A stretch of 64,000 nt of DNA from a virus. Position 1 is the first letter of the stretch. Every line of letters begins with the position of its first letter. The notes beneath the pieces were generated by a model. The model ran no database searches, was not told the DNA's origin, and saw nothing but the letters and a program-made list of their open reading frames with translations. The DNA is taken from positions 54,746 through 118,745 of the IMG/VR virus record IMGVR_UViG_3300022916_000006; one strand, written 5' to 3'. Shown here one piece after another: positions 1 through 64,000 of the stretch. Both the position numbers and the translations under genes were made by a program.

Positions 1-2
1 TA

Positions 3-1370
3 CCAAATGGTGAGTTAAGCTTAATTGATTTGGATGGTGTATATGATATTTCAGATTACAGTTTGATGAATTCACATAATGCAGAAATCAAACCAAATAC
101 ATTAAAAAAATATATACAACAAAAATGGAGTGATAAATATATGAAGCCAATTAGTTTTATAATACCAAGCAGAACAAATCTAAAATATTTAAAACAAGCA
201 TATAATTCAATAAGACAAAATCTACATCCAATGCATGAAATTTGTATTGCCGATGATGCTTCAACAGATGATACTTGGAAGTGGTTGACTGAAAAAGTCA
301 AAACAGATGTTAATTTAAAATTATATAAAAATGAAGGTCCAGATAGATTAGGTCACACAATATTATATGATACATTGGTGAATGAAATATCAACAAAGGA
401 TATTATCTGTATATTTCATGCTGATATGTATGCATGTAAAGGATTAGATGATGAGTTTATTAAATATCTAAAGCCAAGTGTAGTTGTGTCAGGTACTCGA
501 ATTGAACCACCATTACATCCAGACGGTCCTGAAAAGATAATAAAAGATTTTGGAATAGAACCAGAAGAATTTAAAGAAAGTGAATTAAACGATTTTGTTG
601 AAAATTTAAAAAATCAACATAGAACCAAATTAACAAATGGTATATTTGCACCCTGGGCTATGTATAAAGATGACTTTCAATCAATTCATGGACACGATCC
701 ATTATATGCCCCACAATCAAAAGAAGATTCGGACATCTTTAATAAGATGCATCTTGCTGGATATGATTTTATTCAGACTTGGAATGGTTTTGTATATCAT
801 ATGACATGTCGTGGAAGTAGATTTGCTGATGGTGCAAAGAGAAATCCAAATGGTGAAGTATTTATGAAAAATCGTGAGACTGATGAATGGTTGACTCAGA
901 ATAAAAAATCACATAGAAACTTCATTCGTAAATGGAGCTCAACGGTATTACATGATGCATATTTGAAACCAATAGTAAAGAATAAATATAATATTGGATT
1001 AGTAATATCAAATGCTAACTATGAATTAATTGAAATACTTGAACCATTCTTTGCAACATTATATGTAGATTGTGATTTTAAAATATATGTTGACAATGAA
1101 CAACCAAACACATTATATTCAATGATGGATAGAGTACAGAATATTGATGTTACACCACATAATGATATTGTTGTAGAATTCGATGCATCAAAATTAACAA
1201 ATGAATTGCTCAATGAATTCTTGATAAAATTATCAGATGTGATTGCAGATTCTGGTGAAATTGGTGAGTTCGAATATGAGATATTTAAAATAAAAATAAA
1301 AAGTGTTTCATCATATCAAAAAGATTTATTATATTATGATAACAATATAATCAATAAAAGAGCGTTTTAA
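3..1370 (+). CDS. Family 2 (GT-A) glycosyltransferase, 5' end outside window
   Basis: The reading frame is open to the left edge, so the gene probably starts before the window; the first in-window initiators (TTG 30, ATG 66) have no ribosome binding site. A GT-A domain starts near base 141 with the strand KPISFIIPSRTN, followed by DDASTDDTW (nucleotide-sugar site), an FHADMY segment where the metal-binding DxD motif is expected, and KEDSDIF for the ED motif region. About 130 C-terminal residues are of unknown type. It probably transfers a sugar to a phage structure, DNA base or host surface; the acceptor cannot be told. Its TAA overlaps the next ATG by one base (TAATG). Confidence 0.8.
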   Translation, partial: PNGELSLIDLDGVYDISDYSLMNSHNAEIKPNTLKKYIQQKWSDKYMKPISFIIPSRTNLKYLKQAYNSIRQNLHPMHEICIADDASTDDTWKWLTEKVKTDVNLKLYKNEGPDRLGHTILYDTLVNEISTKDIICIFHADMYACKGLDDEFIKYLKPSVVVSGTRIEPPLHPDGPEKIIKDFGIEPEEFKESELNDFVENLKNQHRTKLTNGIFAPWAMYKDDFQSIHGHDPLYAPQSKEDSDIFNKMHLAGYDFIQTWNGFVYHMTCRGSRFADGAKRNPNGEVFMKNRETDEWLTQNKKSHRNFIRKWSSTVLHDAYLKPIVKNKYNIGLVISNANYELIEILEPFFATLYVDCDFKIYVDNEQPNTLYSMMDRVQNIDVTPHNDIVVEFDASKLTNELLNEFLIKLSDVIADSGEIGEFEYEIFKIKIKSVSSYQKDLLYYDNNIINKRAF

Positions 1371-1645
1371 TGAAATATCCATGTTATATAGTCAAGATGA
1401 AGTCAACCAACAATATGGCGTTTAGTTGTAGTCCAGCATATTTAACCAAAGCATCAACAGGTGTTGTGACTGGTAAAATATGGATAGATTCTAATATTAA
1501 TGATGCTATTAGATTTGAAAGAAACGTAGATATAAAAAACTTACATAAACATGAAATTCCAATTAATTTATCAATATTAGTGGCTAAATATGGCGAACCA
1601 ATGAAAATAAATTCAGAAGCTGAATGGGTAGCAATGATGTTATGA
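1370..1645 (+). CDS. MKYYI-ELVA family protein, 91 aa (first of block 1)
   Basis: First member of the large paralogous family. Family architecture seen across the window: an N-terminal beta strand beginning MKYYI, a variable stretch usually with one Trp, a short strand plus an Ala-containing helix (PF.SYEDA or FKTK.EA), then a C-terminal strand and the tail S-E-x-E-L-V-A-x-L-L. This copy is divergent: MKYPCYIVKMK start, KIWIDSNINDAIRFER centre, an extra loop rich in Lys/Asn and tail SEAEWVAMML. Its start overlaps the glycosyltransferase stop; its stop overlaps the next start as ATGA. Function unknown. Confidence 0.8.
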   Translation: MKYPCYIVKMKSTNNMAFSCSPAYLTKASTGVVTGKIWIDSNINDAIRFERNVDIKNLHKHEIPINLSILVAKYGEPMKINSEAEWVAMML

Positions 1646-1860
1646 AATATTATATGATATATGATCCAGGTATGAGTGCCACCGAATTAAAATTTGTTTT
1701 TTATAATAGAGCATTGACTGTTTATAAATATACAACTGACTTTAGCAATAGTGATATTGTAGTATCAGATTCTAGAGATAAATTAAATAGTAATAGTGGT
1801 AAACGTTGGGGAAATGTTAAAGTATTTTCTGAAAATGAAATTATACCATATATATTGTAA
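1642..1860 (+). CDS. MKYYI-ELVA family protein, 72 aa
   Basis: Start taken at the ATGA junction (MKYYMIYDPG) rather than an in-frame ATG 18 bases upstream. Centre NSGKRWGNVKVFSENE, tail ENEIIPYIL. The Trp lies unusually close to the tail and the helix is poorly preserved. Ends with TAA, so the ATGA chain is broken and the next gene starts five bases downstream. Confidence 0.8.
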   Translation: MKYYMIYDPGMSATELKFVFYNRALTVYKYTTDFSNSDIVVSDSRDKLNSNSGKRWGNVKVFSENEIIPYIL

Positions 1861-1865
1861 AACAT

Positions 1866-2090
1866 ATGAAATATTATATTATAAGACCCAAGACAGATAT
1901 AAAAAATCCATATATTGCCCAAATGTCTAAGAATGATTATTATGCTACCCGTAATGTTGAAGACATTGTATCATTTAAAACCAAGTCTGAAGCTCAAAGA
2001 GTGATAGCACATGAAAGTATGAGGTATCCTGAGTTCTGGTGTGATGCTTATGTGATAGATGAAAATGAACTGATACCCCATCTGTTATGA
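1866..2090 (+). CDS. MKYYI-ELVA family protein, 74 aa
   Basis: MKYYIIRPKTD start; VEDIVSFKTKSEAQRVI helix; FWCDAYVIDENELIPHLL end. Closest in-window relatives by eye are the next gene and the copy at 25795 (same FW.D/T...V.NENE arrangement). Overlaps the next start by ATGA. Confidence 0.85.
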   Translation: MKYYIIRPKTDIKNPYIAQMSKNDYYATRNVEDIVSFKTKSEAQRVIAHESMRYPEFWCDAYVIDENELIPHLL

Positions 2091-2317
2091 AATATTATAT
2101 TATACGAATAAGTGATAATGAAAACCATTACAAATATGTTATGACAAGTGGATCAGGGTTACATTATGGGGCATCACCAGACTATACAAGGATAACAGCA
2201 TTCAAGTCCAAAACACAAGCACAAAACATAATAACTGCAGGCTGTAAACGTGATATGAATTTTTGGCATGATATGGTGGTAGTAAATGAGAATGAATTGG
2301 TTGCACATATTTTATGA
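2087..2317 (+). CDS. MKYYI-ELVA family protein, 76 aa
   Basis: MKYYIIRISDNE start, ITAFKSKTQAQNIITAG helix and NFWHDMVVVNENELVAHIL end. Clearly a duplicate of its upstream neighbour with diverged middle, consistent with local tandem duplication. ATGA on both sides. Confidence 0.87.
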   Translation: MKYYIIRISDNENHYKYVMTSGSGLHYGASPDYTRITAFKSKTQAQNIITAGCKRDMNFWHDMVVVNENELVAHIL

Positions 2318-2568
2318 AACGTTATTATATTGTATGGAAATATGTTGATATTGATAAGAGTTCAGTTGGAAATTGGCTCTGGCATTATGCTTACATGCGT
2401 AAGTATGTAATTGATGATGAACATGATGTTTTTTATTGGACATTTAATATAAATGAAGCACGGGTTTTTAATTATAAACTTTATGCTAAATGGTACATGT
2501 GGAGTCGAAAACGAACAGCTCATATGTGTATATTATCAGAACAAGAATTAGTATTGAAATTATTATGA
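2314..2568 (+). CDS. MKYYI-ELVA family protein, 84 aa
   Basis: Trp/Tyr-rich member: MKRYYIVWKYVDID start, GNWLWHYAYMRKYV, FYWTFNINEARVFNYK and tail LSEQELVLKLL. The TFN.NEA.VFN motif matches the copies at 12341 and 16532. ATGA junctions on both sides. Confidence 0.83.
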   Translation: MKRYYIVWKYVDIDKSSVGNWLWHYAYMRKYVIDDEHDVFYWTFNINEARVFNYKLYAKWYMWSRKRTAHMCILSEQELVLKLL

Positions 2569-2777
2569 ACAAATATTATATTGTATATCGTGTTAGTAGC
2601 TCAAATGAGTACGTATATAGAGGATCGAATGGGTGGTTGAGTACAACAAATGATAGAAAAATTATACCATATGAATCATATGAACATGCTATGGTGGATT
2701 ATGTTGGGTTGCATTGGGATATAGCGGATAACACATCAATAATGGATGAAATTGAATTGCTTGCTAAATTATTATGA
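2565..2777 (+). CDS. MKYYI-ELVA family protein, 70 aa
   Basis: Start set at the ATGA junction (MNKYYIVYRV). Belongs by eye to the 'Y.G..GW.....IPYESYE.A' subgroup: YRGSNGWLSTTNDRK followed by IIPYESYEHA. Tail MDEIELLAKLL is a variant. A longer in-frame version starting inside the upstream gene is not preferred. Confidence 0.83.
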   Translation: MNKYYIVYRVSSSNEYVYRGSNGWLSTTNDRKIIPYESYEHAMVDYVGLHWDIADNTSIMDEIELLAKLL

Positions 2778-3088
2778 ACAAAACGCTCAAACCAAGAATA
2801 TATCCATATTATGTATTAAGATTAAAAGATGGTAAAAAAGGATATGCATCTCAAGTACATCATCGTAAAACATCTCACATATTTAGACGACAATTTGGAT
2901 CATTTAAACAAACAGTCAAGCGACCTAAGATAATACATTCAGTGGATATGTTGGAAGCTCATAAATTTAAAACCTTTATTGAAGCATATGCTATGTGCAA
3001 TATTAGTGTGAAATGGACCAATGAAGATAGTTTATATGATATAATTAAAATATCAGATGAAGCATGTGAAATGGTATATTTATTATGA
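2774..3088 (+). CDS. MKYYI-ELVA family protein, 104 aa, basic
   Basis: Longer, Lys/His/Arg-rich member (MNKTLKPRIYPYYVLRLKDG start), with HKFKTFIEAYAM as the helix and SDEACEMVYLL as a degenerate tail. The positive charge sets it apart from the mostly acidic relatives. ATGA at both ends keeps it in the translational chain. Confidence 0.8.
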   Translation: MNKTLKPRIYPYYVLRLKDGKKGYASQVHHRKTSHIFRRQFGSFKQTVKRPKIIHSVDMLEAHKFKTFIEAYAMCNISVKWTNEDSLYDIIKISDEACEMVYLL

Positions 3089-3327
3089 AACATTATATAA
3101 TATATAAAGATGAAAGAGATAGTGGATATGTTCAATATGATATTACGGCAAATTCTTATGAATTAACTAAAAATATTAATAATATTATTGGATTTGATTC
3201 CAAAAGAAAAGCACAATTTATGATTACAGAGAGAATTAATTATTGTATTAAGCGTGGGTATAATTATCACTTCTGGAGTTATGTAACAATAGTGACAGAA
3301 AGTGAATTGGTTGCATATTTATTATGA
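3085..3327 (+). CDS. MKYYI-ELVA family protein, 80 aa
   Basis: MKHYIIYKDERDSG start; NNIIGFDSKRKAQFMI helix; YHFWSYVTIVTESELVAYLL end. Standard layout with the FW pair before the last strand. ATGA on both sides. Confidence 0.86.
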   Translation: MKHYIIYKDERDSGYVQYDITANSYELTKNINNIIGFDSKRKAQFMITERINYCIKRGYNYHFWSYVTIVTESELVAYLL

Positions 3328-3566
3328 AATATTATATTATAGCAATAAAGGGTGATACAACATATTACAGATCATATTTCTTAAGGAGACATGAAGATAT
3401 ATATTCATACTGGTCAATAAAATTTAAAAAAGCAATAGAATTTATATCTAGGGATGAAGCAACTAAGTTTACAAAAACTCATAGCTATAAATATACAGTT
3501 GGTGTACCATCTATGAGTGATCTTAAAATTGTATCAGAAACTGAATTAGTTGCATATTTATTATAG
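3324..3566 (+). CDS. MKYYI-ELVA family protein, 80 aa (last of block 1)
   Basis: MKYYIIAIKGDTTYYR start, SYWSIKFKKAIEFISRDEA centre, KIVSETELVAYLL end. Stops with TAG, which ends the coupled block; the next gene has its own ribosome binding site. Confidence 0.86.
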   Translation: MKYYIIAIKGDTTYYRSYFLRRHEDIYSYWSIKFKKAIEFISRDEATKFTKTHSYKYTVGVPSMSDLKIVSETELVAYLL

Positions 3567-3601
3567 TGTAAGAGAATAACATATGAATAAGGAAAATTAA
3601 A

Positions 3602-3748
3602 ATGACAAAGGTGGATTACAATGCCTTTGATGATGATAAGAATGACGGCTTTAAAAAAAGCAAGAAGCGCATCAAACGAATAAAAAAACGAAAAAGTGGC
3701 TATGATAAGAAATCATCAGATCACAGAAAAAACAAACCAAAGAGGTAA
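3602..3748 (+). CDS. Small, highly basic protein, 48 aa
   Basis: Forty-eight codons behind an AAGGA site (ATAAGGAAAATTAAAATG). The N-terminus is acidic (FDDDKND), followed by a Lys/Arg-rich stretch (KKSKKRIKRIKKRKSG) and a basic end. Such composition suggests nucleic-acid binding or a small structural protein, but nothing more specific can be said. The good ribosome binding site and tight spacing to the next gene support it as real. Confidence 0.6.
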   Translation: MTKVDYNAFDDDKNDGFKKSKKRIKRIKKRKSGYDKKSSDHRKNKPKR

Positions 3749-3753
3749 GTTAC

Positions 3754-3978
3754 ATGTTGGATTTTTCAAGAATGATAGCATTTGTTGAAAATGGTGTAAA
3801 GAAGATAAAATTACCAAAATTATGCGTAATTGGAATTCATAAATTTTCAAAGTGGGAAATTGTGGACGAAGGTGATCGTATTAATAATATATCAAAAGCA
3901 CCAATTGGCAGATATATAGAACAAAAAAAAGAATGCCCAAAATGTGGTATAGTAAAACTTAGAATAGAACTTTCTTAA
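3754..3978 (+). CDS. Zinc-ribbon protein, C-x4-H / C-x2-C type, 74 aa
   Basis: A putative metal site is formed by CVIGIH (C-x4-H) and CPKC (C-x2-C) near the C-terminus, separated by a KWE-containing segment. The gene at 40650 has the same four ligands, the same IG.H...KWE core and the same CxxCG..LR end, so the two are paralogues about 37 kb apart. Function unknown; zinc ribbons of this size often mediate protein or nucleic-acid contacts. Preceded by AAGAGGTAAGTTACATG. Confidence 0.75.
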   Translation: MLDFSRMIAFVENGVKKIKLPKLCVIGIHKFSKWEIVDEGDRINNISKAPIGRYIEQKKECPKCGIVKLRIELS

Positions 3979-4006
3979 ATAAAACAAAAAAAGGATATAT
4001 AATTAT

Positions 4007-4219
4007 ATGGAAAATGATGCAGTAGATGTCGGTCAAGTAGACTGGGAAAAAGAGAGATTTGGAATGGTGGATGAATCAACAATATTTTGGTTAAAACCAA
4101 GAGTTGGGCACTTAGAACCATCATTTAGAAAATTAGATGATAATCATGCAATGAATTTAAGGAGTAGAGCTACGATACTATTACAGTATGATTCTACAAT
4201 ATATCTGAAAGAATATTAA
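4007..4219 (+). CDS. Hypothetical protein, 70 aa
   Basis: Starts at ATG behind an AAGGATATATAATT leader. Soluble, with WEKERFGMVDESTIFWLKP near the N-terminus and LRSRATILLQYDSTIYL at the end. No motif recognised; it precedes an HNH gene by three bases, so the two are probably co-translated. Confidence 0.6.
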   Translation: MENDAVDVGQVDWEKERFGMVDESTIFWLKPRVGHLEPSFRKLDDNHAMNLRSRATILLQYDSTIYLKEY

Positions 4220-4222
4220 ACA

Positions 4223-4753
4223 ATGTGTGATAATGGAGAAAAATTAAAACCAACGTTATTACCAATAAAATTACCAAATAAGCATCTACCATTAACCAAA
4301 GAGTTAATATTAGAAGCTCAAAGGCATACAAAATCTGGTGGAGCAGCCGCTAGATTTCTTGGTGTTCATATTGTCACATATACAAAATATGCAAGAATAT
4401 ATGGAATATATGAATCACATAAAAATCAAAGTGGATTTGGAATTAGAAAAGGTAGAGCCGCACCAAAATTTGAAATGAGTAGAATATTCGATGGTGAACG
4501 ACCACATAGATTTAATTGGAGATATTTTAAACGTAGATTGGTTGAAGAAGGATATTTCAAAGAAGAATGTGGTATATGTGGATTCAATGAGATCAATTTA
4601 AATTCAGGTAGAGTGTGTCTTCATGTTGATACTGTGAATGGTGATCGTACTGATTTAGCATATGATAATGTAAGATTATTATGTCTTAATTGCTACGTGT
4701 CAAATAATGGATATTTACCAGCATCACCATTAAAGATATTTTGTGGTTGGTAA
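4223..4753 (+). CDS. HNH endonuclease-like protein with HTH, 176 aa
   Basis: Residues about 25-60 resemble a helix-turn-helix (GGAAARFLGVHIVTYTKYAR). The C-terminal half is a phage-type HNH domain: CGICG, then LHVDTVNGDRTD, then YDNVRLLCLNCY, giving two zinc CxxC pairs around the HNH core. The canonical 'HxDHxNGD' is here HVDTVNGD, so the second His of that motif is missing; the protein may be a weakened nuclease or a DNA-binding derivative. Phage HNH proteins of this size are commonly free-standing homing endonucleases. Confidence 0.75.
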   Translation: MCDNGEKLKPTLLPIKLPNKHLPLTKELILEAQRHTKSGGAAARFLGVHIVTYTKYARIYGIYESHKNQSGFGIRKGRAAPKFEMSRIFDGERPHRFNWRYFKRRLVEEGYFKEECGICGFNEINLNSGRVCLHVDTVNGDRTDLAYDNVRLLCLNCYVSNNGYLPASPLKIFCGW

Positions 4754-4936
4754 ATGTTTAAAATCAATGATATGGTGCGAATTAAAATTGATGTATATAT
4801 AAATAAGAAAAGAGTTTTAAAGTATGGTGATTTAGTTGTAATATTAGGTATGGGATATCCAGATAAAGATTTATGTGTGGGTACCAGTGACGATAGAATA
4901 TATTATATTGATGATTACCAAGTAGAAGAAGAATGA
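4754..4936 (+). CDS. Small SH3/KOW-like protein, 60 aa
   Basis: Starts directly after the HNH stop. All-beta pattern F.INDMVRIK....INKKRVLKYGDLVVILGMG with a hydrophobic-Gly turn and acidic end, similar in pattern to small SH3/KOW barrels. The fold is inference from pattern only. Confidence 0.55.
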   Translation: MFKINDMVRIKIDVYINKKRVLKYGDLVVILGMGYPDKDLCVGTSDDRIYYIDDYQVEEE

Positions 4937-4945
4937 GAAAGAAAA

Positions 4946-5320
4946 ATGATAAAGTTACAATTAGAGACTATTAGAAATATAATTCAACATTATGATGTGG
5001 AATGTTCTGTGATCATCACATCCAATGCAGATTTCTATGCTATGTACAATGTGGACACAAACACTATTACGATATCGAGAGATGATAATAACTCAATAGC
5101 CAGATTAGTGAAATCACTATTGCATGAAATTCAACATGCAATCACTGCTAAAGAACTTGGTAAAGAAAAATATAAAATTGATTATGAATTGGAAATGGAA
5201 GTGTTAATGCAAAAAGGATACTCTCATGAAAAAGCATATAAAAATAATAAATATGAGAAGATTGCCAACAAGTTTGCAAAAGATAATTTAAAAAAAATAA
5301 AAAAGTTGTTTTTTTATTGA
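4946..5320 (+). CDS. Zincin-like protein (HExxH), 124 aa
   Basis: Residues around 58 carry LLHEIQHAI, an HExxH zinc-protease motif, followed about 20 residues later by a Glu-rich helix (YELEMEVLMQKG) that could supply the third ligand, as in ImmA/IrrE-type peptidases. N-terminal half is beta-rich (SVIITSNADFYAMY..TITIS). C-terminus is Lys-rich. A small phage metallopeptidase is plausible; the substrate is unknown. A promoter-like element overlaps its last codons. Confidence 0.7.
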   Translation: MIKLQLETIRNIIQHYDVECSVIITSNADFYAMYNVDTNTITISRDDNNSIARLVKSLLHEIQHAITAKELGKEKYKIDYELEMEVLMQKGYSHEKAYKNNKYEKIANKFAKDNLKKIKKLFFY

Positions 5321-5345
5321 GTAAATATGTTATAACTTTCATTGC
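5309..5345 (+). promoter_or_regulatory. Promoter-like element upstream of MoxR operon
   Basis: TAACTT at 5333-5338 followed by TCATTGCATGA matches the 3' half of the recurring phage element; 18 bases upstream is only a T-run, and the better TTGTTT (5306) is 21 bases away. A weak match, supported by its place before the 5399 operon. Confidence 0.4.
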
Positions 5346-5398
5346 ATGAAAAATTGAATAAAGATAAAATAGAGTTTTAAACAAAAAAGGAACCGTAA

Positions 5399-6526
5399 AT
5401 GAGAATAATCAAAACGACTGAATATGCTACCATACTGGAATTGTGCTACACTGCAAAACAGCCACTATTTATACAAGGTGGACCTGGAGTTGGTAAGAGT
5501 GAAATTCCACGACAAGTATTTTCTGAAATCGCTAAACGAGATAAACTTGAATTTGTCGAATGGGACAAATGCTCAAATGAGAAGAAGGCTAATTTATTTG
5601 TTAATCCAGATAAATATTTTGTATTTTGTGATCAGAGATTATCACAAATGGATACGACTGATTTAGGTGGGCTACCAATGCCAAGTGAAGCAAAAGATCG
5701 ACTGTTGAAAATTCCACAAGCGTGGATTGTTTATTTTTGTGATCAAAAATCAAATGGTGTTATTTTCTTTGATGAAATTAACTTAGCACCACCTGTTGTT
5801 ACTGGATCAGCATATCAGATCATTCTTGATAGATCAATGTCTGACATGAAATTATCCGATAATGTTTATGTGATGGCTGCTGGAAATAGATCAGAAGATC
5901 AAGCGTTCACACATCAAATGCCATTGCCACTACGTGACCGATTTAATGAAATTGAAATACGACCTGATAAGAAATCTTGGGTTAGTTGGGCATCTAAAAA
6001 TGGTGTGAATCCTCACTTGATTGCATTCATTAACTGGAAAGAAAGTTATCTATACAAAGTTGATCAAAACGCATCAAATAAAAGTGTAACTCCTCGTGGT
6101 ATTGTTCGGGCATCACATTTGCTTGGTGATTTGAATTTCTTGGGAAGTGTATCGAATACAAAGAAAGCAAGATTGTATCTTGATATTTCTGTTGGTGAAG
6201 GATTCTCACAAGAGTTCATGGCTTACATCAAATATTACAAAAAACTCAAATGGGATACTATTTACAAAAACCCAAAAGAAGCACTTGCTAAACTTGAACG
6301 AAATGAAATCTTTGCTGTTACTGGTGGATTGATTGAACATTACATGGGAACTAAATACAGCACTGATCAAATCATCAATGTCATTAAGTACTTGGGATCA
6401 GAATTCTCAATCATGACACTACGAATGATTAAAGATACTGATGAAGCTAAATTTATGAAAGTTGCATTGAAGAATAAAACTTTCATCTCTGAAATCACTG
6501 ACGATATTAAAAAATACTTACTATAA
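5399..6526 (+). CDS. MoxR-type AAA+ ATPase, 375 aa
   Basis: Walker A GGPGVGKS at residues 27-34, Walker B GVIFFDEI near 120, sensor-1 Asn in MAAGNRSED and an Arg-finger region in PLPLRDRF: a complete MoxR-family ATPase core, about the usual family length. MoxR ATPases act as chaperone-like remodelers with VWA-domain partners, and the next gene encodes exactly such a protein, so the two very likely form a functional pair. Good ribosome binding site (AAAAAGGAACCGTAAATG). A second ATPase/VWA pair lies at 34.1-37.9 kb. Confidence 0.9.
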   Translation: MRIIKTTEYATILELCYTAKQPLFIQGGPGVGKSEIPRQVFSEIAKRDKLEFVEWDKCSNEKKANLFVNPDKYFVFCDQRLSQMDTTDLGGLPMPSEAKDRLLKIPQAWIVYFCDQKSNGVIFFDEINLAPPVVTGSAYQIILDRSMSDMKLSDNVYVMAAGNRSEDQAFTHQMPLPLRDRFNEIEIRPDKKSWVSWASKNGVNPHLIAFINWKESYLYKVDQNASNKSVTPRGIVRASHLLGDLNFLGSVSNTKKARLYLDISVGEGFSQEFMAYIKYYKKLKWDTIYKNPKEALAKLERNEIFAVTGGLIEHYMGTKYSTDQIINVIKYLGSEFSIMTLRMIKDTDEAKFMKVALKNKTFISEITDDIKKYLL

Positions 6527-6559
6527 ATTTTAATATCAAAAAGCAAAAAGGAGAAGTGA

Positions 6560-7855
6560 GTGAGTAGTAATAATACAAGTCACACGTTAAATGCTGAAGA
6601 CAGATTGCTTCGTGGTAAAATTAAACTACAACGTGAACAGCCATTTTATGCATATCTATTACTGGGGTTGGAATGTGTTAAAAACAATAAAATTCCAACT
6701 GCTGGTGTTGATATGGGAAGACACATGTATTACAATGAGAAGTGGGTTCAAAACTTATCTGATGAACATTTAAAGTTTGTCCTATGTCATGAAATCTTAC
6801 ATGTTGTGTTGTGTCATTTGATTCGTGGTGGAACTAGAAAACATCGTTTATTTAATATTGCGGCTGATATAGTTATAAATGCTATGTTGGTTGAAGATGG
6901 ATTTTCTACACCACCAGACGTAATTCAAATTGTTGATAACAGATGGGAATACAAAGACGCAAAAGGCAAAAAACATTACATTGACAAGTGCTCAGAAAAA
7001 TCATCAGAAGAAGTATATGATGAACTTCAAAAGATTTCTGAAGATATGGATGAACGAGATGCACATTATAAATGTGATGGTAATTGTCAACCTGGTGATG
7101 GTGATGGTCAGTGTAAAGGTGGTGGTGAATGTACTTGTGGTAATGAATTTGGTGATGTTGATCAATTTGATGAACACATGAGAGAATCAGGAATGTCACA
7201 AGATGAAATCGATGAAGCCAAAGAGGAGTTCAGAAGACAAATGGTTGAAGCCGCTACCCATGCAAAAAGTAGAGGCAACATGCCAGGATCAATGAAACGA
7301 ATCTTAGATGATTTGTTAAACCCTCAACTTGATTGGAAAACATTATTATATAATTATATCACAAAAGATATAATATATGATTTCACAATGAAACGCCCAG
7401 GTAGAAGAAGCTTTGCGGCAGGAGTATATCTACCAACCGTATTGAGAGAAAATCTTGATATTGATATTACAATTGATACATCTGGTTCAATTGGTGCAGA
7501 AGAATATAAGTCATTCATGAGTGAAGTGATTGGTATTGCAAATGCATTTGAAAGTATCAAAATGAACATTATCTTTTGGGATACTCAAGTTAGAGAACCA
7601 ATTGAAAAAGTTACAATGGGAAACAAAGAGCATTTGTTAAAAATGACACCAAAAGGTGGTGGTGGAACTACAATGTCATGTCTTGGTAAATACTATGAAG
7701 GTAAACAATTACCAAAATTGATTGTCACCCTAACAGACGGATATGTTGAATGTAATCCTAAATTACCAATGGGTGTACAACATCTGTTTGTGCTATCAAA
7801 AGATAGCTCAGATGAACAGCTTAAAGGTCTTGGAGTCATAACCAAGTTAAAATGA
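6560..7855 (+). CDS. VWA-like protein with N-terminal metallopeptidase motif, 431 aa
   Basis: GTG start chosen because AAGGAG lies just upstream. Residues 77-81 are HEILH within FVLCHEILHVVLCH, a zincin motif; a Gly/Cys/Asp-rich middle (about 155-200, several CxGxG/CTCG pairs) links to a VWA domain whose MIDAS is DTSGS near residue 306. This matches the DUF2201-type 'putative metallopeptidase plus VWA' architecture that bacteria encode beside MoxR ATPases. Overlaps the next gene by ATGA. Confidence 0.85.
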   Translation: MSSNNTSHTLNAEDRLLRGKIKLQREQPFYAYLLLGLECVKNNKIPTAGVDMGRHMYYNEKWVQNLSDEHLKFVLCHEILHVVLCHLIRGGTRKHRLFNIAADIVINAMLVEDGFSTPPDVIQIVDNRWEYKDAKGKKHYIDKCSEKSSEEVYDELQKISEDMDERDAHYKCDGNCQPGDGDGQCKGGGECTCGNEFGDVDQFDEHMRESGMSQDEIDEAKEEFRRQMVEAATHAKSRGNMPGSMKRILDDLLNPQLDWKTLLYNYITKDIIYDFTMKRPGRRSFAAGVYLPTVLRENLDIDITIDTSGSIGAEEYKSFMSEVIGIANAFESIKMNIIFWDTQVREPIEKVTMGNKEHLLKMTPKGGGGTTMSCLGKYYEGKQLPKLIVTLTDGYVECNPKLPMGVQHLFVLSKDSSDEQLKGLGVITKLK

Positions 7856-8208
7856 GCAAGTCAGATAAAAACAAAAATGATAATAAAACAAGATCATCAG
7901 GAACACCACCTGATGATCTTCTTCAACATATATTAAATTCTAAAACTACAGAATTGGATGATATTATCCTGCAATTACTGGGCACTGGAAAAATGAAAGA
8001 TGATGATGAATTCTTTACTGTGTCGGATATTAATGTAGAACAATTTACACTTGATGAAATTTTAGTCATGATAAAAGAGACATTACAAATAACATATGAT
8101 ACATCAAATAATGTAGTCAATATTAGTTTTAAAGGTGTTGATGCAAACAAATTCAACAAACAAATTCAACAAAAATTAACAGCAGGTGCAGTGACTGATA
8201 AATTATAA
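7852..8208 (+). CDS. Hypothetical protein of the MoxR/VWA operon, 118 aa
   Basis: Lys/Asn-rich N-terminus, a TPPDDLLQHIL helix, then a beta-rich end. Overlapping ATGA with the VWA gene suggests coupled translation and a role in the same complex, which is inference. No family recognised. Confidence 0.65.
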   Translation: MSKSDKNKNDNKTRSSGTPPDDLLQHILNSKTTELDDIILQLLGTGKMKDDDEFFTVSDINVEQFTLDEILVMIKETLQITYDTSNNVVNISFKGVDANKFNKQIQQKLTAGAVTDKL

Positions 8209-8219
8209 TATAAAATTAC

Positions 8220-8263
8220 TTGATAGATGTTATGATTTAATCGTAATTTTAAGTAGTTATGAC
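8220..8263 (+). promoter_or_regulatory. Phage promoter-like element
   Basis: TTGATA (8220-8225), 18 bp, TAATTT (8244-8249), then TAAGTAGTTATGACAGA. Fits the recurring bipartite consensus; the next gene at 8295 has an AAAGGA site. Confidence 0.6.
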
Positions 8264-8294
8264 AGATAAGAATTAAACAAAGGATAAAAATAAA

Positions 8295-8498
8295 ATGAAT
8301 GAAATCACAGTACATTATTGGCATGGTACAAAATATGAAGATATCAATTTTAATCATGGAGCAGTGTTTCCGTATACAGTTCGCAAACGAAATCAAATTA
8401 TTAATGCAGTTCAAAATGCTGGAAAATCAATCATGTTAAGACCATCTGGTGATAGCTTACAGATATGGATTGATGATGGTATGTTTAGGCAGAGGTAG
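8295..8498 (+). CDS. Hypothetical protein, 67 aa
   Basis: First gene behind the 8220 element with AAAGGATAAAAATAAAATG. Pattern EITVHYWHGTKYEDINF then KRNQIINAVQNAGKSIM and LQIWIDDGMF suggests a small alpha/beta protein. Not recognised. Confidence 0.6.
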   Translation: MNEITVHYWHGTKYEDINFNHGAVFPYTVRKRNQIINAVQNAGKSIMLRPSGDSLQIWIDDGMFRQR

Positions 8499-8501
8499 AT
8501 T

Positions 8502-8936
8502 ATGAAAAACGATATAAGAAATGCCACAAGAGGAACACCATCAGAGATTAAACTGGTGCTATATACTCAACTTGGTATTATCGGATTATTGATGCTTGTT
8601 ATATTTAAAATATCTGGTATTTTTACTGTTATATTTGGTGCAATAAGTGTGTATATGGCGTTCGATGCATTGGTAATAATCATTAATGCAATATCTCAAA
8701 ATAAAACAACTCCATCACATTCTAAAAATATATTTGATGATAGAGTTAGAGACTGTTATACTACAGGCATATCTAATAATACATTTTGGGTTATGACTTG
8801 GAGTAAAGTATTTATACTTCTATTTGCTGGTTGGTATTTTTATGCTGTTCTATGGTTAATCATTGGATGGGTGCATACTGAAGTTCGAAATACTGCAATT
8901 GAAAAATATGTCACAAAAACAAATAAAGGTAAATGA
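8502..8936 (+). CDS. Membrane protein with four predicted helices, 144 aa
   Basis: Two hydrophobic segments near residues 24-68 (LGIIGLLMLVIFKI, VYMAFDALVIIIN) and two near 95-125 (VMTWSKVFILLFAGW, FYAVLWLIIGWV) give a helical inner-membrane protein with short charged ends. Followed after four bases by another membrane-anchored protein. Confidence 0.65.
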   Translation: MKNDIRNATRGTPSEIKLVLYTQLGIIGLLMLVIFKISGIFTVIFGAISVYMAFDALVIIINAISQNKTTPSHSKNIFDDRVRDCYTTGISNNTFWVMTWSKVFILLFAGWYFYAVLWLIIGWVHTEVRNTAIEKYVTKTNKGK

Positions 8937-8940
8937 TATT

Positions 8941-9363
8941 ATGAAAGCTCGCTTAGTAACAAATCACGCTGTAGATTTTATATTAACTGCATTATTAATA
9001 ACATTAATTGGTGCATTTGTGATATCAATGTTTGCTGGTGATCCAGATGATTCTGTATATGCTAATAGTCCTGAAACCATTTTACAACCAACAACACCAA
9101 CAGATGTAAATGTGGTCACATATGATATGTCAATTGAAGTGACAAGACATAATGGTGATGTTGATACATTATCATATTCACATAGTACTAATAAATTATG
9201 GATTGATGGAAAAGGTGATCGTACATATTTAATGACATCATATCCAGAATCAGAAATTAACATTAAATACAATACTGATGAAAATGGTAAAACTGATACT
9301 TTATATTATGATCGAGTAGTATCATATGATGTTAAATCATATAGGATTCTATCAGCTGAATGA
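8941..9363 (+). CDS. Membrane-anchored exported protein with GDVDTL motif, 140 aa
   Basis: Start at ATG 8941 (MKARLVTNH), after the upstream stop. One transmembrane segment (FILTALLITLIGAFVISMF), then an exported beta-rich domain containing NGDVDTLSY and GKTDTLYYD. The 'GD.DT' repeat is shared with proteins at 40962, 41353 and 54493, forming a second paralogous family. Its stop overlaps the next array block (ATGA). Confidence 0.7.
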   Translation: MKARLVTNHAVDFILTALLITLIGAFVISMFAGDPDDSVYANSPETILQPTTPTDVNVVTYDMSIEVTRHNGDVDTLSYSHSTNKLWIDGKGDRTYLMTSYPESEINIKYNTDENGKTDTLYYDRVVSYDVKSYRILSAE

Positions 9364-9656
9364 TACGTTATTATATTTTAGGAACCCATATTAATGGTAA
9401 TGCTCCTGCTGGTATATATCTTGGTGATAACTTTTCAAGAGATACATATGGTAATGGAATAAGATGGAGTAAATTATCAACATGCCCATCTACTGTAGGT
9501 GATGTATCATTTAGTGCTGGATCATATCATATATTTAAAAATGAACATACAGCACAACAAAAATTAAATATGTTATTAAAACAAAAAAAGTTGAATATAG
9601 ATGCTTATAGTTTTAAAGTTATTTCAGACTCAGAGATGGTAGCATTAATATTATGA
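9360..9656 (+). CDS. MKYYI-ELVA family protein, 98 aa (start of block 2)
   Basis: MIRYYILGTHINGN start; AGIYLGDNFS, then IRWSKLSTCPS, a QQKLNMLLKQKKLNI helix and SFKVISDSEMVALIL end. It pairs with the 28284 copy: both share GIY.G, STCP/DSCP and the D.YSFKV ending. Confidence 0.85.
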   Translation: MIRYYILGTHINGNAPAGIYLGDNFSRDTYGNGIRWSKLSTCPSTVGDVSFSAGSYHIFKNEHTAQQKLNMLLKQKKLNIDAYSFKVISDSEMVALIL

Positions 9657-9985
9657 AATCTAAAAAATATTATATCGTAGACGTTGATAATGAAGCAAAT
9701 ATGACTGATATGAGTATGTTGTATGAAGTATATTATTATAAGAAATTACCATTCCCTACAAATAAGAACACTCCAATATTATACAGTAGTACATGGAGTA
9801 GTTGGCAATATGGTTATCGTATAAATAAATCAGACATATTTAATAGATCGATGGAATTGGATTCAAAAAAGAAAGCTGAGTTTTTAATAAACGAATTGAA
9901 AAAATTACAAGAGAATTTTGGTAAGAATATTGTTGCAATGTCAAGAGAGGACATTGAACTTAGATTGGTGATAGACGAATTATGA
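9653..9985 (+). CDS. MKYYI-ELVA family protein, 110 aa
   Basis: One of the longest copies: MKSKKYYIVDVDNEAN start, WSSWQYGYRINKSDIF centre, MELDSKKKAEFLINEL helix, and a diverged tail REDIELRLVIDEL. Shares the MKSxKYYIV start with its downstream neighbour. Confidence 0.82.
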   Translation: MKSKKYYIVDVDNEANMTDMSMLYEVYYYKKLPFPTNKNTPILYSSTWSSWQYGYRINKSDIFNRSMELDSKKKAEFLINELKKLQENFGKNIVAMSREDIELRLVIDEL

Positions 9986-10245
9986 AATCTGAAAAATATT
10001 ATATTGTATCTCAATTTATTGGTGATGCGTCTGCTATGGGATTTAATGGCGAATTTGATCGTATAGCTTGTTACGTTAATACAACAGCAACTTGGACTGG
10101 TAAGCTAAAGGACGCTAAACATTTCAATTCGAAAGATGAGGCTCAAAAATATTATGATGATGTTATAACAATGCCAGATGGATATATTGATCATATATTA
10201 AATACAGATGAAATTGAAGCCCTTAAAATAGCTGTAGAATTATGA
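9982..10245 (+). CDS. MKYYI-ELVA family protein, 87 aa
   Basis: MKSEKYYIVSQFIGDA start, ATWTGKLKDAKHFNSKDEA centre, tail TDEIEALKIAVEL. The EALKIA.EL tail variant also occurs at 12341 and 32144, so tail subtypes exist. ATGA on both sides. Confidence 0.83.
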   Translation: MKSEKYYIVSQFIGDASAMGFNGEFDRIACYVNTTATWTGKLKDAKHFNSKDEAQKYYDDVITMPDGYIDHILNTDEIEALKIAVEL

Positions 10246-10493
10246 AATGGTATGTATTCAATACGGGAGAATATGGTGAAGAAGATACTTATCGTGAAAT
10301 ATTTCTACATACTGGCAATGTTAATCTTAGTAGTGGATGGAGATGTCTACAATCTGTAATTGATGTGGATGGCATTTATCACTGTGAATTTAAAACAAAA
10401 GAAGACGCAATTGAGGCAATGGAAAATGCCACAGACAAACTACCAAGTGATATAGTTATTAATGGGTCAGAGTTAATGGTATATGTATTATGA
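10242..10493 (+). CDS. MKYYI-ELVA family protein, 83 aa
   Basis: MKWYVFNTGEYGEED start, EIFLHTGNVNLSSGWRCLQ, CEFKTKEDAIEAM helix, NGSELMVYVL end. Part of a 'MKWY.V/F...IHT...GW....C.FKTK.EA' subgroup with 10723 and 21999. Confidence 0.86.
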   Translation: MKWYVFNTGEYGEEDTYREIFLHTGNVNLSSGWRCLQSVIDVDGIYHCEFKTKEDAIEAMENATDKLPSDIVINGSELMVYVL

Positions 10494-10726
10494 AATGGTA
10501 TATTTTATGGAAACATGATGCGAGTGATATAACAGTTTTCGTTCGCAAAGTTGAAGACTTCAATAAAAGAAATAATCTATATTCAATAACTATGGAAATT
10601 GAAGACGCTCTAGTATTTGATACTGAGAATGATGCTCTTGATAATTTAGAGATAATGTGCGATGATAAAAATACAATTGGATATGAAGTAGTATCTGAAA
10701 CTAAATTGATTGCTATGATGTTATGA
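10490..10726 (+). CDS. MKYYI-ELVA family protein, 78 aa
   Basis: MKWYILWKHDASDIT start, EIEDALVFDTENDALDNL centre, VVSETKLIAMML end. The middle has no Trp after residue 7. Junctions ATGA on both sides. Confidence 0.84.
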   Translation: MKWYILWKHDASDITVFVRKVEDFNKRNNLYSITMEIEDALVFDTENDALDNLEIMCDDKNTIGYEVVSETKLIAMML

Positions 10727-10977
10727 AGTGGTATGTAGTTAATTCTGGGCGTTATTTTACTTACAAGGGGAAGCCAAAGATTGAAATACTTGTACACACT
10801 TTCAATATTAGGAATGGAACTGAAATTGGTTGGCAAGAGATTGAAGATATAGTTGATTTTGATGAGTGTGCTTTTAAAACAAAAGCTGAAGCAACTAATG
10901 CTAAAGCAACCAATACATATAAACAATCAAGTGATCTTGTCGTTAATGAATATGGATTGGTTGCATTTTTATTATGA
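10723..10977 (+). CDS. MKYYI-ELVA family protein, 84 aa
   Basis: MKWYVVNSGRYFTYKGK start, EILVHTFNIRNGTEIGWQEI, CAFKTKAEATNAKATN helix, VVNEYGLVAFLL end. Same subgroup as 10242 and 21999, sharing the HT..I..G.E..W pattern. Confidence 0.86.
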   Translation: MKWYVVNSGRYFTYKGKPKIEILVHTFNIRNGTEIGWQEIEDIVDFDECAFKTKAEATNAKATNTYKQSSDLVVNEYGLVAFLL

Positions 10978-11231
10978 AATGTTATATCATATATTACTCA
11001 CCTACTACGTTAGATATTGTTTCTTATAATAATAATAGCGAATATAAGAATGTCTTACAATGGGAAGCATATATAGGGTCAGGAGCTAAACATAGTATTA
11101 ATCCAAGGCCATATTTATTTAAAACCAAAGCTGAAGCTAAATTATGGTATAATGATAGAAGTAAAAATGAAAATAAATTAATGAACGATAAAATCATATC
11201 AGAAAAAGAATTAATGTTTTATTTATTATGA
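10974..11231 (+). CDS. MKYYI-ELVA family protein, 85 aa (last of block 2)
   Basis: MKCYIIYYSPTTLDI start, NPRPYLFKTKAEAKLWYND helix, IISEKELMFYLL end. The terminal ATGA opens only a 19-codon frame running into the next promoter, so the chain ends here. Confidence 0.85.
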   Translation: MKCYIIYYSPTTLDIVSYNNNSEYKNVLQWEAYIGSGAKHSINPRPYLFKTKAEAKLWYNDRSKNENKLMNDKIISEKELMFYLL

Positions 11232-11246
11232 ATGATAATAAAAATG

Positions 11247-11292
11247 TTTCATTGTATTATGTTTTATTCTTAAATTTAAGTAGTTAAGAAAT
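11247..11292 (+). promoter_or_regulatory. Phage promoter-like element
   Basis: TTTCAT (11247-11252), 18 bp, TAAATT (11271-11276), then TAAGTAGTTAAGAAATGA. Precedes an AAAGGAAACACACATG start at 11315. Confidence 0.65.
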
Positions 11293-11314
11293 GACAAAAA
11301 CAAAGGAAACACAC

Positions 11315-11584
11315 ATGCCAAAATTATATCAGATCGAAACAATAAACGATAATGAAGTTATTGAATCAGGTCTTTCAGAAAATGAAGTAGAGTCATTGTT
11401 GGAAACACTTGATTTTCAAGGGAAGTCTGTTCATGATGAATATGTTGTTGTTGAAATGGAATGTGAATCTTGTCATGGTGAGCGTGTTGTTGAATATATT
11501 ACAAATTGTGGACATACTGGACATGACGAACCAATTTATGATATGGTAGACTGCCCAATGTGTTCAAGCATCATTATTGATTAA
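11315..11584 (+). CDS. Zinc-binding small protein, 89 aa
   Basis: Start at 11315 (MPKLYQIETIND) because AAAGGAAACACACATG is the ribosome binding context; an in-frame ATG 24 bases upstream lies in the promoter tail. C-terminal half has CESCHG, CGHTGHDE and CPMC, four or more Cys/His ligands typical of a zinc ribbon/DnaJ-like finger. It heads the operon that runs straight into array block 3 (the next ATG follows its TAA directly). Confidence 0.75.
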   Translation: MPKLYQIETINDNEVIESGLSENEVESLLETLDFQGKSVHDEYVVVEMECESCHGERVVEYITNCGHTGHDEPIYDMVDCPMCSSIIID

Positions 11585-11794
11585 ATGAAATTTTATATTA
11601 TACATGTTAGTGAGAAGTTTGGAATACGATATGCGACTGCACGAATTACATGGTCGCTAGATTTTAGTAAGTCTTTATCATTTCCCACCCGTAAGAAAGC
11701 ACGAGATTATTACAGTGATAATTTAATTAAAATTGATCCATATTTTAAAAGAAAAATCGTAGCTGATGCAGAATTGACAATAATGAAATTATGA
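11585..11794 (+). CDS. MKYYI-ELVA family protein, 69 aa (first of block 3)
   Basis: MKFYIIHVSEKFG start, ARITWSLDFSKSLSFPTRKKA centre, VADAELTIMKL end. It abuts the zinc-protein stop (TAAATG) rather than overlapping it, so block 3 is presumably read from the 11247 element. Confidence 0.84.
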   Translation: MKFYIIHVSEKFGIRYATARITWSLDFSKSLSFPTRKKARDYYSDNLIKIDPYFKRKIVADAELTIMKL

Positions 11795-12072
11795 AATCTG
11801 AAAAATATTATGTGATATATCACAATAGACCACATGATTTTGTGTATGTGAGATCAGACGCCGCTAAGATACGAGATGATGATTTAACGATTATGACAAT
11901 TGATCCATTGTGGTCTAATTATTTTGATTGTGCTAAATCATTCAATTCGTATGATGAAGCATTGAAATGTGCAAATAAATTATATCATAAATCTCAGTTC
12001 AGAAGTGGTTATGATTATATGGATGATATTCATATATTGACAGAAGAAGAATTGGTGGCGTATGCAATCTAA
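11791..12072 (+). CDS. MKYYI-ELVA family protein, 93 aa
   Basis: MKSEKYYVIYHNRPHDF start, PLWSNYFDCAKSFNSYDEA centre, LTEEELVAYAI end. Ends with TAA, so the chain pauses; the next gene carries its own ribosome binding site. Confidence 0.85.
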   Translation: MKSEKYYVIYHNRPHDFVYVRSDAAKIRDDDLTIMTIDPLWSNYFDCAKSFNSYDEALKCANKLYHKSQFRSGYDYMDDIHILTEEELVAYAI

Positions 12073-12102
12073 TTACTAAAAAAATAAATTGGAGAAAGAG
12101 TT

Positions 12103-12336
12103 ATGAAATGTTATATATTTAATGAAAAATTTAAAGCATATCCATATTCTGGATTGGAATATGGATTGTGGTATAATGTGGATGATGTGAAACAAGGAAT
12201 GATGTGTTCTGGTAATCCAAAGTGCAGACCATTTAAAACAGCAAAAGATGCAGAAGATGCTATTCAAGAACGATATGGTGAAGTCTCATGGATGTATGTT
12301 GTACTGGAATCAAAAATAATTGCAGATTTATTGTAG
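12103..12336 (+). CDS. MKYYI-ELVA family protein, 77 aa
   Basis: MKCYIFNEKFKAYPYSG start, GLWYNVDDVKQGM, RPFKTAKDAEDAI helix and the diverged end LESKIIADLL. Unusually it has its own GGAG site (12091-12094), and ends in TAG. Confidence 0.84.
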   Translation: MKCYIFNEKFKAYPYSGLEYGLWYNVDDVKQGMMCSGNPKCRPFKTAKDAEDAIQERYGEVSWMYVVLESKIIADLL

Positions 12337-12340
12337 AGAT

Positions 12341-12565
12341 ATGGGATATTATGTGATAGCATATTCATTAACTTTAACTAATATGTGGTATAAAACAACA
12401 CCAGAATATAACTATTGGACATTTAATAAATCTCAAGCACTGGTATATAATACATCAACTCAAGCTGAATATGTTAAATCACAGAATACATTAACTAAAG
12501 ACTATGGGATACAAGTTGTGCGTGAGCAAGAACTTGAAACGTTCAAAGTTATGATTGAATTGTGA
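12341..12565 (+). CDS. MKYYI-ELVA family protein, 74 aa
   Basis: Start placed at ATG 12341 (MGYYVIAYSLT), five bases after the upstream TAG. YNYWTFNKSQALVYNTSTQA centre resembles 2314 and 16532; tail QELETFKVMIEL belongs to the longer tail subtype. Confidence 0.82.
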   Translation: MGYYVIAYSLTLTNMWYKTTPEYNYWTFNKSQALVYNTSTQAEYVKSQNTLTKDYGIQVVREQELETFKVMIEL

Positions 12566-12801
12566 TGAAGCATTATGTAGTATCAATGAGTGGTAATCAT
12601 TTACGATTTTATGTTACTAAAAAGATTGATAATAATAAATTAATTTGGATAGGTGGCTCAAATTTAAAAGACACCTCAATTCATCCATTTAAGACTAGAG
12701 AGGATGCTGTCAAGTGGTATAAATATTGTGATGTTAATACTAAAGAGGATAAATACGATAAAGTTGTATCAGATGCAGAATTGATGGTTATATTGTTATG
12801 A
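12565..12801 (+). CDS. MKYYI-ELVA family protein, 78 aa
   Basis: Junction is TTGTGATGAAG: the stop TGA overlaps a GTG (12562) and an ATG (12565); ATG gives MKHYVVSMSGNH. Centre IHPFKTREDAVKWYKY, tail VVSDAELMVILL. Confidence 0.84.
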   Translation: MKHYVVSMSGNHLRFYVTKKIDNNKLIWIGGSNLKDTSIHPFKTREDAVKWYKYCDVNTKEDKYDKVVSDAELMVILL

Positions 12802-13028
12802 AATATTATATTATATGCACAGACGATGCTAATAGTGATGTTGTTACGTATATTGAAGATACAACACATAGTAGGTATTCGTCTTCATTTTTAACTAACG
12901 ATGTATCAAAAGCTGTGGTATTTAATAATGAGAAATCAGCTATAGATTATATGCAAGCTGGGTTATTTGCCACATCAACATGTGATATTATTATATCAGA
13001 AAAAGAATTGATTGCAAGGTTATTATGA
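12798..13028 (+). CDS. MKYYI-ELVA family protein, 76 aa
   Basis: MKYYIICTDDANSDVV start, NDVSKAVVFNNEKSAIDYM helix, IIISEKELIARLL end. No central Trp. ATGA on both sides. Confidence 0.86.
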   Translation: MKYYIICTDDANSDVVTYIEDTTHSRYSSSFLTNDVSKAVVFNNEKSAIDYMQAGLFATSTCDIIISEKELIARLL

Positions 13029-13291
13029 AATATTATGTAGTTGATAAAAGTGACCGTGAAGATTTACCATTCATGAGCAATAGTTTTGAAATGTGTACGG
13101 ATGGTAAAGATCAATTTGATTGGTTTGGAAATGATAACATTGAACTGGTTGTACCATTTAATTCACATGAAGATGCTTTGAGGAATGTAGTTAAAGAGAA
13201 AATAAGACTAGCAAAATATTATGAAATTACTCCTTATGAACTTGATATTGAAATACTAACAGAAAATGAATTTGTGGCATATTTGATATGA
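13025..13291 (+). CDS. MKYYI-ELVA family protein, 88 aa
   Basis: MKYYVVDKSDREDLP start, FDWFGNDNIELVVPFNSHEDA centre, a long charged helix (RNVVKEKIRLAKYYE), LTENEFVAYLI end. Phe replaces Leu in the tail. Confidence 0.86.
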   Translation: MKYYVVDKSDREDLPFMSNSFEMCTDGKDQFDWFGNDNIELVVPFNSHEDALRNVVKEKIRLAKYYEITPYELDIEILTENEFVAYLI

Positions 13292-13506
13292 CGAAAAAGA
13301 AAAAACTCTATTATTATCTATATGATCCAGATGATACTCGATATACATATGGTGGTATTGATGAAGAGTGGGATGATAAATTATCATTGATAACACCATT
13401 TGATTCTTATGAAGATGCTGAAGAAGAACAGGTGAGTTGGTCAGAATGTCCAAATATGACAATAGAGTCAATGACAGAAGCAGAATATATAGCACTTATA
13501 TTATGA
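13288..13506 (+). CDS. MKYYI-ELVA family protein, 72 aa
   Basis: Basic N-terminus MTKKKKLYYYLYDPDD; YGGIDEEWDDKLSL and ITPFDSYEDAEEEQ; end MTEAEYIALIL. Member of the YDP.D subgroup, very acidic in its second half. The stop overlaps an ATG that opens only MKYI*; the real next start is 11 bases on. Confidence 0.86.
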   Translation: MTKKKKLYYYLYDPDDTRYTYGGIDEEWDDKLSLITPFDSYEDAEEEQVSWSECPNMTIESMTEAEYIALIL

Positions 13507-13513
13507 AATATAT

Positions 13514-13738
13514 ATGAAATATTATATTGTAAATACACGTAAATTTTTAATAACAAATGGAAGTGATAAGCGAGGTTATGCTTGGTCAACAGATATATCA
13601 CTAGCCAAAGTATTTAAAACTAAGAAGAGTGCAGAAGATGCTATGCGCATTCTTAGTACATGGTGGAATTTAACTTTTGATGATCAGGACCACAATTATA
13701 TACAAACTGAAGCAGAAGTGGTGGCAATGATATTATGA
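13514..13738 (+). CDS. MKYYI-ELVA family protein, 74 aa
   Basis: MKYYIVNTRKFLITN start, GYAWSTDISLAKVFKTKKSAEDAM centre, QTEAEVVAMIL end. The upstream junction has the duplicated ATGAAATAT sequence, leaving a four-codon decoy ORF before the true ATG. Confidence 0.85.
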   Translation: MKYYIVNTRKFLITNGSDKRGYAWSTDISLAKVFKTKKSAEDAMRILSTWWNLTFDDQDHNYIQTEAEVVAMIL

Positions 13739-14001
13739 AATATTATATATATAATACGACAAATATGAGACATCGATATCAAGGAATATCAGACTGGTGG
13801 TGCGAAATACCTGTAGATGGATACGACTCATTAACTAGGGAAATGATCATTGAGGAAAATACACATATCATACCATTCAATTCAAAAGGGGATGCACAAA
13901 AGAGGTTGGATCAATTAATAAAAAGTAATAGATATGGACGACAATTTACTGAAGATTGCATTGTAGTATCAGAAAATGAATTAGTGGTTTATATGTTATG
14001 A
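13735..14001 (+). CDS. MKYYI-ELVA family protein, 88 aa
   Basis: MKYYIYNTTNMRHRYQG start, DWWCEIPVDGYD, THIIPFNSKGDAQKRLDQL helix, VVSENELVVYML end. ATGA on both sides. Confidence 0.87.
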   Translation: MKYYIYNTTNMRHRYQGISDWWCEIPVDGYDSLTREMIIEENTHIIPFNSKGDAQKRLDQLIKSNRYGRQFTEDCIVVSENELVVYML

Positions 14002-14198
14002 AATATTATCTATTTGATACGGATGAAACGTATCATCAATATTGTGGAAAAAACAATAGCTGGTCTGGTATGTTTTCAGAAGTAATTCCATTTGATTCAT
14101 ATGAAGATGCAAAAAAATGTTATGATGATGAAACGTGGATGGAGTTTGAAGATATAATAATAATATCAGAACACGAATTAGTGGCGAGAATGTTATGA
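13998..14198 (+). CDS. MKYYI-ELVA family protein, 66 aa
   Basis: A compact, near-minimal member: MKYYLFDTDETYHQYCG start, NNSWSGMFSEVIPFDSYEDA, then IIISEHELVARML. Useful as the family core because every shared element is present with little between. Confidence 0.87.
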   Translation: MKYYLFDTDETYHQYCGKNNSWSGMFSEVIPFDSYEDAKKCYDDETWMEFEDIIIISEHELVARML

Positions 14199-14446
14199 CT
14201 AAATATTATTTAATAGCAATAGATAAAACAGATATAGATATGATATATGTATATACATCAGATATCGATGGTTATGTAAAATGGAGAAATTGGGCAATGT
14301 TAGAACATATTGATAAGGTAAATACTGATGTGCCATTACAAACTCTTAAAAAAAGATATAATAAACGAGGCATACATAAATTAAATAGAACTCAGTATAA
14401 TTTTGAAATAATGACAGAGGTTGAATTAGTGGCACTACTATTATGA
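14195..14446 (+). CDS. MKYYI-ELVA family protein, 83 aa (LIAIDK subgroup)
   Basis: MTKYYLIAIDKTDID start, MIYVYTSDIDG, WRNWAMLEHIDKVNTD, VPLQTLKKRYNKRG helix, FEIMTEVELVALLL end. Subgroup mates: 17359, 25350, 26040, 26969 and 31046, sharing 'L.AIDK..VYVYT...W..I....T..PL..LK'. Confidence 0.86.
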   Translation: MTKYYLIAIDKTDIDMIYVYTSDIDGYVKWRNWAMLEHIDKVNTDVPLQTLKKRYNKRGIHKLNRTQYNFEIMTEVELVALLL

Positions 14447-14697
14447 AGTACTATATAGTGGGAATTGCTGATGTGGTTGAACATACACGATATGCAGTGG
14501 ATGGTGGTATGGTAACTGGAGAATCAAAGTTTGGTGAATATAGGGGGTATAATGAATCATATGATGTTAAAAAATGTACTTCATTCAATTCATATGATGA
14601 TGCACTTAATGCTATGACCACACCTTGTGATAATCCAGACTTTTGGAATGGTATGAAAATAGTATCAGAAACTGAACTAGTGGCACTACTATTATGA
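14443..14697 (+). CDS. MKYYI-ELVA family protein, 84 aa
   Basis: MKYYIVGIADVVEHTRYA start, KKCTSFNSYDDALNAM helix, FWNGMKIVSETELVALLL end. The FWNGMKIV element links it with the FW subgroup (1866, 2087, 25795). Confidence 0.87.
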   Translation: MKYYIVGIADVVEHTRYAVDGGMVTGESKFGEYRGYNESYDVKKCTSFNSYDDALNAMTTPCDNPDFWNGMKIVSETELVALLL

Positions 14698-14906
14698 AGT
14701 ACTATGTATTATCAATATCTAAAAAATACCATGATATACTATATTGGTATGATAATAAACCCGTTAGACGATGGTTTACTTCAAAAAGAGAAGCTATTAT
14801 TTATTTAAATTTACTTAATAAAAAAGAACCAATACATGATGATTGGTATCGGGTTATATATGATGAAAATGAACTTAATGTATTATTGGTTGCTAAAGCA
14901 TTATGA
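14694..14906 (+). CDS. MKYYI-ELVA family protein, 70 aa
   Basis: MKYYVLSISKKYHDILYWYD start, VRRWFTSKREAIIYLNLL helix, tail DENELNVLLVAKAL, extended by a few residues relative to the usual ending. Confidence 0.84.
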   Translation: MKYYVLSISKKYHDILYWYDNKPVRRWFTSKREAIIYLNLLNKKEPIHDDWYRVIYDENELNVLLVAKAL

Positions 14907-15115
14907 AACGTTATTATATATATGATCCAAATGATCCAACTGAATTTATTTTTACTAGAGAAGGGTGGTCTACACGTGTATCGGATGCAAATCCATTTAC
15001 TTCATATAAAGAAGCTAAAGATAAATTAGATGAATTTACATCATCATCATATAGTTTTATAATAGAAGACCTTATTGTTGTAAATGAAAATGAATTAGTG
15101 GTATATTTACTATGA
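14903..15115 (+). CDS. MKYYI-ELVA family protein, 70 aa
   Basis: MKRYYIYDPNDPTEFIF start, REGWSTRVSDANPFTSYKEA centre, VVNENELVVYLL end. Typical YDP.D subgroup. Stop overlaps ATGATG, giving two possible next starts. Confidence 0.87.
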   Translation: MKRYYIYDPNDPTEFIFTREGWSTRVSDANPFTSYKEAKDKLDEFTSSSYSFIIEDLIVVNENELVVYLL

Positions 15116-15366
15116 TGAAATATTATATATATGATCAACTAGATACTTATAAACCATATAGAGGAGTTAGTGATCAATGGATGACTGATGCTCAACAACT
15201 TAGTCCTGATGATAGAAAACATCTACATATTGTTGAACATAAAGATATAATACCATTCAAATCAAGAGAATCAGCCAGTTTAGAACTTGCTATGTTAAAA
15301 GATCGTAGGTGGCATAAACGTTGCATGGTAGTATCAGAACAAGAACTAATAATAAAAATGTTATGA
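15112..15366 (+). CDS. MKYYI-ELVA family protein, 84 aa
   Basis: Start ATG 15112 or 15115 (MMKYYIYDQLDTYKPYRG). SDQWMTDAQQLSPDD, then KDIIPFKSRESASLEL helix and VVSEQELIIKML. Its stop is followed by a run of five ATGAA pentamers, so reinitiation must reach the last ATG at 15383. Confidence 0.86.
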   Translation: MMKYYIYDQLDTYKPYRGVSDQWMTDAQQLSPDDRKHLHIVEHKDIIPFKSRESASLELAMLKDRRWHKRCMVVSEQELIIKML

Positions 15367-15387
15367 AATGAAATGAAATGAAATGAA
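15363..15387 (+). repeat. Tandem ATGAA pentamer run at a gene junction
   Basis: Five consecutive copies of ATGAA span the junction. Each of the first four ATGs reads M-K-stop; only the last (15383) opens the next family gene. Probably replication slippage of the conserved ATGAAATA junction. Confidence 0.85.
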
Positions 15388-15586
15388 ATACTATATATAC
15401 GATCCAATTGATAAAATACAACCATATAGAGGATATAATAAATGGGTTAATAGTACTACAACTTTAGAAGAATTAATTCCATATGAATCATATGATCAAG
15501 CTAAAAACGTTTTATTTGCTATAGAGCCACGTGATTCTACATGGAAAATAGTAACAGAAGAAGAACTAATAGCATTAATGTTATGA
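15383..15586 (+). CDS. MKYYI-ELVA family protein, 67 aa
   Basis: MKYYIYDPIDKIQPYRG start, YNKWVNSTTTLEELIPYESYDQA centre, IVTEEELIALML end. YDP.D subgroup. The terminal ATG opens only MRYI*, and the next true start is eight bases downstream of the stop. Confidence 0.86.
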   Translation: MKYYIYDPIDKIQPYRGYNKWVNSTTTLEELIPYESYDQAKNVLFAIEPRDSTWKIVTEEELIALML

Positions 15587-15593
15587 GATACAT

Positions 15594-15791
15594 ATGAAAT
15601 ATTATATATTAGATAAACACCAAAGATATTTAGATATAAATCAATATAGTTGGACATGGACAACTCGTATAGAATGTGCAAAGATATTTAATACTAGAGA
15701 AGAAGCTGAGCATTATGATATACATCACATTCATGGATATCCTAATACTAAAGTAGTATCAGACGCAGAATTGGTAGCAATGTTAATATGA
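15594..15791 (+). CDS. MKYYI-ELVA family protein, 65 aa
   Basis: MKYYILDKHQRYLDI start, YSWTWTTRIECAKIFNTREEA centre, VVSDAELVAMLI end. The W.T.I..A..F.T..EA pattern is shared with 13514 and 17616. Confidence 0.86.
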   Translation: MKYYILDKHQRYLDINQYSWTWTTRIECAKIFNTREEAEHYDIHHIHGYPNTKVVSDAELVAMLI

Positions 15792-16084
15792 AGAATACTA
15801 ATATGAATGATATGAATGATGATGGAAATATTATCAGGTATGTTATACTAATGAATAATCCTACGCTTAATTATATACTTGGTACTACACAAAATAAATC
15901 AAGTATAGTTGAATATACGTATGTAAATAAGATGGGTCAAACTAAAATTAATATCACTAATGATTGTATATATACATCAGAGTATGAAGCTCAACAAGTA
16001 ATTGAAGAACATTTACCATATACATATCGAGAAGGTTTATTGGAAATCGTTAACATGAAACATCTTGTGGCTTATCTATTATGA
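15788..16084 (+). CDS. MKYYI-ELVA family protein, 98 aa
   Basis: Unusual Asn/Met/Asp-rich N-terminal extension (MKNTNMNDMNDDGN) before IIRYVILMNNP; no Trp; YTSEYEAQQVIEEH helix; tail VNMKHLVAYLL, in which the acidic SENE part is lost but LVAYLL is kept. Confidence 0.83.
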   Translation: MKNTNMNDMNDDGNIIRYVILMNNPTLNYILGTTQNKSSIVEYTYVNKMGQTKINITNDCIYTSEYEAQQVIEEHLPYTYREGLLEIVNMKHLVAYLL

Positions 16085-16317
16085 AATATTACGTAGTAGA
16101 AATAATTAACAATAGATTAGAATATTATATACACTATAATGGCAATAATAAAGGTAATATATGGATGGATTTAGAACATGAAGATGAATATCCAATACAT
16201 GCATTTAACTCATATGAAGAAGCTAAAGAATATTATGATAATAGTGAAGATATATATAAAGCAAGCGGAACAGATAAAATTATAAATGAAAATGAATTAA
16301 TAGCATATCTCTTATGA
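16081..16317 (+). CDS. MKYYI-ELVA family protein, 78 aa
   Basis: MKYYVVEIINNRLEYYI start, GNIWMDLEHEDEYPIHAFNSYEEA centre followed by KEYYDNSE helix, IINENELIAYLL end. Acidic. ATGA on both sides. Confidence 0.87.
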   Translation: MKYYVVEIINNRLEYYIHYNGNNKGNIWMDLEHEDEYPIHAFNSYEEAKEYYDNSEDIYKASGTDKIINENELIAYLL

Positions 16318-16535
16318 AATATTATATAGTATTTTGTGCATTATATAAACACCTAATAAACGGTGATAATATGGACTGGTATGTGTGGCAAAATGCACAT
16401 CATAATCCAGAAGTATTCAACTCTAAAGAGGACGCACTTATGTACATTAATATGTTTGATTATTTAAAGCAACATTATGCTAGTGGTAAAATGAAGATAG
16501 TAGATGAAAATGTAGTAGTAGCATATATGTTATGA
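16314..16535 (+). CDS. MKYYI-ELVA family protein, 73 aa
   Basis: MKYYIVFCALYKHLIN start, MDWYVWQNAHHNPEVFNSKEDA centre with a YINMFDYLKQHYASGK helix, IVDENVVVAYML end. Subgroup mates with the '.L...Y..G..KIV.EN' ending: 17828, 25583, 28072. Confidence 0.86.
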   Translation: MKYYIVFCALYKHLINGDNMDWYVWQNAHHNPEVFNSKEDALMYINMFDYLKQHYASGKMKIVDENVVVAYML

Positions 16536-16750
16536 AATATTATATAATAGCATATACAGATTATAAAAAATATATACATTTTAAAGGTAAACCAACTTAT
16601 GGATATTGGACTAGAAATTTAGATCATGCTGAAACATATAAAACAAGACAAATTGGAGAAGATATCATTAAATTTCAACGGAAAAGAATGTTAACAACAT
16701 ATACAATTAAAGTATTATCAGAAAACGAACTAATACCATATCTCTTATGA
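16532..16750 (+). CDS. MKYYI-ELVA family protein, 72 aa
   Basis: MKYYIIAYTDYKKYIHF start, YGYWTRNLDHAETYKTRQIGED centre, VLSENELIPYLL end. The YW..N...A..Y.T arrangement relates it to 12341. Confidence 0.86.
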   Translation: MKYYIIAYTDYKKYIHFKGKPTYGYWTRNLDHAETYKTRQIGEDIIKFQRKRMLTTYTIKVLSENELIPYLL

Positions 16751-16971
16751 AATATTATTATATAATTCAATGTACTAATAGAGACGATACTAATTGTAAT
16801 AAATATGCGGCCACTAACGAGTCTGATGATACATATACTACAAATTATAATCATATGTTAATATTTGATTCTCGTAAATTAGCTAAACAAGATATAAAAG
16901 AATATGGTGATGAAACTATTGAAAGAGTTAGTAGAATATCAGAAGCAGAACTAATGACATATCTATTATGA
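16747..16971 (+). CDS. MKYYI-ELVA family protein, 74 aa
   Basis: MKYYYIIQCTNRDDTN start, NYNHMLIFDSRKLAKQDI helix, RISEAELMTYLL end. No Trp; Tyr-rich. Junction downstream is ATGAAACATATGAAATAT, giving two candidate starts for the next gene. Confidence 0.85.
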   Translation: MKYYYIIQCTNRDDTNCNKYAATNESDDTYTTNYNHMLIFDSRKLAKQDIKEYGDETIERVSRISEAELMTYLL

Positions 16972-17180
16972 AACATATGAAATATTATCTATATGATTCA
17001 ACAGCTCCCAATTATATATATGGTGGAATAAATAATCATTGGAGTAGTGAGGTATCAAATGTAACCCCATATGATACTTATGGTGAAGCATTATATACTT
17101 ATAATAGATATTGGAATACTGATAAGTATAAACATATAAAAATAGTAACAGAGAATGAACTAGTAGCATATCTATTATGA
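16968..17180 (+). CDS. MKYYI-ELVA family protein, 70 aa
   Basis: MKHMKYYLYDSTAPNYIYGG (start 16968, or the internal ATG at 16977). NNHWSSEVSNVTPYDTYGEA centre, IVTENELVAYLL end. The MKHMKYY arrangement recurs at 18052, 25795 and 26040 and looks like a duplicated start. Confidence 0.86.
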   Translation: MKHMKYYLYDSTAPNYIYGGINNHWSSEVSNVTPYDTYGEALYTYNRYWNTDKYKHIKIVTENELVAYLL

Positions 17181-17362
17181 GATATTACGTATGGCATATT
17201 AAAACAAATGAATTATATCATGTCCTTGAAAATAATATATATCTATCAAGAGAAGAAGCTATGGTAGGTGTTACAAATTATATGGCTGACTGGAGAACAA
17301 TTATATCAGTAGATGATGTAATAATATTAAATGAAAATGAATACATAGCTTATATATTATGA
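17177..17362 (+). CDS. MKYYI-ELVA family protein, 61 aa
   Basis: One of the shortest complete copies: MRYYVWHIKTNELYHV start, NIYLSREEAMVGV helix, DWRTIISVDDVIILNENE then YIAYIL. The loop before the helix is almost absent. Confidence 0.85.
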   Translation: MRYYVWHIKTNELYHVLENNIYLSREEAMVGVTNYMADWRTIISVDDVIILNENEYIAYIL

Positions 17363-17619
17363 AAGAAAATCACAAATATTATTTAATAGCAACCGATAAA
17401 CAGTCTGAAGTGGTATACGTATATTACATTAACAATACTCGTACTTACAGCAGTACCAATTGGATAAATATAAAAACTATTAATGAAAGTAAAATCATAA
17501 CTGAAAATGAGATATCATTGAGTGATCTCAAAAAAGAATTAAAATCACAAAAACATAATCTAAACTCATTTAATTTTAAAATAATAACAGAGAATGAACT
17601 AATAGCCTATATATTATGA
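17359..17619 (+). CDS. MKYYI-ELVA family protein, 86 aa (LIAIDK subgroup)
   Basis: MKENHKYYLIATDKQSE start, VVYVYYINNTRTYSSTNWI, EISLSDLKKELKSQ helix, FKIITENELIAYIL end. Compared with 14195 it has a four-residue N-terminal extension. Confidence 0.86.
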   Translation: MKENHKYYLIATDKQSEVVYVYYINNTRTYSSTNWINIKTINESKIITENEISLSDLKKELKSQKHNLNSFNFKIITENELIAYIL

Positions 17620-17831
17620 AATATTATATATTAGATAAAAGAGATGATGAATATGTACATAAAAATCGTGGTACACTAGGAACTCCAGGAAACAGGTGGA
17701 CAACAAATATAATCAATGCTATAACATTTAATAATAAAGTAGATGCAACTGAATATTATCATACAGTATTATTTACAAGTAAATATTATAGAGTAGTATC
17801 AGAAACAGAACTAATAGCACGTTTATTATGA
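17616..17831 (+). CDS. MKYYI-ELVA family protein, 71 aa
   Basis: MKYYILDKRDDEYVHKN start, GNRWTTNIINAITFNNKVDA centre, VVSETELIARLL end. Pattern W.T.I..A..F matches 15594. Confidence 0.86.
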   Translation: MKYYILDKRDDEYVHKNRGTLGTPGNRWTTNIINAITFNNKVDATEYYHTVLFTSKYYRVVSETELIARLL

Positions 17832-18055
17832 AATATTATATAATATATTCTTACTTACGTGATATGAGTACATATATTCCTTGGATTGAGATATTAGAAG
17901 GTGATCTCACATATACTAGAACTCCAATGATATTTAAAACAAAAAAGAAAGCCATAAAATATATCAATGATGAGACAGTAATATTAAAACAATATTATAA
18001 AAGAGGACAGGTAAAAGTAGTAGATGAAAATGAATACATAGCCTATATATTATGA
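17828..18055 (+). CDS. MKYYI-ELVA family protein, 75 aa
   Basis: MKYYIIYSYLRDMSTYIPW start, PMIFKTKKKAIKYI helix, LKQYYKRGQVKVVDENEY then IAYIL. Close by eye to 25583 and 28072. Confidence 0.86.
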   Translation: MKYYIIYSYLRDMSTYIPWIEILEGDLTYTRTPMIFKTKKKAIKYINDETVILKQYYKRGQVKVVDENEYIAYIL

Positions 18056-18306
18056 AACATATGAAATATTATATATATGATAGAGGAGATATAAGTTTTC
18101 CATTTAGAGGTAAAACTGGTTGGTATGATAAAGACTATCAACATTTAAGTGAAATATTACCATATGATTCATACGAAGAAGCAAGACAATATATTCAAGA
18201 TGCTCCATATGTATTAGATATCTCATTTAGTAGAATATTACGTCGAAGTGAAATAAAAAGATTAAGCGTAATATCAGAATCAGAATTAATAATAATAATG
18301 TTATGA
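18052..18306 (+). CDS. MKYYI-ELVA family protein, 84 aa (last of block 3)
   Basis: MKHMKYYIYDRGDISFPFRG start, KTGWYDKDYQHLSEILPYDSYEE, a basic ILRRSEIKRLS insert, ISESELIIIML end. Ends the longest run of coupled genes; the sequence after it is the first gene-free island. Confidence 0.86.
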   Translation: MKHMKYYIYDRGDISFPFRGKTGWYDKDYQHLSEILPYDSYEEARQYIQDAPYVLDISFSRILRRSEIKRLSVISESELIIIML

Positions 18307-18554
18307 GAAGAAGAAGCACATATGAAAAGATTTCAATTTTAAGTATAATTTTAAGTACGATTCATGCAATTCGTATGATTGTTATGATTATGATGATCAT
18401 TATCTTCATACGTGGTCCTTAACCAAAGCACCCTAGAACGAACAGAATGACACCAAATCAGAGACTTTATATGATGGGTGTCATAATATGTGACATTTTC
18501 TTATTCGATAACATATATCATATGAAATATCATGAATATGCACTAAAGTATATG

Positions 18555-18581
18555 CAGTTGTACAACTGAACCGTACAACTG
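18555..18581. promoter_or_regulatory. 14-base palindrome plus half-site (operator-like)
   Basis: CAGTTGTACAACTG (18555-18568) is a perfect palindrome, followed four bases later by a direct half-site repeat GTACAACTG (18573-18581). This is the usual look of a dimeric repressor site; the regulator is unknown. Confidence 0.45.
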
Positions 18582-18670
18582 ATTATACTATATATACATA
18601 CTGGTGTATAGAGATAATGATATGTTGTTTTTGGGGGAGCTGGTGTAATCCACTAACCAAATACATCGAC

Positions 18671-18723
18671 AACCAAAGAATATTTGGTGAAACAGCCCAA
18701 AAACCAAAGAATATTTGGTGAAA
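18671..18723. repeat. Direct repeat of a hairpin sequence
   Basis: AACCAAAGAATATTTGGTGA occurs at 18671 and again at 18702. Each copy contains ACCAAA/TTTGGT arms around a five-base loop, so it could be an operator or small RNA hairpin. Confidence 0.6.
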
Positions 18724-18773
18724 TCAACCAAAACAACATAATATTCTGTTTTGAAGATACTTTTGAATAGTTC

Positions 18774-18803
18774 TTGCATCATATTGACTATTCTTCGTAA
18801 CTT
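18774..18803 (+). promoter_or_regulatory. Phage promoter-like element (island 1, copy 1)
   Basis: TTGCAT (18774-18779), 18 bp, TAACTT (18798-18803). No ORF follows within reach, so any product would be RNA. Confidence 0.5.
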
Positions 18804-18871
18804 ATGGTGTGATCTGAGCCAATTTATTCCATCTCTCTACCCATGAAAATGAATGATTTGGAAGAAAACAC

Positions 18872-18901
18872 TTGTTTTATGTAGCAAAATAGTCTTAAAT
18901 T
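18872..18901 (+). promoter_or_regulatory. Phage promoter-like element (island 1, copy 2)
   Basis: TTGTTT (18872-18877), 18 bp, TAAATT (18896-18901). Followed directly by the hairpin ACTGG/CCAGT with TTTT (18902-18920). Shares 33 identical bases with copy 3. Confidence 0.55.
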
Positions 18902-18944
18902 ACTGGTAGAAGCCAGTTTTCCCATAAAATAAATAAGAAAACAC

Positions 18945-18974
18945 TTGTTTTATGTAGCAAAATAGTCTTAATTT
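18945..18974 (+). promoter_or_regulatory. Phage promoter-like element (island 1, copy 3)
   Basis: TTGTTT (18945-18950), 18 bp, TAATTT (18969-18974), exactly 73 bases after copy 2. Followed by GGGGGG and a CCCAG/CTGGG hairpin. Confidence 0.55.
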
Positions 18975-19088
18975 ATGGGGGGCTCCCAGATTTGAACGCC
19001 TGGGTACGGAATATCAACAATATTATGAAGAAACACCGCGCCCACCAGTAGTGAAAATGAATGATTTTGAAGAAAAGTAGGAAAGTTC

Positions 19089-19132
19089 TTGCATTGTACA
19101 TTGGAATAGTTCTAACTTTAAGCAGTTATGAG
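19089..19132 (+). promoter_or_regulatory. Phage promoter-like element of the 19.1-21.3 kb operon
   Basis: TTGCAT (19089-19094), 18 bp, TAACTT (19113-19118), then TAAGCAGTTATGAGA. Gene start with AAAGGAACTAAGCACATG follows at 19158. Confidence 0.7.
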
Positions 19133-19157
19133 ACACACAAACAAAGGAACTAAGCAC

Positions 19158-19319
19158 ATGAATATCACAAGAATTAACGATCTAATTGACACCAAGACTG
19201 ATTCAATCGTAAATACACTATTAGTTCTATTAGTTATTATGATTGGAGTTGGTGGAGTTAGTCTTTTATTGGGACTTTCATTCATTTCTACACTTTTATT
19301 AAATTCAACATCATCATAA
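19158..19319 (+). CDS. Small membrane protein, 53 aa
   Basis: Start at 19158 (MNITRINDLI) because AAAGGA precedes it; the in-frame ATG at 19128 sits in the promoter tail. A single long hydrophobic stretch (TLLVLLVIMIGVGGVSLLLG) makes a one-helix, possibly two-helix, membrane protein. Function unknown. Confidence 0.6.
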   Translation: MNITRINDLIDTKTDSIVNTLLVLLVIMIGVGGVSLLLGLSFISTLLLNSTSS

Positions 19320-19340
19320 ATAAAGAAAATAGGAGCACAC

Positions 19341-19733
19341 ATGTCAATCACTAAAATGAACGGATCAGCACTTAGACTTATTAGAGAACGAATCAATCAA
19401 GCACTTGAATCGTTGGGTGAAGAGTTAAATGTATCGTTTGCAACTGGAAATGCTAGATATACTCCAGATAGTGCAACTTTTAAATTAAATGTATCAATCA
19501 TTGATTCTGGTGGAGTAGCACTTAGACCAGAAGTTACTGACTTTAATATATACGCCAGTAGATATGGACTCAAACCAAGTGATCTTGGTAGAAAATTTAG
19601 AACGTATAGTGGTTTATATGAAATAACTGGTTGCAGACCACGTAGTCCAAAGTATCCTATCTTGGGCAAAGATGTTAATTCTGGTAAAACGTTCAAGTTT
19701 GCACCACATTCAATTAAACACAATTTAATATAA
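19341..19733 (+). CDS. Conserved phage-type protein, 130 aa
   Basis: N-terminal helix (RLIRERINQALESLGEEL) and a beta-rich end containing YGLKPSDLGRKF, YEITGCRPRSPKYPIL and GKTFKFAP. The 'YGL.P.DLG..F...G..Y.I.G......YPI' pattern recurs in small proteins of many tailed phages; no function is known to me. Ribosome binding site AATAGGAGCACACATG. Confidence 0.7.
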   Translation: MSITKMNGSALRLIRERINQALESLGEELNVSFATGNARYTPDSATFKLNVSIIDSGGVALRPEVTDFNIYASRYGLKPSDLGRKFRTYSGLYEITGCRPRSPKYPILGKDVNSGKTFKFAPHSIKHNLI

Positions 19734-19748
19734 ATTAAGGATCACCAC

Positions 19749-20183
19749 ATGTCAAACAACAAACCAGAATTTGATCGAATGTGTGAGGGCACTCTTATAG
19801 CTGTTAACACTCATCCTCAACTAGTCGAAGCTATGACAAATGCTATGACTCAAGTTATGACAGGCACAGTGTGTGATACAGACACAGTGCCCGAAGTGCG
19901 TAGAGGTGATAATGGTGAATTGTTGATATCAAATTTCTTATATAAAGTTTCATTTCATACAGATGAAATTGAACAAGCAATCAAAGATTGGTGTGGGGCA
20001 ATAAATGACGAATCTACCAAATTGGAAATGGCTACATTTATAGTAGAATCAAGCCCAAAGGTGGAAATGCGTAATGCTCAAACTGATGAAGAAAAGATTG
20101 CAGTATTGATAAAAACACAATCAGAGTCAGAGTTAAGATCACTCTGTGGAACTATCCAAAAGATATGGAGTACTAATAAATGA
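19749..20183 (+). CDS. Hypothetical acidic protein, 144 aa
   Basis: Start behind AAGGATCACCACATG. Mostly helical, with acidic patches (IEQAIKDWCGAINDESTK, QTDEEKIAVLI). Overlaps the next gene by ATGA. Not recognised. Confidence 0.65.
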   Translation: MSNNKPEFDRMCEGTLIAVNTHPQLVEAMTNAMTQVMTGTVCDTDTVPEVRRGDNGELLISNFLYKVSFHTDEIEQAIKDWCGAINDESTKLEMATFIVESSPKVEMRNAQTDEEKIAVLIKTQSESELRSLCGTIQKIWSTNK

Positions 20184-20554
20184 ATGTTAAAGACCTAACA
20201 ACACTAGAACTAGCTACCACAATTGCTGGTGCAATGAACAGAGTATTTCAACGCATCAATGAAGGTATGGGAAGCCCACCTGATGTAGATGTACCAGAAA
20301 TAATGGTAGATGAACTTCTTGATGTCAAGTCACGAGATGAACTGGAAGCTATGTATAAAGAAGCTGTGAAGGTTGAAGAGACAATGGAAAGATTCCGTGG
20401 TAGTAAAGGTATATCATTGAGTGAACCATTTAAGAATATACCATTACCACCAAGTACTGATCTGATCGACGAGAATGATGATCCTACGAAGGTTTATTCA
20501 GTGCGTGACATAAGAGCCCACTATCCATCTTTCTCAACAGATGAGATGAATTGA
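20180..20554 (+). CDS. Hypothetical acidic helical protein, 124 aa
   Basis: MNVKDLTTLELATTIAGAM start; helix VKSRDELEAMYKEAVKVEETM; a Pro-containing end (IPLPPSTDLIDENDDP). Coupled to the preceding gene by ATGA, so they may act together. Not recognised. Confidence 0.62.
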   Translation: MNVKDLTTLELATTIAGAMNRVFQRINEGMGSPPDVDVPEIMVDELLDVKSRDELEAMYKEAVKVEETMERFRGSKGISLSEPFKNIPLPPSTDLIDENDDPTKVYSVRDIRAHYPSFSTDEMN

Positions 20555-20555
20555 T

Positions 20556-20795
20556 ATGGATATATTATTTATTGATAGATATAATAATATGCGTATAATA
20601 TATAATACTAATATTTTACCTAGACATGGTGATAGAATAGATATGTTTGATTACATACCATGTCCTGTGGTAAATGAAGTATTATTATATCCTACACTTG
20701 ATACGCTGAAAGGTGTACATGCAGAAGATTTGAAGAAAAATCCTAATTATCCTATAACAATGGTAGATGCAATTATATATGTGAGGCATGCTTAA
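20556..20795 (+). CDS. Hypothetical protein, 79 aa
   Basis: MDILFIDRYNNMRIIYNTN start and DMFDYIPCPVVNEVLLYPTL centre. The N-terminal strand recalls the array proteins, but the ELVA tail is absent (ends VDAIIYVRHA), so it is not counted with them. Confidence 0.55.
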   Translation: MDILFIDRYNNMRIIYNTNILPRHGDRIDMFDYIPCPVVNEVLLYPTLDTLKGVHAEDLKKNPNYPITMVDAIIYVRHA

Positions 20796-21090
20796 TATGA
20801 AATCAAATTGGGATAAATTTAAACTATTACTTAGCACAGTTGAATCTGCTAAGATTGCATTATTTGTGATTAGTCTAATACTATATATAATCATACTTAG
20901 TGTACTTTCAGTTATTCTGGATTCGGTGTTGGTTTTTGTTATGGGTATTATATTGTTCTTTGTATATTACATCGCTGGAATATACTTTTGGATGCTGTCA
21001 GAACATGAAAAAAGTAAGATGTTTCTAAAAACACGCAAGCAATATAAAGAATTTAAATCTAAATTAAATGATAAGGAAAACACATTATGA
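20788..21090 (+). CDS. Two-helix membrane protein, 100 aa
   Basis: Two adjacent hydrophobic segments (KIALFVISLILYIIILSVL and VLVFVMGIILFFVYYIAG) form a helical hairpin; both ends are charged, the C-terminal one strongly basic. Overlaps neighbours on both sides (8 and 4 bases). Confidence 0.65.
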   Translation: MLNMKSNWDKFKLLLSTVESAKIALFVISLILYIIILSVLSVILDSVLVFVMGIILFFVYYIAGIYFWMLSEHEKSKMFLKTRKQYKEFKSKLNDKENTL

Positions 21091-21320
21091 ACGCATATCA
21101 AAAAGTAGAAGTACGCAATGGCATCATACAAGGAATCATGTTATTATTATATGGTATGTTGTTAGCATATTTAAACATTGGGTTCTGGTCATTCACAATC
21201 ATATACGTTGCAACAATGGTAATATCCACACATGGATATGTCACAGGTGTGAAAGAACAAAGAGCCAATGCAGAGTGTGACAACAAAGATTTATTAAAAC
21301 TATGGGGTAAGAACTCATAA
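21087..21320 (+). CDS. Two-helix membrane protein, 77 aa
   Basis: GIMLLLYGMLLAYLNIGFW and FTIIYVATMVISTHGYV are the hydrophobic segments, followed by a polar end (EQRANAECDNKDLL). Translationally coupled (ATGA) to the preceding membrane protein; the pair may form one complex. Unknown function. Confidence 0.62.
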   Translation: MNAYQKVEVRNGIIQGIMLLLYGMLLAYLNIGFWSFTIIYVATMVISTHGYVTGVKEQRANAECDNKDLLKLWGKNS

Positions 21321-21341
21321 AGAACAAACAATTTTGTGGCA

Positions 21342-21440
21342 ATGATCATGTGTGTGAAAGCAAGTGGTTCGATGAGTTTTTCCAAAATGTTAATTAATTG
21401 GCTCATCAATGAACTACTTGCTTTTTTCAATATAAGATGA
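21342..21440 (+). CDS. Possible leader ORF, 32 codons, over a long hairpin
   Basis: ATG at 21342 reads MIMCVKASGSMSF...FFNIR and ends at 21440, four bases before the GTG start of array block 4. The hairpin at 21357-21427 is inside it. No convincing ribosome binding site, so it could be incidental. Confidence 0.3.
   Translation: MIMCVKASGSMSFSKMLINWLINELLAFFNIR
21357..21427 (+). terminator. Long hairpin with T-run (terminator or attenuator)
   Basis: Arms AAAGCAAGT/ACTTGCTTT, GTTC/GAAC, ATGAG/CTCAT and CCAA/TTGG nest in order, and the outer arm runs into TTTTTT. It separates the 19.1-21.3 kb operon from array block 4 and could terminate the operon or regulate read-through into the array. Confidence 0.65.
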
Positions 21441-21444
21441 TGGT

Positions 21445-21711
21445 GTGAAGTACTACATATTATCATCTGATAAGAGTTTAATATTGCATCAGCATAAAAG
21501 TGAAGTCGATAATAAATGGTGGGAATCTATAGATTGGACTCATGGTGGATATTATGCTACTACAAGGGGTGGTCATACCTATAAGAGTTATGAACTAATG
21601 GCATTTGAATCACGAGAAGAAGCTGAAAAAATTATAAACAATCGTAAGTATGGTACAGATCGAGATGATGAAGTTTTATCAGAAGCAGAAGTAGTGGCAA
21701 TGATGTTATGA
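21445..21711 (+). CDS. MKYYI-ELVA family protein, 88 aa (start of block 4)
   Basis: GTG start (GTGAAGTACTAC, M-K-Y-Y-I-L-S). NKWWESIDWTHGGYY centre, YELMAFESREEAEKII helix, VLSEAEVVAMML end. The bases before it (GATGATGGTGTGA) look like the tail end of a lost upstream copy (.MM.L-stop). Confidence 0.82.
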   Translation: MKYYILSSDKSLILHQHKSEVDNKWWESIDWTHGGYYATTRGGHTYKSYELMAFESREEAEKIINNRKYGTDRDDEVLSEAEVVAMML

Positions 21712-21971
21712 AATGTTATCTATTAGCAATCCCAAAGACAAGCTTTAAAAAAGGTAAAGATTCAATGTGGTATTGTGGAGCTGTACAATATATAGGTCCT
21801 CTAACATATAACTTACATGGATGGATTGAAGACGTTGACGATGCTAAAATGATACCATCAAAGACTATGGCTAGAAAGATAATAAAAGATAGTAAAACTC
21901 ATGGAGACAATGAAAGTGGATATAATTATAGAATAGTACCAGTCTCTGAAGTAGTAGCTAGGCTTCTATAA
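21708..21971 (+). CDS. MKYYI-ELVA family protein, 87 aa
   Basis: MKCYLLAIPKTSFKKGK start, MWYCGAVQYIGPLTYN, IEDVDDAKMIPSKTMARKII centre, VPVSEVVARLL end. Tail lacks the usual Glu-x-Glu. Stops with TAA. Confidence 0.83.
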   Translation: MKCYLLAIPKTSFKKGKDSMWYCGAVQYIGPLTYNLHGWIEDVDDAKMIPSKTMARKIIKDSKTHGDNESGYNYRIVPVSEVVARLL

Positions 21972-21998
21972 TGGTAGCATAGAGGGCTTATAATCATC

Positions 21999-22256
21999 AT
22001 GAAGTGGTACATAGTCAACACAAAATTTTTAACACAGAAGAATGGTAAAGAATATAAAACATTCGAAATATATATACATACAAGACCATCAGGCACTGAA
22101 TGGAGAGGAGCATATAAAGAACTCAATATAGACTATGAGAAGGACTGTTCATTCAAGACAGAAGTAGAGGCAACATTTGCAATGAATAATAGTGATAAAC
22201 AACTAACTACTGATAGAGTAATATCAGAAGATGAACTAGTAATATTGATATTATGA
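21999..22256 (+). CDS. MKYYI-ELVA family protein, 85 aa
   Basis: MKWYIVNTKFLTQKNGK start, FEIYIHTRPSGTEWRGAYK, CSFKTEVEATFAMNN helix, VISEDELVILIL end. Mate of 10242 and 10723 although 11 kb away. It starts 27 bases after the previous stop with only a weak AGAGGG upstream. Confidence 0.85.
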   Translation: MKWYIVNTKFLTQKNGKEYKTFEIYIHTRPSGTEWRGAYKELNIDYEKDCSFKTEVEATFAMNNSDKQLTTDRVISEDELVILIL

Positions 22257-22263
22257 AGTACAT

Positions 22264-22476
22264 ATGAAACGTTATTATATATACGATTGTGATGATAATA
22301 TATTTCCATATTTTGGTATTAATGGATGGTGTATAATAGCACAAGAAAAGATTAAACCATTTGAGTCATATAAAAAAGCACATAATGCATTGGAAATGAT
22401 ATTACATGGAGTAGGTAGAAATCGCAAACATTATAAGATAGTATCAGAAGATGAGCTGATAATATTACTATTATAA
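22264..22476 (+). CDS. MKYYI-ELVA family protein, 70 aa (last of block 4)
   Basis: MKRYYIYDCDDNIFPYFG start, INGWCIIAQEKIKPFESYKKA centre, IVSEDELIILLL end. The preceding ATGA opens only MKYI-stop, as at 13503. Stop TAA, then gene-free island 2. Confidence 0.86.
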   Translation: MKRYYIYDCDDNIFPYFGINGWCIIAQEKIKPFESYKKAHNALEMILHGVGRNRKHYKIVSEDELIILLL

Positions 22477-22493
22477 GAAAGAAAACAAAACAC

Positions 22494-22523
22494 TTGTTCC
22501 ATATAAGGAAAGAGTCGTAATTT
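22494..22523 (+). promoter_or_regulatory. Phage promoter-like element (island 2, copy 1)
   Basis: TTGTTC (22494-22499), 18 bp, TAATTT (22518-22523), followed by ATAGGCT. Confidence 0.5.
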
Positions 22524-22571
22524 ATAGGCTAAACCCAGATGCACATATGCTAATATAAGCAAAGATAAGTG

Positions 22572-22601
22572 TTGCATCGTATACGGAACTATTCGTAATT
22601 T
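22572..22601 (+). promoter_or_regulatory. Phage promoter-like element (island 2, copy 2)
   Basis: TTGCAT (22572-22577), 18 bp, TAATTT (22596-22601), followed by ACGTGCT; 78 bases after copy 1. Confidence 0.5.
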
Positions 22602-22644
22602 ACGTGCTAGGGTGGTTTGCATATTTGGGCCACAAAGATAACAC

Positions 22645-22683
22645 TTGCATCACATAACAAAAGAGTCGTGCAACGCATAATTT
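22645..22683 (+). promoter_or_regulatory. Degenerate promoter-like element (island 2, copy 3)
   Basis: TTGCAT (22645-22650), 73 bases after copy 2, but TAATTT lies 27 bases downstream because of an apparent nine-base insertion (TGCAACGCA). Followed by ATGGGCTATGCCCAT, a small hairpin. Confidence 0.35.
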
Positions 22684-22757
22684 ATGGGCTATGCCCATCT
22701 TCATTTGGTTGTTCGAGCTTTTTTATTGTGTTTTTGGGTGCGTCGAGTCTCCACACG

Positions 22758-22896
22758 AATTTTTCACCAAAAATCATATGTCAACTTTTTTTTATGATGA
22801 AGACTACCACACTCCATAATTTTTCACCAAAAATCATATGATCGAAGATTCAACTTTTTTTCTGATATGATGAAGACTACCACACTCCATAATTTT
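22758..22896. repeat. Overlapping direct repeats
   Basis: AATTTTTCACCAAAAATCAT.. is at 22758 and 22818; ATGATGAAGACTACCACACT.. (30 bases identical) is at 22794 and 22867. T-runs precede the latter. No protein is encoded across both copies. Confidence 0.75.
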
Positions 22897-22969
22897 CCAA
22901 CAAAAAACAGATATGAGGATATTCCCCATATGCCCCATATGCTCAAAAAATTTCCATAAGAAAAAACAG

Positions 22970-23012
22970 TTGCATCATATCATATTTTGATTTTAAATTT
23001 CAATGTGTTAAG
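22970..23012 (+). promoter_or_regulatory. Phage promoter-like element
   Basis: TTGCAT (22970-22975), 18 bp, TAAATT (22994-22999), then TCAATGTGTTAAGA. Precedes the AAAAGGAAAACGGATG start at 23038. Confidence 0.65.
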
Positions 23013-23037
23013 AATGAACAAAAGAAAAGGAAAACGG

Positions 23038-23397
23038 ATGAACAAATATTTGGTAACAATCGAGTTTAGATTCTCAGTTACACCAAAGCATGATGATGAT
23101 TTTACCAGCAAAACAAAGAAAATAACAATTGGTGTTTATGACGATCTGAAGAGTGCTTGTGATAATGGCAATAAAAACTTAAAGGTGCTTGAGTCTAAAT
23201 TTGAACTAAATCCCAACTACAATAATAAAGAACAAAGATTCAGTGCTAATGGTGGTTGTTTTAATATTCCAATAACTTTGGTTACACATCTAGGATATCT
23301 ACTAACACCTTTTGAGTTTTATGCCAAAATAACAACATTGAATTTTGAGTCAACTGAGAATGCCATAAACGAAGTTGTGGATGCAATAAACGATTGA
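23038..23397 (+). CDS. Conserved phage-type protein, 119 aa
   Basis: Start at 23038 (MNKYLVTIEFRF) after AAAAGG. Beta-rich N-terminus, then KKITIGVYDDLKSACDNGN with a helix; C-terminus again beta-rich (FYAKITTLNFES). Small proteins with the 'VYDDL..AC..GN' stretch occur in other phages without known function. Its stop overlaps the next TTG start (TTGA). Confidence 0.68.
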   Translation: MNKYLVTIEFRFSVTPKHDDDFTSKTKKITIGVYDDLKSACDNGNKNLKVLESKFELNPNYNNKEQRFSANGGCFNIPITLVTHLGYLLTPFEFYAKITTLNFESTENAINEVVDAIND

Positions 23398-23684
23398 AAT
23401 ATCACATTGTATATTTAATTACAGCAAAACACTTTGGAAAGCCACATGGTAGGCTATCATTCTATTTGAAAAACAATACGTGGAGTACGGTGCTAAGTCG
23501 TACTTATCGAGAGTTGGGGTTTCAAGCAGTTGCATCCTTCGACACACGAGATGAGGCTACCACTAAAATGAAAACGTTATATTCCACACATAGGGTTAAA
23601 AATGGTAGAGCTCAAACATTGGTGGTGCGAACTGATGAGATTGAGTCAATGCAGGATGCGTTGTCTGTGATGATCCAATTGTGA
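23394..23684 (+). CDS. MKYYI-ELVA family protein, 96 aa (start of block 5)
   Basis: TTG start in a TTGA overlap, reading M-K-Y-H-I-V-Y-L-I. NNTWSTVLSRTYRELGF, ASFDTRDEATTKM helix, and a distinct tail TDEIESMQDALSVMIQL. It pairs with 24572, which has the same .DE....DAL.VM..L tail. Confidence 0.83.
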   Translation: MKYHIVYLITAKHFGKPHGRLSFYLKNNTWSTVLSRTYRELGFQAVASFDTRDEATTKMKTLYSTHRVKNGRAQTLVVRTDEIESMQDALSVMIQL

Positions 23685-23698
23685 TGTGAAAAAAAGTC

Positions 23699-23740
23699 TT
23701 TGTTTATATTATATTATGGTTTTAAATTTCAATCATGAGA
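23699..23740 (+). promoter_or_regulatory. Phage promoter-like element inside array block 5
   Basis: TTTGTT (23699-23704), 18 bp, TAAATT (23723-23728), then TCAATCATGAGA. It is followed by an AAAGGAACACACACATG start that leads straight into a truncated array gene. Confidence 0.6.
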
Positions 23741-23774
23741 CAAGAGAAAGAAAACAAAAAAGGAACACACACAT

Positions 23775-23837
23775 GTGTTTGCATCACATGAAGTTAGAGA
23801 AATATCAGAATCTGAATTGATTGCACTATTGATATGA
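23775..23837 (+). pseudogene. Truncated MKYYI-ELVA copy: 20-codon C-terminal remnant
   Basis: From GTG 23775 the frame reads MFASHEVREISESELIALLI and ends in an intact ATGA overlap with the next gene. Everything before the tail is gone, and a promoter plus AAGGA leader is joined to it. An ATG two bases earlier (23773) reads a different short frame (MCLHHMKLEKYQ). It may still serve to deliver ribosomes to the next start. Confidence 0.7.
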
Positions 23838-24130
23838 AATATTACATAATACGAAACATGAATATAAAAAAAAGAAGTAAACGTAATCGCACTACTTACG
23901 TGTACGATACTGGCAAAGTAGATAATGGTGCTCGTAATATTCATGGTTTAGTAAATGAATTCAGAGCATATGATAATATTAATTATGCCACCACATATGA
24001 TAATAGACAAGAACCACAAAATATTATTAAACTAGGAAAACTATATAGTGGTAGTGACACTTGGTGGAATGATGCTGAAGTATTATCAGAAGCACAACTT
24101 AAAGCATATATGGTTATATTAGAATTGTGA
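23834..24130 (+). CDS. MKYYI-ELVA family protein, 98 aa
   Basis: Basic N-terminal half (MKYYIIRNMNIKKRSKRNR), YDNRQEPQNIIKLG where the helix should be, DTWWNDAEVLSEAQLKAYM and a terminal VILEL. The WW.D.EVLSE part aligns with the FW subgroup. Confidence 0.83.
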   Translation: MKYYIIRNMNIKKRSKRNRTTYVYDTGKVDNGARNIHGLVNEFRAYDNINYATTYDNRQEPQNIIKLGKLYSGSDTWWNDAEVLSEAQLKAYMVILEL

Positions 24131-24357
24131 AACGATATTTGATAATTGATCCACTTGATAATACATATATACTTAAAGATACGAGTGCTATATGGGGAAG
24201 ATCAGTGGATGATGCCGCCTCATTTGATACTAAAGAAGAAGCTAAAATATATTTAAAAAAAATAATATATAAATATGTAGTGCGAAATCAATGTGAACCT
24301 GTTATGAAAAGACATATCATTTTAACAGAACCAGAATTAATTGTGAGGATGTTATGA
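24127..24357 (+). CDS. MKYYI-ELVA family protein, 76 aa
   Basis: GTG start in a GTGA overlap (MKRYLIIDPLDNTYI). SAIWGRSVDDAASFDTKEEA centre, a basic KKIIYKYVVRNQ helix, ILTEPELIVRML end. Confidence 0.84.
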   Translation: MKRYLIIDPLDNTYILKDTSAIWGRSVDDAASFDTKEEAKIYLKKIIYKYVVRNQCEPVMKRHIILTEPELIVRML

Positions 24358-24575
24358 AATTTTATTACGTAGTTGTTTTAAAGTTATCAGCGACACCATA
24401 TCACAATGCATATTTAGATCGTTATGGGATGTGGCATAGGACCTTGGATGATGATTGTAGATTTTCAAAAAAATATGATGCCATAAGTGTTTGTAAAGAA
24501 CGTTGGTCCATCGCCTGGCATGAGGGTAGAATTGACATCATAACAGAACCAGAATTAATTGCGAGGATGTTATGA
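24354..24575 (+). CDS. MKYYI-ELVA family protein, 73 aa
   Basis: MKFYYVVVLKLSATPYH start, YGMWHRTLDDDCRFSKKYDA centre, IITEPELIARML end. Subgroup with 24891, 26515, 27199 and 31700, which share 'DD.C.F.S..EA......W...Y..G.I.I..ESEL'. Confidence 0.85.
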   Translation: MKFYYVVVLKLSATPYHNAYLDRYGMWHRTLDDDCRFSKKYDAISVCKERWSIAWHEGRIDIITEPELIARML

Positions 24576-24889
24576 ATAATAATAATAATAATAATATGAA
24601 GTTTCATATAGTACAAGCAGTTTCAATGATATGGGAACACGCCCCATGTGGAATAGTGTTATATTATTTAGCAGAAGATGCATGGATGGTCGAATATTCA
24701 TTGTTGAAGGACAGTGGATGTTTGATTGCATCGTTTGATTCGCACAATGAAGCTACCGATAAAATGGAATCATTGAAAAATCATGGACATATTTTTAAGA
24801 CAAATGATTCCACGTCACAAATGATGGTGGTGCAAACTGATGAACTTGCTACAATGAAAGATTCATTGGATGTGATGGTTAAATTGTGA
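24572..24889 (+). CDS. MKYYI-ELVA family protein, 105 aa, poly-Asn start
   Basis: From the ATGA start it reads M plus seven Asn from an AAT repeat, then MKFHIVQAVSMIW; an internal ATG at 24596 could also be used. ASFDSHNEATDKM helix and a TDELATMKDSLDVMVKL tail match 23394. Confidence 0.82.
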   Translation: MNNNNNNNMKFHIVQAVSMIWEHAPCGIVLYYLAEDAWMVEYSLLKDSGCLIASFDSHNEATDKMESLKNHGHIFKTNDSTSQMMVVQTDELATMKDSLDVMVKL

Positions 24890-24890
24890 T

Positions 24891-25115
24891 ATGAAATATG
24901 TTGCATTAAGATTGAAAGATTATATTAGTGATCCTTCTAGATATTCATATATATGTACCAATGGTATGTGGCAATATGATTATGATCCAAAGTTCTGCTT
25001 ATTTGAATCAAAAGAACAAGCAATGAAAATAATAGACTTTCACTGGCCTCATGTCTATAAATCAAAATGTATAAAGTTATTAACTGAGAGTGAATTAATA
25101 GCTTACTTATTATAA
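24891..25115 (+). CDS. MKYYI-ELVA family protein, 74 aa
   Basis: MKYVALRLKDYISDPS start, NGMWQYDYDPKFCLFESKEQA centre, HWPHVYKSKCIKLLTESE then LIAYLL. 'CLFESKEQAM.I...WP..Y' defines the CALL-KDY subgroup with 26515 and 27199. Starts one base after the previous TGA (TGATATG). Confidence 0.86.
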   Translation: MKYVALRLKDYISDPSRYSYICTNGMWQYDYDPKFCLFESKEQAMKIIDFHWPHVYKSKCIKLLTESELIAYLL

Positions 25116-25122
25116 AACATAT

Positions 25123-25353
25123 ATGAAAAAAAAACATTACATTTTTATAAAGCTTAGAGGAGAAGATCAATATGTTACAACTGAATCAATGTATTTTGAT
25201 GCAGGTGCATATACATCAGATATAAGATATGCTAGAATATATGAATCAAAAAAAATTGCAGAATTGGATATGGTTGGTTTTGGTGAAATTCCAAGAAAAC
25301 ATGAAAGAATTTTAATAATGTCTGAATCAGAATATATGGCTAGATTATTGTGA
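25123..25353 (+). CDS. MKYYI-ELVA family protein, 76 aa
   Basis: MKKKHYIFIKLRGEDQY start, TSDIRYARIYESKKIAELDM centre, IMSESEYMARLL end. Begins seven bases after a TAA, with no ribosome binding site except an A-rich leader. Confidence 0.84.
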   Translation: MKKKHYIFIKLRGEDQYVTTESMYFDAGAYTSDIRYARIYESKKIAELDMVGFGEIPRKHERILIMSESEYMARLL

Positions 25354-25586
25354 AACAATATTTAATAGCAACATATATAATTGATGATACCTCATATTTA
25401 TATACTCCAACACGCCCAAGTGGTATGGGTACATGGACAGCTATATCAGAATTAACTATGGATATATTCAACGATATAAATACAAGTCAATCAGAGATGG
25501 ATGATAAAGTGAAGTCATTAAGACACGTTCCAACTTATACTTTTAAGATCATATCAGAAATAGAATTAATGGTGATGGTATTATGA
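25350..25586 (+). CDS. MKYYI-ELVA family protein, 78 aa (LIAIDK subgroup)
   Basis: GTG start in a GTGA overlap (MKQYLIATYIIDDTSYLYT). GMGTWTAISELTMDI, then DDKVKSLRHVPTYTFKI and SEIELMVMVL. Confidence 0.84.
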   Translation: MKQYLIATYIIDDTSYLYTPTRPSGMGTWTAISELTMDIFNDINTSQSEMDDKVKSLRHVPTYTFKIISEIELMVMVL

Positions 25587-25798
25587 AATATATGAAATAC
25601 TATATAATATATATGTGGGCAAGTGAACCGTCAAACTGGCGTATATGGACTCATCTTGGTACTGATAAACCTCAATCGTTTAAAACTAGAAATAAAGCAA
25701 TGAAGTATATTAATCATAGTATACCATTGAGTAGACATTATAAAAAGGGATATATAAAAATAGTAAATGAAAATGAAGTGGTAGCTTATATATTGTGA
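25583..25798 (+). CDS. MKYYI-ELVA family protein, 71 aa
   Basis: MKYMKYYIIYMWASEP (ATG 25583 or 25592). NWRIWTHLGTDKPQSFKTRNKA, LSRHYKKGYIKIVNENE then VVAYIL. Mate of 17828 and 28072. Confidence 0.86.
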   Translation: MKYMKYYIIYMWASEPSNWRIWTHLGTDKPQSFKTRNKAMKYINHSIPLSRHYKKGYIKIVNENEVVAYIL

Positions 25799-26043
25799 AA
25801 CATATGAAATACTACATAATACGATTGAGTAAAGATAACTTTTTTAATGAATATGGATTTATACAACAACATTACGATGAGTTGAGAGTGCTACATTATA
25901 GAACAGTGAGAATATCAAAAGCGACAATATTTAAATCAAGAACAGACGCTCAAAATATAATTGATGCTAAACCACATTATGATGCATTTTGGACAAATAC
26001 TAAAGTGTTAAATGAAAATGAAGTAGTTGCATATCTATTGTGA
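25795..26043 (+). CDS. MKYYI-ELVA family protein, 82 aa
   Basis: GTG start in GTGA (MKHMKYYIIRLSKDNFF), with an ATG three codons in. RISKATIFKSRTDAQNII helix, DAFWTNTKVLNENE then VVAYLL. FW subgroup (1866, 2087). Confidence 0.86.
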   Translation: MKHMKYYIIRLSKDNFFNEYGFIQQHYDELRVLHYRTVRISKATIFKSRTDAQNIIDAKPHYDAFWTNTKVLNENEVVAYLL

Positions 26044-26297
26044 AACATATGAAATACTACCTACTAGGAATTGATAAAGAACATATAGATAGTGTATATG
26101 TATATACTACCAATAGTACACAACATAAGCGTGTAGATTATGCTAATTGGACACATATAAGATATATCAATGAAGTGGATACAGAGATACCATTACAGAC
26201 GCTTAAAGATGTGATTGATAATATAGATAAATTGAATACAACTGTATACAAATTTAAAATAGTAAGTGAGCCAGAACTAGTGGTAATGATGATATGA
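26040..26297 (+). CDS. MKYYI-ELVA family protein, 85 aa (LIAIDK subgroup)
   Basis: GTG start in GTGA (MKHMKYYLLGIDKEHIDS). VYVYTTNSTQHKR, YANWTHIRYINEVDTEIPLQ, TLKDVIDNIDKLN helix, IVSEPELVVMMI end. Very like 14195 in layout. Confidence 0.86.
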   Translation: MKHMKYYLLGIDKEHIDSVYVYTTNSTQHKRVDYANWTHIRYINEVDTEIPLQTLKDVIDNIDKLNTTVYKFKIVSEPELVVMMI

Positions 26298-26518
26298 CCT
26301 CTAAAAGATATTATGTATATGATCCAATTGATGATTCTATGCCATTTGCCAGTAAGGATGGTCCGTGGAAAGTGTGTATAGAGGAGGTGATACCATTCGA
26401 CTCAAAAGAAGAAACTCAAATGGAATGTGATCGATATAACACATGTTCAAGAAATTATCCACAATCAATAAAAGTTCTAGTATTAACTGAAAATAAAATG
26501 GTAGCATATTTGTTATGA
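26294..26518 (+). CDS. MKYYI-ELVA family protein, 74 aa
   Basis: MTSKRYYVYDPIDDSMPFA start, GPWKVCIEEVIPFDSKEETQM centre, VLTENKMVAYLL end. YDP.D subgroup with Lys in place of the second tail Glu. Confidence 0.86.
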   Translation: MTSKRYYVYDPIDDSMPFASKDGPWKVCIEEVIPFDSKEETQMECDRYNTCSRNYPQSIKVLVLTENKMVAYLL

Positions 26519-26733
26519 AATATGTAGCATTAATAAAAAGCGGTGCTGGAAACAAACAGTCATATAGTTATATAAGCAATCACGCTAATGCTTACTTTTC
26601 ATTCACTGACGATTGTAAATTCGATTCATATGCAGAAGCAATGGATATAGTTAAGTTAAAATGGCCCCATTCATATGCAGAAGGTTGGATAACAATAATA
26701 CCAGAATCTGATTTAGTGGCATATATATTATGA
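26515..26733 (+). CDS. MKYYI-ELVA family protein, 72 aa
   Basis: MKYVALIKSGAGNKQSY start, FTDDCKFDSYAEAMDIV centre, KWPHSYAEGWITIIPESD then LVAYIL. Nearest relative by eye: 27199. Confidence 0.86.
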   Translation: MKYVALIKSGAGNKQSYSYISNHANAYFSFTDDCKFDSYAEAMDIVKLKWPHSYAEGWITIIPESDLVAYIL

Positions 26734-26972
26734 GTGGTTACTATATATTTGATCCCAATGATAAACTCAGACCATATCGTGGTTCAAACATATGGGTTGG
26801 TGGCATGGGTTATGAAGAAGATAAAAAAAATGAACCAAGAGTTACCACGTTTAAAGATGTTATACCATTTGAATCATATGCAGATGCAGAACGTATTGTA
26901 ATTGAAACGTGTAGTATAAATACTAATGTACGTATTGTAAACGAAAAAGAATTAATAGCTTTGATGTTATGA
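26730..26972 (+). CDS. MKYYI-ELVA family protein, 80 aa
   Basis: MSGYYIFDPNDKLRPYRG start, NIWVGGMGYEEDKKNEP insert, KDVIPFESYADAERIV helix, IVNEKELIALML end. YDP.D subgroup. Confidence 0.87.
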   Translation: MSGYYIFDPNDKLRPYRGSNIWVGGMGYEEDKKNEPRVTTFKDVIPFESYADAERIVIETCSINTNVRIVNEKELIALML

Positions 26973-27202
26973 AATATTATTTAATATCAACTCAAAATTA
27001 TGATGCTGATAATATACAGGTGTTGGTTACAAGTTCAACATTGAATGTAAATTATTGGTGTAGATTGGATCGTATGATGAAGGCTGATTTAGATAATACT
27101 GATATACCAATACGTAGATTGGATTATTTAAAAATAATGTATAGCTCAGGATTTACAAGAAAGATTATATCAGAAGCTGAATTGATGATAATGATATTAT
27201 GA
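26969..27202 (+). CDS. MKYYI-ELVA family protein, 77 aa (LIAIDK subgroup)
   Basis: MKYYLISTQNYDADNIQVLV start, NYWCRLDRMMKADLDNTD, IPIRRLDYLKIMYSSG helix, IISEAELMIMIL end. Confidence 0.85.
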   Translation: MKYYLISTQNYDADNIQVLVTSSTLNVNYWCRLDRMMKADLDNTDIPIRRLDYLKIMYSSGFTRKIISEAELMIMIL

Positions 27203-27423
27203 AATATATTGCATTGCTAAAGGATTATGATTCTCCCGTTGACAAGTCACCTAGATATATTTCTAAACATGATGCCGCCGCCTATCCTAATCTAACTGAT
27301 GATTGTAAGTTTGATTCTGATCGTGAAGCAAGAAGTTATGTAGAAACTTATTGGCCCGCTAATTATAAAATAGGGTTTATTGTTATCGTAAAAGAATCAG
27401 AATTGGTGGCATATTTATTATGA
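27199..27423 (+). CDS. MKYYI-ELVA family protein, 74 aa
   Basis: MKYIALLKDYDSPVDKS start, LTDDCKFDSDREARSYV centre, YWPANYKIGFIVIVKESE then LVAYLL. Strongly similar to 26515 although two unrelated subgroup members lie between them. Confidence 0.86.
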   Translation: MKYIALLKDYDSPVDKSPRYISKHDAAAYPNLTDDCKFDSDREARSYVETYWPANYKIGFIVIVKESELVAYLL

Positions 27424-27668
27424 AGTTTTATATTGTAAATATTGAACATAATGAAATATTAAGTAATGAGATGCACAATCCAGCAGATGCGTCTCCACGT
27501 TATTTTTGGTATGGGCTTGATGATATTGATGATATTATACCATTTGATTCATATGAGGATGCTCAAGTTGCGGTAAAAAATGAAAAAAAAGCTTGGAAAC
27601 CATTTAGGTATGACACTACTCTATTTAAGATTATAGATGAAAATGAATTAATTGCGAGGATATTATGA
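27420..27668 (+). CDS. MKYYI-ELVA family protein, 82 aa
   Basis: MKFYIVNIEHNEILSNE start, RYFWYGLDDIDDIIPFDSYEDA centre, a basic KNEKKAWKPF helix, IIDENELIARIL end. Confidence 0.86.
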   Translation: MKFYIVNIEHNEILSNEMHNPADASPRYFWYGLDDIDDIIPFDSYEDAQVAVKNEKKAWKPFRYDTTLFKIIDENELIARIL

Positions 27669-28075
27669 AAAAAACAAAAGAAATAAACAAAGCCCTTAGG
27701 AAACTTAATAATTTATTGGATTATGTCAAACTTGAAAAACAAGAATCTCTTTCAGATGATATCATAAAATCTATTGATGTACTTTATGATAAGTATAATA
27801 AAGAAAAAACTCTTGATATGAAATATTACATATATGATCCAAAAGCAAAAAGTGGAAATGCATTTTGTGGTAAATATGGTGTATGGGCAAATGTTAATGA
27901 ATTATGGAGACGCAAGACTTCAGATTACAAAACCATCATTCCATTCCCATGCAAGCGATTGGCATACGATGCCCTAGCTAGATATAGGAGTGCTTGTTAT
28001 TGGGATGGTGGTCATACTTGGGCAAGAGATGCAAAAGTGGTATCAGGAGATGAGTTATTGATGATAGTGTTATGA
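27665..28075 (+). CDS. MKYYI-ELVA family protein with N-terminal helical extension, 136 aa
   Basis: The largest copy: 51 residues of Lys/Leu-rich helix (KEINKALRKLNNLLDYV, DDIIKSIDVLYDKY) are fused to a family domain that begins MKYYIYDPKAK at ATG 27818. That internal ATG lacks a ribosome binding site, so the fusion from the ATGA start is preferred. Domain: YGVWANVNELW, IIPFPCKRLAYDAL, VVSGDELLMIVL. Related by eye to 29001 and 30777. Confidence 0.8.
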   Translation: MKKTKEINKALRKLNNLLDYVKLEKQESLSDDIIKSIDVLYDKYNKEKTLDMKYYIYDPKAKSGNAFCGKYGVWANVNELWRRKTSDYKTIIPFPCKRLAYDALARYRSACYWDGGHTWARDAKVVSGDELLMIVL

Positions 28076-28287
28076 AGTGGTATATTGTATATAAATCGAT
28101 ATTTCGTGAAGATGGTAATGAGATGATACCGTGGAGAAATGGTTTACACGATGACCACCCTCACCCATTTGCAACAAAAGCTAAAGCTATAGAATATATT
28201 AATACTATGATATTATTAAAATCACAACTTAAATCTGGACATGCAAAAATAATAACAGAAAATGAGTTGGTGGCTTATTTATTATGA
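28072..28287 (+). CDS. MKYYI-ELVA family protein, 71 aa
   Basis: MKWYIVYKSIFREDGNEMI start, HPFATKAKAIEYIN helix, LKSQLKSGHAKIITENE then LVAYLL. Mate of 16314, 17828 and 25583. Confidence 0.86.
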   Translation: MKWYIVYKSIFREDGNEMIPWRNGLHDDHPHPFATKAKAIEYINTMILLKSQLKSGHAKIITENELVAYLL

Positions 28288-28592
28288 ACGATCAATCACC
28301 ATATATCATTGTTGTGTATTGTCGAGAATTTAATACACACACACCACAACCAATTGGTATTTATGTTGGATCAAGTGCATCACCAGCAAGGCGATTTAAA
28401 CGAATTGATTCATGTCCAGATGATTTTCCAGATAGCTTATTTGCAGATGCAACCACAAATATTCATTTGTTTAAATTGAAGAGAACTGCAAAAATGGTAT
28501 TGACTAAATTAATCAACAATGGTAAGTTACACATTGAAGATTATAGTTTTAAAGTACAACCAGAATCTGAATTGGTTGCTATGATGTTATGA
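28284..28592 (+). CDS. MKYYI-ELVA family protein, 102 aa
   Basis: MNDQSPYIIVVYCREFN start, IGIYVGSSASPARRFKRID, TAKMVLTKLINNGKLHI helix, SFKVQPESELVAMML end. The GIYVG stretch superficially recalls GIY-YIG nucleases, but the rest matches its paralogue at 9360, not a nuclease. Confidence 0.84.
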   Translation: MNDQSPYIIVVYCREFNTHTPQPIGIYVGSSASPARRFKRIDSCPDDFPDSLFADATTNIHLFKLKRTAKMVLTKLINNGKLHIEDYSFKVQPESELVAMML

Positions 28593-28780
28593 AATATTAT
28601 ATATACGATCCACATGATAAAAACTATCCATATCGAGGACACTTTAGATGGGTTCATATAAACAATGTACATACTGTAAGACCATATAGTTCATATGAAA
28701 TTGCCCACGCAGATTTATCTGCTTGTAGTGAAGACTGTATGGTTGTTAATGAAAATGAGTTGGTAGCACTACTGATATGA
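28589..28780 (+). CDS. MKYYI-ELVA family protein, 63 aa
   Basis: Compact YDP.D copy: MKYYIYDPHDKNYPYRG start, HFRWVHINNVHTVRPYSSYEIA centre, VVNENELVALLI end. Confidence 0.87.
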   Translation: MKYYIYDPHDKNYPYRGHFRWVHINNVHTVRPYSSYEIAHADLSACSEDCMVVNENELVALLI

Positions 28781-29004
28781 AATGGTATATATACGATCCA
28801 AATGATAAAGACCTACCATATATGGGAAGGAATACAAAATGGTTGGGTGAATTCGATGGAACTCTTACTACACACGAAGACATCATACCATTCAAAACAA
28901 AAAAAGATGCATTACATTATTTACACGATACTAGTGGTTTATATCTAGATGATGATTATTTTATTGTTGTGAATGAATTAAAATTGATTGCATTGATGTT
29001 ATGA
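28777..29004 (+). CDS. MKYYI-ELVA family protein, 75 aa
   Basis: MKWYIYDPNDKDLPYMG start, NTKWLGEFDGTLTTHED, IIPFKTKKDALHYL helix, VVNELKLIALML end. Probably a recent duplicate of the preceding copy's subgroup. Confidence 0.87.
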   Translation: MKWYIYDPNDKDLPYMGRNTKWLGEFDGTLTTHEDIIPFKTKKDALHYLHDTSGLYLDDDYFIVVNELKLIALML

Positions 29005-29276
29005 AATATTATTTATATGCATATGAATTGACAGGTGATAATGCACCATACTATATTGGTATGTATGGAGTGTGGGCACTTCCTAGAGTTAAAAGTTGGG
29101 CTAGTAAAGAAATATATATGCCAAAAGTGACACCATTTAATTCGAGAGAAAAAGCACAACGTGCATTGTATCGTTATATAAGACTTTATAATGAAAATAA
29201 ACCATTTACTTCATATCGTTGGGCAACTAAAAGTAGGGTGATAACTGAAACTGAACTTGTTGCGTTAATGTTATGA
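29001..29276 (+). CDS. MKYYI-ELVA family protein, 91 aa
   Basis: MKYYLYAYELTGDNAPYY start, MYGVWALPRVKSWASKE, VTPFNSREKAQRALYRYI helix, RVITETELVALML end. The 'G.W......PF....AQ.AL.RY.R' pattern is shared with 27665 and 30777. Confidence 0.86.
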   Translation: MKYYLYAYELTGDNAPYYIGMYGVWALPRVKSWASKEIYMPKVTPFNSREKAQRALYRYIRLYNENKPFTSYRWATKSRVITETELVALML

Positions 29277-29500
29277 AAAAATATGTTATATATAATACGT
29301 CCGATAAACACTATCTAAGACATTTTAATGTAGATATTGATGATGTGTGTGAGTGGACACCCAATTATGATGAAGCATTGAATATTGATGATCGGGCTAT
29401 GGGTCAGGGTATGGTAAAAGAGTTGCTATGCCCATGTAAATGTGATGAAATGAGAATTTTATTAATGTCAGATCAAGATTTAGTTGCACACTTATTATAG
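29273..29500 (+). CDS. MKYYI-ELVA family protein, 75 aa (last of block 5)
   Basis: MKKYVIYNTSDKHYLRH start, CEWTPNYDEALNIDDRAMGQ centre, MSDQDLVAHLL end. Cys-containing (CPCKC). TAG stop ends the block directly before a promoter-like element. Confidence 0.85.
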   Translation: MKKYVIYNTSDKHYLRHFNVDIDDVCEWTPNYDEALNIDDRAMGQGMVKELLCPCKCDEMRILLMSDQDLVAHLL

Positions 29501-29507
29501 AAAACAG

Positions 29508-29551
29508 TTTGATTGTGTCATGTTTTATTCTTAACTTTAATTAGTTATGAA
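29508..29551 (+). promoter_or_regulatory. Phage promoter-like element
   Basis: TTTGAT (29508-29513), 18 bp, TAACTT (29532-29537), then TAATTAGTTATGAAAGA. The gene at 29583 has TTAGGAAATCACACATG. Confidence 0.68.
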
Positions 29552-29582
29552 AGACCAAAACAACAACATTAGGAAATCACAC

Positions 29583-30329
29583 ATGTCAAACACATCAACA
29601 CCAACAATGGGATTCACCAATAAATATTTCACACTGTGGATGGTAAGTGAGCCATATGAACAGTATATCGATAAACACTTATATGTTATGAGAATTGATT
29701 ATACATATAGACAGAATCTTAGTTTTAATGAAAAGTCTGCAACTGCAAAGATGGTTGATAGATTTGGTGATGATTATAACGTAGACTTGGAATTACGATC
29801 TACACAATCATTCTACAGAGACAGTTCAATTAAGAATAACTATCCAGAAGATGTGTTTTCATTTGGTATGTTCTCTGGAGTAAAGTTCAGCGAATGTGAT
29901 GATGTATGGCAGTTGAATCGAGCCAGATCAAGTGAAGAATCTGATGTCAGAAAACAACATGCATTGAATCGATTAATTGAATTGAATGAAGTTGTGAAAT
30001 GTGGTAATGAATATCTAACACAAAAAGAATATGAAAAAGTTATAATTAAAGATAAGATTAAATCACTAAATAGTGGACACTTATATGTTGATGGTAAACG
30101 AATTGAATTGTTAGTGAAAGAAATTGAGTCATTCTCATTTGAGGGTGCTTATGGATCATGTAACGTTATCACATATGAAACTGATGATGGTAATCTTGTT
30201 AAATATGTTGGTGGTGGTTATCCAGATACACTTGGTACTGAGTTTACTAAAATTAAAGCGACCATCAAACATAGTGATTACAATGGTACATCAGAAACTA
30301 AACTACAACGAATTTTTAATGTTAAATAA
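29583..30329 (+). CDS. Possible OB-fold nucleic-acid-binding phage protein, 248 aa
   Basis: Start at 29583 (MSNTSTPTMGF), with AGGA upstream, rather than the in-frame ATG 36 bases earlier. The C-terminal ~80 residues (GSCNVITYETDDGNLVKYV, then IKATIKHSDYNGTSETKLQR) match the pattern of the short OB-like module many phage proteins carry, in which a 'G..V.IKATIK.H..Y.G...T.L.R' strand pair ends the domain. Residues 60-150 are helical and charged. A role in DNA metabolism is inference. Confidence 0.62.
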   Translation: MSNTSTPTMGFTNKYFTLWMVSEPYEQYIDKHLYVMRIDYTYRQNLSFNEKSATAKMVDRFGDDYNVDLELRSTQSFYRDSSIKNNYPEDVFSFGMFSGVKFSECDDVWQLNRARSSEESDVRKQHALNRLIELNEVVKCGNEYLTQKEYEKVIIKDKIKSLNSGHLYVDGKRIELLVKEIESFSFEGAYGSCNVITYETDDGNLVKYVGGGYPDTLGTEFTKIKATIKHSDYNGTSETKLQRIFNVK

Positions 30330-30341
30330 AAGGAATCACAT

Positions 30342-30680
30342 ATGAAGTCCATGAATGCAAAAGAGTTTTTTGAAAACAATTATTATTCACTTGCTGAATA
30401 TGATGAAGGTGGATTTATTGGTATCGATGAAGTAAAAGTTGTCGATCTATTGAATGATTATGCTAATCAACTACCAAAAGAAACACTACGAGATAAATTA
30501 GCAATGTCTGCAATGCATACTAATGTGACCGTTTGGAATTCTCAGTTAAGGGATGATCAACGAAAATTTTGGGAAGATGCACTAACGAATGAATTTGGTA
30601 ATATTCCAATTGAGGAAGCTTTAGCCAAAGATAGTTATAAGATGGCAGATATAATGTTAAAAGCTCGTACTAACAATTAA
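30342..30680 (+). CDS. Hypothetical protein, 112 aa
   Basis: AAAAGGAATCACATATG leader. Mostly helical and acidic (KEFFENNYYSLAEYDEGG, DDQRKFWEDAL). Twelve bases after the OB-like gene, so co-transcribed with it. Not recognised. Confidence 0.62.
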   Translation: MKSMNAKEFFENNYYSLAEYDEGGFIGIDEVKVVDLLNDYANQLPKETLRDKLAMSAMHTNVTVWNSQLRDDQRKFWEDALTNEFGNIPIEEALAKDSYKMADIMLKARTNN

Positions 30681-30709
30681 AATTACCTTAATAACAACAC
30701 AAGGAGATA

Positions 30710-30767
30710 GTGAGTAGGCAAGAAATACCTACATTGAATTTAGTGGTCATTGTAGGTGCTTACTCAC
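30710..30767 (+). promoter_or_regulatory. Nested RNA stem in the leader of array block 6
   Basis: GTGAGTAGGC (30710-30719) pairs with GCTTACTCAC (30758-30767) over ten pairs including one G.U, and inside it ACCTACA (30727-30733) pairs with TGTAGGT (30751-30757). The stem would hide the leader start codon, leaving the AAGGAG just outside. Confidence 0.7.
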
Positions 30768-30787
30768 GTTATTATTATGACACGTAA
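30710..30787 (+). CDS. Possible leader peptide, 25 aa
   Basis: GTG start five bases after a strong AAGGAG, reading MSRQEIPTLNLVVIVGAYSR..DT and stopping 11 bases inside the next array gene. The whole frame coincides with a nested stem, and it provides the only ribosome binding site before array block 6, so it probably feeds ribosomes to ATG 30777. Confidence 0.5.
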   Translation: MSRQEIPTLNLVVIVGAYSRYYYDT

Positions 30788-31049
30788 AAATTATTATATA
30801 TATTATCAATGGAATGCACCAGGAGCATATCCACAACATCGATATTGTGGAATGCATGGTAAATGGTTAGTTGGTTGTTATTCTGATAATCTAATTGAAC
30901 CGTTTTCAAAAAAGAAACATGCACAAAAAGCACTTAATCGATATAAAAGAAATGTAATAAATGGTGGTCCACAGGCTGAATATAAATATGGTTGGTCAGC
31001 AAACGCCAGAGTAATATCAGAAGCAGAAATAATTGCAATACTCTTATGA
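30777..31049 (+). CDS. MKYYI-ELVA family protein, 90 aa (start of block 6)
   Basis: ATG 30777 (MTRKNYYIYYQWN), in a TTATTATGA context like other junctions. YCGMHGKWLVGCYSDN, IEPFSKKKHAQKALNRYKRN helix, RVISEAEIIAILL end. Mate of 29001. Its start lies inside the last codons of the 25-codon leader ORF. Confidence 0.84.
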   Translation: MTRKNYYIYYQWNAPGAYPQHRYCGMHGKWLVGCYSDNLIEPFSKKKHAQKALNRYKRNVINGGPQAEYKYGWSANARVISEAEIIAILL

Positions 31050-31300
31050 AACACTATTTAGTAGCAATACCAAAAAATTATAACAACAACGTATTATGTG
31101 TTTTTATTCAATCCGATGGTTGTAAAAAAATTAAACTACCACAAGGTTGGGTGGTTGCACGAGATGTAACTACTATAATGTTGGATAATACAAATATGAC
31201 AGACGGTGAGTTACATCAGGTGAGTAAACAATATTCATCCGTACCAGTACATGAAATAAAGATTGTAACTGAAGCAGAGTTGATGGCATTGTTGTTATGA
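31046..31300 (+). CDS. MKYYI-ELVA family protein, 84 aa (LIAIDK subgroup)
   Basis: MKHYLVAIPKNYNNN start at the ATGA junction, VLCVFIQSDGCKKIKLPQG, TDGELHQVSKQYSS helix, IVTEAELMALLL end. Confidence 0.85.
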   Translation: MKHYLVAIPKNYNNNVLCVFIQSDGCKKIKLPQGWVVARDVTTIMLDNTNMTDGELHQVSKQYSSVPVHEIKIVTEAELMALLL

Positions 31301-31437
31301 AGTGGATTATAAGATCAAAAGAACGTGTTAATAATAGAGTACTTTATTATGGTCATATTGGATCACACAGTCGTTGGATTAGTATCGCAATTGGCCTCTA
31401 TAGAGACCCATCATTGAAAATTGCAACACTATTATGA
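31297..31437 (+). CDS. Short MKYYI-ELVA family protein, 46 aa
   Basis: The smallest intact copy: MKWIIRSKERVNNRVLYYG, HSRWISIAIGLYRDP, then KIATLL. It keeps the first strand, a Trp segment and the last residues, but the SENE acidic motif is gone. It preserves ATGA junctions on both sides, which argues it is still translated. Alternatively it is an internal-deletion remnant. Confidence 0.7.
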   Translation: MKWIIRSKERVNNRVLYYGHIGSHSRWISIAIGLYRDPSLKIATLL

Positions 31438-31703
31438 AATTTTATATATACGATAAACAAGATAAAGATTTTGCTGGTATATATGATGAAAATATATTAT
31501 CTAAATATATATCTCATGATTCAGAAATGGTATCTTGGTGTCATATAAAACATGTTGATAAATTAACACCATTCAATTCATATAAAGATGCAAATGAGTT
31601 TGTGAAGTGGTATTCGGACATATATCTAGGAAATGATGATGATGCGGCTCGGCACCAATTTAAAATTATAACAGAAACAGAATTGTTGGTGATGGTATTA
31701 TGA
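31434..31703 (+). CDS. MKYYI-ELVA family protein, 89 aa
   Basis: MKFYIYDKQDKDFAGIY start, MVSWCHIKHVDKLTPFNSYKDA centre, IITETELLVMVL end. ATGA on both sides. Confidence 0.86.
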   Translation: MKFYIYDKQDKDFAGIYDENILSKYISHDSEMVSWCHIKHVDKLTPFNSYKDANEFVKWYSDIYLGNDDDAARHQFKIITETELLVMVL

Positions 31704-31927
31704 AAGAAAAATATTATATAATATATGCATTTGATGAATGTTGGGAAAGATTGCCAATGTATGATTGGAAGAACGAGAATGAGAATAATTACAAATGTAA
31801 TGAAGATGATTCATTCACAACTCACGCTGAAGCGTTTCATGTTGTGCAATCAAAATGGAAATCATTATTTAGAAGTAAGAGAATAAAAATTGTAACTGAA
31901 TCAGAATATATTGCAACGATATTGTGA
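31700..31927 (+). CDS. MKYYI-ELVA family protein, 75 aa
   Basis: MKEKYYIIYAFDECWER start, EDDSFTTHAEAFHVVQSKW centre, RSKRIKIVTESEYIATIL end. Related to the 24354/26515 subgroup (EA..VV.SKW). Confidence 0.85.
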   Translation: MKEKYYIIYAFDECWERLPMYDWKNENENNYKCNEDDSFTTHAEAFHVVQSKWKSLFRSKRIKIVTESEYIATIL

Positions 31928-31934
31928 TGAACAT

Positions 31935-32147
31935 ATGAAATACTATATATATTATAAAGCTGATAGTTTTGGTGATCAATGGATTTTAGATAAACATAGG
32001 TGGTCATTGATTGAGACGATTGGTAGAAGAGGATTAACACCATTTGATACTCATAATGAAGCAGAGATACGACTTCGTGAAGCAGTAGAGTTATATGGTG
32101 AATCATACGTTATAACTGAATCAGAATTAGTGGTGATGCTGTTATGA
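31935..32147 (+). CDS. MKYYI-ELVA family protein, 70 aa
   Basis: Start ATG 31935 (MKYYIYYKADSFGD), eight bases after the previous stop; the overlapping GTG opens only a short dead frame. KHRWSLIETIGRRGLTPFDTHNE centre shortened, VITESELVVMLL end. Confidence 0.85.
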   Translation: MKYYIYYKADSFGDQWILDKHRWSLIETIGRRGLTPFDTHNEAEIRLREAVELYGESYVITESELVVMLL

Positions 32148-32368
32148 CACGTTATTATTTATATGACCCAGTAGATAAACACATAACTGGTAAAGATGGT
32201 GGTTGGCGAAGTGATTATAATTTAGTAAAACCATATAACACTAAACTAGGGGCTGATCTACATGTAGAGAGATTGCATATTGTTTTTCCAAACGTTGAAT
32301 GGATAAATCGTGTTGAAATTATAACAGAAGAACAATTAATGGCAATTAAAGTCATAGAGGAACTATGA
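32144..32368 (+). CDS. MKYYI-ELVA family protein, 74 aa
   Basis: MTRYYLYDPVDKHITG start, DGGWRSDYNLVKPYNTKLGA centre, IITEEQLMAIKVIEEL end (extended tail subtype as in 9982 and 12341). Confidence 0.85.
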   Translation: MTRYYLYDPVDKHITGKDGGWRSDYNLVKPYNTKLGADLHVERLHIVFPNVEWINRVEIITEEQLMAIKVIEEL

Positions 32369-32607
32369 ATCCTTATTATATAATAATTGATGAGGAGTAT
32401 GAACAATACGCATTTGTATCTGGATATGACGTTAGACCAGGGCAGAGCTATTTAACTTATACTGACATTATAGAAGATGCGTATGAATTCGTATCGAAGC
32501 ACTCAGCTGAAGAAGTATTACGTAAATTGCGTAAAGAATATGCTTATTATAATATGGTAGATCATACCATTGTATCGGAAGCTGAGTTAGTAGCACTGGC
32601 ATTATAA
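32365..32607 (+). CDS. MKYYI-ELVA family protein, 80 aa
   Basis: MNPYYIIIDEEYEQYAF start, no Trp, EDAYEFVSKHSAEEVLRKL helix, IVSEAELVALAL end. Acidic. TAA stop precedes another promoter-like element. Confidence 0.85.
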   Translation: MNPYYIIIDEEYEQYAFVSGYDVRPGQSYLTYTDIIEDAYEFVSKHSAEEVLRKLRKEYAYYNMVDHTIVSEAELVALAL

Positions 32608-32623
32608 ATACTAAATATAATGG

Positions 32624-32668
32624 TTGCATCGTATTATATTTAATATCTAATTTTCAATAGTTATGAGA
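32624..32668 (+). promoter_or_regulatory. Phage promoter-like element inside array block 6
   Basis: TTGCAT (32624-32629), 18 bp, TAATTT (32648-32653), then TCAATAGTTATGAGA. Followed by TTGGAGAAAACTTATG. Confidence 0.7.
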
Positions 32669-32697
32669 CACACAAATCACACAATTGGAGAAAACTT

Positions 32698-32889
32698 ATG
32701 ATAATGAATACAATGATGGCAGTTAAACTGCATAAAACAATCAACTCAATGCATGTACCAAGAGTACGAAAAAATGTTGATTCACCTTCCACTCTCATAT
32801 GGTTGAGAGACAATTTAAAACTTAAAAACAAATCACACCCAAAATTAAACGAAGCACTAAACATCGTTAAATTATTATTATCAGCATAA
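32698..32889 (+). CDS. Hypothetical basic protein, 63 aa
   Basis: MIMNTMMAVKLHKTIN start behind TTGGAG; a second ATG two codons in is possible. Lys/Arg-rich helices (RVRKNVDSPSTLIWLRDNL, NEALNIVKLLLSA). Not a family member. Heads the sub-operon that continues with array genes. Confidence 0.6.
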   Translation: MIMNTMMAVKLHKTINSMHVPRVRKNVDSPSTLIWLRDNLKLKNKSHPKLNEALNIVKLLLSA

Positions 32890-32906
32890 ATAAAGAATAA
32901 ACACAC

Positions 32907-33137
32907 ATGGAAAATAATGAAAACAATGAAAATAATTATTATATCTACATTGAAGAATGGAATGATATACTGGATGCCGATGGACAGTTTTTTAATCTAG
33001 ATAGGGATAAAGACACCTTAGATGAAATCGTACCATTTACATCATATAGTAGCGTTTGTGCAGTACGCAAAGAAGCATACGCTGTGCAGGAATCCACAAT
33101 ACTTACTGAGGCCGAATTTGTTGCATTAGTGTTATGA
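32907..33137 (+). CDS. MKYYI-ELVA family protein, 76 aa, Asn/Glu repeat start
   Basis: N-terminus MENNENNENNYYIYIEEW, the ENN triplet repeated before the YYI strand. LDEIVPFTSYSSVCAV centre, ILTEAEFVALVL end. No close ribosome binding site; lies 17 bases after the preceding stop. Confidence 0.84.
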   Translation: MENNENNENNYYIYIEEWNDILDADGQFFNLDRDKDTLDEIVPFTSYSSVCAVRKEAYAVQESTILTEAEFVALVL

Positions 33138-33316
33138 AAAACAAAATACAAATAAAAGATATGTGTTTCAATTGTAATAAAATCATTGATGTATGTATTT
33201 GTGATCAACCAATTACTGACATACAAGAATATTATAATCATATTCAAAGTAAAACAAAAGTTGATACAGAAGAATATAGACTATATTTAAAATTGAAAAA
33301 TAAATTCAGTGAGTAA
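33134..33316 (+). CDS. Small Cys-containing protein in array, 60 aa
   Basis: Starts in an ATGA overlap but is not a family member: CFNCNKIIDVCICDQP gives C-x2-C...C-x-C, a possible metal knuckle, followed by a charged helix (TEEYRLYLKLKNKFSE). The next gene's GTG overlaps its end by eight bases. A non-family insertion that keeps the coupling. Confidence 0.68.
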   Translation: MKNKIQIKDMCFNCNKIIDVCICDQPITDIQEYYNHIQSKTKVDTEEYRLYLKLKNKFSE

Positions 33317-33551
33317 TAATCTAAATTATTATATCGAATATTTGGATATAAATACGCTTAGTTATACACAACCAATGTATATACGTAGTACTGCTGTAAT
33401 GTCTGATCGTATAACCGATGCTCGTATGTTTGATACTGAATTACAAGCTATTGCATATCGACTTGTATTATATCGAAATGATATGGTTGAAAGATGTAGA
33501 TGTACAATTAAATCAATATCAGATGTTGAATTGGTTGCATTGCATTTATGA
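33309..33551 (+). CDS. MKYYI-ELVA family protein, 80 aa
   Basis: GTG start (MSNNLNYYIEYLD) within the end of the preceding gene. ITDARMFDTELQAIAY helix, SISDVELVALHL end. No Trp. Confidence 0.82.
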   Translation: MSNNLNYYIEYLDINTLSYTQPMYIRSTAVMSDRITDARMFDTELQAIAYRLVLYRNDMVERCRCTIKSISDVELVALHL

Positions 33552-33793
33552 AATATTATATCACAAATATTAATACCGTTCATGGTGAACCAGCTACACT
33601 TTATTTAGTATATGTAAATGGTGAACATTTTTGGTCAACATTTATGACAAATGCACTACATTTTAAATCAGCACATGATGCAAATTTATTTATTTTATTT
33701 TATAATCATAATCGCTCTAGTAAACATAAAAAAGTTAATTATAGTGAATATATAATACAATCAGAAGCTGAATTGATAGCTCGTATATTATGA
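33548..33793 (+). CDS. MKYYI-ELVA family protein, 81 aa
   Basis: MKYYITNINTVHGEPA start, GEHFWSTFMTNALHFKSAHDA centre, IQSEAELIARIL end. His/Asn-rich loop before the last strand. Confidence 0.86.
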   Translation: MKYYITNINTVHGEPATLYLVYVNGEHFWSTFMTNALHFKSAHDANLFILFYNHNRSSKHKKVNYSEYIIQSEAELIARIL

Positions 33794-34038
33794 GTCCAGA
33801 ATATATATTCTATCTATATTATGATTCAGGTACGCTACACAGACATAAATATATATCCGATATAAATCGTGAAAATAATGATATAACTATAAGCATGCGT
33901 TTTAATGATTCTATGATATTTGATACGTGGGTGGATGCTTGGAATACTCGATCATATATTTTAAGTGTTGGTAGATTACGTGATAATATATCAGTTAAAA
34001 AAATGTTATTAGCAGAGTATTTAATAAAAATATTATAA
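33790..34038 (+). CDS. MKYYI-ELVA family protein, 82 aa (last of block 6)
   Basis: Divergent: MSPEYIFYLYYDSGTLH start, DSMIFDTWVDAWNTR centre, tail KKMLLAEYLIKIL. Only the hydrophobic ending and the ATGA start keep it recognisably in the family. Confidence 0.78.
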   Translation: MSPEYIFYLYYDSGTLHRHKYISDINRENNDITISMRFNDSMIFDTWVDAWNTRSYILSVGRLRDNISVKKMLLAEYLIKIL

Positions 34039-34052
34039 ATTTAAAATAATTG

Positions 34053-34095
34053 TTGTTTCACGTTATATTTTTTTCTTAACTTTAAGCAGTTATGA
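34053..34095 (+). promoter_or_regulatory. Phage promoter-like element
   Basis: TTGTTT (34053-34058), 18 bp, TAACTT (34077-34082), then TAAGCAGTTATGAGA. Best match to the consensus; precedes the VWA giant. Confidence 0.72.
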
Positions 34096-34109
34096 GAGGA
34101 CACAAACAC

Positions 34110-36488
34110 ATGAGAAGAACAAATTTTATTTCGAACTTAATCCCACAATTCGACAATACATTAGGTACAGATTCAAAACTACAAGATATCATGTACAAAG
34201 CTAATGCATTGAAACTAATCAAAAATTTTGTAAATGTTATATCAGATAAAACTGCCATTGTAAAGTTCAATACTACTGATGGAGCTGGTGGTGGTCGTGC
34301 ATCAATAACAGATAATGGTGAATATCAAGTATATATAAGTGGTAAACTAACAAAATCTACTTTTGATCATCATGTTGGTCTTGCACTACATGAAGCATCA
34401 CATCTAAGATACTCAGATATGGATTATCTTAAAAAAGTAATGGCACATGCACGATATAAGGAACTTGATCCACAATACATAACATCAGAAATGTACACTG
34501 ATGCACTTATCAAACTAGGTGTTCGTAGATCACAATTAACTGGTGCATATAAATCAATTGTTAATATAATTGAAGATCGTAGAATCGACACGTTAACATT
34601 TGAAGATGCTCCAGGATATCGAATGTACTATGAAGCATTATATAAAAAGTTTTATAGAAGTGCAATAGTGAACACTATGTTAAAATCATCAAAATATCGA
34701 GATGAAACACTTCAAAGTTATGTCGGTAGATTTTGTTATTTGATTAATAAAAATACTGATCTAAGTGCATTGAAAGAATTAAGTACAATAAATGATATGC
34801 TTGATATATCAAACATCACTAGACTTGATACTCCAGAAAAATTATTTAAACTTGGTACTGATATTTTAAATCATATATTAACTTCATTATTCACAACTAA
34901 AGAAGAGGAAGAAAAAAAAGAAGCAGAGTTGAATAACGAATCAGATGAAAATGAATCAGATGAAAACGAATCAGATGAAAATGAATCAGATGAAAATGAA
35001 TCAGATGAAAATGAATCAGATGAAAACGAATCAGATGAAAACGAATCAGATGAAAATGAATCAGATGAAAATGATGATGATGATGAAAATGAATCAGATG
35101 AAAATGAATCAGATGAAAACGAATCAGATGAAAATGAATCAGATGAAAACGAATCAGATGAAAATGATGATGATGAAAATGATGATGATGAAAATGATGA
35201 TGATGAAAATGATGATGATGATGAAAATGATGATGATGAAAATGATGATGATGAAAATGATGATGATGATGAAAATGATGATGATGATGATGATGAAAAT
35301 GATGATGATGATGATGATGATGGAACTGAATCAGATGAAAATGAATCAGATGAAAATGAATCAGATGATGATGGTGATGATGAACTTGAAGATTTAACTC
35401 CAAAAGAGGAAAAGAGTTTATACAGATCAATGAAAAAAATGGCTGGGTTTGTACATGATACACTTCAAAAACCAACAATGTCAGAAGGAAATGCAACAGC
35501 AATAACAGCATTTTCAAAAACAAAATCTACTGAGTTAATATCTTCATTTTCAGATATTCAGATACTTGAGATTGATGATATAAAAGCTACATCAGAAATG
35601 TCAAAAGTATTTCCATTTCTATCTCAACATAAACCATCAAGATATGTTGATGCAGTTGCACAGGGATTTATATCTGGAAAACAACTATCAAAAAAATTAT
35701 CAATAATCAATGATGATAAAACTACTATTAGAATGAGAACAAAACACGGAAATATCAGTCGAAGATTATTATCAAGTGCATCATTCAACTCTAATATATT
35801 TGATCAGAAAGTTACACAAGTATATGGTAATAGTTATATTCACATATCACTTGATGGTAGTGGTTCAATGTCTGGTTCAAGATGGGTCAGTGCTTTGACT
35901 ACAGCAACAGCAATTGCAGTTGCATGTGATATAGTTGGTAAATCTCATGTTGAAATCGCAATACGAACGCAAATGGATAATTCACCAGTAAGTGCTATCG
36001 TATATAATTCAAACGTAGATAAGATTTCAAAACTTAAAAATATACTTCCAATGATTACTCTTGATAGTTATACTCCAGAAGGATTATGTTTCGAATCATC
36101 AATGAATAGAATGATGTTAAATTCTAAAAAATCTCACAATTCATATTTTATTAATGTATCTGATGGTGAACCTTATGGTTGTTATCGTACAAATACACTA
36201 TCTCTAATGAAACGAACTGCAACTAGCAGATCAAATATGGATTCTACAACTTCAGTATTTAATGGAAGAAATGCTTTAGATTTTACAAAAAAACAAGTTG
36301 ACACAATTAAAAGTCATGGATTTAAAGTACTGAGTTATTTTGTGACTAGTGGGAAATCGGATGGTGGTGTTGATGATATGAAAGATATGTTCACTCATAT
36401 GTATGGTAAAGATGCATTTTTTGGTGATGTCAAATCTACCATTATTCTTGCTAAAAGTCTTAACAACATGATCATTGGTAATAAATAA
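34110..36488 (+). CDS. CobT-like zincin/VWA protein with giant acidic repeat linker, 792 aa
   Basis: Start at 34110 (MRRTNFISNLIPQ) after GAGAGGACACAAACAC; the ATG at 34092 lies in the promoter tail. HEASH near residues 94-98 (VGLALHEASHLRYSD) is a zincin motif. About residues 275-430 are an almost pure acidic repeat of ESDEN and DDDEN units. The C-terminal VWA domain has MIDAS DGSGS near residue 581 and ends near KSLNNMIIGNK. An acidic middle plus VWA is the CobT arrangement, and the next gene is a CobS/MoxR-like ATPase, so the pair likely forms a chelatase-like remodelling machine; involvement in cobalt insertion is not implied. Confidence 0.85.
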   Translation: MRRTNFISNLIPQFDNTLGTDSKLQDIMYKANALKLIKNFVNVISDKTAIVKFNTTDGAGGGRASITDNGEYQVYISGKLTKSTFDHHVGLALHEASHLRYSDMDYLKKVMAHARYKELDPQYITSEMYTDALIKLGVRRSQLTGAYKSIVNIIEDRRIDTLTFEDAPGYRMYYEALYKKFYRSAIVNTMLKSSKYRDETLQSYVGRFCYLINKNTDLSALKELSTINDMLDISNITRLDTPEKLFKLGTDILNHILTSLFTTKEEEEKKEAELNNESDENESDENESDENESDENESDENESDENESDENESDENESDENDDDDENESDENESDENESDENESDENESDENDDDENDDDENDDDENDDDDENDDDENDDDENDDDDENDDDDDDENDDDDDDDGTESDENESDENESDDDGDDELEDLTPKEEKSLYRSMKKMAGFVHDTLQKPTMSEGNATAITAFSKTKSTELISSFSDIQILEIDDIKATSEMSKVFPFLSQHKPSRYVDAVAQGFISGKQLSKKLSIINDDKTTIRMRTKHGNISRRLLSSASFNSNIFDQKVTQVYGNSYIHISLDGSGSMSGSRWVSALTTATAIAVACDIVGKSHVEIAIRTQMDNSPVSAIVYNSNVDKISKLKNILPMITLDSYTPEGLCFESSMNRMMLNSKKSHNSYFINVSDGEPYGCYRTNTLSLMKRTATSRSNMDSTTSVFNGRNALDFTKKQVDTIKSHGFKVLSYFVTSGKSDGGVDDMKDMFTHMYGKDAFFGDVKSTIILAKSLNNMIIGNK
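34936..35370 (+). repeat. In-frame DNA repeats coding the acidic linker
   Basis: Tandem 15-base units GAATCAGATGAAAAT/C (ESDEN) followed by GATGATGATGAAAAT-type units with 2-7 GAT codons. Synonymous AAT/AAC differences and variable GAT number show active expansion and contraction. Confidence 0.9.
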
Positions 36489-36508
36489 GTAATTATCTCA
36501 TAACGATG

Positions 36509-36598
36509 AACACAACACTATTCATTTCACCGATAAACACAATGTTGATAGTATGAACTCACATTGTAATTTACCTCGTGATTTGGTAGTGTTTTGTT
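36509..36598 (+). ncRNA. Nested inverted repeat in intergenic region
   Basis: AACACAACACTA (36509-36520) pairs with TAGTGTTTTGTT (36587-36598) with one mismatch, and ACAATGT/ACATTGT (36539-36545/36561-36567) pair inside. The gap between the VWA and ATPase genes (36489-36692) holds no ORF with a ribosome binding site. Could be a terminator-like or processed RNA structure. Confidence 0.45.
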
Positions 36599-36692
36599 CG
36601 AAATTTGACTATTCTGTGATTATAGATGAATCAATAAATGGTAATGTGAATACCAAAAATTATAAGAAAATAAAAAAGAGATTAAAAAGTTC

Positions 36693-36736
36693 TTGTTTCG
36701 CAATATATTTATTTCTTAACTTTCAGTAGATGAGAA
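36693..36736 (+). promoter_or_regulatory. Phage promoter-like element
   Basis: TTGTTT (36693-36698), 18 bp, TAACTT (36717-36722), then TCAGTAGATGAGAAA. Precedes the ATPase gene, giving it its own transcription start. Confidence 0.7.
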
Positions 36737-36766
36737 ACGAAACAATTAACAACTAGGAGAACACAC

Positions 36767-37894
36767 ATGATTTTACGACCAGAATTAAGAGGAACCAACA
36801 CAACAGTATTAGTTGATGTAGATACTAACGAAATTGTAAAGAAAACTGCACTGTTTACTTACCAAAAAAGACGTGCATATAAAAGTAATATGTTGATTGA
36901 TTGGAATGGTAAATTCAATAAAGAAAAACGATTTGCATACATTCCAAATGCAGACGCCCCATCATTTGTGACTCCAACATCGAACGAACCTACAAAACTT
37001 TCACCAGTAAAAAAAGTATTATCTACTGTTAATTTTAACAATGTACCAAAACCAAAACATTATATAATCAATGATTTGAAATGGAAATTTTTAGCACGTA
37101 CTGTTCTCACTGGTAGAAATGCTATGTTGCGTGGTGATCGTGGTTGTGGTAAAACAATGGGTGCTGAAGCAATTGCAATCGCAACCAACAGACCATTTTT
37201 TAATATCAATCTTGGTTCTACTCAAGACCCAAAATCAACATTGATTGGTAACACTCATTATGATACTGACTCAGGTACATATTTCAAACCAAGTTATTTT
37301 GTTCAAGCTATTCAAACACCAAATGCTGTGATTCTATTAGATGAATTATCGAGAGCTAATCCAGAAGCATGGAATATCTTGATGTCAGTTTTAGATTTGA
37401 AACAAAGATATTTAAGACTTGATGATGCTGTTGATTGTGATACAGTTAAAGTTGCAGATGGTGTTTCATTCATCGCAACTGCAAATGTTGGAACTAAATA
37501 TACATCAACAAATATTATGGATGATGCATTGATTGATAGGTTCGGAATTCTCGAACTTGATTTACTTGATGTTAGTGGTGAAATGAAATTAATGAATATG
37601 TTATTTGGTAACAGTGATGGATTACATGATGATTATAAAAAGATTGCAAAGTTTGCGGCACTGAGTAGAACACAAGCATTGTTAGATTCAGTTATCATTG
37701 ATGTTGGAATTTCAACTAGAACATCAGTTGAAATGGGTCACTTGATTGCCGATGGATTTTCATTCATGGATGCGGCAGAAATCATGATCTACCCTCAGTA
37801 TGATAATGATGGTGGTGTTGAGAGTGAACGTAACTTCGTCAAAGTCATGTTGCAGAAGTTCAATAGTGACGGGTCAGATGCTACGTTATTTTAA
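36767..37894 (+). CDS. CobS/MoxR-like AAA+ ATPase, 375 aa
   Basis: About 100 residues of N-terminal leader, then Walker A GDRGCGKT (residues ~123-130), Walker B VILLDELSRA near 188, sensor-1 ATANVG and arginine-finger DRF in ALIDRFGILELDLL. The layout fits CobS/MoxR chelatase-type ATPases, known in T4-like phages as 'cobS'. Partner of the VWA protein upstream. Strong ribosome binding site (CTAGGAGAACACACATG); an intrinsic terminator follows. Confidence 0.87.
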   Translation: MILRPELRGTNTTVLVDVDTNEIVKKTALFTYQKRRAYKSNMLIDWNGKFNKEKRFAYIPNADAPSFVTPTSNEPTKLSPVKKVLSTVNFNNVPKPKHYIINDLKWKFLARTVLTGRNAMLRGDRGCGKTMGAEAIAIATNRPFFNINLGSTQDPKSTLIGNTHYDTDSGTYFKPSYFVQAIQTPNAVILLDELSRANPEAWNILMSVLDLKQRYLRLDDAVDCDTVKVADGVSFIATANVGTKYTSTNIMDDALIDRFGILELDLLDVSGEMKLMNMLFGNSDGLHDDYKKIAKFAALSRTQALLDSVIIDVGISTRTSVEMGHLIADGFSFMDAAEIMIYPQYDNDGGVESERNFVKVMLQKFNSDGSDATLF

Positions 37895-37920
37895 GAATTG
37901 ATGAAAGTCATGTGTGTGTG

Positions 37921-37956
37921 GACTGGGTGTGGTTTGGTCACCCACCCAGTCTTTTT
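37921..37956 (+). terminator. Intrinsic terminator
   Basis: GACTGGGTG (37921-37929) pairs with CACCCAGTC (37943-37951), nine pairs, followed by TTTTT. Placed 27 bases after the ATPase stop. Confidence 0.85.
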
Positions 37957-37982
37957 AAAAAATTTAAATTGGGAGAAATGAA

Positions 37983-38393
37983 ATGGAATTTACAGAAAAA
38001 ATGTTAAAAGAATTATGTGATAAGGCAAAATGTATAGGTATAATTGAATTTGGTGGCTCTGATAGTACAGTCACTGAATCTAATTTTGATGGAATTACCA
38101 TATATTATGATGGTGAAATAGGCGCAAAATTTATCAAAAATAATGAGTGTGGATGTTGTTCAGAAAGAATAGTATCAATATCATTAGCTGATTTGAATAA
38201 ATCGATGGATCAATTACAAGCTGAACAAGTAGAAGTAATAAAAAAAGAAGAAGAAGCTAAAATTGAAAAACACCGATTAGATAAAATAGCTAGAGATAAA
38301 AAAGCTAAAGAAGAACAAATTAGAAAAGATAAAAGAGAACATGAACTTTATTTAAAGTTACATGAAAGATACAAAAACACACAGGAGAAATGA
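37983..38393 (+). CDS. Hypothetical coiled-coil protein, 136 aa
   Basis: N-terminal alpha/beta part with a CGCC pair (NNECGCCSERIVSISL), then from about residue 75 a long charged helix (EEEAKIEKHRLDKIARDKKA). Start after GGGAGAAATGAAATG. Probably cytoplasmic; role unknown. First gene after the terminator, but no clear promoter element was seen. Confidence 0.65.
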   Translation: MEFTEKMLKELCDKAKCIGIIEFGGSDSTVTESNFDGITIYYDGEIGAKFIKNNECGCCSERIVSISLADLNKSMDQLQAEQVEVIKKEEEAKIEKHRLDKIARDKKAKEEQIRKDKREHELYLKLHERYKNTQEK

Positions 38394-38396
38394 AAA

Positions 38397-38828
38397 ATGA
38401 AACTAACAAAAAAAGATAAAGTATTAGGAATTGGTGCATTTGCAATTATTGGTTTTGTTGTAATATATGGTCTTGTAATGGACATGTTATCATTCGACCG
38501 TACTGAACCAACATTTACTACAGTTGACGGTTATGACGGAAAGATGTTGCGTACTATGGTTGACATAGAATGTTTAAATTTCGATACACATAGCTATGAA
38601 GTTCAGTCACATATATATATAGTAGATGAAAGAGGTCGATATATACGGGGTGCTAATTCTATTCCATATAATACCGTTTTTAATATCACAACATCTAATA
38701 TAGATAGTGTATATTATGCTGAAGTAAATAGATTGGAGCAGATGATTGCCGATGGACTTACATATAATGTGAATACAACGGTGTATGAAAATGAACGACT
38801 AGATAAATTAAGACATGATAGTTATTAA
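38397..38828 (+). CDS. Membrane-anchored exported protein, 143 aa
   Basis: One N-terminal transmembrane helix (VLGIGAFAIIGFVVIYGLVM), then an exported domain with beta strands (HSYEVQSHIYIVDERGRYI) and a C-terminal helix (YAEVNRLEQMIADGL). Precedes two more single-pass proteins, suggesting an envelope-associated set. Confidence 0.65.
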   Translation: MKLTKKDKVLGIGAFAIIGFVVIYGLVMDMLSFDRTEPTFTTVDGYDGKMLRTMVDIECLNFDTHSYEVQSHIYIVDERGRYIRGANSIPYNTVFNITTSNIDSVYYAEVNRLEQMIADGLTYNVNTTVYENERLDKLRHDSY

Positions 38829-38844
38829 TAAGGGATAAATTAAT

Positions 38845-39333
38845 ATGAAAACAGATATACCAAAATATATGAAAATATTGATGATAGCTGGTGGAATAAT
38901 GATAGGTCTTTTAATATTTTTTAAGGGTGTTATGGGAACATTATTATTTTTTGATGTTATTGAAATCTCTATGGTTGATGAAACACCACCACCAACATCC
39001 ACAATAATTGAAATTCTCCCAGATGGATCAGTGCTTAGAATAGAGTTGGATAATGATATCGTTCTTACAGATAGTTTAATATCAGTTTTTATTGAAGAAG
39101 CTCAGCGACGAACTTCATTTATTATGCAACAAAAAATGAAGGTTGATTCTATTAGAATTGCTGATCGTGCCGTTGCTTATAGAGCGTATCAGAAAGCATT
39201 ATTAAATAATATATCTAATTTCTCTGTACCAGAAATGCCAGAAATAATAGTATCAGATAATAATGCTCGGGAGAAATATATTAAAAAATGTATTGAAGAT
39301 ATTGAAGAATACATTAACATACAGGGAAATTAA
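38845..39333 (+). CDS. Membrane-anchored coiled-coil protein, 162 aa
   Basis: Hydrophobic N-terminal segment (ILMIAGGIMIGLLIFFKGVM), a Pro-rich TPPPTS linker, then a beta hairpin and a long helix (IADRAVAYRAYQKALL). AAGGGATAAATTAATATG leader. Unknown function. Confidence 0.63.
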   Translation: MKTDIPKYMKILMIAGGIMIGLLIFFKGVMGTLLFFDVIEISMVDETPPPTSTIIEILPDGSVLRIELDNDIVLTDSLISVFIEEAQRRTSFIMQQKMKVDSIRIADRAVAYRAYQKALLNNISNFSVPEMPEIIVSDNNAREKYIKKCIEDIEEYINIQGN

Positions 39334-39489
39334 ATGAATAACGAAGTAATGACAAAAAGTGGAATCAAAGTTATTCCAGTTAGACAATCTGAAATGGCAG
39401 TTACTCCAATGTTTATCAATCAAGCAGTTTGGAATTTTATCAAACCAATCGAATCTAAAAAAATTAAAAAAGGTAAGAAGAAAAAATGA
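39334..39489 (+). CDS. Small basic protein, 51 aa
   Basis: ATG directly follows the upstream TAA; AGGGAAATTAA serves as a ribosome binding site. MNNEVMTKSGIKVIPVRQ start, a strand-rich middle and a Lys cluster at the end (SKKIKKGKKKK). Overlaps the next gene by ATGA. Confidence 0.6.
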   Translation: MNNEVMTKSGIKVIPVRQSEMAVTPMFINQAVWNFIKPIESKKIKKGKKKK

Positions 39490-39824
39490 ATAAGATAAAA
39501 AAGTTTTATGATAATTTTAGAATTCGTATCTGTACACCAAATACTACATACGCTACACTTGGTAAAACCACAATTGATAAAAAGGAAATATTTGAATGGG
39601 TTGAGATATTGGTAAGTGGAACTTTTATGATAATCCTTTTATTTTTAACATTTAAAGCATTAGAAATGCAATCAATAAATGCTCACAACGGTAAAGTTGC
39701 ATATTTTGAGAATAGACTTGACAGTTTATCGGTTGAGGCAGAAAAGCTTGAAAGTTCAATAGTACGTGAAATGGATAGTCTAAGAATAATTATAAAAAAT
39801 AATCAAACATTAATAACTATATAA
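39486..39824 (+). CDS. Single-pass membrane protein with coiled coil, 112 aa
   Basis: Basic N-terminus, one helix (ILVSGTFMIILLFLTFKAL), then a heptad-like segment (VAYFENRLDSLSVEAEKLES). ATGA-coupled to the small basic protein. Not recognised. Confidence 0.63.
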   Translation: MNKIKKFYDNFRIRICTPNTTYATLGKTTIDKKEIFEWVEILVSGTFMIILLFLTFKALEMQSINAHNGKVAYFENRLDSLSVEAEKLESSIVREMDSLRIIIKNNQTLITI

Positions 39825-39839
39825 TCGTTAACAAAATAA

Positions 39840-40088
39840 GTGAAATATTATATAAAATTTATGGAAAATAATTTACTATCTGGTTTTGTAATGCCAGGAA
39901 AGTTAGAGGATATTCCCATTCATAGGGGCATATCAGATGATCCTAAATTTGCTGAAGCATTCACATTAAAATGGAAAGCACAACATCTATCAGATGAAAT
40001 AAATGCAGACAACCTAGAACATGGTATAACTCGTAAGACTAAATGTATTGTAATAACAGAAACAGAATTGATTGCACTTATATTGTGA
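39840..40088 (+). CDS. MKYYI-ELVA family protein, 82 aa (start of block 7)
   Basis: GTG start (MKYYIKFMENNLLSG). PKFAEAFTLKWKAQHLSDEI centre, VITETELIALIL end. A small, isolated block inside a membrane-protein operon; the TGA is followed by an ATG eight bases on. Confidence 0.83.
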   Translation: MKYYIKFMENNLLSGFVMPGKLEDIPIHRGISDDPKFAEAFTLKWKAQHLSDEINADNLEHGITRKTKCIVITETELIALIL

Positions 40089-40095
40089 CGATCAT

Positions 40096-40386
40096 ATGAA
40101 ATATTATTGTATTATACGATTGGGACCAAAACGATTATCATATTTAGATATGCATTGGAGATTTAGGCAGGTTACTACCGATGGAACGGTTGATTATGCC
40201 ATAAGAACGTTTTATACAGCTGAATATGCTGAAGAGCGAAAATCCAGAATTATACGACGATCTGTATTTAGACAAAAGAAAAGAAATCGAAATCGAGATA
40301 AAACGCATCGTTGTGTTAAAATTCCAAACTTAAAAGTGATATGTATGGATGAACTATCAGCATATAAAGTTGCATATATATTATGA
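40096..40386 (+). CDS. MKYYI-ELVA family protein, 96 aa, basic
   Basis: ATG 40096 (MKYYCIIRLGPKRLSY). MHWRFRQVTTDG, FYTAEYAEERKSRI helix, then a strongly basic insert (RQKKRNRNRDKTHR) and MDELSAYKVAYIL tail. With 2774, one of the few basic copies. Confidence 0.82.
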   Translation: MKYYCIIRLGPKRLSYLDMHWRFRQVTTDGTVDYAIRTFYTAEYAEERKSRIIRRSVFRQKKRNRNRDKTHRCVKIPNLKVICMDELSAYKVAYIL

Positions 40387-40634
40387 AATATTATGTAGTA
40401 ACTCCACCTGGTTGTAGACTATGGTATGTGCGTGGTATTATTAATCACAGATTCGTTTGGGTTGACGATATTAAAGATGCTATATCATTTAAAACTGCTC
40501 GTGATGGATGGAAGTTTACAGAACAAGCGGATAGAGGTGAGGGTAATCATAAATGGAATCGACAAATTCATAATCACTATTTTACTAAACGGGTTGTTAT
40601 GTCTGGTGCAGAATTAATAATTAGAGAATTGTAA
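40383..40634 (+). CDS. MKYYI-ELVA family protein, 83 aa (last of block 7)
   Basis: MKYYVVTPPGCRLWYVRG start, HRFVWVDDIKDAISFKTARDGW centre, VVMSGAELIIREL end. His-rich loop (HKWNRQIHNHYF). TAA stop ends the block. Confidence 0.83.
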   Translation: MKYYVVTPPGCRLWYVRGIINHRFVWVDDIKDAISFKTARDGWKFTEQADRGEGNHKWNRQIHNHYFTKRVVMSGAELIIREL

Positions 40635-40649
40635 AAAAAGGAAAATGAA

Positions 40650-40949
40650 ATGTCAGAACAAAATGAAAAATTATATTTTAACATTGATCTTAAAGCGATC
40701 ATTGCAAAAATTAAAAAAATTAAATCAAGTTTGAAATTTAGAATATCATTCTGCAAAATTGGTGTTCATTCTTGGGACAAGTGGGAAGATGTTAAAGATG
40801 GTAAAGTTTATCAGCGAGAACATCATTCACAACCTAGTAAGGATTGGCCTACTGTTGGGGTTTGGTATCGGCAAAAACGATATTGTAGCTCGTGTGGTAA
40901 GATTGAGCTTAGAACAATCAATGAATACACAATCAAGAATAATAATTAA
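40650..40949 (+). CDS. Zinc-ribbon protein, paralogue of 3754 gene, 99 aa
   Basis: Ligand pattern CKIGVH (C-x4-H) and CSSC (C-x2-C) matches the 3754 protein, as do IGVHSWDKWEDV and CSSCGKIELR. It differs in a longer N-terminal helix (LKAIIAKIKKIKSSLKF) and a QPSKDWPTVGVWYRQ insert. AAAAAAGGAAAATGAAATG leader. Confidence 0.75.
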   Translation: MSEQNEKLYFNIDLKAIIAKIKKIKSSLKFRISFCKIGVHSWDKWEDVKDGKVYQREHHSQPSKDWPTVGVWYRQKRYCSSCGKIELRTINEYTIKNNN

Positions 40950-40961
40950 AGGAATAATAAA

Positions 40962-41330
40962 ATGAAATTCAATAAAATAAAAATAGAATGGGTAGTTGCA
41001 TTAGTATTAATTGTGATGGCATTGTTTATATTCACGGATTGTTCAAGTGATAATTATAATGATGCTCCAAAAAAATCAAAGAGTAGACCGAAAATTGAAT
41101 ATGAAAAGGTATTAACAATTGTGGTTCATTATGAAACTTGTGAATCTGATACAATAACATTTAGGACTCAAAGCAGTAAAGATGTTATTTGTGGATTGCG
41201 TCGTAATACAAGTACTCAACCATGTTATCTATTTGGATATGATAAAAATAATAAACGTCAAGCTATTGCAAATAACGTTCTTTCGTTTGACATTATAAAA
41301 GTTGTCAAAGCTGAACGAATCACATTATAA
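40962..41330 (+). CDS. Membrane-anchored or lipoprotein-like exported protein, 122 aa
   Basis: Signal-like N-terminus (VVALVLIVMALFIFTDCSS) with a Cys that could be lipidated, though the lipobox is poor. Exported domain starts TIVVHYETCESDTITF; the '.D.DT' strand and a final 'FDIIKVVKAERI' link it with 8941, 41353 and 54493. Confidence 0.65.
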   Translation: MKFNKIKIEWVVALVLIVMALFIFTDCSSDNYNDAPKKSKSRPKIEYEKVLTIVVHYETCESDTITFRTQSSKDVICGLRRNTSTQPCYLFGYDKNNKRQAIANNVLSFDIIKVVKAERITL

Positions 41331-41352
41331 AATAAGATAAAGGATACATGAA

Positions 41353-41847
41353 ATGAGATCAGGAACAGGTTGGATAATAATAGTATTAGTTTCAGTGTTT
41401 TTTATTGGTAGTTGTTGGATTGATAATCATGCACCAACTGATAATTACTACGATGATGATGTGGATACTATTGTCACATCACGTCATTCTACGTCCGAGG
41501 ATGTATCAAATGGAACACCAATTGAAGAACCTACTATAACTATTGAAGATGATAATTCCGATGGTCTTATCGATGATGATAGTGATGATGGTTATATTCA
41601 TCCAGATGACCGAACAACTATAGACAAATACACTATTGAAGTTCAATATACATCTGGTGATATAGATACAATAGTATATAAAAGTAATTGGAAATATAAA
41701 GATAGATCATCATCTTTATTTTTAAAAAATAGTGATGGTATCATGTGTTTAATTGGAACTAAAGCAGAAAATATAAGAGATATCAAATTAGCATGTTATG
41801 TGCGAAATTTCACAGTTATAAGTAAAGAAATAGTCAATAAAAAATAA
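41353..41847 (+). CDS. Putative lipoprotein with GDIDT motif, 164 aa
   Basis: MRSGTGWIIIVLVSVFFIGSC gives a signal peptide ending in a reasonable lipobox (I-G-S-C). A long acidic, Ser/Thr-rich linker (residues ~27-85) leads to a domain with YTSGDIDTIVYKSNW and FTVISKEIV. Second paralogue in a row after 40962, suggesting tandem duplication. Confidence 0.66.
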   Translation: MRSGTGWIIIVLVSVFFIGSCWIDNHAPTDNYYDDDVDTIVTSRHSTSEDVSNGTPIEEPTITIEDDNSDGLIDDDSDDGYIHPDDRTTIDKYTIEVQYTSGDIDTIVYKSNWKYKDRSSSLFLKNSDGIMCLIGTKAENIRDIKLACYVRNFTVISKEIVNKK

Positions 41848-41853
41848 AAATTG

Positions 41854-41896
41854 TTTCATTGTATCATATTTTGTTTGTAACTTTCAGTAGTTATGA
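41854..41896 (+). promoter_or_regulatory. Phage promoter-like element
   Basis: TTTCAT (41854-41859), 18 bp, TAACTT (41878-41883), then TCAGTAGTTATGAGAAGA. The gene at 41922 has AAAGGAAACATACATG. Confidence 0.7.
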
Positions 41897-41921
41897 GAAG
41901 ACAAAAATAAAGGAAACATAC

Positions 41922-42254
41922 ATGTTAAAACATAAAGAAGTAGAAATTAAACAAACAGTTAACTTTGATATAATTCATTGTGATTTCTGTGATGCCGTTT
42001 CTGTACAGCAACCACATACAATTGGTTCATTTAACAAAAATGATGTACATGTCAACACCGTTCCATTTGATTGGATAGCTCGATGTAATTTATGTGGTAA
42101 AGATGTTTGTAGCAATCACGGTTATTGTGATGGGTGTGAAGATGCATTTTTATGTCATGAATGTTCCGAAACACATTATATTGATAATAGTGAGGGTGTT
42201 GGTATTATTAATAAAAATACTGGTAAAAGTGTTAAGTGGGATTGTTCTTATTAA
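41922..42254 (+). CDS. Cys-rich multi-zinc protein, 110 aa
   Basis: Start at 41922 (MLKHKEVEIKQTVNF), not the TTG 63 bases upstream in the promoter. Cys pairs CDFC, CNLC, CDGC and CHEC with interspersed His (SNHGYC, SETHYI) imply two or more zinc sites, treble-clef/RING-like. Likely binds protein or nucleic acid; partner unknown. Confidence 0.72.
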   Translation: MLKHKEVEIKQTVNFDIIHCDFCDAVSVQQPHTIGSFNKNDVHVNTVPFDWIARCNLCGKDVCSNHGYCDGCEDAFLCHECSETHYIDNSEGVGIINKNTGKSVKWDCSY

Positions 42255-42474
42255 GTTAATACTAATAATAATCATAGGTCTTTTGAACACTAGTTTTGTT
42301 CCAGTTGAATTAAAAACTATCACCGTTCAAAAGGTATTTCTACCAAATACAGTTAATGGTAATACTTCATTTGAATATGTTGTAGACAATGATGGTGATG
42401 TTGGTGGTTATGTTTCAGATACAGAATATGACACTGGTGATACTATCTCTGAATATTATGATGTGTCATTATAA
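42229..42474 (+). CDS. Small exported or membrane protein, 81 aa
   Basis: The open frame is longer upstream, but the likely start is GTG 42229 inside the end of the zinc-protein gene: VLSGIVLIKLILIIIIGLL is a signal/anchor segment followed by an acidic exported part (DNDGDVGGYVSDTEYDTGD). No ribosome binding site is clear. Confidence 0.45.
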   Translation: MLSGIVLIKLILIIIIGLLNTSFVPVELKTITVQKVFLPNTVNGNTSFEYVVDNDGDVGGYVSDTEYDTGDTISEYYDVSL

Positions 42475-42489
42475 GAATAAAGATCAATT

Positions 42490-42678
42490 ATGAAAATTAA
42501 AAAAACACTTAAATCAGTAGGCACGTTTATCTTCAATTCATTCATCAAGGTATTAGAAAATATGTTTACTGAAAAATGTTTAAAATGTGGTGGATTTGGT
42601 ATTAGATTGCGTAGAAACTTAACACATGAGTCATACAAATGTGAATTATGTGGTAGCACTTGGGTAAAGAGATTATAA
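42490..42678 (+). CDS. Zinc-ribbon protein, 62 aa
   Basis: Amphipathic N-terminal helix (KSVGTFIFNSFIKVLENMF) followed by a two-knuckle ribbon: CLKCGG and CELCGS, 22 residues apart. Typical of small zinc ribbons that bind nucleic acid or RNA polymerase, but unassigned. Confidence 0.66.
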   Translation: MKIKKTLKSVGTFIFNSFIKVLENMFTEKCLKCGGFGIRLRRNLTHESYKCELCGSTWVKRL

Positions 42679-42682
42679 CAAT

Positions 42683-42952
42683 ATGACAACTTATCATTAT
42701 TATATAGAGCTTGCAGATATATTATCAAGTGATTGGAATGTTTTATTTTATTCAAAATATAGAACTAAAATCAATGGTGATAAAATCAAAGCATATTATT
42801 GGAAAGCTCAATTAAACGATGCTAATTTAAAAAGTATATCATGTGGATTTACCACATCAAAAGATTGTATCAAAAATTTAATAAACACACTAAATACTGG
42901 AGATAATAATACAAATGAGAAAAACATTAGTAACACGTATGCTTCATGTTGA
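42683..42952 (+). CDS. Hypothetical protein, possible distant array relative, 89 aa
   Basis: MTTYHYYIELADILSSDW start and YYWKAQLNDANLKSISCGF centre resemble the family strand-Trp-helix order, but the C-terminus is Asn/Thr-rich and lacks the ELVA tail. Overlaps the next gene by 38 bases. Confidence 0.5.
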   Translation: MTTYHYYIELADILSSDWNVLFYSKYRTKINGDKIKAYYWKAQLNDANLKSISCGFTTSKDCIKNLINTLNTGDNNTNEKNISNTYASC

Positions 42953-43106
42953 TCTGGAATGGGAAATTGATAAGATTGCAACCAAGCATCATGTTAAAGC
43001 TGAAATCAAAATGGTGAAATATCACACAGCCCAAACTGCATATGTGACATTGCATGGAAATAAAAAAGAAATAGTTGATGTCTTAATGGAAATTCATCGA
43101 ATTTAA
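42915..43106 (+). CDS. Hypothetical protein, 63 aa
   Basis: MRKTLVTRMLHVDLEWEID start and KMVKYHTAQTAYVTLHGNKK; beta-alpha-beta pattern ending in a helix (EIVDVLMEIHRI). A GGAG lies 13 bases upstream within the preceding gene. Not recognised. Confidence 0.5.
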   Translation: MRKTLVTRMLHVDLEWEIDKIATKHHVKAEIKMVKYHTAQTAYVTLHGNKKEIVDVLMEIHRI

Positions 43107-43141
43107 ATATTAATAAAAAAAGAAAGAAAGTGAAATAATAA

Positions 43142-43354
43142 ATGCGACATTTTATGGAAAATCCGAACTGTGACAAATGTGGAAGTAAAAGAATCAATAT
43201 ACAGTATAAAAGTCATACTCTTGAACCTCATCATAAAGATGAAATTGAATATATTCTTTGTACTTGTAGGACATGTAAGCACGATTGGGAAATGAAAGTC
43301 AAAGATGCTACTGTGGATGAAGGTGTTGATAATCGTGAACTCTTGTGTGACTGA
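43142..43354 (+). CDS. Zinc-ribbon protein, 70 aa
   Basis: CDKCGS and CTCRTCKHDW supply the metal ligands, with KRINIQYKSHTLEPHHKDE between. Looks like a transcription-factor-type zinc ribbon (CxxC...CxxC with a W after the second knuckle). AGAAAGAAAGTGAAATAATAAATG leader. Confidence 0.68.
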   Translation: MRHFMENPNCDKCGSKRINIQYKSHTLEPHHKDEIEYILCTCRTCKHDWEMKVKDATVDEGVDNRELLCD

Positions 43355-43362
43355 ATAAATAG

Positions 43363-43818
43363 ATGTCAACAAATACCTACACATCTTTGGTTGATGATTT
43401 CATTGAGACAATTGAGAATGAAATTACAATTTCAAAAAAATTAGGTAGAGGTGTCATATTATCATCACTTGAATACGTAGAACATATTGCACTTCAAAAT
43501 AAATCAGAAGCACAAGAAATGTTAATGTCTGCAATTATAAAGTTAATAGCCTCAAATAATATAGATCATATTTTAGTGATAATAGATATATTGTTAAAAA
43601 CTAATGTTAAATTAATTGGTAATGTTGGATTATTCTTGATGCCGACTATATATACTATCGATGATCAAGTTGTTAAATTTCTTTCAATACAATTATTAGA
43701 ACGAGCAATATCAAGCCAACCAAAGATTGTTAAATCAATTGTGACATCTTTACGTGCACCATCGAGTAAAATTGCACGCCAAAAATTTGATGCACTATTA
43801 GTTTTGTGTGAATTATAA
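43363..43818 (+). CDS. Hypothetical all-helical protein, 151 aa
   Basis: Repeated amphipathic helices (TSLVDDFIETIENEI, AQEMLMSAIIKLIASN, HILVIIDILLKTN, VKFLSIQLLERAISSQ) recall HEAT/ARM-like packing. Eight bases after the zinc-ribbon gene. No family recognised. Confidence 0.62.
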   Translation: MSTNTYTSLVDDFIETIENEITISKKLGRGVILSSLEYVEHIALQNKSEAQEMLMSAIIKLIASNNIDHILVIIDILLKTNVKLIGNVGLFLMPTIYTIDDQVVKFLSIQLLERAISSQPKIVKSIVTSLRAPSSKIARQKFDALLVLCEL

Positions 43819-43840
43819 AATAAAAAGGAAATAATAAACA

Positions 43841-43867
43841 ATGAAGATTATTGGAATTGAACAATGA
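43841..43867 (+). CDS. Eight-residue upstream minicistron (MKIIGIEQ)
   Basis: ATG behind AAAAAGGAAATAATAAAC, reading MKIIGIEQ and stopping in an ATGA overlap with the 43864 gene. It carries the only ribosome binding site for that gene, so it may be a leader for reinitiation or a gene remnant. Confidence 0.4.
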   Translation: MKIIGIEQ

Positions 43868-44085
43868 CTAACGTAATACCAATTAACGCAATCATTCAAA
43901 TAACAAATACTGAGCATCATTTATATAGATGTTTCTTATGTGTAACTACTCAAAGTGAAGATACTGGTAATGTAGTTGCATATATTGATTATCCTGTATT
44001 AGATAAAAATGAAGATAAATATTACATTAAACGACATGAACATTTCATCCAATATGAAGATTTCAATCAAGTTGGATTAATATAA
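43864..44085 (+). CDS. Hypothetical protein, 73 aa
   Basis: Beta-rich: VIPINAIIQITNTEHHLYR, VVAYIDYPVLDKNEDKYYI and an acidic end. Start fixed by the ATGA overlap with the minicistron. Not recognised. Confidence 0.58.
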   Translation: MTNVIPINAIIQITNTEHHLYRCFLCVTTQSEDTGNVVAYIDYPVLDKNEDKYYIKRHEHFIQYEDFNQVGLI

Positions 44086-44095
44086 AAGGAATAAT

Positions 44096-44626
44096 ATGAG
44101 CAATCCACACACATCAACAAATAAACAATTAGCAATATTACGTAAGTTTTTTAGATATGCATCTTTCATATCAATCGGTATAACTTTAGCATTGGTCGCA
44201 ATTGGAATACCTTTAAAAATGTATTTCAATAGTATTGATCCAGATGTTCAATCTATATATGAATCTGGATATATGTTAGTCACGTCTCTTTATTTAAGTT
44301 ACACATTATTAACAATTGGTGCATTAGCACAGAAAGTTAAAATGACACGCATATTCATATCAAAATCACTGTCAAATGCTGATTTGATGCGAATGTTCGT
44401 ATTAACAATGATCAGCATTATTGGTGTAGCTTATTTATGTATCACGTATAAATCAATAACATATGGAGTGTTTGGAATTATAATTGCTATCACTCAATTG
44501 GATCGAATCACAATAGTTGGAATGAAATATACACAGAAATTTAGAGATGATTCAATATCAGCATATAAACAAACTCCAAAAGAATATGTAGCAATATTAG
44601 CTTCATATCTAAAACATATTAAATAA
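44096..44626 (+). CDS. Four-helix membrane protein, 176 aa
   Basis: Hydrophobic stretches ASFISIGITLALVAIGIPL, MLVTSLYLSYTLLTIGAL, MFVLTMISIIGVAYLCIT and SITYGVFGIIIAITQ, with basic loops. AAAAGGAATAATATG leader. Integral inner-membrane protein of unknown role. Confidence 0.66.
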   Translation: MSNPHTSTNKQLAILRKFFRYASFISIGITLALVAIGIPLKMYFNSIDPDVQSIYESGYMLVTSLYLSYTLLTIGALAQKVKMTRIFISKSLSNADLMRMFVLTMISIIGVAYLCITYKSITYGVFGIIIAITQLDRITIVGMKYTQKFRDDSISAYKQTPKEYVAILASYLKHIK

Positions 44627-44633
44627 TAATCAA

Positions 44634-44870
44634 ATGGATAGAAAAATAAAAACTCAAGAATTACTCGATAATGGATTCAGAGAAGTTATTAGTAGTTATA
44701 ATAACAAACCCGTTTTCGTTGGCTCACATGCATTATATTATTATGAGGCTGATTTCCTCTTTCTCAAGAGATTAACGGGTAGAAATATAATGATCGACAA
44801 TGTTGAATATAATATAGAATTACATTTCAAATTAGAAGGTGTTCCAGCTGGAATTTATGGAAAAGAATAA
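44634..44870 (+). CDS. Hypothetical protein, 78 aa
   Basis: MDRKIKTQELLDNGFREV start, then YYYEADFLFLKRLTGRN and VEYNIELHFKLEGVPAG. Soluble alpha/beta; not recognised. Confidence 0.58.
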   Translation: MDRKIKTQELLDNGFREVISSYNNKPVFVGSHALYYYEADFLFLKRLTGRNIMIDNVEYNIELHFKLEGVPAGIYGKE

Positions 44871-44882
44871 ATGGAGAATTAA

Positions 44883-45017
44883 ATGATAAAGTATCAAGTA
44901 ACATATCAATCGGGTAAAGTAATTGAAGTGGAAGTGCATCACCCAGGAGAAATATTAATGTATACTGCAAAAAATTCAGTTAAAAATGTCAAAAAGCTAT
45001 CAGAAAAGAAAACATAA
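44883..45017 (+). CDS. Small basic protein, 44 aa
   Basis: Behind ATGGAGAATTAAATG. MIKYQVTYQSGKVIEVEVHH start (a beta hairpin) and a Lys-rich helix (SVKNVKKLSEKKT). Short, but the GGAG site and spacing support it. Confidence 0.58.
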   Translation: MIKYQVTYQSGKVIEVEVHHPGEILMYTAKNSVKNVKKLSEKKT

Positions 45018-45050
45018 AAGAAAAAAATGATTAATTAGTTAAGTACTATA

Positions 45051-45083
45051 TATAAATATAGGATAGAATCACCAAGTCAACAA
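45051..45083 (-). promoter_or_regulatory. TTGACT-type promoter, leftward
   Basis: Read on the minus strand: CTTGTTGACTTGGTGATTCT then ATCCTATATTTATA. Same sequence type as the rightward copies at 45148 and 57046. It faces the end of + strand genes, so it could make antisense or short RNA. Confidence 0.6.
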
Positions 45084-45147
45084 GTTTTTTGAAAAAAGAT
45101 GAAAATAAATGAAAAAAATAAAATAAATGAAAATAAATGAAGAAAAG
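45084..45147. other. A-rich iterated segment between divergent promoters
   Basis: Repeats of TGAAAATAAATGAA/AAATAAA on an almost C-free strand, flanked by the divergent promoters. Candidate DNA-unwinding or regulator-binding region, possibly an origin; nothing decisive is visible. Confidence 0.35.
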
Positions 45148-45182
45148 TTGTTGACTTGCGACTTTTACCCTATATTTATTAT
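45148..45182 (+). promoter_or_regulatory. TTGACT-type promoter, rightward
   Basis: GTTGTTGACTTGCGACTTTT then ACCCTATATTTATTATA. Close to a host sigma70-like -35/-10 arrangement (TTGACT and TATATT/TATTTA). First gene downstream is at 45284. Confidence 0.62.
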
Positions 45183-45222
45183 AAAAAAGATAATAATAAC
45201 TAAACAAAAGATTTTAATTCTA

Positions 45223-45270
45223 TATGTAGATTAAAATAAAGAAAGATATGTAGATTAAAATAAAGAAAGA
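45223..45270 (+). repeat. Perfect 24-base tandem duplication
   Basis: TATGTAGATTAAAATAAAGA.. (24 bases) is repeated head-to-tail at 45223-45246 and 45247-45270, just upstream of the 45284 start and containing its only AGAAAGA ribosome-binding-like sequence. Confidence 0.85.
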
Positions 45271-45283
45271 TATATAATTTAAA

Positions 45284-45625
45284 ATGAATATTAATAATAT
45301 AAAACATTTTAATAGTGTTAATAATATCAGTATGGTTGATGGTTATAATTATTCATGGGAATATTCATATGATGATCGATCAGATGAAAAATCACTTAGT
45401 ATGTCAATATATGATAAAGAACATAGAACAGTTCATTTTTCATTTGATGTTAAAACTGATATATTATCGATTGTCCCAAATGCATTTTGTTACGAATCCT
45501 CAGATATGATTGAATTTAAATGCACACTTAAAGATGCAGAAATGTTAGTAAAGGCTTCATTGGAAGCAAATGGTACTGAACTGCCACCACTATTCGAAAA
45601 AAGAGAAAGTAATAATTTAAAATGA
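45284..45625 (+). CDS. Hypothetical protein, 113 aa
   Basis: MNINNIKHFNSVNNISMVDG start; beta-rich middle (YSWEYSYDDRSDEKSLSM, HFSFDVKTDILSIV) and helix KDAEMLVKASLEANG. Its stop overlaps the next array gene by ATGA. Not recognised. Confidence 0.58.
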   Translation: MNINNIKHFNSVNNISMVDGYNYSWEYSYDDRSDEKSLSMSIYDKEHRTVHFSFDVKTDILSIVPNAFCYESSDMIEFKCTLKDAEMLVKASLEANGTELPPLFEKRESNNLK

Positions 45626-45939
45626 AAAAAGATAACAATGAAAAATATTATATCGTATCCGTTAATTGCAAATTTGATGGATATGTTATATTAGATGTGA
45701 ATGATAATTGGATACGTGCAAAAGAAATTATTAACAGTCACATATTCGAATCTCGCAAATCTGCCAATGATCATTATCTTGGAAGTGTTGATGAAATTAA
45801 TTTAGTCACTAGTGATTTCGAATCAACATTTATTGAAGATGTTAGTACAATACATGATTCGAAAATTAAAACAGATTGGTTTGATGTAGTGGTATCAGAA
45901 AAAGAATTAGATTCACTTACAATAGCAACATTATTATAA
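45622..45939 (+). CDS. MKYYI-ELVA family protein, 105 aa (isolated, block 8)
   Basis: MKKDNNEKYYIVSVNCKFDG start, DNWIRAKEIINSHIFESRKSA centre, then a longer acidic insert and VVVSEKELDSLTIATLL end. A single family gene between unrelated genes, showing that the module can be inserted alone. Confidence 0.8.
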   Translation: MKKDNNEKYYIVSVNCKFDGYVILDVNDNWIRAKEIINSHIFESRKSANDHYLGSVDEINLVTSDFESTFIEDVSTIHDSKIKTDWFDVVVSEKELDSLTIATLL

Positions 45940-45963
45940 CAAAATTATAAGGAAAAGGAAAAG

Positions 45964-46461
45964 ATGAAACATACAAAAATTAGAACATCTGTATTTGAAA
46001 CAAACAGCTCAAGTACTCACAGTATGTGCATTGCAAAAAATGCAACATTGACTGTACCAGATAAATTACATTTTGCATTTGGTGAATTTGGTTGGGAGTA
46101 TGAAACTTTAACTTCCGTTGGTGAGAAAGCTAGTTATATGTTCACTGGTTTATATAATTTAAATCGGATTGAAGAAATTAAAAAAGTAATTGGTATATTG
46201 GAAGCTGATGGTATTGAAATCACGTATGAAAGTAGAGATCAAAAAAACAAATCTGCTGATTGGTGGGATTATGATTCTGGTTATGTTGATCATATGCATG
46301 ACATGGGTAACTTTTTAACTGCTCTTGTTACTGATAAAGATAAATTAAAATCATATTTATTTTCACCACTCAGTTTCGTAATAACTGGAAATGATAATGA
46401 CGAAAGTGATACGGGCATTCATGTTGATTATGATCATGATGAATATTACAAACACAATTAA
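45964..46461 (+). CDS. Conserved phage-type protein with FETNSSSTHS motif, 165 aa
   Basis: The start RTSVFETNSSSTHSMCIAK matches a conserved N-terminal signature I recall from hypothetical proteins of many large phages and some bacteria; the Ser/Thr-His cluster may bind phosphate or metal. C-terminal half acidic (GIHVDYDHDEYY). AAGGAAAAGGAAAAGATG leader; it stands directly before the radical SAM gene. Confidence 0.7.
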   Translation: MKHTKIRTSVFETNSSSTHSMCIAKNATLTVPDKLHFAFGEFGWEYETLTSVGEKASYMFTGLYNLNRIEEIKKVIGILEADGIEITYESRDQKNKSADWWDYDSGYVDHMHDMGNFLTALVTDKDKLKSYLFSPLSFVITGNDNDESDTGIHVDYDHDEYYKHN

Positions 46462-46483
46462 ATAAATAAAAAAAAAGGTTGAT

Positions 46484-47362
46484 GTGAATCAATTAGTAAA
46501 ATATATTAATGGTAATACTACTGTTACAATAATGGAAGATGGCACAAAAATACGTGAGTATGAAGGTGATCCTATTGTAGAACATCCAGAAAGCATTGAT
46601 GTTAAGATCACAGATTATTGTGATATGGGATGTGAATATTGTCACGAAGGATCGTCGGTAACAGGAGCACATGCTGATTTGACTACATTGTATGAAACGT
46701 TAAAGATACTCCCGTCTGGGGTTGAATTAGCTCTTGGTGGTGGCAATCCATTATCACATCCGAATCTATTTGAGTTTCTTGTTAAATTAAAAGATCATGG
46801 TTTCATTGCTAATATTACAATCAACCAAAATCATATCACCAGCAATTTTGAATTGATATCAGATTTGATTAATCATAAATTGGTACATGGAATTGGTATA
46901 TCAGTGGTTAATAATAATTTCATCAATAGCATACATCGATTGTTGCAGTTAACAAATAATATTGTATATCATGTGATTGCTGGTATTAATGAGATCACTA
47001 TCATCGATGATTTAAATCGGATGGATGATAATTGTAAAATATTAATATTAGGATATAAAAGATTTGGTCGTGGTGATCAATATTGGAATGTTAAAACACA
47101 TTGTAATCTACATGCATGGAAACATAATATGCGTAAATATATTACAAGTGGTGTGATATCATTTGACAATTTAGCACTTGAGCAATTGGAGATCAAAAAG
47201 TTATTAACGGTTGAAGCTTGGGATCAATTTTACATGGGTGATGATTTTACATTTTCAATGTACGTTGATGGTGTGAAAAGAGAATATGCACCAACGAGCA
47301 CAAGTGAAGAAAGACGAATGCTTTTTTCAGATATGTCTATATTAAAATATTTTAATGAGTAA
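46484..47362 (+). CDS. Radical SAM enzyme, 292 aa
   Basis: GTG start behind AAAAGG. CDMGCEYCHE (Cys 46, 50, 53) is the CxxxCxxC iron-sulfur motif, followed by the GGNPLSHP SAM-binding strand (usually GGEP). The C-terminal half has no extra Cys cluster for SPASM. Substrate unknown: phage radical SAM enzymes modify nucleotides, peptides or RNA. The pairing with the FETNSSSTHS protein suggests a possible peptide or protein substrate, which is inference. It lacks the viperin signature CNYKCxFCF. Confidence 0.85.
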   Translation: MNQLVKYINGNTTVTIMEDGTKIREYEGDPIVEHPESIDVKITDYCDMGCEYCHEGSSVTGAHADLTTLYETLKILPSGVELALGGGNPLSHPNLFEFLVKLKDHGFIANITINQNHITSNFELISDLINHKLVHGIGISVVNNNFINSIHRLLQLTNNIVYHVIAGINEITIIDDLNRMDDNCKILILGYKRFGRGDQYWNVKTHCNLHAWKHNMRKYITSGVISFDNLALEQLEIKKLLTVEAWDQFYMGDDFTFSMYVDGVKREYAPTSTSEERRMLFSDMSILKYFNE

Positions 47363-47624
47363 ATATCATTTAATATTATATCCAATTGGGAGATTTGCAG
47401 AGTCAATAACAGAAGATTTTATGTCTGTTGTTTCATATCGAGCTAGAGACGATTGGTGTGGTGATGGGTGGTGGTGTGAAGATAAAACTTATGCTAAAAT
47501 ATTTAAATCAAAAGAGCAAGCATTACATGATCCAGCACAGAAAGAAGAAACTGTTGGACTTTTAGGAATGTCTATTGTTCCAGTTGATACTGCTGAAGCA
47601 TTTATTGTAGCAATGATGTTATGA
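47355..47624 (+). CDS. MKYYI-ELVA family protein, 89 aa (block 9)
   Basis: MSKYHLILYPIGRFAES start, DDWCGDGWWCEDKTYAKIF (three Trp and two Cys) and SKEQALHDPAQK helix, VDTAEAFIVAMML end. Overlaps the radical SAM stop by eight bases. Confidence 0.82.
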   Translation: MSKYHLILYPIGRFAESITEDFMSVVSYRARDDWCGDGWWCEDKTYAKIFKSKEQALHDPAQKEETVGLLGMSIVPVDTAEAFIVAMML

Positions 47625-47851
47625 AATATTACATATATGATCCACATGGATATTATGGAAAATTTGTTTATAGTAAAAATGGATGGACGGTGGATACAGT
47701 AGGTGCAAAACCATATAATTCATATGAAGAAGCTAAAGAGTATTTTGACGGGGCAGATTGGGGTGAGATGGAGACAGAAAATGGGATGCAGGAAATGAAA
47801 TATCATTACATAATATTAGATGAAAATGAAATTATACCATATCTATTATGA
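47621..47851 (+). CDS. MKYYI-ELVA family protein, 76 aa
   Basis: MKYYIYDPHGYYGKFVYSK start, NGWTVDTVGAKPYNSYEEA centre, ILDENEIIPYLL end. YDP.D subgroup; contains an internal MKYHYII that repeats the family start. Confidence 0.86.
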   Translation: MKYYIYDPHGYYGKFVYSKNGWTVDTVGAKPYNSYEEAKEYFDGADWGEMETENGMQEMKYHYIILDENEIIPYLL

Positions 47852-47998
47852 AAAATTACGGTGTATTTTTTTAGATTTGGATCAGGACATGATAGATATA
47901 CTGGAGATGTTGACGCAGAAACAGCTAAAGAGGTGTTCGAATTAGCAATTGAAAAATATTTTGATGATATTGTGAAAAAAATAAAAAAAGTAGTTTAA
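47848..47998 (+). pseudogene. Possible frameshifted small gene at the array end
   Basis: The ATGA start reads MKNYGVFF and stops at a T7 run (TTTTTTTAG). With one T fewer the frame continues RFGSGHDRYTGDVDAETAKE and a long charged helix (EVFELAIEKYFDDIVKKIK) to TAA 47996-47998. Either a disrupted gene, a sequencing or assembly slip, or polymerase/ribosome slippage on the homopolymer. Confidence 0.5.
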
Positions 47999-48034
47999 TA
48001 TATATAATATGTTTTAAATTACACTGTAAATGAG
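47991..48034 (+). promoter_or_regulatory. Phage promoter-like element (weak upstream half)
   Basis: TAGTTT (47991-47996), 18 bp, TAAATT (48015-48020), then ACACTGTAAATGAGA. The 3' half and TGAGA fit; the first hexamer lacks TTG. Confidence 0.45.
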
Positions 48035-48067
48035 AAATAAAAAATGAAACAAAAAAAAAGGAAAAAT

Positions 48068-49219
48068 ATGGAAGTAAAACTTCAAGAACTAAATGCTAAA
48101 TTAATGGCATTGAGTAATAAGATTGACGATGTTATATATAGCGAGAAACTGCAACATATGATATTGGAGATGCAGGAGGATGTGCTAAGTATGCAAATGA
48201 TTTCTGTTAAAATGAAAAAGTCTAAATTGAGTATTGAGCAACAATGTGATATTGTAAAATCAGATGATGTACTTGAACCAACGGATACTTCAAAGTCCAA
48301 TGGTGGTAATGGTAATGCAAAAATTGAATTGATTACACGGGAGTCATTTAAAGCTATGAGAAATGCTAAAAATCTCACTGCTAAATATGTGGAAGCTAAT
48401 ACAGGAGTTCCAATGCATGCGGTCTATACGTCTGAAAATCTCAATCTTAACGTTAAGGATGAATATATTAGTATATTACAAACTTACTATGCATCTGATG
48501 ATTATAATAAAATTGCAACTCGTGATAAATCAAATGATTCAATTGATAACATTAAAGTTTGTAGAGCCAATTTCAAAAAACTTAGACTTAGAAAAAATAT
48601 ATCTGGATATAAAGTCGCTGAAATTGTGGGTGTTAGTGATTGTTCGATATATTCTGCTGAAAATGTTAAAAAATATGCAGTATCTAAGGATATGATTAAT
48701 CGAATATCTAAATTTTATATGTCTGATTATTATAAAAATATCAATATTCAATCTAACAATAAAACTATTAATATGTTTCCAAAATTGAATATGATTGAAG
48801 TATGTAGAGATAATTTTAAATTACTCAGAAATTTAAAAAACTTATCTGCTGTTAAAATGGGTATGCTTATAGGAATTTCTCAAAAGACGATATATAAAGC
48901 TGAGAATGTTGATAACGATACCGTGTCAAATATAATGATTAAACGCATAACGTATTTTTTTAATTCTACTGTTTATAAGAAAATGAGTGAAGAAATTAAA
49001 CCGTCTAAAGTTAAATCAAACCAGACTATACTTAACAACGCATCAGATGATTTATCAGGAATACAATTGAGATTGATGAGACTGAAACGTAAACTTACAC
49101 AATTGGAAGTATGTAATGCAATTCAAATATCAGCTCCAACATTAAGTAGACTTGAATGTGATGGTGGTTCTAGGTTAGAAACTAGATTACGAGTATTTAA
49201 TTATTATAACTCATTATAA
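48068..49219 (+). CDS. Putative DNA-binding regulator with four tandem HTH-like repeats, 383 aa
   Basis: Start at 48068 (MEVKLQELNAKLM), with AAAGGAAAAAT before it; ATG 48044 lacks a site. Residues ~1-65 form a coiled coil. Then four similar units of about 80 residues begin near residues 91, 168, 248 and 332: FKAMRNAKNLTAKYVEANTG, FKKLRLRKNISGYKVAEIVG, FKLLRNLKNLSAVKMGMLIG and LRLMRLKRKLTQLEVCNAIQ, each followed by a turn and a Tyr/Ser-Glu recognition-like helix (IYSAEN, IYKAEN, LSRLEC). These fit XRE/Cro-type helix-turn-helix domains. Likely a multivalent DNA-binding protein; a link to the repeated promoters is speculation. Confidence 0.72.
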   Translation: MEVKLQELNAKLMALSNKIDDVIYSEKLQHMILEMQEDVLSMQMISVKMKKSKLSIEQQCDIVKSDDVLEPTDTSKSNGGNGNAKIELITRESFKAMRNAKNLTAKYVEANTGVPMHAVYTSENLNLNVKDEYISILQTYYASDDYNKIATRDKSNDSIDNIKVCRANFKKLRLRKNISGYKVAEIVGVSDCSIYSAENVKKYAVSKDMINRISKFYMSDYYKNINIQSNNKTINMFPKLNMIEVCRDNFKLLRNLKNLSAVKMGMLIGISQKTIYKAENVDNDTVSNIMIKRITYFFNSTVYKKMSEEIKPSKVKSNQTILNNASDDLSGIQLRLMRLKRKLTQLEVCNAIQISAPTLSRLECDGGSRLETRLRVFNYYNSL

Positions 49220-49251
49220 TATAATAATATAACGTATGATGAATAATTATA

Positions 49252-49332
49252 ATGAATGTAGAGTCCACATATCAGACAATGATGATATGGTTTGCAATAG
49301 TATCATGTTACTTAATGCTACATTCATTATAA
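49252..49332 (+). CDS. Possible tiny membrane peptide, 26 aa
   Basis: ATG 49252 reads MNVESTYQTMMIWFAIVSCY..HSL, one hydrophobic helix. No clear ribosome binding site, so weakly supported; it fills the gap before the next membrane-protein operon. Confidence 0.25.
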   Translation: MNVESTYQTMMIWFAIVSCYLMLHSL

Positions 49333-49358
49333 TTTCTAATTAACAGTTAAAGGACAAC

Positions 49359-49796
49359 ATGAATTTAAACAAATTTAAATCAATACTACGTAAGATAAGT
49401 ATCTATGTTAATAATATTAAAGCACTCCGATTTATAATATTATGGACAACGATCTTGATATTATTTCGATATTTGATAGTAAACATATTTTTGTGGGGTG
49501 CCAGTAAAAATTGTATGGGGTCTGGTGAGATATTTATGTCAATGGTTGGATTTTTCTCCATTATATTTACATGTTTTGGTATGATTATGGTGATTGCTAT
49601 TGGTATAGAATGGGCAAAAGATTCAAAATCGTTTTATCATGAAGTACGAGTTGATTTATTGAAAATGTGGTTCATATTAAAATGTAAAGTTTATGATAAT
49701 CTCAATAAAGTGAAAACTTCAATAGATAATGCTAATCGAGAAGTTAAAGATTCACCACATAAAACAAATCAGGAAATTGAGGATTTAGACGAATGA
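49359..49796 (+). CDS. Two-helix membrane protein, 145 aa
   Basis: Hydrophobic segments FIILWTTILILFRYLIVNIFL and MVGFFSIIFTCFGMIMVIAIG, then a soluble tail with a helix ending NQEIEDLDE. AAAGGACAACATG leader. Similar tail (NKQIEELDNETDK) in the next protein, so the two are probable paralogues. Confidence 0.65.
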   Translation: MNLNKFKSILRKISIYVNNIKALRFIILWTTILILFRYLIVNIFLWGASKNCMGSGEIFMSMVGFFSIIFTCFGMIMVIAIGIEWAKDSKSFYHEVRVDLLKMWFILKCKVYDNLNKVKTSIDNANREVKDSPHKTNQEIEDLDE

Positions 49797-50155
49797 TTTC
49801 ATTAAAATCGTTATACGATTCTATTTATGTGCGCAACAGTATTATATATATTAATAATATGCCAATATTAAGACTGTTAATATCAGCTATATTAATCATA
49901 TTACATTTTATTGTTGGTATATATTTCTTATTCATGTTTCCAGATTACAGTGTAATAATGCCAGCACTTTTTATTGGGATTAGTTTGTTTATGATAGTTA
50001 GTGAGATATGGGTTGCTATTTGTTGGATAGAAGACCCAGTTCAATTATATAATGATATATTAGTTATAATAGATAAGACTTATGGTAATGTTAAAGACTC
50101 GTATGAAAACGCTAATAAACAAATTGAGGAGTTAGATAATGAAACCGATAAATAA
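49793..50155 (+). CDS. Two-helix membrane protein, paralogue of preceding gene, 120 aa
   Basis: Segments LLISAILIILHFIVGIYFLF and ALFIGISLFMIVSEIWVAI; NAN..I.ELD tail as in the 49359 product. ATGA overlap with its neighbour; overlaps the next gene by 17 bases. Confidence 0.65.
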   Translation: MISLKSLYDSIYVRNSIIYINNMPILRLLISAILIILHFIVGIYFLFMFPDYSVIMPALFIGISLFMIVSEIWVAICWIEDPVQLYNDILVIIDKTYGNVKDSYENANKQIEELDNETDK

Positions 50156-50552
50156 CAGATTAGAAATATTGGATATAATATGCACGGTGATAGTTGGATT
50201 TACACTATTGACAGGTTTTGTTATAGCAATGGCATTAAATAAGACTGATGATACTTTAAAATTGGTAAATGCTATATTATTAGGAATTGGCCCATTATTT
50301 GTATTAACTACAATGTTATTGAGATATATGTATAAAGTCAGTGGAGATTTAAATAAGTTTCTACATATATTGATTGGTAAAATCTTTATGATAAAATTAA
50401 TTGTTGTATTGTTATTAGTTGTATTTGGTGTGGTATTTCAATTACCAATAAAATTATATATATTCATATTACTTGGTGCGTTTATTGTGACACATCATAT
50501 TGAAGCATATTTTGCTTACACTTTATTCTTAGAGGGGAACATAAAAAAATGA
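50139..50552 (+). CDS. Four-helix membrane protein, 137 aa
   Basis: Segments LDIICTVIVGFTLLTGFVIAM, AILLGIGPLFVLTTMLLRY, IKLIVVLLLVVFGVVF and LYIFILLGAFIVTHHIEAYF with short loops. GAGGAGTTAGATAATG leader inside the preceding gene. Unknown role, probably part of a membrane complex with its neighbours. Confidence 0.65.
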   Translation: MKPINNRLEILDIICTVIVGFTLLTGFVIAMALNKTDDTLKLVNAILLGIGPLFVLTTMLLRYMYKVSGDLNKFLHILIGKIFMIKLIVVLLLVVFGVVFQLPIKLYIFILLGAFIVTHHIEAYFAYTLFLEGNIKK

Positions 50553-50896
50553 AATCATCAGCAGACAAACAAAAAGTAGAAATAACAGTAGCTGAATTTA
50601 TGGAATTTAATGAACTTAAAGAACATGAAAAGATGGTTAAAATTATTAATAAAACTGAATATATGGGGCATGATAATAGAAAATGGGTTTCATCAGATAT
50701 ATCCTGGAAATCAGATGGTAAGTGTTGGATGCATCTTGCGGCTAAGTTAAGTAGCCAAAGTGATAAATTAAGAGATTTAGTTAAAGAAAATAAAAAACTA
50801 AAACGAACCAAGGATGATAAAAAATCAAGTTTGGAATTTTTATTCAATTCAATAAAAAATACAATGAAACCTATGTGGAGATGGTATACAAGATGA
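50549..50896 (+). CDS. Hypothetical basic helical protein, 115 aa
   Basis: KVEITVAEFMEFNELKEHEK start, MGHDNRKWVSSDISWKSDGK middle and a Lys-rich coiled end (LRDLVKENKKLKRTKDDKK). ATGA overlaps on both sides bridge the membrane genes to the PRPP synthetase operon. Confidence 0.62.
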   Translation: MKSSADKQKVEITVAEFMEFNELKEHEKMVKIINKTEYMGHDNRKWVSSDISWKSDGKCWMHLAAKLSSQSDKLRDLVKENKKLKRTKDDKKSSLEFLFNSIKNTMKPMWRWYTR

Positions 50897-51780
50897 GTAC
50901 AGCTATATTAAATCTAACAGATGGATTTGAACCATATTTTGAAACATCTCTACCAGAGTTTAATTATGATTCATTCATATTTAATGGGGGAGAAGTTCAT
51001 TTTAAACTTGATCTTCATAATATGGGCTATCCAGCATATGATAAAGTCATAATCACATCTAGAGCATCATGTAGTGATGATATCATGAGAATATTAATTG
51101 CTAAAGATGCATTAGAACGTACTGGTGTTAAATCATTTGAATTGATAATGCCATATATCCCATATGCTCGTCAAGATAGAGTATGCGATGAAGGTGAATC
51201 GTTTTCATTGAAAGTATTTGCTAATATAATTAATTCAGCTGAATTTGATAAAGTGATAACATTAGATGCACATTCATTAGTGGCTCCTGCATTATTAAAC
51301 AATTGTGTTGATGGTAGTAATGAATCATACATATTAAATTCGGGACATGCTACTTGGAGAATTTTACAAGATGAAACAAAAGAATTATTATTAATATCAC
51401 CAGATATGGGAGCTAATAAGAAGTCTGAAAAATTAATGAGAGATTCTGATTTCAAAGAAATGATTCAATGTGATAAGACTCGTGATCCAAAGACTGGAAA
51501 ATTAACAGGATTCAAAGTACTTGCTGATGATCTTGGTGGATTACCGTGTTTGATTGCTGATGATGTTTGTGATGGTGGTGGAACTTTTATGGGATTAGCA
51601 GTAGAATTGAAAAAGAAAAATGCTGGTAATTTATATTTGTTTGTTACACATGGGATTTTCTCAAATGGATTTGATGAATTAAAGAAACATTTTAAATTGA
51701 TTTTTTGTACTGATTCATTCAGTGATTTGAGTGACAATGATAATGTTATACAATATAAGGTTGAAATATATAATATATGA
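50893..51780 (+). CDS. prs: Ribose-phosphate pyrophosphokinase (PRPP synthetase), 295 aa
   Basis: Start at the ATGA overlap (MSTAILNLTDGFEP). Recognised by MPYIPYARQDRVCDEGESFS, the LDAHS strand, the DDLGG segment and the PRPP-binding loop CLIADDVCDGGGTF. Converts ribose 5-phosphate and ATP to PRPP. Slightly shorter than bacterial Prs (about 310 aa), as usual in phages. It stands two genes before NAMPT, which needs PRPP, so it presumably supplies NAD salvage. Confidence 0.92.
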   Translation: MSTAILNLTDGFEPYFETSLPEFNYDSFIFNGGEVHFKLDLHNMGYPAYDKVIITSRASCSDDIMRILIAKDALERTGVKSFELIMPYIPYARQDRVCDEGESFSLKVFANIINSAEFDKVITLDAHSLVAPALLNNCVDGSNESYILNSGHATWRILQDETKELLLISPDMGANKKSEKLMRDSDFKEMIQCDKTRDPKTGKLTGFKVLADDLGGLPCLIADDVCDGGGTFMGLAVELKKKNAGNLYLFVTHGIFSNGFDELKKHFKLIFCTDSFSDLSDNDNVIQYKVEIYNI

Positions 51781-52745
51781 GTAGTATTGTTTTTACACCT
51801 AAAGATAAGCATCAAGCAATGATATTGATGGGTTTACCATTATCTGGTAAGAGTACGTGGATAGAAGATAATGTAACATTTGATGATAATATAAAATTAG
51901 TATCAGCAGATGATATAAAAGAAGCTCATCCTGATTATGATCCAAATCGTGCATGTGATTTACATCAGTATAGTGTAAAAGAAGCTAGAAAATTGATGGA
52001 TGAATATTCAGATAAGAAGCTTGATATTGTAATGGATGGTGGTGGTATAAATAATAATTATACTATTGAAATAATAAAAATGTTACGAAAGAAACGATAT
52101 ACTATAGGACTGGTACATATAAAAACACCATATACTGTGTGTATTGAACGAAATAAAAATAGAACGAGAAAAGTTCCAGATGAAGATATAATATATAAAG
52201 CAATACGAGAAAATGCACAGCGACATAAATTATCGATGTATGTTGATAAAATACATGTTGTTGATTATTTTTCAAACAAACATATCTTTGTTGATATGGA
52301 TGGAGTGATTGCCGCATTATCTACACTACCAATAATAAATGGTGAGATTGATTTTGTAAATGCTGAAGTTCATAAATACTTAAAACCAGTACATCAAGTA
52401 ATTAGTAAATTAAGAGAATTACAATTTAAAGGTCATGAGTTATATATATTATCAGCCATACCAAATTCATTTGCATATACAGAAAAGAATGAGTGGTTAG
52501 ATCGACATTTCAATATTCCAATTGATCGACGATTTTTTGTAAATCAAGGTAGACATAAAGTTGAGATGTTATGTAACCTAGCTGATAAATTAAAATTAGA
52601 TAGAAAAGACGTTACGATGTTAGATGATATACATGATACGTTATATAAAGTGAAAAGCCGTGGAATGAATAGTATGCATGTATCAGAATTTCTAGCAAAA
52701 GTTTTTGTACCAATTAATAATGATAAAAATAAAAAGGATAAATAA
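51777..52745 (+). CDS. Polynucleotide kinase/phosphatase-like protein, 322 aa
   Basis: N-terminal P-loop kinase GLPLSGKST (residues 19-27) with an SADD strand after it, and a C-terminal HAD phosphatase with FVDMDGVIA (Asp173, Asp175) and TMLDDIHDT near the end. This kinase-then-HAD order and length match T4 Pnk/PseT (301 aa). It may repair tRNA or DNA 5'/3' ends; given its position between prs and NAMPT, a nucleotide-level role in NAD metabolism is also possible. ATGA overlap with prs. Confidence 0.78.
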   Translation: MSSIVFTPKDKHQAMILMGLPLSGKSTWIEDNVTFDDNIKLVSADDIKEAHPDYDPNRACDLHQYSVKEARKLMDEYSDKKLDIVMDGGGINNNYTIEIIKMLRKKRYTIGLVHIKTPYTVCIERNKNRTRKVPDEDIIYKAIRENAQRHKLSMYVDKIHVVDYFSNKHIFVDMDGVIAALSTLPIINGEIDFVNAEVHKYLKPVHQVISKLRELQFKGHELYILSAIPNSFAYTEKNEWLDRHFNIPIDRRFFVNQGRHKVEMLCNLADKLKLDRKDVTMLDDIHDTLYKVKSRGMNSMHVSEFLAKVFVPINNDKNKKDK

Positions 52746-52747
52746 AA

Positions 52748-54208
52748 ATGAATATTAACAGTTTACTAATCAGTGATGCATATAAACAATCACACAGAAT
52801 TCAATATCCAGAAGGAACAACATTGGTATATTCAAACTGGACACCAAGAAGTGATCGACATTCAGTAACGAAAGGTGGAGTTGTCGTATTTGGAATACAA
52901 GCATTTTTGAAAAAAATAACAAAAGAGTTTAATGATAATTTCTTTTCAATGCCTCATGATATTGTGGTTGATTCGTATAAACAAGGATATCTTGAATATT
53001 TTGGAACTGAAACTGATGCTCAACATGTTAAAGATTTACATGACTTAGGGTATTTACCAATTTGTGTGAAAGCATTACCAGAAGGTTCTATTTGTCCAAT
53101 TGGTGTTCCAATGTTGACGATATGGAATTCAATACCAAAGTTCTTCTGGATTACCAATTTTTTAGAAACGATCATGTCAACTGAATTATGGTTACCAATG
53201 ACATCAGCAACAATTGCAAAAGAATATAATAACATATTGATGGGCTGGGCGACTTGGACTTGTGATAATTATGATCACATTCCATTTCAAGCTCATGACT
53301 TTTCGATGAGAGGTATGAGTGGATTAGAATCAGCATCAGCAAGTGGAGCTGGACATTTGTTATCTTCATCTGGAAGTGATACAATTCCTGCTGTTTATTA
53401 CTTAAAAGAGTATTATCATGCAGACGCATCAAAAGAATTAATTGGTGTAAGTATTCCAGCTACGGAACATTCTGTAATGAGTATGGGCACGCAAACTGAC
53501 GAGTTGGGCACGTTTCGAAGACTTATCACAGAAACATACCCAAACGGTCTTCTATCGATAGTTTCAGACACCTGGGACCTGTGGAAAGTGTTAACAGAAT
53601 ATGTACCAGCATTAAAAAACGAAATCATGGCACGAGATGGTAAAATTGTAATCAGACCAGATAGTGGAAATCCAGTTGATATTATTTGTGGTGATTCTCA
53701 TGCTGAATATGGCACTCCACAAAGTAAAGGTGTAATTGAATTACTTTGGGATATTTTTGGTGGAACTGTGAATGATAAAACATATCGTGTATTGGATGAA
53801 CACATTGGTGCTATATATGGTGATGCAATCACATTAGCACGAGCTGATGAAATACTCAGACGATTAGAAATTAAAGGGTTTGCAAGCTCAAATATCGTAT
53901 TTGGTGTTGGTAGTTATACATATCAGTATAATACACGAGATACATATGGATTCGCTATGAAAGCGACATATGGTGAAGTTAATCATAATGGTAGAGCAAT
54001 CTACAAGAATCCAGTGACAGATTTAGGTGGTGCAAAAAAATCATTAAAAGGTTTGATTCGTGTTGAACTTGAAAATGGAAAATATGTTGCCCATGATGAA
54101 TGTAGTTGGGTGACTGAAAATACAGGTGAATTAATTGAAGTATATGCTAATGGTAAATTCGAAAAAGAATATACGTTAAGCGAAATAAGAGAACGATTAA
54201 ACGGATAA
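52748..54208 (+). CDS. nadV: Nicotinamide phosphoribosyltransferase, 486 aa
   Basis: Full-length NAMPT: LLISDAYKQSHRIQYPEGT at the N-terminus, FSMRGMSGLESASASGAG and GVSIPATEHSVMSMGTQTDE in the centre, KIVIRPDSGNPVDIICGD phosphate-binding strand, and FGVGSYTYQYNTRDTYG near the end. Makes nicotinamide mononucleotide from nicotinamide and PRPP. With Prs it forms the front half of NAD salvage; no NMN adenylyltransferase is seen here. Phages use such genes to restore NAD consumed by host defence. AAAAAGGATAAATAAAAATG leader. Confidence 0.95.
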   Translation: MNINSLLISDAYKQSHRIQYPEGTTLVYSNWTPRSDRHSVTKGGVVVFGIQAFLKKITKEFNDNFFSMPHDIVVDSYKQGYLEYFGTETDAQHVKDLHDLGYLPICVKALPEGSICPIGVPMLTIWNSIPKFFWITNFLETIMSTELWLPMTSATIAKEYNNILMGWATWTCDNYDHIPFQAHDFSMRGMSGLESASASGAGHLLSSSGSDTIPAVYYLKEYYHADASKELIGVSIPATEHSVMSMGTQTDELGTFRRLITETYPNGLLSIVSDTWDLWKVLTEYVPALKNEIMARDGKIVIRPDSGNPVDIICGDSHAEYGTPQSKGVIELLWDIFGGTVNDKTYRVLDEHIGAIYGDAITLARADEILRRLEIKGFASSNIVFGVGSYTYQYNTRDTYGFAMKATYGEVNHNGRAIYKNPVTDLGGAKKSLKGLIRVELENGKYVAHDECSWVTENTGELIEVYANGKFEKEYTLSEIRERLNG

Positions 54209-54217
54209 TATAATCTA

Positions 54218-54496
54218 ATGATGAACAAACGATTAAAAATGGTATTGTACAAAGAACCAAATAAACACTTATGTATATTTGGTAACTCTGAACATCTAAT
54301 TGGTCGGCATGTTGATATTCGTGATGAAAAGTATATTTCATTGAAAACTGATATTGAACATTCATCTGGTGTATTAATTGGATTAGAATCTGAGTTGATT
54401 GCGCCAGTTAAAGTCATTGTAGATAAATATGAATTAAATAAGGAATATGTACAGTATGTTATGTTATATAGTGTTACGGATATTTACGTAAAATGA
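54218..54496 (+). CDS. Hypothetical protein, 92 aa
   Basis: MNKRLKMVLYKEPNKHLCIF (second Met as start is possible), HVDIRDEKYISLKTDIEHSS and YVQYVMLYSVTDIYV; mixed alpha/beta. ATGA overlap with the next gene. Not recognised. Confidence 0.58.
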   Translation: MMNKRLKMVLYKEPNKHLCIFGNSEHLIGRHVDIRDEKYISLKTDIEHSSGVLIGLESELIAPVKVIVDKYELNKEYVQYVMLYSVTDIYVK

Positions 54497-54822
54497 GATT
54501 CTTATTATATATCATATTCTTTAATATTGCAATGGCATACGGACCATTTGTTCAACTTGATATTGTAGATTCTAATGGTGAAGTATATGTATCAGCACCG
54601 TCATATACATTCTTTGATATTGATGATAGTGATCGACGAATCATAATTGATGATAAATGGGATGGTGATGTTGATACTTTGTATTATGATTATGTGGATG
54701 TTGATGCTGAGAATAATGAATTCTATTATGTAGATGGTGAACCACGATTAATCATAGATAGAGTACATGAGATAATTTTAATTTTAGACATGTCATTTTC
54801 ATTGGTGTATCTTAAAAACTGA
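54493..54822 (+). CDS. Exported protein with GDVDT motif, 109 aa
   Basis: Signal peptide MRFLLYIIFFNIAMAYGPF, cleavage probably after AMA. Exported domain with DKWDGDVDTLYYDYVDVD and FYYVDGEPRLIID; acidic. Paralogue by motif of 8941, 40962 and 41353. Confidence 0.66.
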   Translation: MRFLLYIIFFNIAMAYGPFVQLDIVDSNGEVYVSAPSYTFFDIDDSDRRIIIDDKWDGDVDTLYYDYVDVDAENNEFYYVDGEPRLIIDRVHEIILILDMSFSLVYLKN

Positions 54823-54841
54823 GAGAAAAGGTAAATAAAAT

Positions 54842-55144
54842 ATGATAAAAATATTTAAGATATTAAAATTAATGGTTGATGAACTTAGATGGACTCGTCC
54901 GATTGTTGTACTGTTTGTTATATTTTTGATAATAAGTTTATTTTCAGTTAAATGTGCCCTGACGACAGTATTTGCAATTTTAGTATTGGTTGGTATGTTA
55001 TTGAGTGTTTTATTATTTGTTGGTCTATGTGCGTGGATATTTGAAGATAAAAAAGAAGATACTATTGGTGATATTATTAAGGGTATTAAAAAGCTCATCA
55101 ACAATATCAAATCTACAATTGAAAAAATTAAAGAATTAGATTAA
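54842..55144 (+). CDS. Two-helix membrane protein, 100 aa
   Basis: Segments PIVVLFVIFLIISLF and ALTTVFAILVLVGMLLSVLLF followed by an amphipathic Lys-rich helix (IIKGIKKLINNIKSTIEKIK). Similar overall to the 49359/49793 proteins. GAAAAGGTAAATAAAATATG leader. Confidence 0.63.
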   Translation: MIKIFKILKLMVDELRWTRPIVVLFVIFLIISLFSVKCALTTVFAILVLVGMLLSVLLFVGLCAWIFEDKKEDTIGDIIKGIKKLINNIKSTIEKIKELD

Positions 55145-55172
55145 ATAAAAAAAAAGAAAAGGATGATAAAAT

Positions 55173-55397
55173 ATGTTACAATTTATATTTCCAGGAATAC
55201 TAATATGTATATTTGCACTTCTAGTGTATAAAGCATTTAGACCTGCAATAGCTAAAGCTGAGATATTAGATGCTAAAGCTGATCTTCAAAACGAAATTGA
55301 TGCAAGTGATAGCGTTCCAACGAAAGGTATCAATAAAGAAGAAATGAAGAATGCTAGGAAAAAGTTAAAAGATTTTGACAATCTGAAAAACAAGTAA
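55173..55397 (+). CDS. Single-pass membrane protein, 74 aa
   Basis: N-terminal helix MLQFIFPGILICIFALLVYK followed by a charged helical tail (AKAEILDAKADLQNEIDA). GAAAAGGATGATAAAATATG leader. Directly before the SPFH gene and may cooperate with it. Confidence 0.63.
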   Translation: MLQFIFPGILICIFALLVYKAFRPAIAKAEILDAKADLQNEIDASDSVPTKGINKEEMKNARKKLKDFDNLKNK

Positions 55398-55466
55398 GAA
55401 AAGAAAAAACGTAAAAAACGTAATAATAAACAATGAACAAAAAATAACAAAATAAAGGAGTTATAA

Positions 55467-56735
55467 ATGAGTTCAACACAAAGACAGGGACTTCCTGTAT
55501 TCAAAACGATCACAATGATCTTAGGTGCACTATGCTTGCTATTAGCTATATTCTTAGGTAAGAATCTAGTAGAAGAAAATCAAGCTGGTTACTATCAAAT
55601 CAAACAATCATTTCCTAAAGGTATTATGTCAGAACGTAATGCTCCAGGATATTATGGTCAATGGCTTGATAAGTTGACAACATATAAAATATCAGAAGAA
55701 ATTGCCTTATCATCTGACGATTTGGATGGTGGAGATGGTGCTGAAGCTCAAGCTGTACGAGTTCAATTTCCAGATGGATATGCCGATATTGATATTGTAG
55801 TTCAATATATATTGTCAACTGAAAGTACAAATCAGCAAGAGTTGCATAGATTATATGGATCAAATGTTGCGGTAAAAAGTATGATCAGACAGCAAATAAT
55901 TGAAGCCTTTCAAAATACAGGCTCATTATTTAATTCTGGTGATGCATACGCTGATAGACGATCTGATTTCATATCAACTGCAAAAGATCAAGTAGTTGAT
56001 GGGCTGTATATGCCTATGGTAACAGTTGAAACTATCACAAATAAAGATAATACAACCAGAACGAAAAAGCATTATACGGTTAAGTTAGATAATAACGGTT
56101 TCCCAATAATCAAAAAAGAATCAACAATTGCTAGCTTTGGCATTACGTTTACTCAATTTAATGTTAAAGATATGAAATTTGATCCAAAATTGATGGCATT
56201 AATTGATGCAAAGAAAGATGCTCAGAAAGCCGAACAAGATGCTATTACAGCTAAAGCGGCTGGTGATGCTAAGATTGCAACAGAACGTGCTACTCAAGAA
56301 ATTGAGAAAATCAAACAAGTTACAATCGCTCAAAAAAATAAAGAAGTTGCTGTTTTAGATGCCAATAGGAAATATGAAGTTGAAGTTAGACTTGCTGAAA
56401 AAGCATTTGAAACTGAAAGACTTGCGGCTTTGAAAGCTCTTGAAACTGCAAAGAAAATCGAAGCTGAAGGTATGGCGAAAGCTAATGCAAATAGAGCTCT
56501 GGTTGCGGCTGGTTTAACTCCACTTGAACGTGCTAACATTGATAAAGATACTGCAATTGGTGTTGCACGAGAGATTGCAAAAGTGAATCTACCTGGTATG
56601 ATGATAATTGGTGGTGATGGTCAAGGTGGAACTCCAGTTGATCCATTTACGGCCGTTGGTGTTAAAGCTATTTGGGACTTGTCAAAAGAGATGAGTGACA
56701 GTGGCACATCTAGTGCTAGAGTAAATAACAAATAG
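55467..56735 (+). CDS. SPFH/Band 7 (prohibitin-like) protein, 422 aa
   Basis: Transmembrane helix near residues 12-32 (TITMILGALCLLLAIFLG), then a Band 7 domain (about 35-250; YADIDIVVQYILSTEST, VKSMIRQQIIEAFQ), then an Ala/Lys/Glu-rich coiled coil (260-370) and a short Gly-rich end. SPFH proteins form large membrane-bound rings; phage copies are known in T4-like and jumbo phages, where they may counter host lysis or protect membrane proteins. AAAGGAGTTATAAATG leader; terminator follows. Confidence 0.87.
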   Translation: MSSTQRQGLPVFKTITMILGALCLLLAIFLGKNLVEENQAGYYQIKQSFPKGIMSERNAPGYYGQWLDKLTTYKISEEIALSSDDLDGGDGAEAQAVRVQFPDGYADIDIVVQYILSTESTNQQELHRLYGSNVAVKSMIRQQIIEAFQNTGSLFNSGDAYADRRSDFISTAKDQVVDGLYMPMVTVETITNKDNTTRTKKHYTVKLDNNGFPIIKKESTIASFGITFTQFNVKDMKFDPKLMALIDAKKDAQKAEQDAITAKAAGDAKIATERATQEIEKIKQVTIAQKNKEVAVLDANRKYEVEVRLAEKAFETERLAALKALETAKKIEAEGMAKANANRALVAAGLTPLERANIDKDTAIGVAREIAKVNLPGMMIIGGDGQGGTPVDPFTAVGVKAIWDLSKEMSDSGTSSARVNNK

Positions 56736-56765
56736 ATAGATAAGTAGTTTATTTATTACATTGAA

Positions 56766-56800
56766 AATGGACTGCAACATAAGAACCAGTCCATTTTTTT
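56766..56800 (+). terminator. Intrinsic terminator
   Basis: AATGGACTG (56766-56774) pairs with CAGTCCATT (56787-56795) followed by a seven-T run; it closes the SPFH operon. Confidence 0.88.
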
Positions 56801-56823
56801 AATACTAAGAGAATGATAATATT

Positions 56824-57030
56824 ATGATCAAACAAGAACGAGAAGCTATTGATTTAGCAATTGAACTTTGTGAAAAAGCACAATATGGACAGCGACACAT
56901 AAAACATTTAGAAAATATAAGACTGATATTAGAAGGTGTGGATACTCCTAAAGTATTGTTAATGTTAGAGCAGGCTAGAATAGCTAGTATCAAACATTGC
57001 AAAAAATGTGGTCAAGAAATAAAAAAATAA
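56824..57030 (+). CDS. Small protein with C-terminal CxxC, 68 aa
   Basis: Helical (EREAIDLAIELCEKAQYGQ, LMLEQARIASIK) ending in CKKCGQEIKK, a half zinc ribbon that would need dimerisation to bind metal. Weak leader (GAGAATGATAATATTATG). Not recognised. Confidence 0.6.
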   Translation: MIKQEREAIDLAIELCEKAQYGQRHIKHLENIRLILEGVDTPKVLLMLEQARIASIKHCKKCGQEIKK

Positions 57031-57045
57031 AAAAAAATGAAAAAA

Positions 57046-57081
57046 GTTGTTGACTTACTGATTTTACCCTATATTTATATA
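57046..57081 (+). promoter_or_regulatory. TTGACT-type promoter
   Basis: GTTGTTGACTTACTGATTTT then ACCCTATATTTATATAT, nearly identical to the pair at 45.05-45.18 kb. It reads towards the tRNA cluster. Confidence 0.65.
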
Positions 57082-57164
57082 TAGTAAGTGATGTAACTTA
57101 CATAAACGTTTTAACAGATAATAACTGTTGAATTAAGGAGAACAATAACTTATATTGTAAAATT

Positions 57165-57344
57165 ATGAGAATGTTAGTAGTAAATAGTAAAATTAATTTG
57201 AATGAATCGAATATTAGATTTATTGGGACTTGGGATATAAGTCTTGGTGTGATTGGTACGGATTGTCGTGACCATTATATGGAACATCAAGCGAGACTAC
57301 CAAGAACTGAAAATTTAATGAAACCGATTATATCATCAAACTAA
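57165..57344 (+). CDS. Hypothetical protein, 59 aa
   Basis: ATG 57165 reads MRMLVVNSKINLNES, FIGTWDISLGVIGTD and HQARLPRTENLMK. An AAGGAG lies 24 bases upstream, too far for a normal start, so the start is uncertain; the frame is clean and follows the TTGACT promoter. Confidence 0.42.
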   Translation: MRMLVVNSKINLNESNIRFIGTWDISLGVIGTDCRDHYMEHQARLPRTENLMKPIISSN

Positions 57345-57463
57345 TAATAAACTAATAAACTATAAAATACTAAACATAAAATATAACTCATAATCCTTAA
57401 ACTTTAAACAGTGTAGTTTTAAAGACACTTAAAAAACTTTAAATTTGACATAAGAAAAATATT

Positions 57464-57539
57464 GCAGTAGTAGTTCCAATTGGCTAGAACGTGAGATTTC
57501 CAATCTTGATGCTTATGGGTTCGAGTCCCATCTACTGCA
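57464..57539 (+). tRNA. tRNA-Gly(UCC)
   Basis: Acceptor GCAGTAG/CTACTGC, anticodon arm TGAGA-TTTCCAA-TCTTG (anticodon TCC), T arm ATGGG-TTCGAGT-CCCAT. Confidence 0.88.
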
Positions 57540-57543
57540 CACT

Positions 57544-57614
57544 GCGAATATAGTTCAGTGGAAGAACACAACGTTGCCAACGTTGGTATGAGAGTTCGAT
57601 TCTCTCTATTCGCT
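57544..57614 (+). tRNA. tRNA-Gly(GCC)
   Basis: Acceptor GCGAATA/TATTCGC, anticodon arm CAACG-TTGCCAA-CGTTG, T arm GAGAG-TTCGATT-CTCTC. Only four bases after the previous tRNA. Confidence 0.92.
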
Positions 57615-57724
57615 CAAATGAAAAAATAATTTAAAATAATTGTTTTTTTATATAGATTATATGTTATAGATTACATAACATAATTGAGATGCTATTTGAC
57701 ATTGTTGGTAACTGTTTTAATAAT

Positions 57725-57785
57725 TGCTATGTTCATGAAACACGGTACAGTAGTTCGCTACACATCAAAAGTAGTGAACATAGCA
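57725..57785 (+). ncRNA. Structured RNA candidate in tRNA cluster (A)
   Basis: TGCTATGTTCA (57725-57735) pairs perfectly with TGAACATAGCA (57775-57785), enclosing a GTAG-TTCG-CTAC tetraloop hairpin. No tRNA arms; ends eight bases before the next tRNA. Confidence 0.55.
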
Positions 57786-57792
57786 TAAGTTT

Positions 57793-57862
57793 GGCGATAT
57801 GTGATGGTTCACGTGAATGCTTCATACGTATTCATTGATCAGTTCGAAACTGGTTGTCGCTA
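57793..57862 (+). tRNA. tRNA with CAU anticodon (Met or Ile2)
   Basis: Acceptor GGCGATA/TGTCGCT (two wobbles), anticodon arm AATGC-TTCATAC-GTATT, T arm ATCAG-TTCGAAA-CTGGT. The D arm is small and poorly defined. Met versus lysidine-Ile cannot be told. Confidence 0.72.
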
Positions 57863-57864
57863 CT

Positions 57865-57950
57865 GTGTAGGTGGTTAGATTGGTAATACACTCGACTGTG
57901 AATCGAGTTGGAAGATGTTCCTCATGCGGGTTCAAATCCCGTCCTACACC
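57865..57950 (+). tRNA. tRNA-like gene with His(GUG) anticodon and long variable arm
   Basis: Acceptor GTGTAGG/CCTACAC, anticodon arm CTCGA-CTGTGAA-TCGAG (anticodon GTG), T arm GCGGG-TTCAAAT-CCCGT, C discriminator as in bacterial tRNA-His. Between anticodon and T arms lie 18 bases with a GGAA-GATG-TTCC hairpin, a type II variable arm that tRNA-His does not normally have. Confidence 0.8.
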
Positions 57951-57951
57951 C

Positions 57952-58039
57952 TATAGGATGGCGTGGTAGCCTGAGTGGAAAGATGTTTTGAGATAGGGAC
58001 CTCAAACTCATAGAAACTTGTAAGCCAATTACTCCTATA
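57952..58039 (+). tRNA. Atypical tRNA-like sequence (anticodon unclear)
   Basis: TATAGGA/TCCTATA make a perfect acceptor stem, and GTGGTAGCCTGAGTGGAAAG looks like a D arm; TTGAG/CTCAA encloses an eight-base loop (ATAGGGAC). No TTC-containing T loop is present, so it may be degenerate or need an unusual fold. Confidence 0.4.
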
Positions 58040-58043
58040 TTTT

Positions 58044-58123
58044 GGATGTTTAGCCCGACTGGTAAGGGGGGAATCTGTAAAATTTCTTAACCATCAAGAT
58101 GAGTTCGAATCTCTCAACATCCA
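58044..58123 (+). tRNA. tRNA-Tyr(GUA)
   Basis: Acceptor GGATGTT/AACATCC, anticodon arm GGAAT-CTGTAAA-ATTTC, extended variable region, T loop TTCGAAT with a weak outer stem. Confidence 0.82.
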
Positions 58124-58125
58124 CA

Positions 58126-58256
58126 AAGTGAAGTCTGATTAATAAATTGATTCTTTAATGCTTATTTGTAATATACTGAGAGTGTATTTATTTTATTGAA
58201 TTTTTATAATTACGCTGTATATTTAATTAAATAATGTATTTAACTAGACTTCACTT
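58126..58256 (+). ncRNA. Structured RNA candidate in tRNA cluster (B)
   Basis: AAGTGAAGTCT (58126-58136) pairs perfectly with AGACTTCACTT (58246-58256); inside is AATATAC-TGAGA-GTGTATT among AT-rich sequence. Fills the gap between tRNA-Tyr and tRNA-Asn. Confidence 0.5.
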
Positions 58257-58261
58257 AATTT

Positions 58262-58332
58262 GGTTTGGTAGCTCAATGGTAGAGCGTGGGGCTGTTAACC
58301 TCGTGACTAAGGTTCGATTCCTTATCAAACCG
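58262..58332 (+). tRNA. tRNA-Asn(GUU)
   Basis: Acceptor GGTTTGG/TCAAACC, anticodon arm TGGGG-CTGTTAA-CCTCG, T arm TAAGG-TTCGATT-CCTTA, G discriminator. Confidence 0.92.
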
Positions 58333-58336
58333 CAAT

Positions 58337-58408
58337 AGGAGTATGGTGTAACGGTAGCACACTGGACTTTGAATCCGGGAATGTCGAGTTCGATTCTCAC
58401 TACTTCTG
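58337..58408 (+). tRNA. tRNA-Gln(UUG)
   Basis: Acceptor AGGAGTA/TACTTCT, anticodon arm CTGGA-CTTTGAA-TCCGG, T loop TTCGATT, G discriminator as expected for Gln. Confidence 0.88.
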
Positions 58409-58439
58409 CAAAAATAAATAAAAATGATTTAAAAATTAT

Positions 58440-58514
58440 GGGCGGTTAGTATAAATGGACTAGTACACAAAACTTTCAATTTTGGGAATGCGAGTTCGAA
58501 TCTCGTACCGTCTA
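58440..58514 (+). tRNA. tRNA-Glu(UUC)
   Basis: Acceptor GGGCGGT/ACCGTCT, anticodon arm CAAAA-CTTTCAA-TTTTG, T arm GCGAG-TTCGAAT-CTCGT. Confidence 0.88.
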
Positions 58515-58551
58515 CAGACTTGGGACAGGAGTTCGATTCTCCTATCGCCTA
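58515..58551 (+). pseudogene. 3' tRNA remnant (T arm and acceptor half)
   Basis: AGGAG-TTCGATT-CTCCT is a perfect T arm, followed by ATCGCCTA. No 5' half precedes it; its acceptor half could pair with that of the adjacent tRNA-Glu, suggesting a partial duplication or deletion. Confidence 0.65.
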
Positions 58552-58571
58552 CAAAAAAAGGATATTACATT

Positions 58572-58847
58572 ATGAACATAGCACAAAAATTTATGGCTTA
58601 TGTCTTTAAATGGCAATATGTAAGATTGATACATGATTATCGTATGAATCAACCAGATTTAATTAGACGTGCGTATTCTATCGATGATAATTGGTTTGCT
58701 AATCCATATTTACCAAGTACAAGAGTACATTTAACATCTACTGGTACAGTATATAAAGGTAGATATATTATTGATTCTGTGAATTATGCTAGTTATATTG
58801 ATAGTTGGGAGCCAATTACAAAAGGTATGATTGCGTTGTATTTATGA
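58572..58847 (+). CDS. Probable divergent MKYYI-ELVA family protein, 91 aa (block 10)
   Basis: Start at ATG 58572 (MNIAQKFMAYVFKW), after AAAAAAGGATATTACATT; the longer frame reads through tRNA sequence. The N-terminus is unlike the family, but SWEPITKGMIALYL and an ATGA end fit. Middle: DDNWFANPYLPSTRVHL, YKGRYIIDSVNYASY. Possibly a distinct gene at the block head. Confidence 0.62.
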   Translation: MNIAQKFMAYVFKWQYVRLIHDYRMNQPDLIRRAYSIDDNWFANPYLPSTRVHLTSTGTVYKGRYIIDSVNYASYIDSWEPITKGMIALYL

Positions 58848-59062
58848 AATATTGTATTTACGATATAGTCAATGAGAAATATCATACCAAATATGGTAAA
58901 ATGTTTAATTATAAACATTGGCATGATGAATTGACGAGTGATGTACAATTGTTTGATTCATATGAAGATGCATTTGATCATTTAAATCATTGTGATATGG
59001 ATGATATAGTAACAATGATAAAAGAAGTAACAGATGCAGAAGCGGTGATAATGTTATTATGA
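58844..59062 (+). CDS. MKYYI-ELVA family protein, 72 aa
   Basis: MKYCIYDIVNEKYHTKYG start at the ATGA junction, KHWHDELTSDVQLFDSYEDA centre, EVTDAEAVIMLL end. The 'W...L.SDV.LFDSYEDAF' core is shared by the next copies of this block. Confidence 0.85.
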   Translation: MKYCIYDIVNEKYHTKYGKMFNYKHWHDELTSDVQLFDSYEDAFDHLNHCDMDDIVTMIKEVTDAEAVIMLL

Positions 59063-59280
59063 AATATTATATATATGATAACAAAGTAAAATTATATTTT
59101 AAAGAAATTGGATATTATGAAGAAGGTGAATGGTCGTATGATTTATCAATACGTGTTAGATTCTTTAATTCTAACATTGAGGCTCGAAATTACATGTTTA
59201 CGTGGTTGGAATATAAATGGTACAAACATCTAGAAGTGAAATCAATATCAGATGCAGAATATATTGTAAGAATATTATGA
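59059..59280 (+). CDS. MKYYI-ELVA family protein, 73 aa
   Basis: MKYYIYDNKVKLYFKE start, EGEWSYDLSIRVRFFNSNIEA centre, SISDAEYIVRIL end. The WYKHLEVKSISDAE strand matches 59277 (WYRDLEIRSISESA). Confidence 0.86.
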   Translation: MKYYIYDNKVKLYFKEIGYYEEGEWSYDLSIRVRFFNSNIEARNYMFTWLEYKWYKHLEVKSISDAEYIVRIL

Positions 59281-59531
59281 AATATTATATGAAATATTAT
59301 ATATATGATCGAGATGATCCTGAGGAAGTATATTATAATAAGTGTGATATCGATGATCGTAATTCAATGTTCCCCTCAAGGTGGTCCAATAAAATTACAA
59401 GTGAACTTAGATTATTTGATTCATATGAAGATGCTTTTAACTACTCACAACAATGGTCTGATAATATATGGTATCGTGATTTAGAAATAAGATCAATATC
59501 AGAATCAGCGTTTGTGGCAACCATATTATGA
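59277..59531 (+). CDS. MKYYI-ELVA family protein, 84 aa
   Basis: MKYYMKYYIYDRDDPEE: the start sequence ATGAAATATTAT is duplicated, giving a doubled MKYY. PSRWSNKITSELRLFDSYEDA centre, SISESAFVATIL end. A longer frame from inside the previous gene is not used. Confidence 0.86.
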   Translation: MKYYMKYYIYDRDDPEEVYYNKCDIDDRNSMFPSRWSNKITSELRLFDSYEDAFNYSQQWSDNIWYRDLEIRSISESAFVATIL

Positions 59532-59773
59532 AATATTATATAGTGGATAAGTATGAGGATGTAACTTCAATATATTATATAGGAAACCATCGTTGGTATT
59601 CTACATTAAGTAATAATATAAAATTATTTACAACTAGATATTATGCAAAAAAATATATTACATTGAATCTTAATGTTGTGCATCATATCTTTTATAATGG
59701 GATCATACATGGGAATGGTTGCTATGTGATAAAATCAATATCAGATGAAGAAGCTGTAATAACAAAATTATAA
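59528..59773 (+). CDS. MKYYI-ELVA family protein, 81 aa (last of block 10)
   Basis: MKYYIVDKYEDVTSIYYIG start, HRWYSTLSNNIKLFTTRYYA centre, SISDEEAVITKL end. TAA stop only eight bases before tRNA-Leu(CAA), so mRNA and tRNA must be separated by processing. Confidence 0.85.
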   Translation: MKYYIVDKYEDVTSIYYIGNHRWYSTLSNNIKLFTTRYYAKKYITLNLNVVHHIFYNGIIHGNGCYVIKSISDEEAVITKL

Positions 59774-59780
59774 AATAAAT

Positions 59781-59862
59781 GGTTCTGTGGTGGAACGTAT
59801 ACACGCTGTACTCAAAATGCAGTGATCGAAAGGTCGTGAGAGTTCAAATCTCTCCAGAACTA
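59781..59862 (+). tRNA. tRNA-Leu(CAA)
   Basis: Acceptor GGTTCTG/CAGAACT, anticodon arm CTGTA-CTCAAAA-TGCAG, long variable arm (GATC-GAAA-GGTC), T arm GAGAG-TTCAAAT-CTCTC. Confidence 0.92.
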
Positions 59863-59874
59863 CAATAAAGAATT

Positions 59875-59958
59875 GGTCCTGTGGTGGAATGGTAGACACA
59901 TCAGATTTAAAATCTGTGGCTCTTTATGGGCGTGAGAGTTCAAGTCTCTCCAGGACTA
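59875..59958 (+). tRNA. tRNA-Leu(UAA)
   Basis: Acceptor GGTCCTG/CAGGACT, anticodon loop TTTAAAA between CAGA and TCTG, long variable arm, T arm GAGAG-TTCAAGT-CTCTC. Very similar to the preceding Leu tRNA in both acceptor and T arms. Confidence 0.92.
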
Positions 59959-60047
59959 CAAAAATAAAAAAAATAAATGTTTTTTTATATTAATAAAATG
60001 TAATATATTTACATAGTTAATTGATAACAAAAGTAAGGAAATCACAC

Positions 60048-60260
60048 ATGAGTAATTTATTTGATAGAATGTTTCCACCAGAGAATTATCCAAAATATAT
60101 GTTTAGATTGTTGAAAGATTTTGGTGATCATAAAGCTGATACTGAGTTTGATTGCTGTGGTGGAAATGTACGAGGTATATCAACTAAGAGTGGAGCAACG
60201 ATTAATTTTGATGATAGTGACTATTTTGAATACGTTGGAGAGGTTGAAAACAATGTCTAA
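60048..60260 (+). CDS. Hypothetical protein, 70 aa
   Basis: Start at 60048 (MSNLFDRMFPPENYP) after AAGGAAATCACAC. KADTEFDCCGGNVRGIST and INFDDSDYFEYVGEV form a beta-rich end with a vicinal Cys pair. A weak promoter-like AT-rich stretch lies at 59977-60030. Overlaps the next gene by eight bases. Confidence 0.6.
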   Translation: MSNLFDRMFPPENYPKYMFRLLKDFGDHKADTEFDCCGGNVRGISTKSGATINFDDSDYFEYVGEVENNV

Positions 60261-60486
60261 ACAAAATATCAAAAGATTTTTAGGAACAAGATTTCATGTT
60301 TCTAAACATGGTGAACGAGAACTACGTAAACATCAGTTGAATCCAATAAAAGCTATGCAACGTCTTACAGTTGAGTTAGCAAAAAATGATGATAGAGGTG
60401 GTGTTTATGTTGAATCAAATGGTAAGTTGTGGAGAAAGAATAAACACGTTTCTCCAGAAGAATTGTTTAATCAATTAGAAAAATAA
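60253..60486 (+). CDS. Hypothetical basic protein, 77 aa
   Basis: Start at ATG 60253 (MSKQNIKRFLGTRFHVS) inside the previous gene's end, with GGAGAGG upstream. SKHGERELRKHQLNPIKAM and GGVYVESNGKLWRKNKHVS; alpha/beta. Not recognised. Confidence 0.6.
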   Translation: MSKQNIKRFLGTRFHVSKHGERELRKHQLNPIKAMQRLTVELAKNDDRGGVYVESNGKLWRKNKHVSPEELFNQLEK

Positions 60487-60498
60487 AGGATTAATGAT

Positions 60499-60699
60499 AT
60501 GAAAGTAACCATGCCACTAACAGTTGGTAGATTATTATGTGGTACAGTAAGAGACTTTTTAAATAAATGTAAGTTTCAAGGAATGGATATTACATTTATA
60601 GAATCTTCTGGATGGATTGAACGAGACTTTATTGTCAAAGGTTCTAGAAAAGATATTGAAACTATTAGAATTTCAATACAAAATTATATAAATGCTTAA
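60499..60699 (+). CDS. Hypothetical protein, 66 aa
   Basis: AAAGGATTAATGATATG leader. VGRLLCGTVRDFLNKCKFQG, WIERDFIVKGSRKDIETI: beta-alpha-beta-like with two Cys; resembles in layout the 42915 product (DLEWEID..V.G.KKEI). Ends ten bases before the split tRNA. Confidence 0.58.
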   Translation: MKVTMPLTVGRLLCGTVRDFLNKCKFQGMDITFIESSGWIERDFIVKGSRKDIETIRISIQNYINA

Positions 60700-60708
60700 A
60701 AAAACAAT

Positions 60709-60740
60709 GGGTGCGTAGCTCAGCTTGGTAGAGCATTATT
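60709..60740 (+). tRNA. Split tRNA 1, 5' half
   Basis: GGGTGCG acceptor half followed by a normal D arm (TAGCTCAGCTTGGTAGAGCA) and then unrelated sequence. Its acceptor half pairs 7/7 with CGCACCT at 61771-61777. Confidence 0.75.
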
Positions 60741-60766
60741 GTTTTTAGTTTTTTGAAATATTAAAA

Positions 60767-60838
60767 TGGTCCATAGGTTAACTGGTAAACCAAATGACTT
60801 TTAATCATTAATTCTCAGTTCGAGTCTGAGTGGGCCAA
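60767..60838 (+). tRNA. tRNA-Lys(UUU), complete, inside split tRNA 1
   Basis: Acceptor TGGTCCA/TGGGCCA, anticodon arm AATGA-CTTTTAA-TCATT, T arm with TTCGAGT (CTCAG/CTGAG). Confidence 0.92.
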
Positions 60839-60904
60839 CTTAAATAAATTTTTAATCAAAAAACATAGGTTCGACTATATTTATTAGTATAGGAGAATTT
60901 ATAA

Positions 60905-61732
60905 ATGAAGAAATGTAAAAAATGTGGTGATGAATTTGAACCACGAAAAGGATTGATAAGTTATTGTTCTTTGTCATGTAGAAACACAAGAGTACATTCA
61001 GAAGAAACTAAAAAGAAAATATCAGATACGAATTCTGGTAAATATTTTGGAACATATGCATTACCAAAAAAATGTAAATATTGTGAAAAAGTATTAGTAG
61101 ATTATTTACGCAAAGCAAATACTTGTAATGGTTGTAAACCGTATGTTCTTAATATAAAATTATTTGAAAAATTAAATATACATGAAACTGATTTAGGTAA
61201 AGCTAACATATTAGCATGTGATAAATTAATTGATTTATATTATTCTAACAATAAATCATTAAGTGAGATATATGAAGAATATAATATACGTGGTAATACC
61301 ATATATTATTTTTTAAAGAAAAACGGAATACCACTACGGACAGTACGTGATGGAGTTAGATTAGCTATTGCATCTGGAAAGATAATAACACCAGTAAATA
61401 AACAATATAAGTCAGGTATACATACGACATGGTTTAATAAAGATATCTTTATGCGTAGTTCATATGAATTTAGATTTGCAACACATTTAGATAAACAGAA
61501 AGTTTTTTACCAATATGAGAAACAATTTGAATATTACTTTGATGATTTATATAGAACATATAGAGCTGATTTTTTTATTCCAGATTGGAATCTTGTGGTT
61601 GAAACAAAAAGTAGATACTATTATGAAAAAGATAAAAAAAAGATTGGAATACAAAGGCAAGCAGTGTTAGATTCAGGGTATGAATTTGTATTGTTATTAG
61701 ATGAAGATGAAATTGATAATTTTAATAAATAA
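60905..61732 (+). CDS. PD-(D/E)XK homing-type endonuclease inside split tRNA 1, 275 aa
   Basis: N-terminal zinc knuckles (CKKCGDEFEPRKG, YCSLSCRNT; CKYCEKV, CNGC) with a NUMOD3-like HSEETKKKISDTNSGK stretch; an HTH near residues 115-145 (EIYEEYNIRGNTIYYFLKKN). C-terminal nuclease: SSYEFRFATHLDKQKVFY, then YRADFFIPDWNLVVETKSRY, which supplies the D...ExK active site. Such proteins are phage homing endonucleases. Its TAA directly precedes the tRNA 3' half. GGAGAATTTATAAATG leader. Confidence 0.8.
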   Translation: MKKCKKCGDEFEPRKGLISYCSLSCRNTRVHSEETKKKISDTNSGKYFGTYALPKKCKYCEKVLVDYLRKANTCNGCKPYVLNIKLFEKLNIHETDLGKANILACDKLIDLYYSNNKSLSEIYEEYNIRGNTIYYFLKKNGIPLRTVRDGVRLAIASGKIITPVNKQYKSGIHTTWFNKDIFMRSSYEFRFATHLDKQKVFYQYEKQFEYYFDDLYRTYRADFFIPDWNLVVETKSRYYYEKDKKKIGIQRQAVLDSGYEFVLLLDEDEIDNFNK

Positions 61733-61778
61733 GGTCTTTTAAACCATTGGTCGTCGGGTTCAAATCCCACCGCACCTA
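61733..61778 (+). tRNA. Split tRNA 1, 3' half
   Basis: Starts immediately after the endonuclease TAA. GGT-CTTTTAA-ACC could be an anticodon loop (UUU, Lys) or part of a variable arm; then GTCGGG-TTCAAAT-CCCAC and CGCACCT acceptor half with A discriminator. Confidence 0.72.
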
Positions 61779-61783
61779 CAAAT

Positions 61784-61981
61784 ATGAAGTACTATATAAT
61801 ATCACATAGAGAAGATGATAAAGGTGATCCTCTAATATCTGATGCAATTGATTTAAATGAAGCAAAAGATTTATTAGCTGAAATTATGGATGCTTTTACT
61901 GGGAGTATAATTTTTCCAGATGCTACATCAGATGATTTTGAAATCGTTGATGAAAATGAAGCAGTGGCATATTTGTTATGA
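61784..61981 (+). CDS. MKYYI-ELVA family protein, 65 aa (block 11)
   Basis: MKYYIISHREDDKGDPLIS start five bases after the tRNA half, no Trp, AIDLNEAKDLLAEIMDA helix, IVDENEAVAYLL end. Acidic, compact, no ribosome binding site visible. Confidence 0.82.
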   Translation: MKYYIISHREDDKGDPLISDAIDLNEAKDLLAEIMDAFTGSIIFPDATSDDFEIVDENEAVAYLL

Positions 61982-62160
61982 AATATGTTTTAAAATATAC
62001 TATAGATGGTGAATATGTAAGTAAAGATTGTGATACTTATGTATCTAAAATGAGAGATGCTATAGTATTTGATTTAAAAGAAGATGCTGAATCTGAAGCT
62101 GGTGTGACGGAGCGTATAATCGAAATGACAGATGCAGAATATATAGTTAAAATATTATGA
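61978..62160 (+). CDS. MKYYI-ELVA family protein, 60 aa
   Basis: MKYVLKYTIDGEYVSKD start, KMRDAIVFDLKEDAESEA centre, MTDAEYIVKIL end. No Trp. ATGA on both sides. Confidence 0.83.
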   Translation: MKYVLKYTIDGEYVSKDCDTYVSKMRDAIVFDLKEDAESEAGVTERIIEMTDAEYIVKIL

Positions 62161-62429
62161 AGAAGAAAACTGATATCAAGAAAATTCATATTAAATCCAA
62201 TGGTAGTTTTTTTATGAAATCGAAAGATATTTTCGATGATAAAGAGAAATCATTAAAACTTATTAAAAAATTACAAAAGAGTGTTGATCATTATATAGGA
62301 AAAACTAATAAATATAAATGTAAACATTGTAAAAAAATAGTAGAACGTGATAGTGATAAACAATGGATTAAAAGTTATTGTGATGTGACTGGAAAGAATG
62401 TACATTTGATATTGATAAAGAAAAAATAA
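62157..62429 (+). CDS. Basic zinc-knuckle protein, 90 aa
   Basis: Enters through ATGA from the array gene but has no family features. Very Lys-rich; CKHCKKIVERDSDKQ and SYCDVTGKNVHL provide a possible CxxC...C...H site. Could bind RNA or DNA. Ends five bases before tRNA-Leu(UAG). Confidence 0.62.
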   Translation: MKKKTDIKKIHIKSNGSFFMKSKDIFDDKEKSLKLIKKLQKSVDHYIGKTNKYKCKHCKKIVERDSDKQWIKSYCDVTGKNVHLILIKKK

Positions 62430-62433
62430 AAAT

Positions 62434-62517
62434 GGCTGATTGGTGGAATTGGTATACACGCTGGCCTTAGGTCCCAGTATCCGAAAGGGTGTAAGAGTTC
62501 GAGTCTCTTATCAGCTA
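62434..62517 (+). tRNA. tRNA-Leu(UAG)
   Basis: Acceptor GGCTGAT/ATCAGCT, anticodon loop CTTAGGT between CTGG and CCAG (one C-C mismatch at the loop), long variable arm (ATCC-GAAA-GGGT), T arm AAGAG-TTCGAGT-CTCTT. Confidence 0.88.
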
Positions 62518-62530
62518 CATGAAAACATAT

Positions 62531-62606
62531 GCCTCAGTATCGCCTCGGATTTCTAACCCGTAGAAAGCGTAACGGACACATAAAGGTTCGAATCCTTTCT
62601 GGGGTA
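62531..62606 (+). tRNA. Atypical tRNA-Arg(UCU)-like gene lacking a D arm
   Basis: Acceptor GCCTCAG/CTGGGGT, TCGGA-TTTCTAA-CCCGT gives anticodon TCT, T arm AAAGG-TTCGAAT-CCTTT. Only seven bases separate acceptor and anticodon stem, while about 20 bases with a CCGT/ACGG hairpin sit where the variable arm should be. Total length (76) is normal. Confidence 0.6.
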
Positions 62607-62628
62607 CAAGTAATTGCGAATTACGTAT

Positions 62629-62708
62629 ATAATAATATATTGTCTAGTAGTCAATTCCAATGACTTTAATATTTCCTATGGATGGAAAGCTAGATGATGT
62701 GTTATTAT
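62629..62708 (+). ncRNA. Structured RNA candidate in tRNA cluster (C)
   Basis: 62629-62647 pairs with 62690-62708 over 19 positions, four of them G.U on the same side, closing on TCTAG/CTAGA. Inside are two hairpins, GTCA-attccaa-TGAC and TTTCC-tatggat-GGAAA: a three-way-junction shape with no tRNA arms. Confidence 0.6.
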
Positions 62709-62729
62709 CTGAATAAAATAAAAAATTAT

Positions 62730-62762
62730 GCTGACATTACCTAAGCGGTCGACAGCAGGATT
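62730..62762 (+). tRNA. Split tRNA 2, 5' half
   Basis: GCTGACA acceptor half, D arm TTACCTAAGCGGTCGACAGC and GGATT (likely 5' anticodon strand). Its acceptor half pairs 7/7 with TGTCAGC at 63921-63927. Confidence 0.75.
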
Positions 62763-62770
62763 TATATAAT

Positions 62771-62843
62771 GCTTCTATATGCTTAACTGGAAAAGCAACT
62801 GCCTTGTAAGCAGAAGTTCGGGGTTCGGTTCCTCGTAGAAGCC
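62771..62843 (+). tRNA. tRNA-Thr(UGU), complete, inside split tRNA 2
   Basis: Acceptor GCTTCTA/TAGAAGC, anticodon arm ACTGC-CTTGTAA-GCAGA (T27/43 mismatch tolerated), T arm CGGGG-TTCGGTT-CCTCG. Confidence 0.9.
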
Positions 62844-62867
62844 CAACAAAAAAAAATTGAAAAAAGT

Positions 62868-62911
62868 AGTTCGATTTTCATTGTTGGCTTATATTTATAT
62901 ATATATATAAG
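62868..62911 (+). promoter_or_regulatory. Possible promoter of endonuclease gene
   Basis: TTCGATTTTCATTGTTGGCT then TATATTTATATATA resembles the downstream half of the TTGACT-type promoters (CTATATTTATATAT). A similar TTCGACTATATTTATTA lies before the other endonuclease gene at about 60870. Confidence 0.4.
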
Positions 62912-62926
62912 AACGGAGAATTGAAT

Positions 62927-63877
62927 ATGTATAAATGTAAATATTGTAATAAAGAATGTAAAACGTATCAGTCGTTAGGTGGTCATACAGTCAAATGTAA
63001 TGATAATCCGAAAAAAGATGAGTATATAAAAAAAGCTAATAAAGCAAAAACACACGAACGAAATGAATATGAATTTGAGTGTAAAAAATGTAATAAAATA
63101 TATAGCGTAGAATTAACTGAAAATCAATTAAAGAAAAATCAATTTAAAAAGCACTGTAGCAGAGCGTGTGCGAATAGTAGAACCTGGTCAGATGAAGATA
63201 AAGTTAAAAAAAGTATAAGTAGTAAAACATCTAATTTTGTACGAGAATCACGAGAAAATAGATGGAAAGACTATAAAAAGAAAGTAAAAAAGGTAAGGGC
63301 TAGTTCATATATTAAGGTTAAAAATCCTAAAAAGCCTGGACCTATGCGAGCCGTGAGACGTATTGTATATTGTAAACATTGTAATGTTAAATTTGAAGTA
63401 TATAATAAATCAATTCAAAAGTTTTGTTCACAGCCATGTTCGAATGATTTTAGACGTGCAAATAAATCGTATAAAAAAATGATGAGTGAACAAATGAAAT
63501 TACAATATAAAAATGGTCGTAAAATATATGGTGGGCACGACAATGTTAAGTGGTATGAATATAATGGAATTAAAGTGCACGGTACGTGGGAATTGCGAAC
63601 TTGTAAAATTTTAGATAAGTGGAAACGAATTGGTAAAATTATAAATTGGGAATATGAATCAACACTACATAGATTTCAATATGTAAATGATACTGGACAA
63701 CATACATATATACCAGATTTTGCGATTTATAATGTTGATGGTACAGTTAGTATTCTTGAAATAAAGGGATTGAAGCGTGATGATGTTGATTTAAAAACAA
63801 AATCAACATTAAAAGCTGGATATCAAATTGAAATTTGGGATGATATTAAAACAATAAAAAGATATGAGTTGGAGTAA
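62927..63877 (+). CDS. PD-(D/E)XK homing-type endonuclease inside split tRNA 2, 316 aa
   Basis: Start ATG 62927 with GGAG eight bases upstream. Three N-terminal zinc modules: CKYCNKECKTYQSLGGHTVKC (C2HC), CKKCNK with CSRACAN, and CKHCNVKFE with CSQPCSN. C-terminal nuclease: VHGTWELRTCKILDKWK, then YIPDFAIYNVDGTVSILEIK with the D...ExK residues. Same architecture as the 60905 protein with an extra finger and no clear HTH. Its TAA overlaps the 3' anticodon strand of the split tRNA. Confidence 0.8.
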   Translation: MYKCKYCNKECKTYQSLGGHTVKCNDNPKKDEYIKKANKAKTHERNEYEFECKKCNKIYSVELTENQLKKNQFKKHCSRACANSRTWSDEDKVKKSISSKTSNFVRESRENRWKDYKKKVKKVRASSYIKVKNPKKPGPMRAVRRIVYCKHCNVKFEVYNKSIQKFCSQPCSNDFRRANKSYKKMMSEQMKLQYKNGRKIYGGHDNVKWYEYNGIKVHGTWELRTCKILDKWKRIGKIINWEYESTLHRFQYVNDTGQHTYIPDFAIYNVDGTVSILEIKGLKRDDVDLKTKSTLKAGYQIEIWDDIKTIKRYELE

Positions 63878-63928
63878 TCAGGTGGATAGATAAGTTCTCC
63901 CACGTAGGTTCGAATCCTACTGTCAGCT
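63876..63928 (+). tRNA. Split tRNA 2, 3' half
   Basis: AATCA (complementary to GATT of the 5' half), a long variable region, T arm GTAGG-TTCGAAT-CCTAC and acceptor half TGTCAGC. The two halves would make a type II tRNA interrupted in the anticodon loop, so its identity is lost. Confidence 0.73.
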
Positions 63929-63946
63929 CAAATAAAAAGGAAAAAA

Positions 63947-64000
63947 ATGACTGATCTAAAAGAAAAACTAATAGCACTTGCTGTTGTAGTATTTTGTGTT
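63947..64000 (+). CDS. Membrane or exported protein, 3' end outside window
   Basis: ATG after AAAAAGGAAAAAA reads MTDLKEKLIALAVVVFCV and continues past the end; the hydrophobic run suggests a signal anchor. Confidence 0.55.
   Translation, partial: MTDLKEKLIALAVVVFCV

What the first reader, a model, noticed from the sequence alone, without database searches (positions are those of the whole stretch)
60709..61778. Split tRNA 1: halves 1 kb apart enclosing a complete tRNA and an endonuclease gene
GGGTGCG plus D arm and T arm plus CGCACCT pair 7/7 across an insert that contains tRNA-Lys(UUU) and a PD-(D/E)XK homing-type gene whose stop codon touches the 3' half. It resembles an intron or homing insertion in the anticodon region, but carrying a complete tRNA inside is not something I know. 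The inner tRNA might compensate for the broken one.
Basis: partly seen in the sequence, partly recalled or inferred. Interest (0 to 1): 0.78.

Follow-up and report, generated by a model that had tools for sequence, protein, structure and literature searches.

The report
Broken tRNA with replacement-carrying homing gene
A phage lysine-tRNA gene has been cut in two by an inserted unit that holds an intact lysine tRNA plus a DNA-cutting "homing" gene; relatives of that gene sit beside lysine-tRNA genes in many other viruses, which suggests that selfish DNA cutters travel with a spare copy of the tRNA they break.

Summary
The halves at 60709-60737 and 61733-61778 join into an ordinary tRNA-Lys(UUU): the acceptor pairs 7/7, and the joined sequence aligns at 76-81% identity over nearly its whole length to intact phage tRNAs, with one extra base in the T stem. 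No group I or II intron was found; the outer copy looks like a decaying pseudogene. The insert is an intact tRNA-Lys(UUU), a 66-nt promoter-like leader and a PD-(D/E)XK-type endonuclease gene. The endonuclease's first ~46 residues are 63-65% identical to those of a family of HNH homing endonucleases. Across 35 viral contigs, genes of that family sit beside tRNA-Lys(UUU): 18 of 31 adjacent tRNAs, against 7 of 394 others. In 13 contigs the tRNA ends 51-76 nt upstream of the gene, as here. Several of these genes interrupt, overlap or abut tRNA pieces. Best reading: a tRNA-Lys plus homing-endonuclease unit inserted into another tRNA-Lys gene, the inner tRNA taking over. The same plan recurs 2 kb away (tRNA-Thr(UGU) plus endonuclease inside a split class II tRNA). 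It is a new variant of tRNA-associated phage homing endonucleases, not a spliced tRNA. Cutting and homing are inferred, not tested.

The parts
60709..60737 (+). 5' half of outer tRNA-Lys(UUU): acceptor GGGTGCG, D arm, first 2 nt of the anticodon stem
   Evidence: sequence; ARAGORN on joined halves; alignment to intact tRNAs
60738..60766 (+). AT-rich spacer; resembles the leader that follows the tRNA 5' remnant in L121/L126
   Evidence: alignment A3
60767..60838 (+). inner, intact tRNA-Lys(UUU), 65.2 bits
60839..60904 (+). 66-nt leader with promoter-like GGTTCGACTATATTTATTAG, shared with relatives' tRNA-Lys-to-endonuclease gaps
   Evidence: alignment A3
60905..61732 (+). HEG1: 275 aa, N-terminal zinc module (res. 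1-46) plus C-terminal PD-(D/E)XK / phage endonuclease I-like domain
61733..61778 (+). 3' half of outer tRNA-Lys(UUU): anticodon arm from nt 29, variable loop, T arm with one extra base, acceptor CGCACCT, A73
62730..62763 (+). second case: 5' half of a class II tRNA (GCTGACA...), D stem degraded
   Evidence: sequence; 7/7 pairing with 3' half
62771..62844 (+). second case: inner intact tRNA-Thr(UGU)
62921..63877 (+). second case: HEG2, 318 aa, zinc fingers plus DUF1064 / endonuclease domain (PD-(D/E)XK by inference)
63875..63928 (+). second case: 3' half with long variable arm, T arm, acceptor TGTCAGC; overlaps the HEG2 stop codon
   Evidence: sequence

Best explanation
A phage tRNA-Lys(UUU) gene was interrupted in its anticodon stem by a homing unit made of an intact tRNA-Lys(UUU), a short promoter-like leader and a free-standing endonuclease gene. 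Shown: the anatomy; the halves belong to one tRNA; no recognisable intron; the outer copy carries an extra T-stem base; the endonuclease's N-terminal zinc module is shared with HNH endonucleases that in many viral contigs sit next to tRNA-Lys(UUU), most often 51-76 nt downstream of it, and in several contigs interrupt, overlap or abut tRNA pieces. Inferred: the endonuclease cuts tRNA-Lys genes lacking it, break repair copies the endonuclease with its linked tRNA-Lys into the cut gene, the target is left as two halves, and the linked intact tRNA-Lys supplies the lost function. The broken tRNA is then a pseudogene, not a substrate for splicing.
For: Joined halves = tRNA-Lys(UUU) and align end to end with intact phage tRNAs with a single insertion. 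0/300 shuffles. No intron. HEG1 N-terminal module 63-65% identical over 46 aa to HNH endonucleases of L004-L007. In those loci the endonuclease ORF runs 15 nt into a complete tRNA-Lys(UUU), with a 5' remnant of a tRNA-Lys before the gene. Across 35 loci tRNA-Lys(UUU) makes 18 of 31 adjacent tRNAs versus 7 of 394 others, with 13 complete copies 51-76 nt upstream of the start codon; window gap 66 nt (60839-60904). Shared leader GTTCGAnTTnATATTTATA. L195 and L196 carry the same N-module on a PD-(D/E)XK-like domain, so nuclease swapping on this module recurs. L133 is a tRNA split by the same endonuclease family without an inner tRNA (by eye). The architecture occurs twice in this window.
Against: No close relative with an empty site. 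The complete nesting (matched 5' half, intact tRNA, endonuclease, matched 3' half) was found only in this contig, not in the 35 relatives; in those, orphan 3' pieces mostly lack a matching 5' half nearby. The inner tRNA-Lys is not especially close to endonuclease-linked tRNA-Lys genes of relatives: its best match is a tRNA-Thr. The fold search gave no confident structure match. Contig loci are related by descent, so the Fisher p value overstates independence. Cleavage specificity is untested.
Confidence: 0.7

Rival explanations
1. Plain endonuclease insertion plus independent tRNA shuffling: the endonuclease alone split the outer tRNA-Lys (as in L133), and the inner tRNA-Lys came to lie there by ordinary rearrangement of a scrambled tRNA array; they are not a moving unit.
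For: The array has other tRNA debris (58527-58550, 57838-57861, 62531-62606). L133 shows a split tRNA without inner tRNA. Full nesting was not seen elsewhere. The inner tRNA-Lys resembles several tRNA types.
Against: The tRNA-Lys(UUU)-gap-endonuclease order and the ~60-nt leader recur in many contigs.
Confidence: 0.22
2. Functional split tRNA: the halves are joined at the RNA level, by an intron too divergent to be recognised, by trans-splicing, or by RNA repair enzymes.
For: Acceptor stem forms across the insert in the minimum-energy fold of the 1070-nt transcript. A kinase-phosphatase ORF resembling T4 Pnkp (51777-52745: AAA_33 plus HAD-like hits) is in the window.
Against: No Rfam intron at E<=5. 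Insert ends pair no better than shuffles. T-stem insertion in the outer tRNA. No RNA ligase by PF09414 or RtcB in the 118.7-kb contig; the PF09511 search had no ringing control, and the contig is incomplete. An intact tRNA with the same anticodon removes the need.
Confidence: 0.05
3. Coincidence: two unrelated tRNA fragments that happen to pair.
For: tRNA fragments are common in this array.
Against: 1.5% of random half pairs reach 7/7; joined length and identity are those of one tRNA.
Confidence: 0.03

Closest known systems
SegB of phages T4/T6 (GIY-YIG free-standing homing endonuclease of the tRNA region; PMC13096335)
   Same: Free-standing phage endonuclease gene next to tRNAs, cuts inside tRNA genes, drives amplification of a tRNA segment
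   Different: Different catalytic domain (GIY-YIG from general knowledge); SegB association showed no isotype preference in that paper, whereas this family is strongly tied to tRNA-Lys(UUU); here the target tRNA is left split around an intact tRNA
I-Ssp6803I, PD-(D/E)XK endonuclease in the tRNA-fMet group I intron of Synechocystis (from memory; Bonocora and Shub 2001 is cited in PMC3984707)
   Same: PD-(D/E)XK-type endonuclease located in the anticodon region of a tRNA gene
   Different: No intron here, insertion in the anticodon stem, and no match to it in the solved-structure sequence search
HNH endonucleases with N-module MKKCKKCG.EFEP.KGLI.YCSL.CRNSR in IMG/VR phage contigs
   Same: Same N-terminal zinc module, same tRNA-Lys(UUU) neighbourhood, same leader
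   Different: HNH instead of PD-(D/E)XK nuclease in most; most do not show a complete split tRNA around the unit
Genomic islands that integrate into tRNA genes and rebuild them (general knowledge)
   Same: A tRNA target is interrupted while its function is kept
   Different: The insert codes for no integrase; here a separate complete tRNA lies inside the insert instead of a rebuilt end (the L103-L107 loci are closer to the rebuilding type)

Membership tests
Free-standing phage homing endonuclease | nuclease domain of a homing-associated fold | tested here: met
   PHROG endonuclease / resolvase hits at E about 6e-7 and Pfam Phage_endo_I at 6e-4, the latter below its cut-off; C-terminal alpha-beta core at pLDDT about 80-94; Foldseek inconclusive
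Free-standing phage homing endonuclease | not inside an intron or intein | tested here: met
   no Rfam intron at E<=5
Free-standing phage homing endonuclease | cuts alleles that lack it and is copied into them | not testable with these tools
   needs purified protein and co-infection
Group I intron in a tRNA gene | catalytic core recognisable by covariance model | tested here: not met
Group I intron in a tRNA gene | insertion in the anticodon loop | tested here: not met
   3' half retains the stem from nt 29 and the whole loop
Split / trans-spliced tRNA of archaeal type | pairing of leader sequences at the junction | tested here: not met
   duplex of the flanking segments weaker than the shuffle mean
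SegB-type tRNA-region endonuclease | GIY-YIG catalytic domain | tested here: not met
   Pfam scan shows no GIY-YIG match
SegB-type tRNA-region endonuclease | association with tRNA genes | tested here: met
tRNA-Lys-linked endonuclease family (N-module defined here) | N-terminal zinc module and tRNA-Lys(UUU) about 50-76 nt upstream | tested here: met
   module 63-65% identity; gap 66 nt; enrichment

The most novel reading that the evidence does not exclude
Endonuclease plus linked tRNA forms a poison-and-antidote drive: the endonuclease destroys the tRNA-Lys(UUU) genes of competing phages and carries its own replacement, whose sequence escapes its own cutting and which also serves as an anti-defence tRNA. 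The two inner tRNAs here, Lys(UUU) and Thr(UGU), are the two prime targets of the PARIS nuclease AriB (PMC12409363), and endonuclease-adjacent tRNAs more often lack the TTC T loop (10/31 versus 25/394).
Probability: 0.2. Interest if true: 0.75.

Novelty: new variant of a known kind. Interest (0 to 1): 0.52.

Why it matters
Phage tRNA arrays are thought to serve codon usage or defence evasion. A homing endonuclease family tied to one isoacceptor, tRNA-Lys(UUU), a known target of anticodon nucleases, links selfish mobility to tRNA turnover: it can explain how phage tRNAs get broken, duplicated and replaced, and gives a testable system of cutting and compensation. Two different nuclease domains on one N-terminal module also point to that module as the target-recognition part.

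Tried and rejected
Intron model search on 60600-64000: none. Exact scans of IMG/VR for the 5' half and for the 3' end: nothing, so no empty site. Relatives by the prohibitin-like and NAMPT proteins: only distant; the best NAMPT match (L017) has no tRNA array. HEG2 relatives in IMG/VR: none. RNA ligase and RtcB in the contig: none. Genome contigs: matches mostly to the HNH core only, not used for the tRNA statistics. Solved-structure sequence search and Foldseek: only weak matches, several to PD-(D/E)XK-fold nucleases. My first split-tRNA detector missed the known case because it demanded a 4-bp T stem; relaxed. A matched 5' half around the relatives' tRNA-Lys-endonuclease units was sought and not found.

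Full report
Observation. The window is the last 64 kb of a 118,745-bp IMG/VR virus record. ARAGORN finds 12 tRNAs in it, one of them tRNA-Lys(UUU) at 60767-60839 (Rfam 65.2 bits). The flanking pieces at 60709-60737 and 61733-61778 are not called alone, but joined they give tRNA-Lys(ttt). The acceptor pairs 7/7 with one G-U. None of 300 dinucleotide shuffles of 57001-64000 gives one such pair, and only 1.5% of random pairs of real tRNA halves reach 7/7, against 89% of true tRNAs. BLASTN of the joined 75 nt finds intact phage tRNAs, the best of them at 76-81% identity over 96-100% of its length. Aligned with three of them and with a tRNA-Lys of L002, the joined sequence has an extra base in the T stem. 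So the halves belong to one tRNA-Lys(UUU), interrupted in the anticodon stem near nt 28|29, and that gene shows a structure-breaking change.

Not an intron. Rfam at E<=5 finds no group I or group II intron in 60600-64000. The segments at the insert ends pair more weakly than the mean of shuffles. The acceptor stem does form across the insert in the minimum-energy fold, but it could do so in any transcript holding both halves. The contig has a kinase-phosphatase ORF resembling T4 Pnkp, yet no ligase by PF09414 or RtcB; the PF09511 search had no positive control, and the contig is incomplete.

The endonuclease. ORF 60905-61732 has an N-terminal zinc module with a NUMOD3 match and a C-terminal domain with weak matches to phage endonuclease I and resolvase families. 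The model has a confident N-module (pLDDT about 85) and a C-terminal helix-strands-helix-strand core (pLDDT about 80-94), with a poor middle. Foldseek gives no confident match; several weak ones are PD-(D/E)XK-fold nucleases. PD-(D/E)XK is therefore likely by motif and order of elements, not proven. A full-length relative at about 30% identity sits in the tRNA array of Lak phages.

The family and its habitat. The first 46 residues are 63-65% identical to those of HNH endonucleases in L004-L007. There the ORF (5001-5618) runs 15 nt into a complete tRNA-Lys(UUU) (from 5604), and a 5' remnant of a tRNA-Lys lies just before the gene. L107 shows the same; in L108 the ORF overlaps a complete tRNA-Lys, and in L109 a tRNA-Trp. 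An alignment search brought 80 IMG/VR loci. In 35 of them, one per contig or near-identical contig group, 18 of 31 adjacent tRNAs are Lys(UUU) against 7 of 394 others (Fisher p 4e-18; loci are related, so this is descriptive). Thirteen have the complete tRNA-Lys(UUU) ending 51-76 nt before the start codon; five more (L132, L139, L144, L146, L148) have a CTTTTAA anticodon arm upstream that ARAGORN did not report as tRNA-Lys(UUU). The window has the same order with a 66-nt gap, and the gap carries the shared leader GTTCGAnTTnATATTTATA. L195 and L196 carry the same N-module on a PD-(D/E)XK-like domain. After the endonuclease stop codon, tRNA 3' pieces are frequent (L125, L133, L140, L142, L143, L145, L146, L148, L153, read by eye). 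L133 is a tRNA split by such a gene (GCGCTCG / CGGGCGC), without an inner tRNA (by eye).

Second case in the window. 62730-63928 repeats the plan: a 5' half, tRNA-Thr(UGU), an endonuclease gene, and a 3' half with 7/7 acceptor pairing whose start overlaps the stop codon. The outer tRNA is class II (long variable arm; perhaps Ser, by inference) and its D stem is degraded. HEG2 has no relative in IMG/VR by the peptide search.

Mechanism. Shown: anatomy, common origin of the halves, no recognisable intron, the tRNA-Lys link of the N-module family. Inferred: that HEG1 cuts tRNA-Lys genes; that repair brought in the endonuclease with its tRNA-Lys; that the inner tRNA compensates. Precedent: SegB of T6 cuts within tRNA genes and amplifies a tRNA-Tyr segment to escape Septu (PMC13096335). 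The complete nesting was not found in other loci, and the inner tRNA-Lys is not especially close to endonuclease-linked tRNA-Lys sequences, so a separate arrival of the inner tRNA remains a serious rival.

Speculation, marked as such. PARIS AriB prime targets are tRNA-Lys(UUU) and tRNA-Thr(UGU) (PMC12409363), the two inner tRNAs here. With n=2 and noticed after the fact this is only a lead. Endonuclease-adjacent tRNAs also lack the TTC T loop more often (10/31 versus 25/394); the window's inner tRNA-Lys does not lack it.

Verdict. A real, well-formed case: a tRNA-Lys pseudogene split by an insert that carries an endonuclease gene and an intact tRNA with the same anticodon. The kind (phage endonucleases that live in and cut tRNA arrays) is known; the nesting, the tRNA-Lys(UUU) link and the nuclease swap on one module were not described in the papers I could search.

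Noticed in passing
window 62730-63928: Second nested split tRNA: class II tRNA halves around tRNA-Thr(UGU) and a second endonuclease gene (62921-63877), whose stop codon overlaps the 3' half.
   Followed up: partly
window 58440-58552: tRNA-Glu is followed directly by a second, orphan T arm plus acceptor end (58527-58550) that can pair 7/7 (with G-U) with the same 5' acceptor strand.
   Followed up: no
window 57838-57861, 57952-58045, 62531-62606: Further tRNA debris: orphan T arm; decayed tRNA with TATAGGA/TCCTATA ends; weak tRNA-Arg(UCU)-like gene with a shrunken D arm (27.3 bits, below the cut-off).
   Followed up: no
window 58805-59773 and 61784-62160: Tandem family of small ORFs starting MKYYI/MKYCI with a similar tail, some overlapping stop to start; one copy begins 5 nt after the split tRNA's 3' half.
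   Followed up: no
L004, L005, L019, L059, L065, L072, L096: Many tRNA-like units with nearly constant ends AGTCAGGTGGCGGAATGGTAGACGC ... ACAGGTTCGAATCCTGTCCTGACT and highly variable middles, several per contig.
   Followed up: no
L014 6642-6855, L015 3023-3185 (Lak phages): tRNA-Asn(GUU)-like genes interrupted in the anticodon loop by an insert shared between two different tRNAs; the insert itself holds a tRNA-like CTACATAA...TTATGTAG structure; no Rfam intron match.
   Followed up: partly
L129, L131, L136, L140, L142, L144, L146-L149, L153: Endonuclease-adjacent tRNA-Lys genes whose T loop lacks TTC (for example GGATCGTTACC, GGAGCGTTACC); among ARAGORN-called tRNAs 10/31 adjacent versus 25/394 others.
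   Followed up: partly
window 51777-52745: Kinase plus HAD-like phosphatase ORF resembling T4 polynucleotide kinase-phosphatase, next to PRPP synthetase-like and NAMPT-like ORFs.
   Followed up: no
window 34092-36488: 798-aa ORF with a long run of DEN/ESDEN repeats between two less repetitive parts.
   Followed up: no
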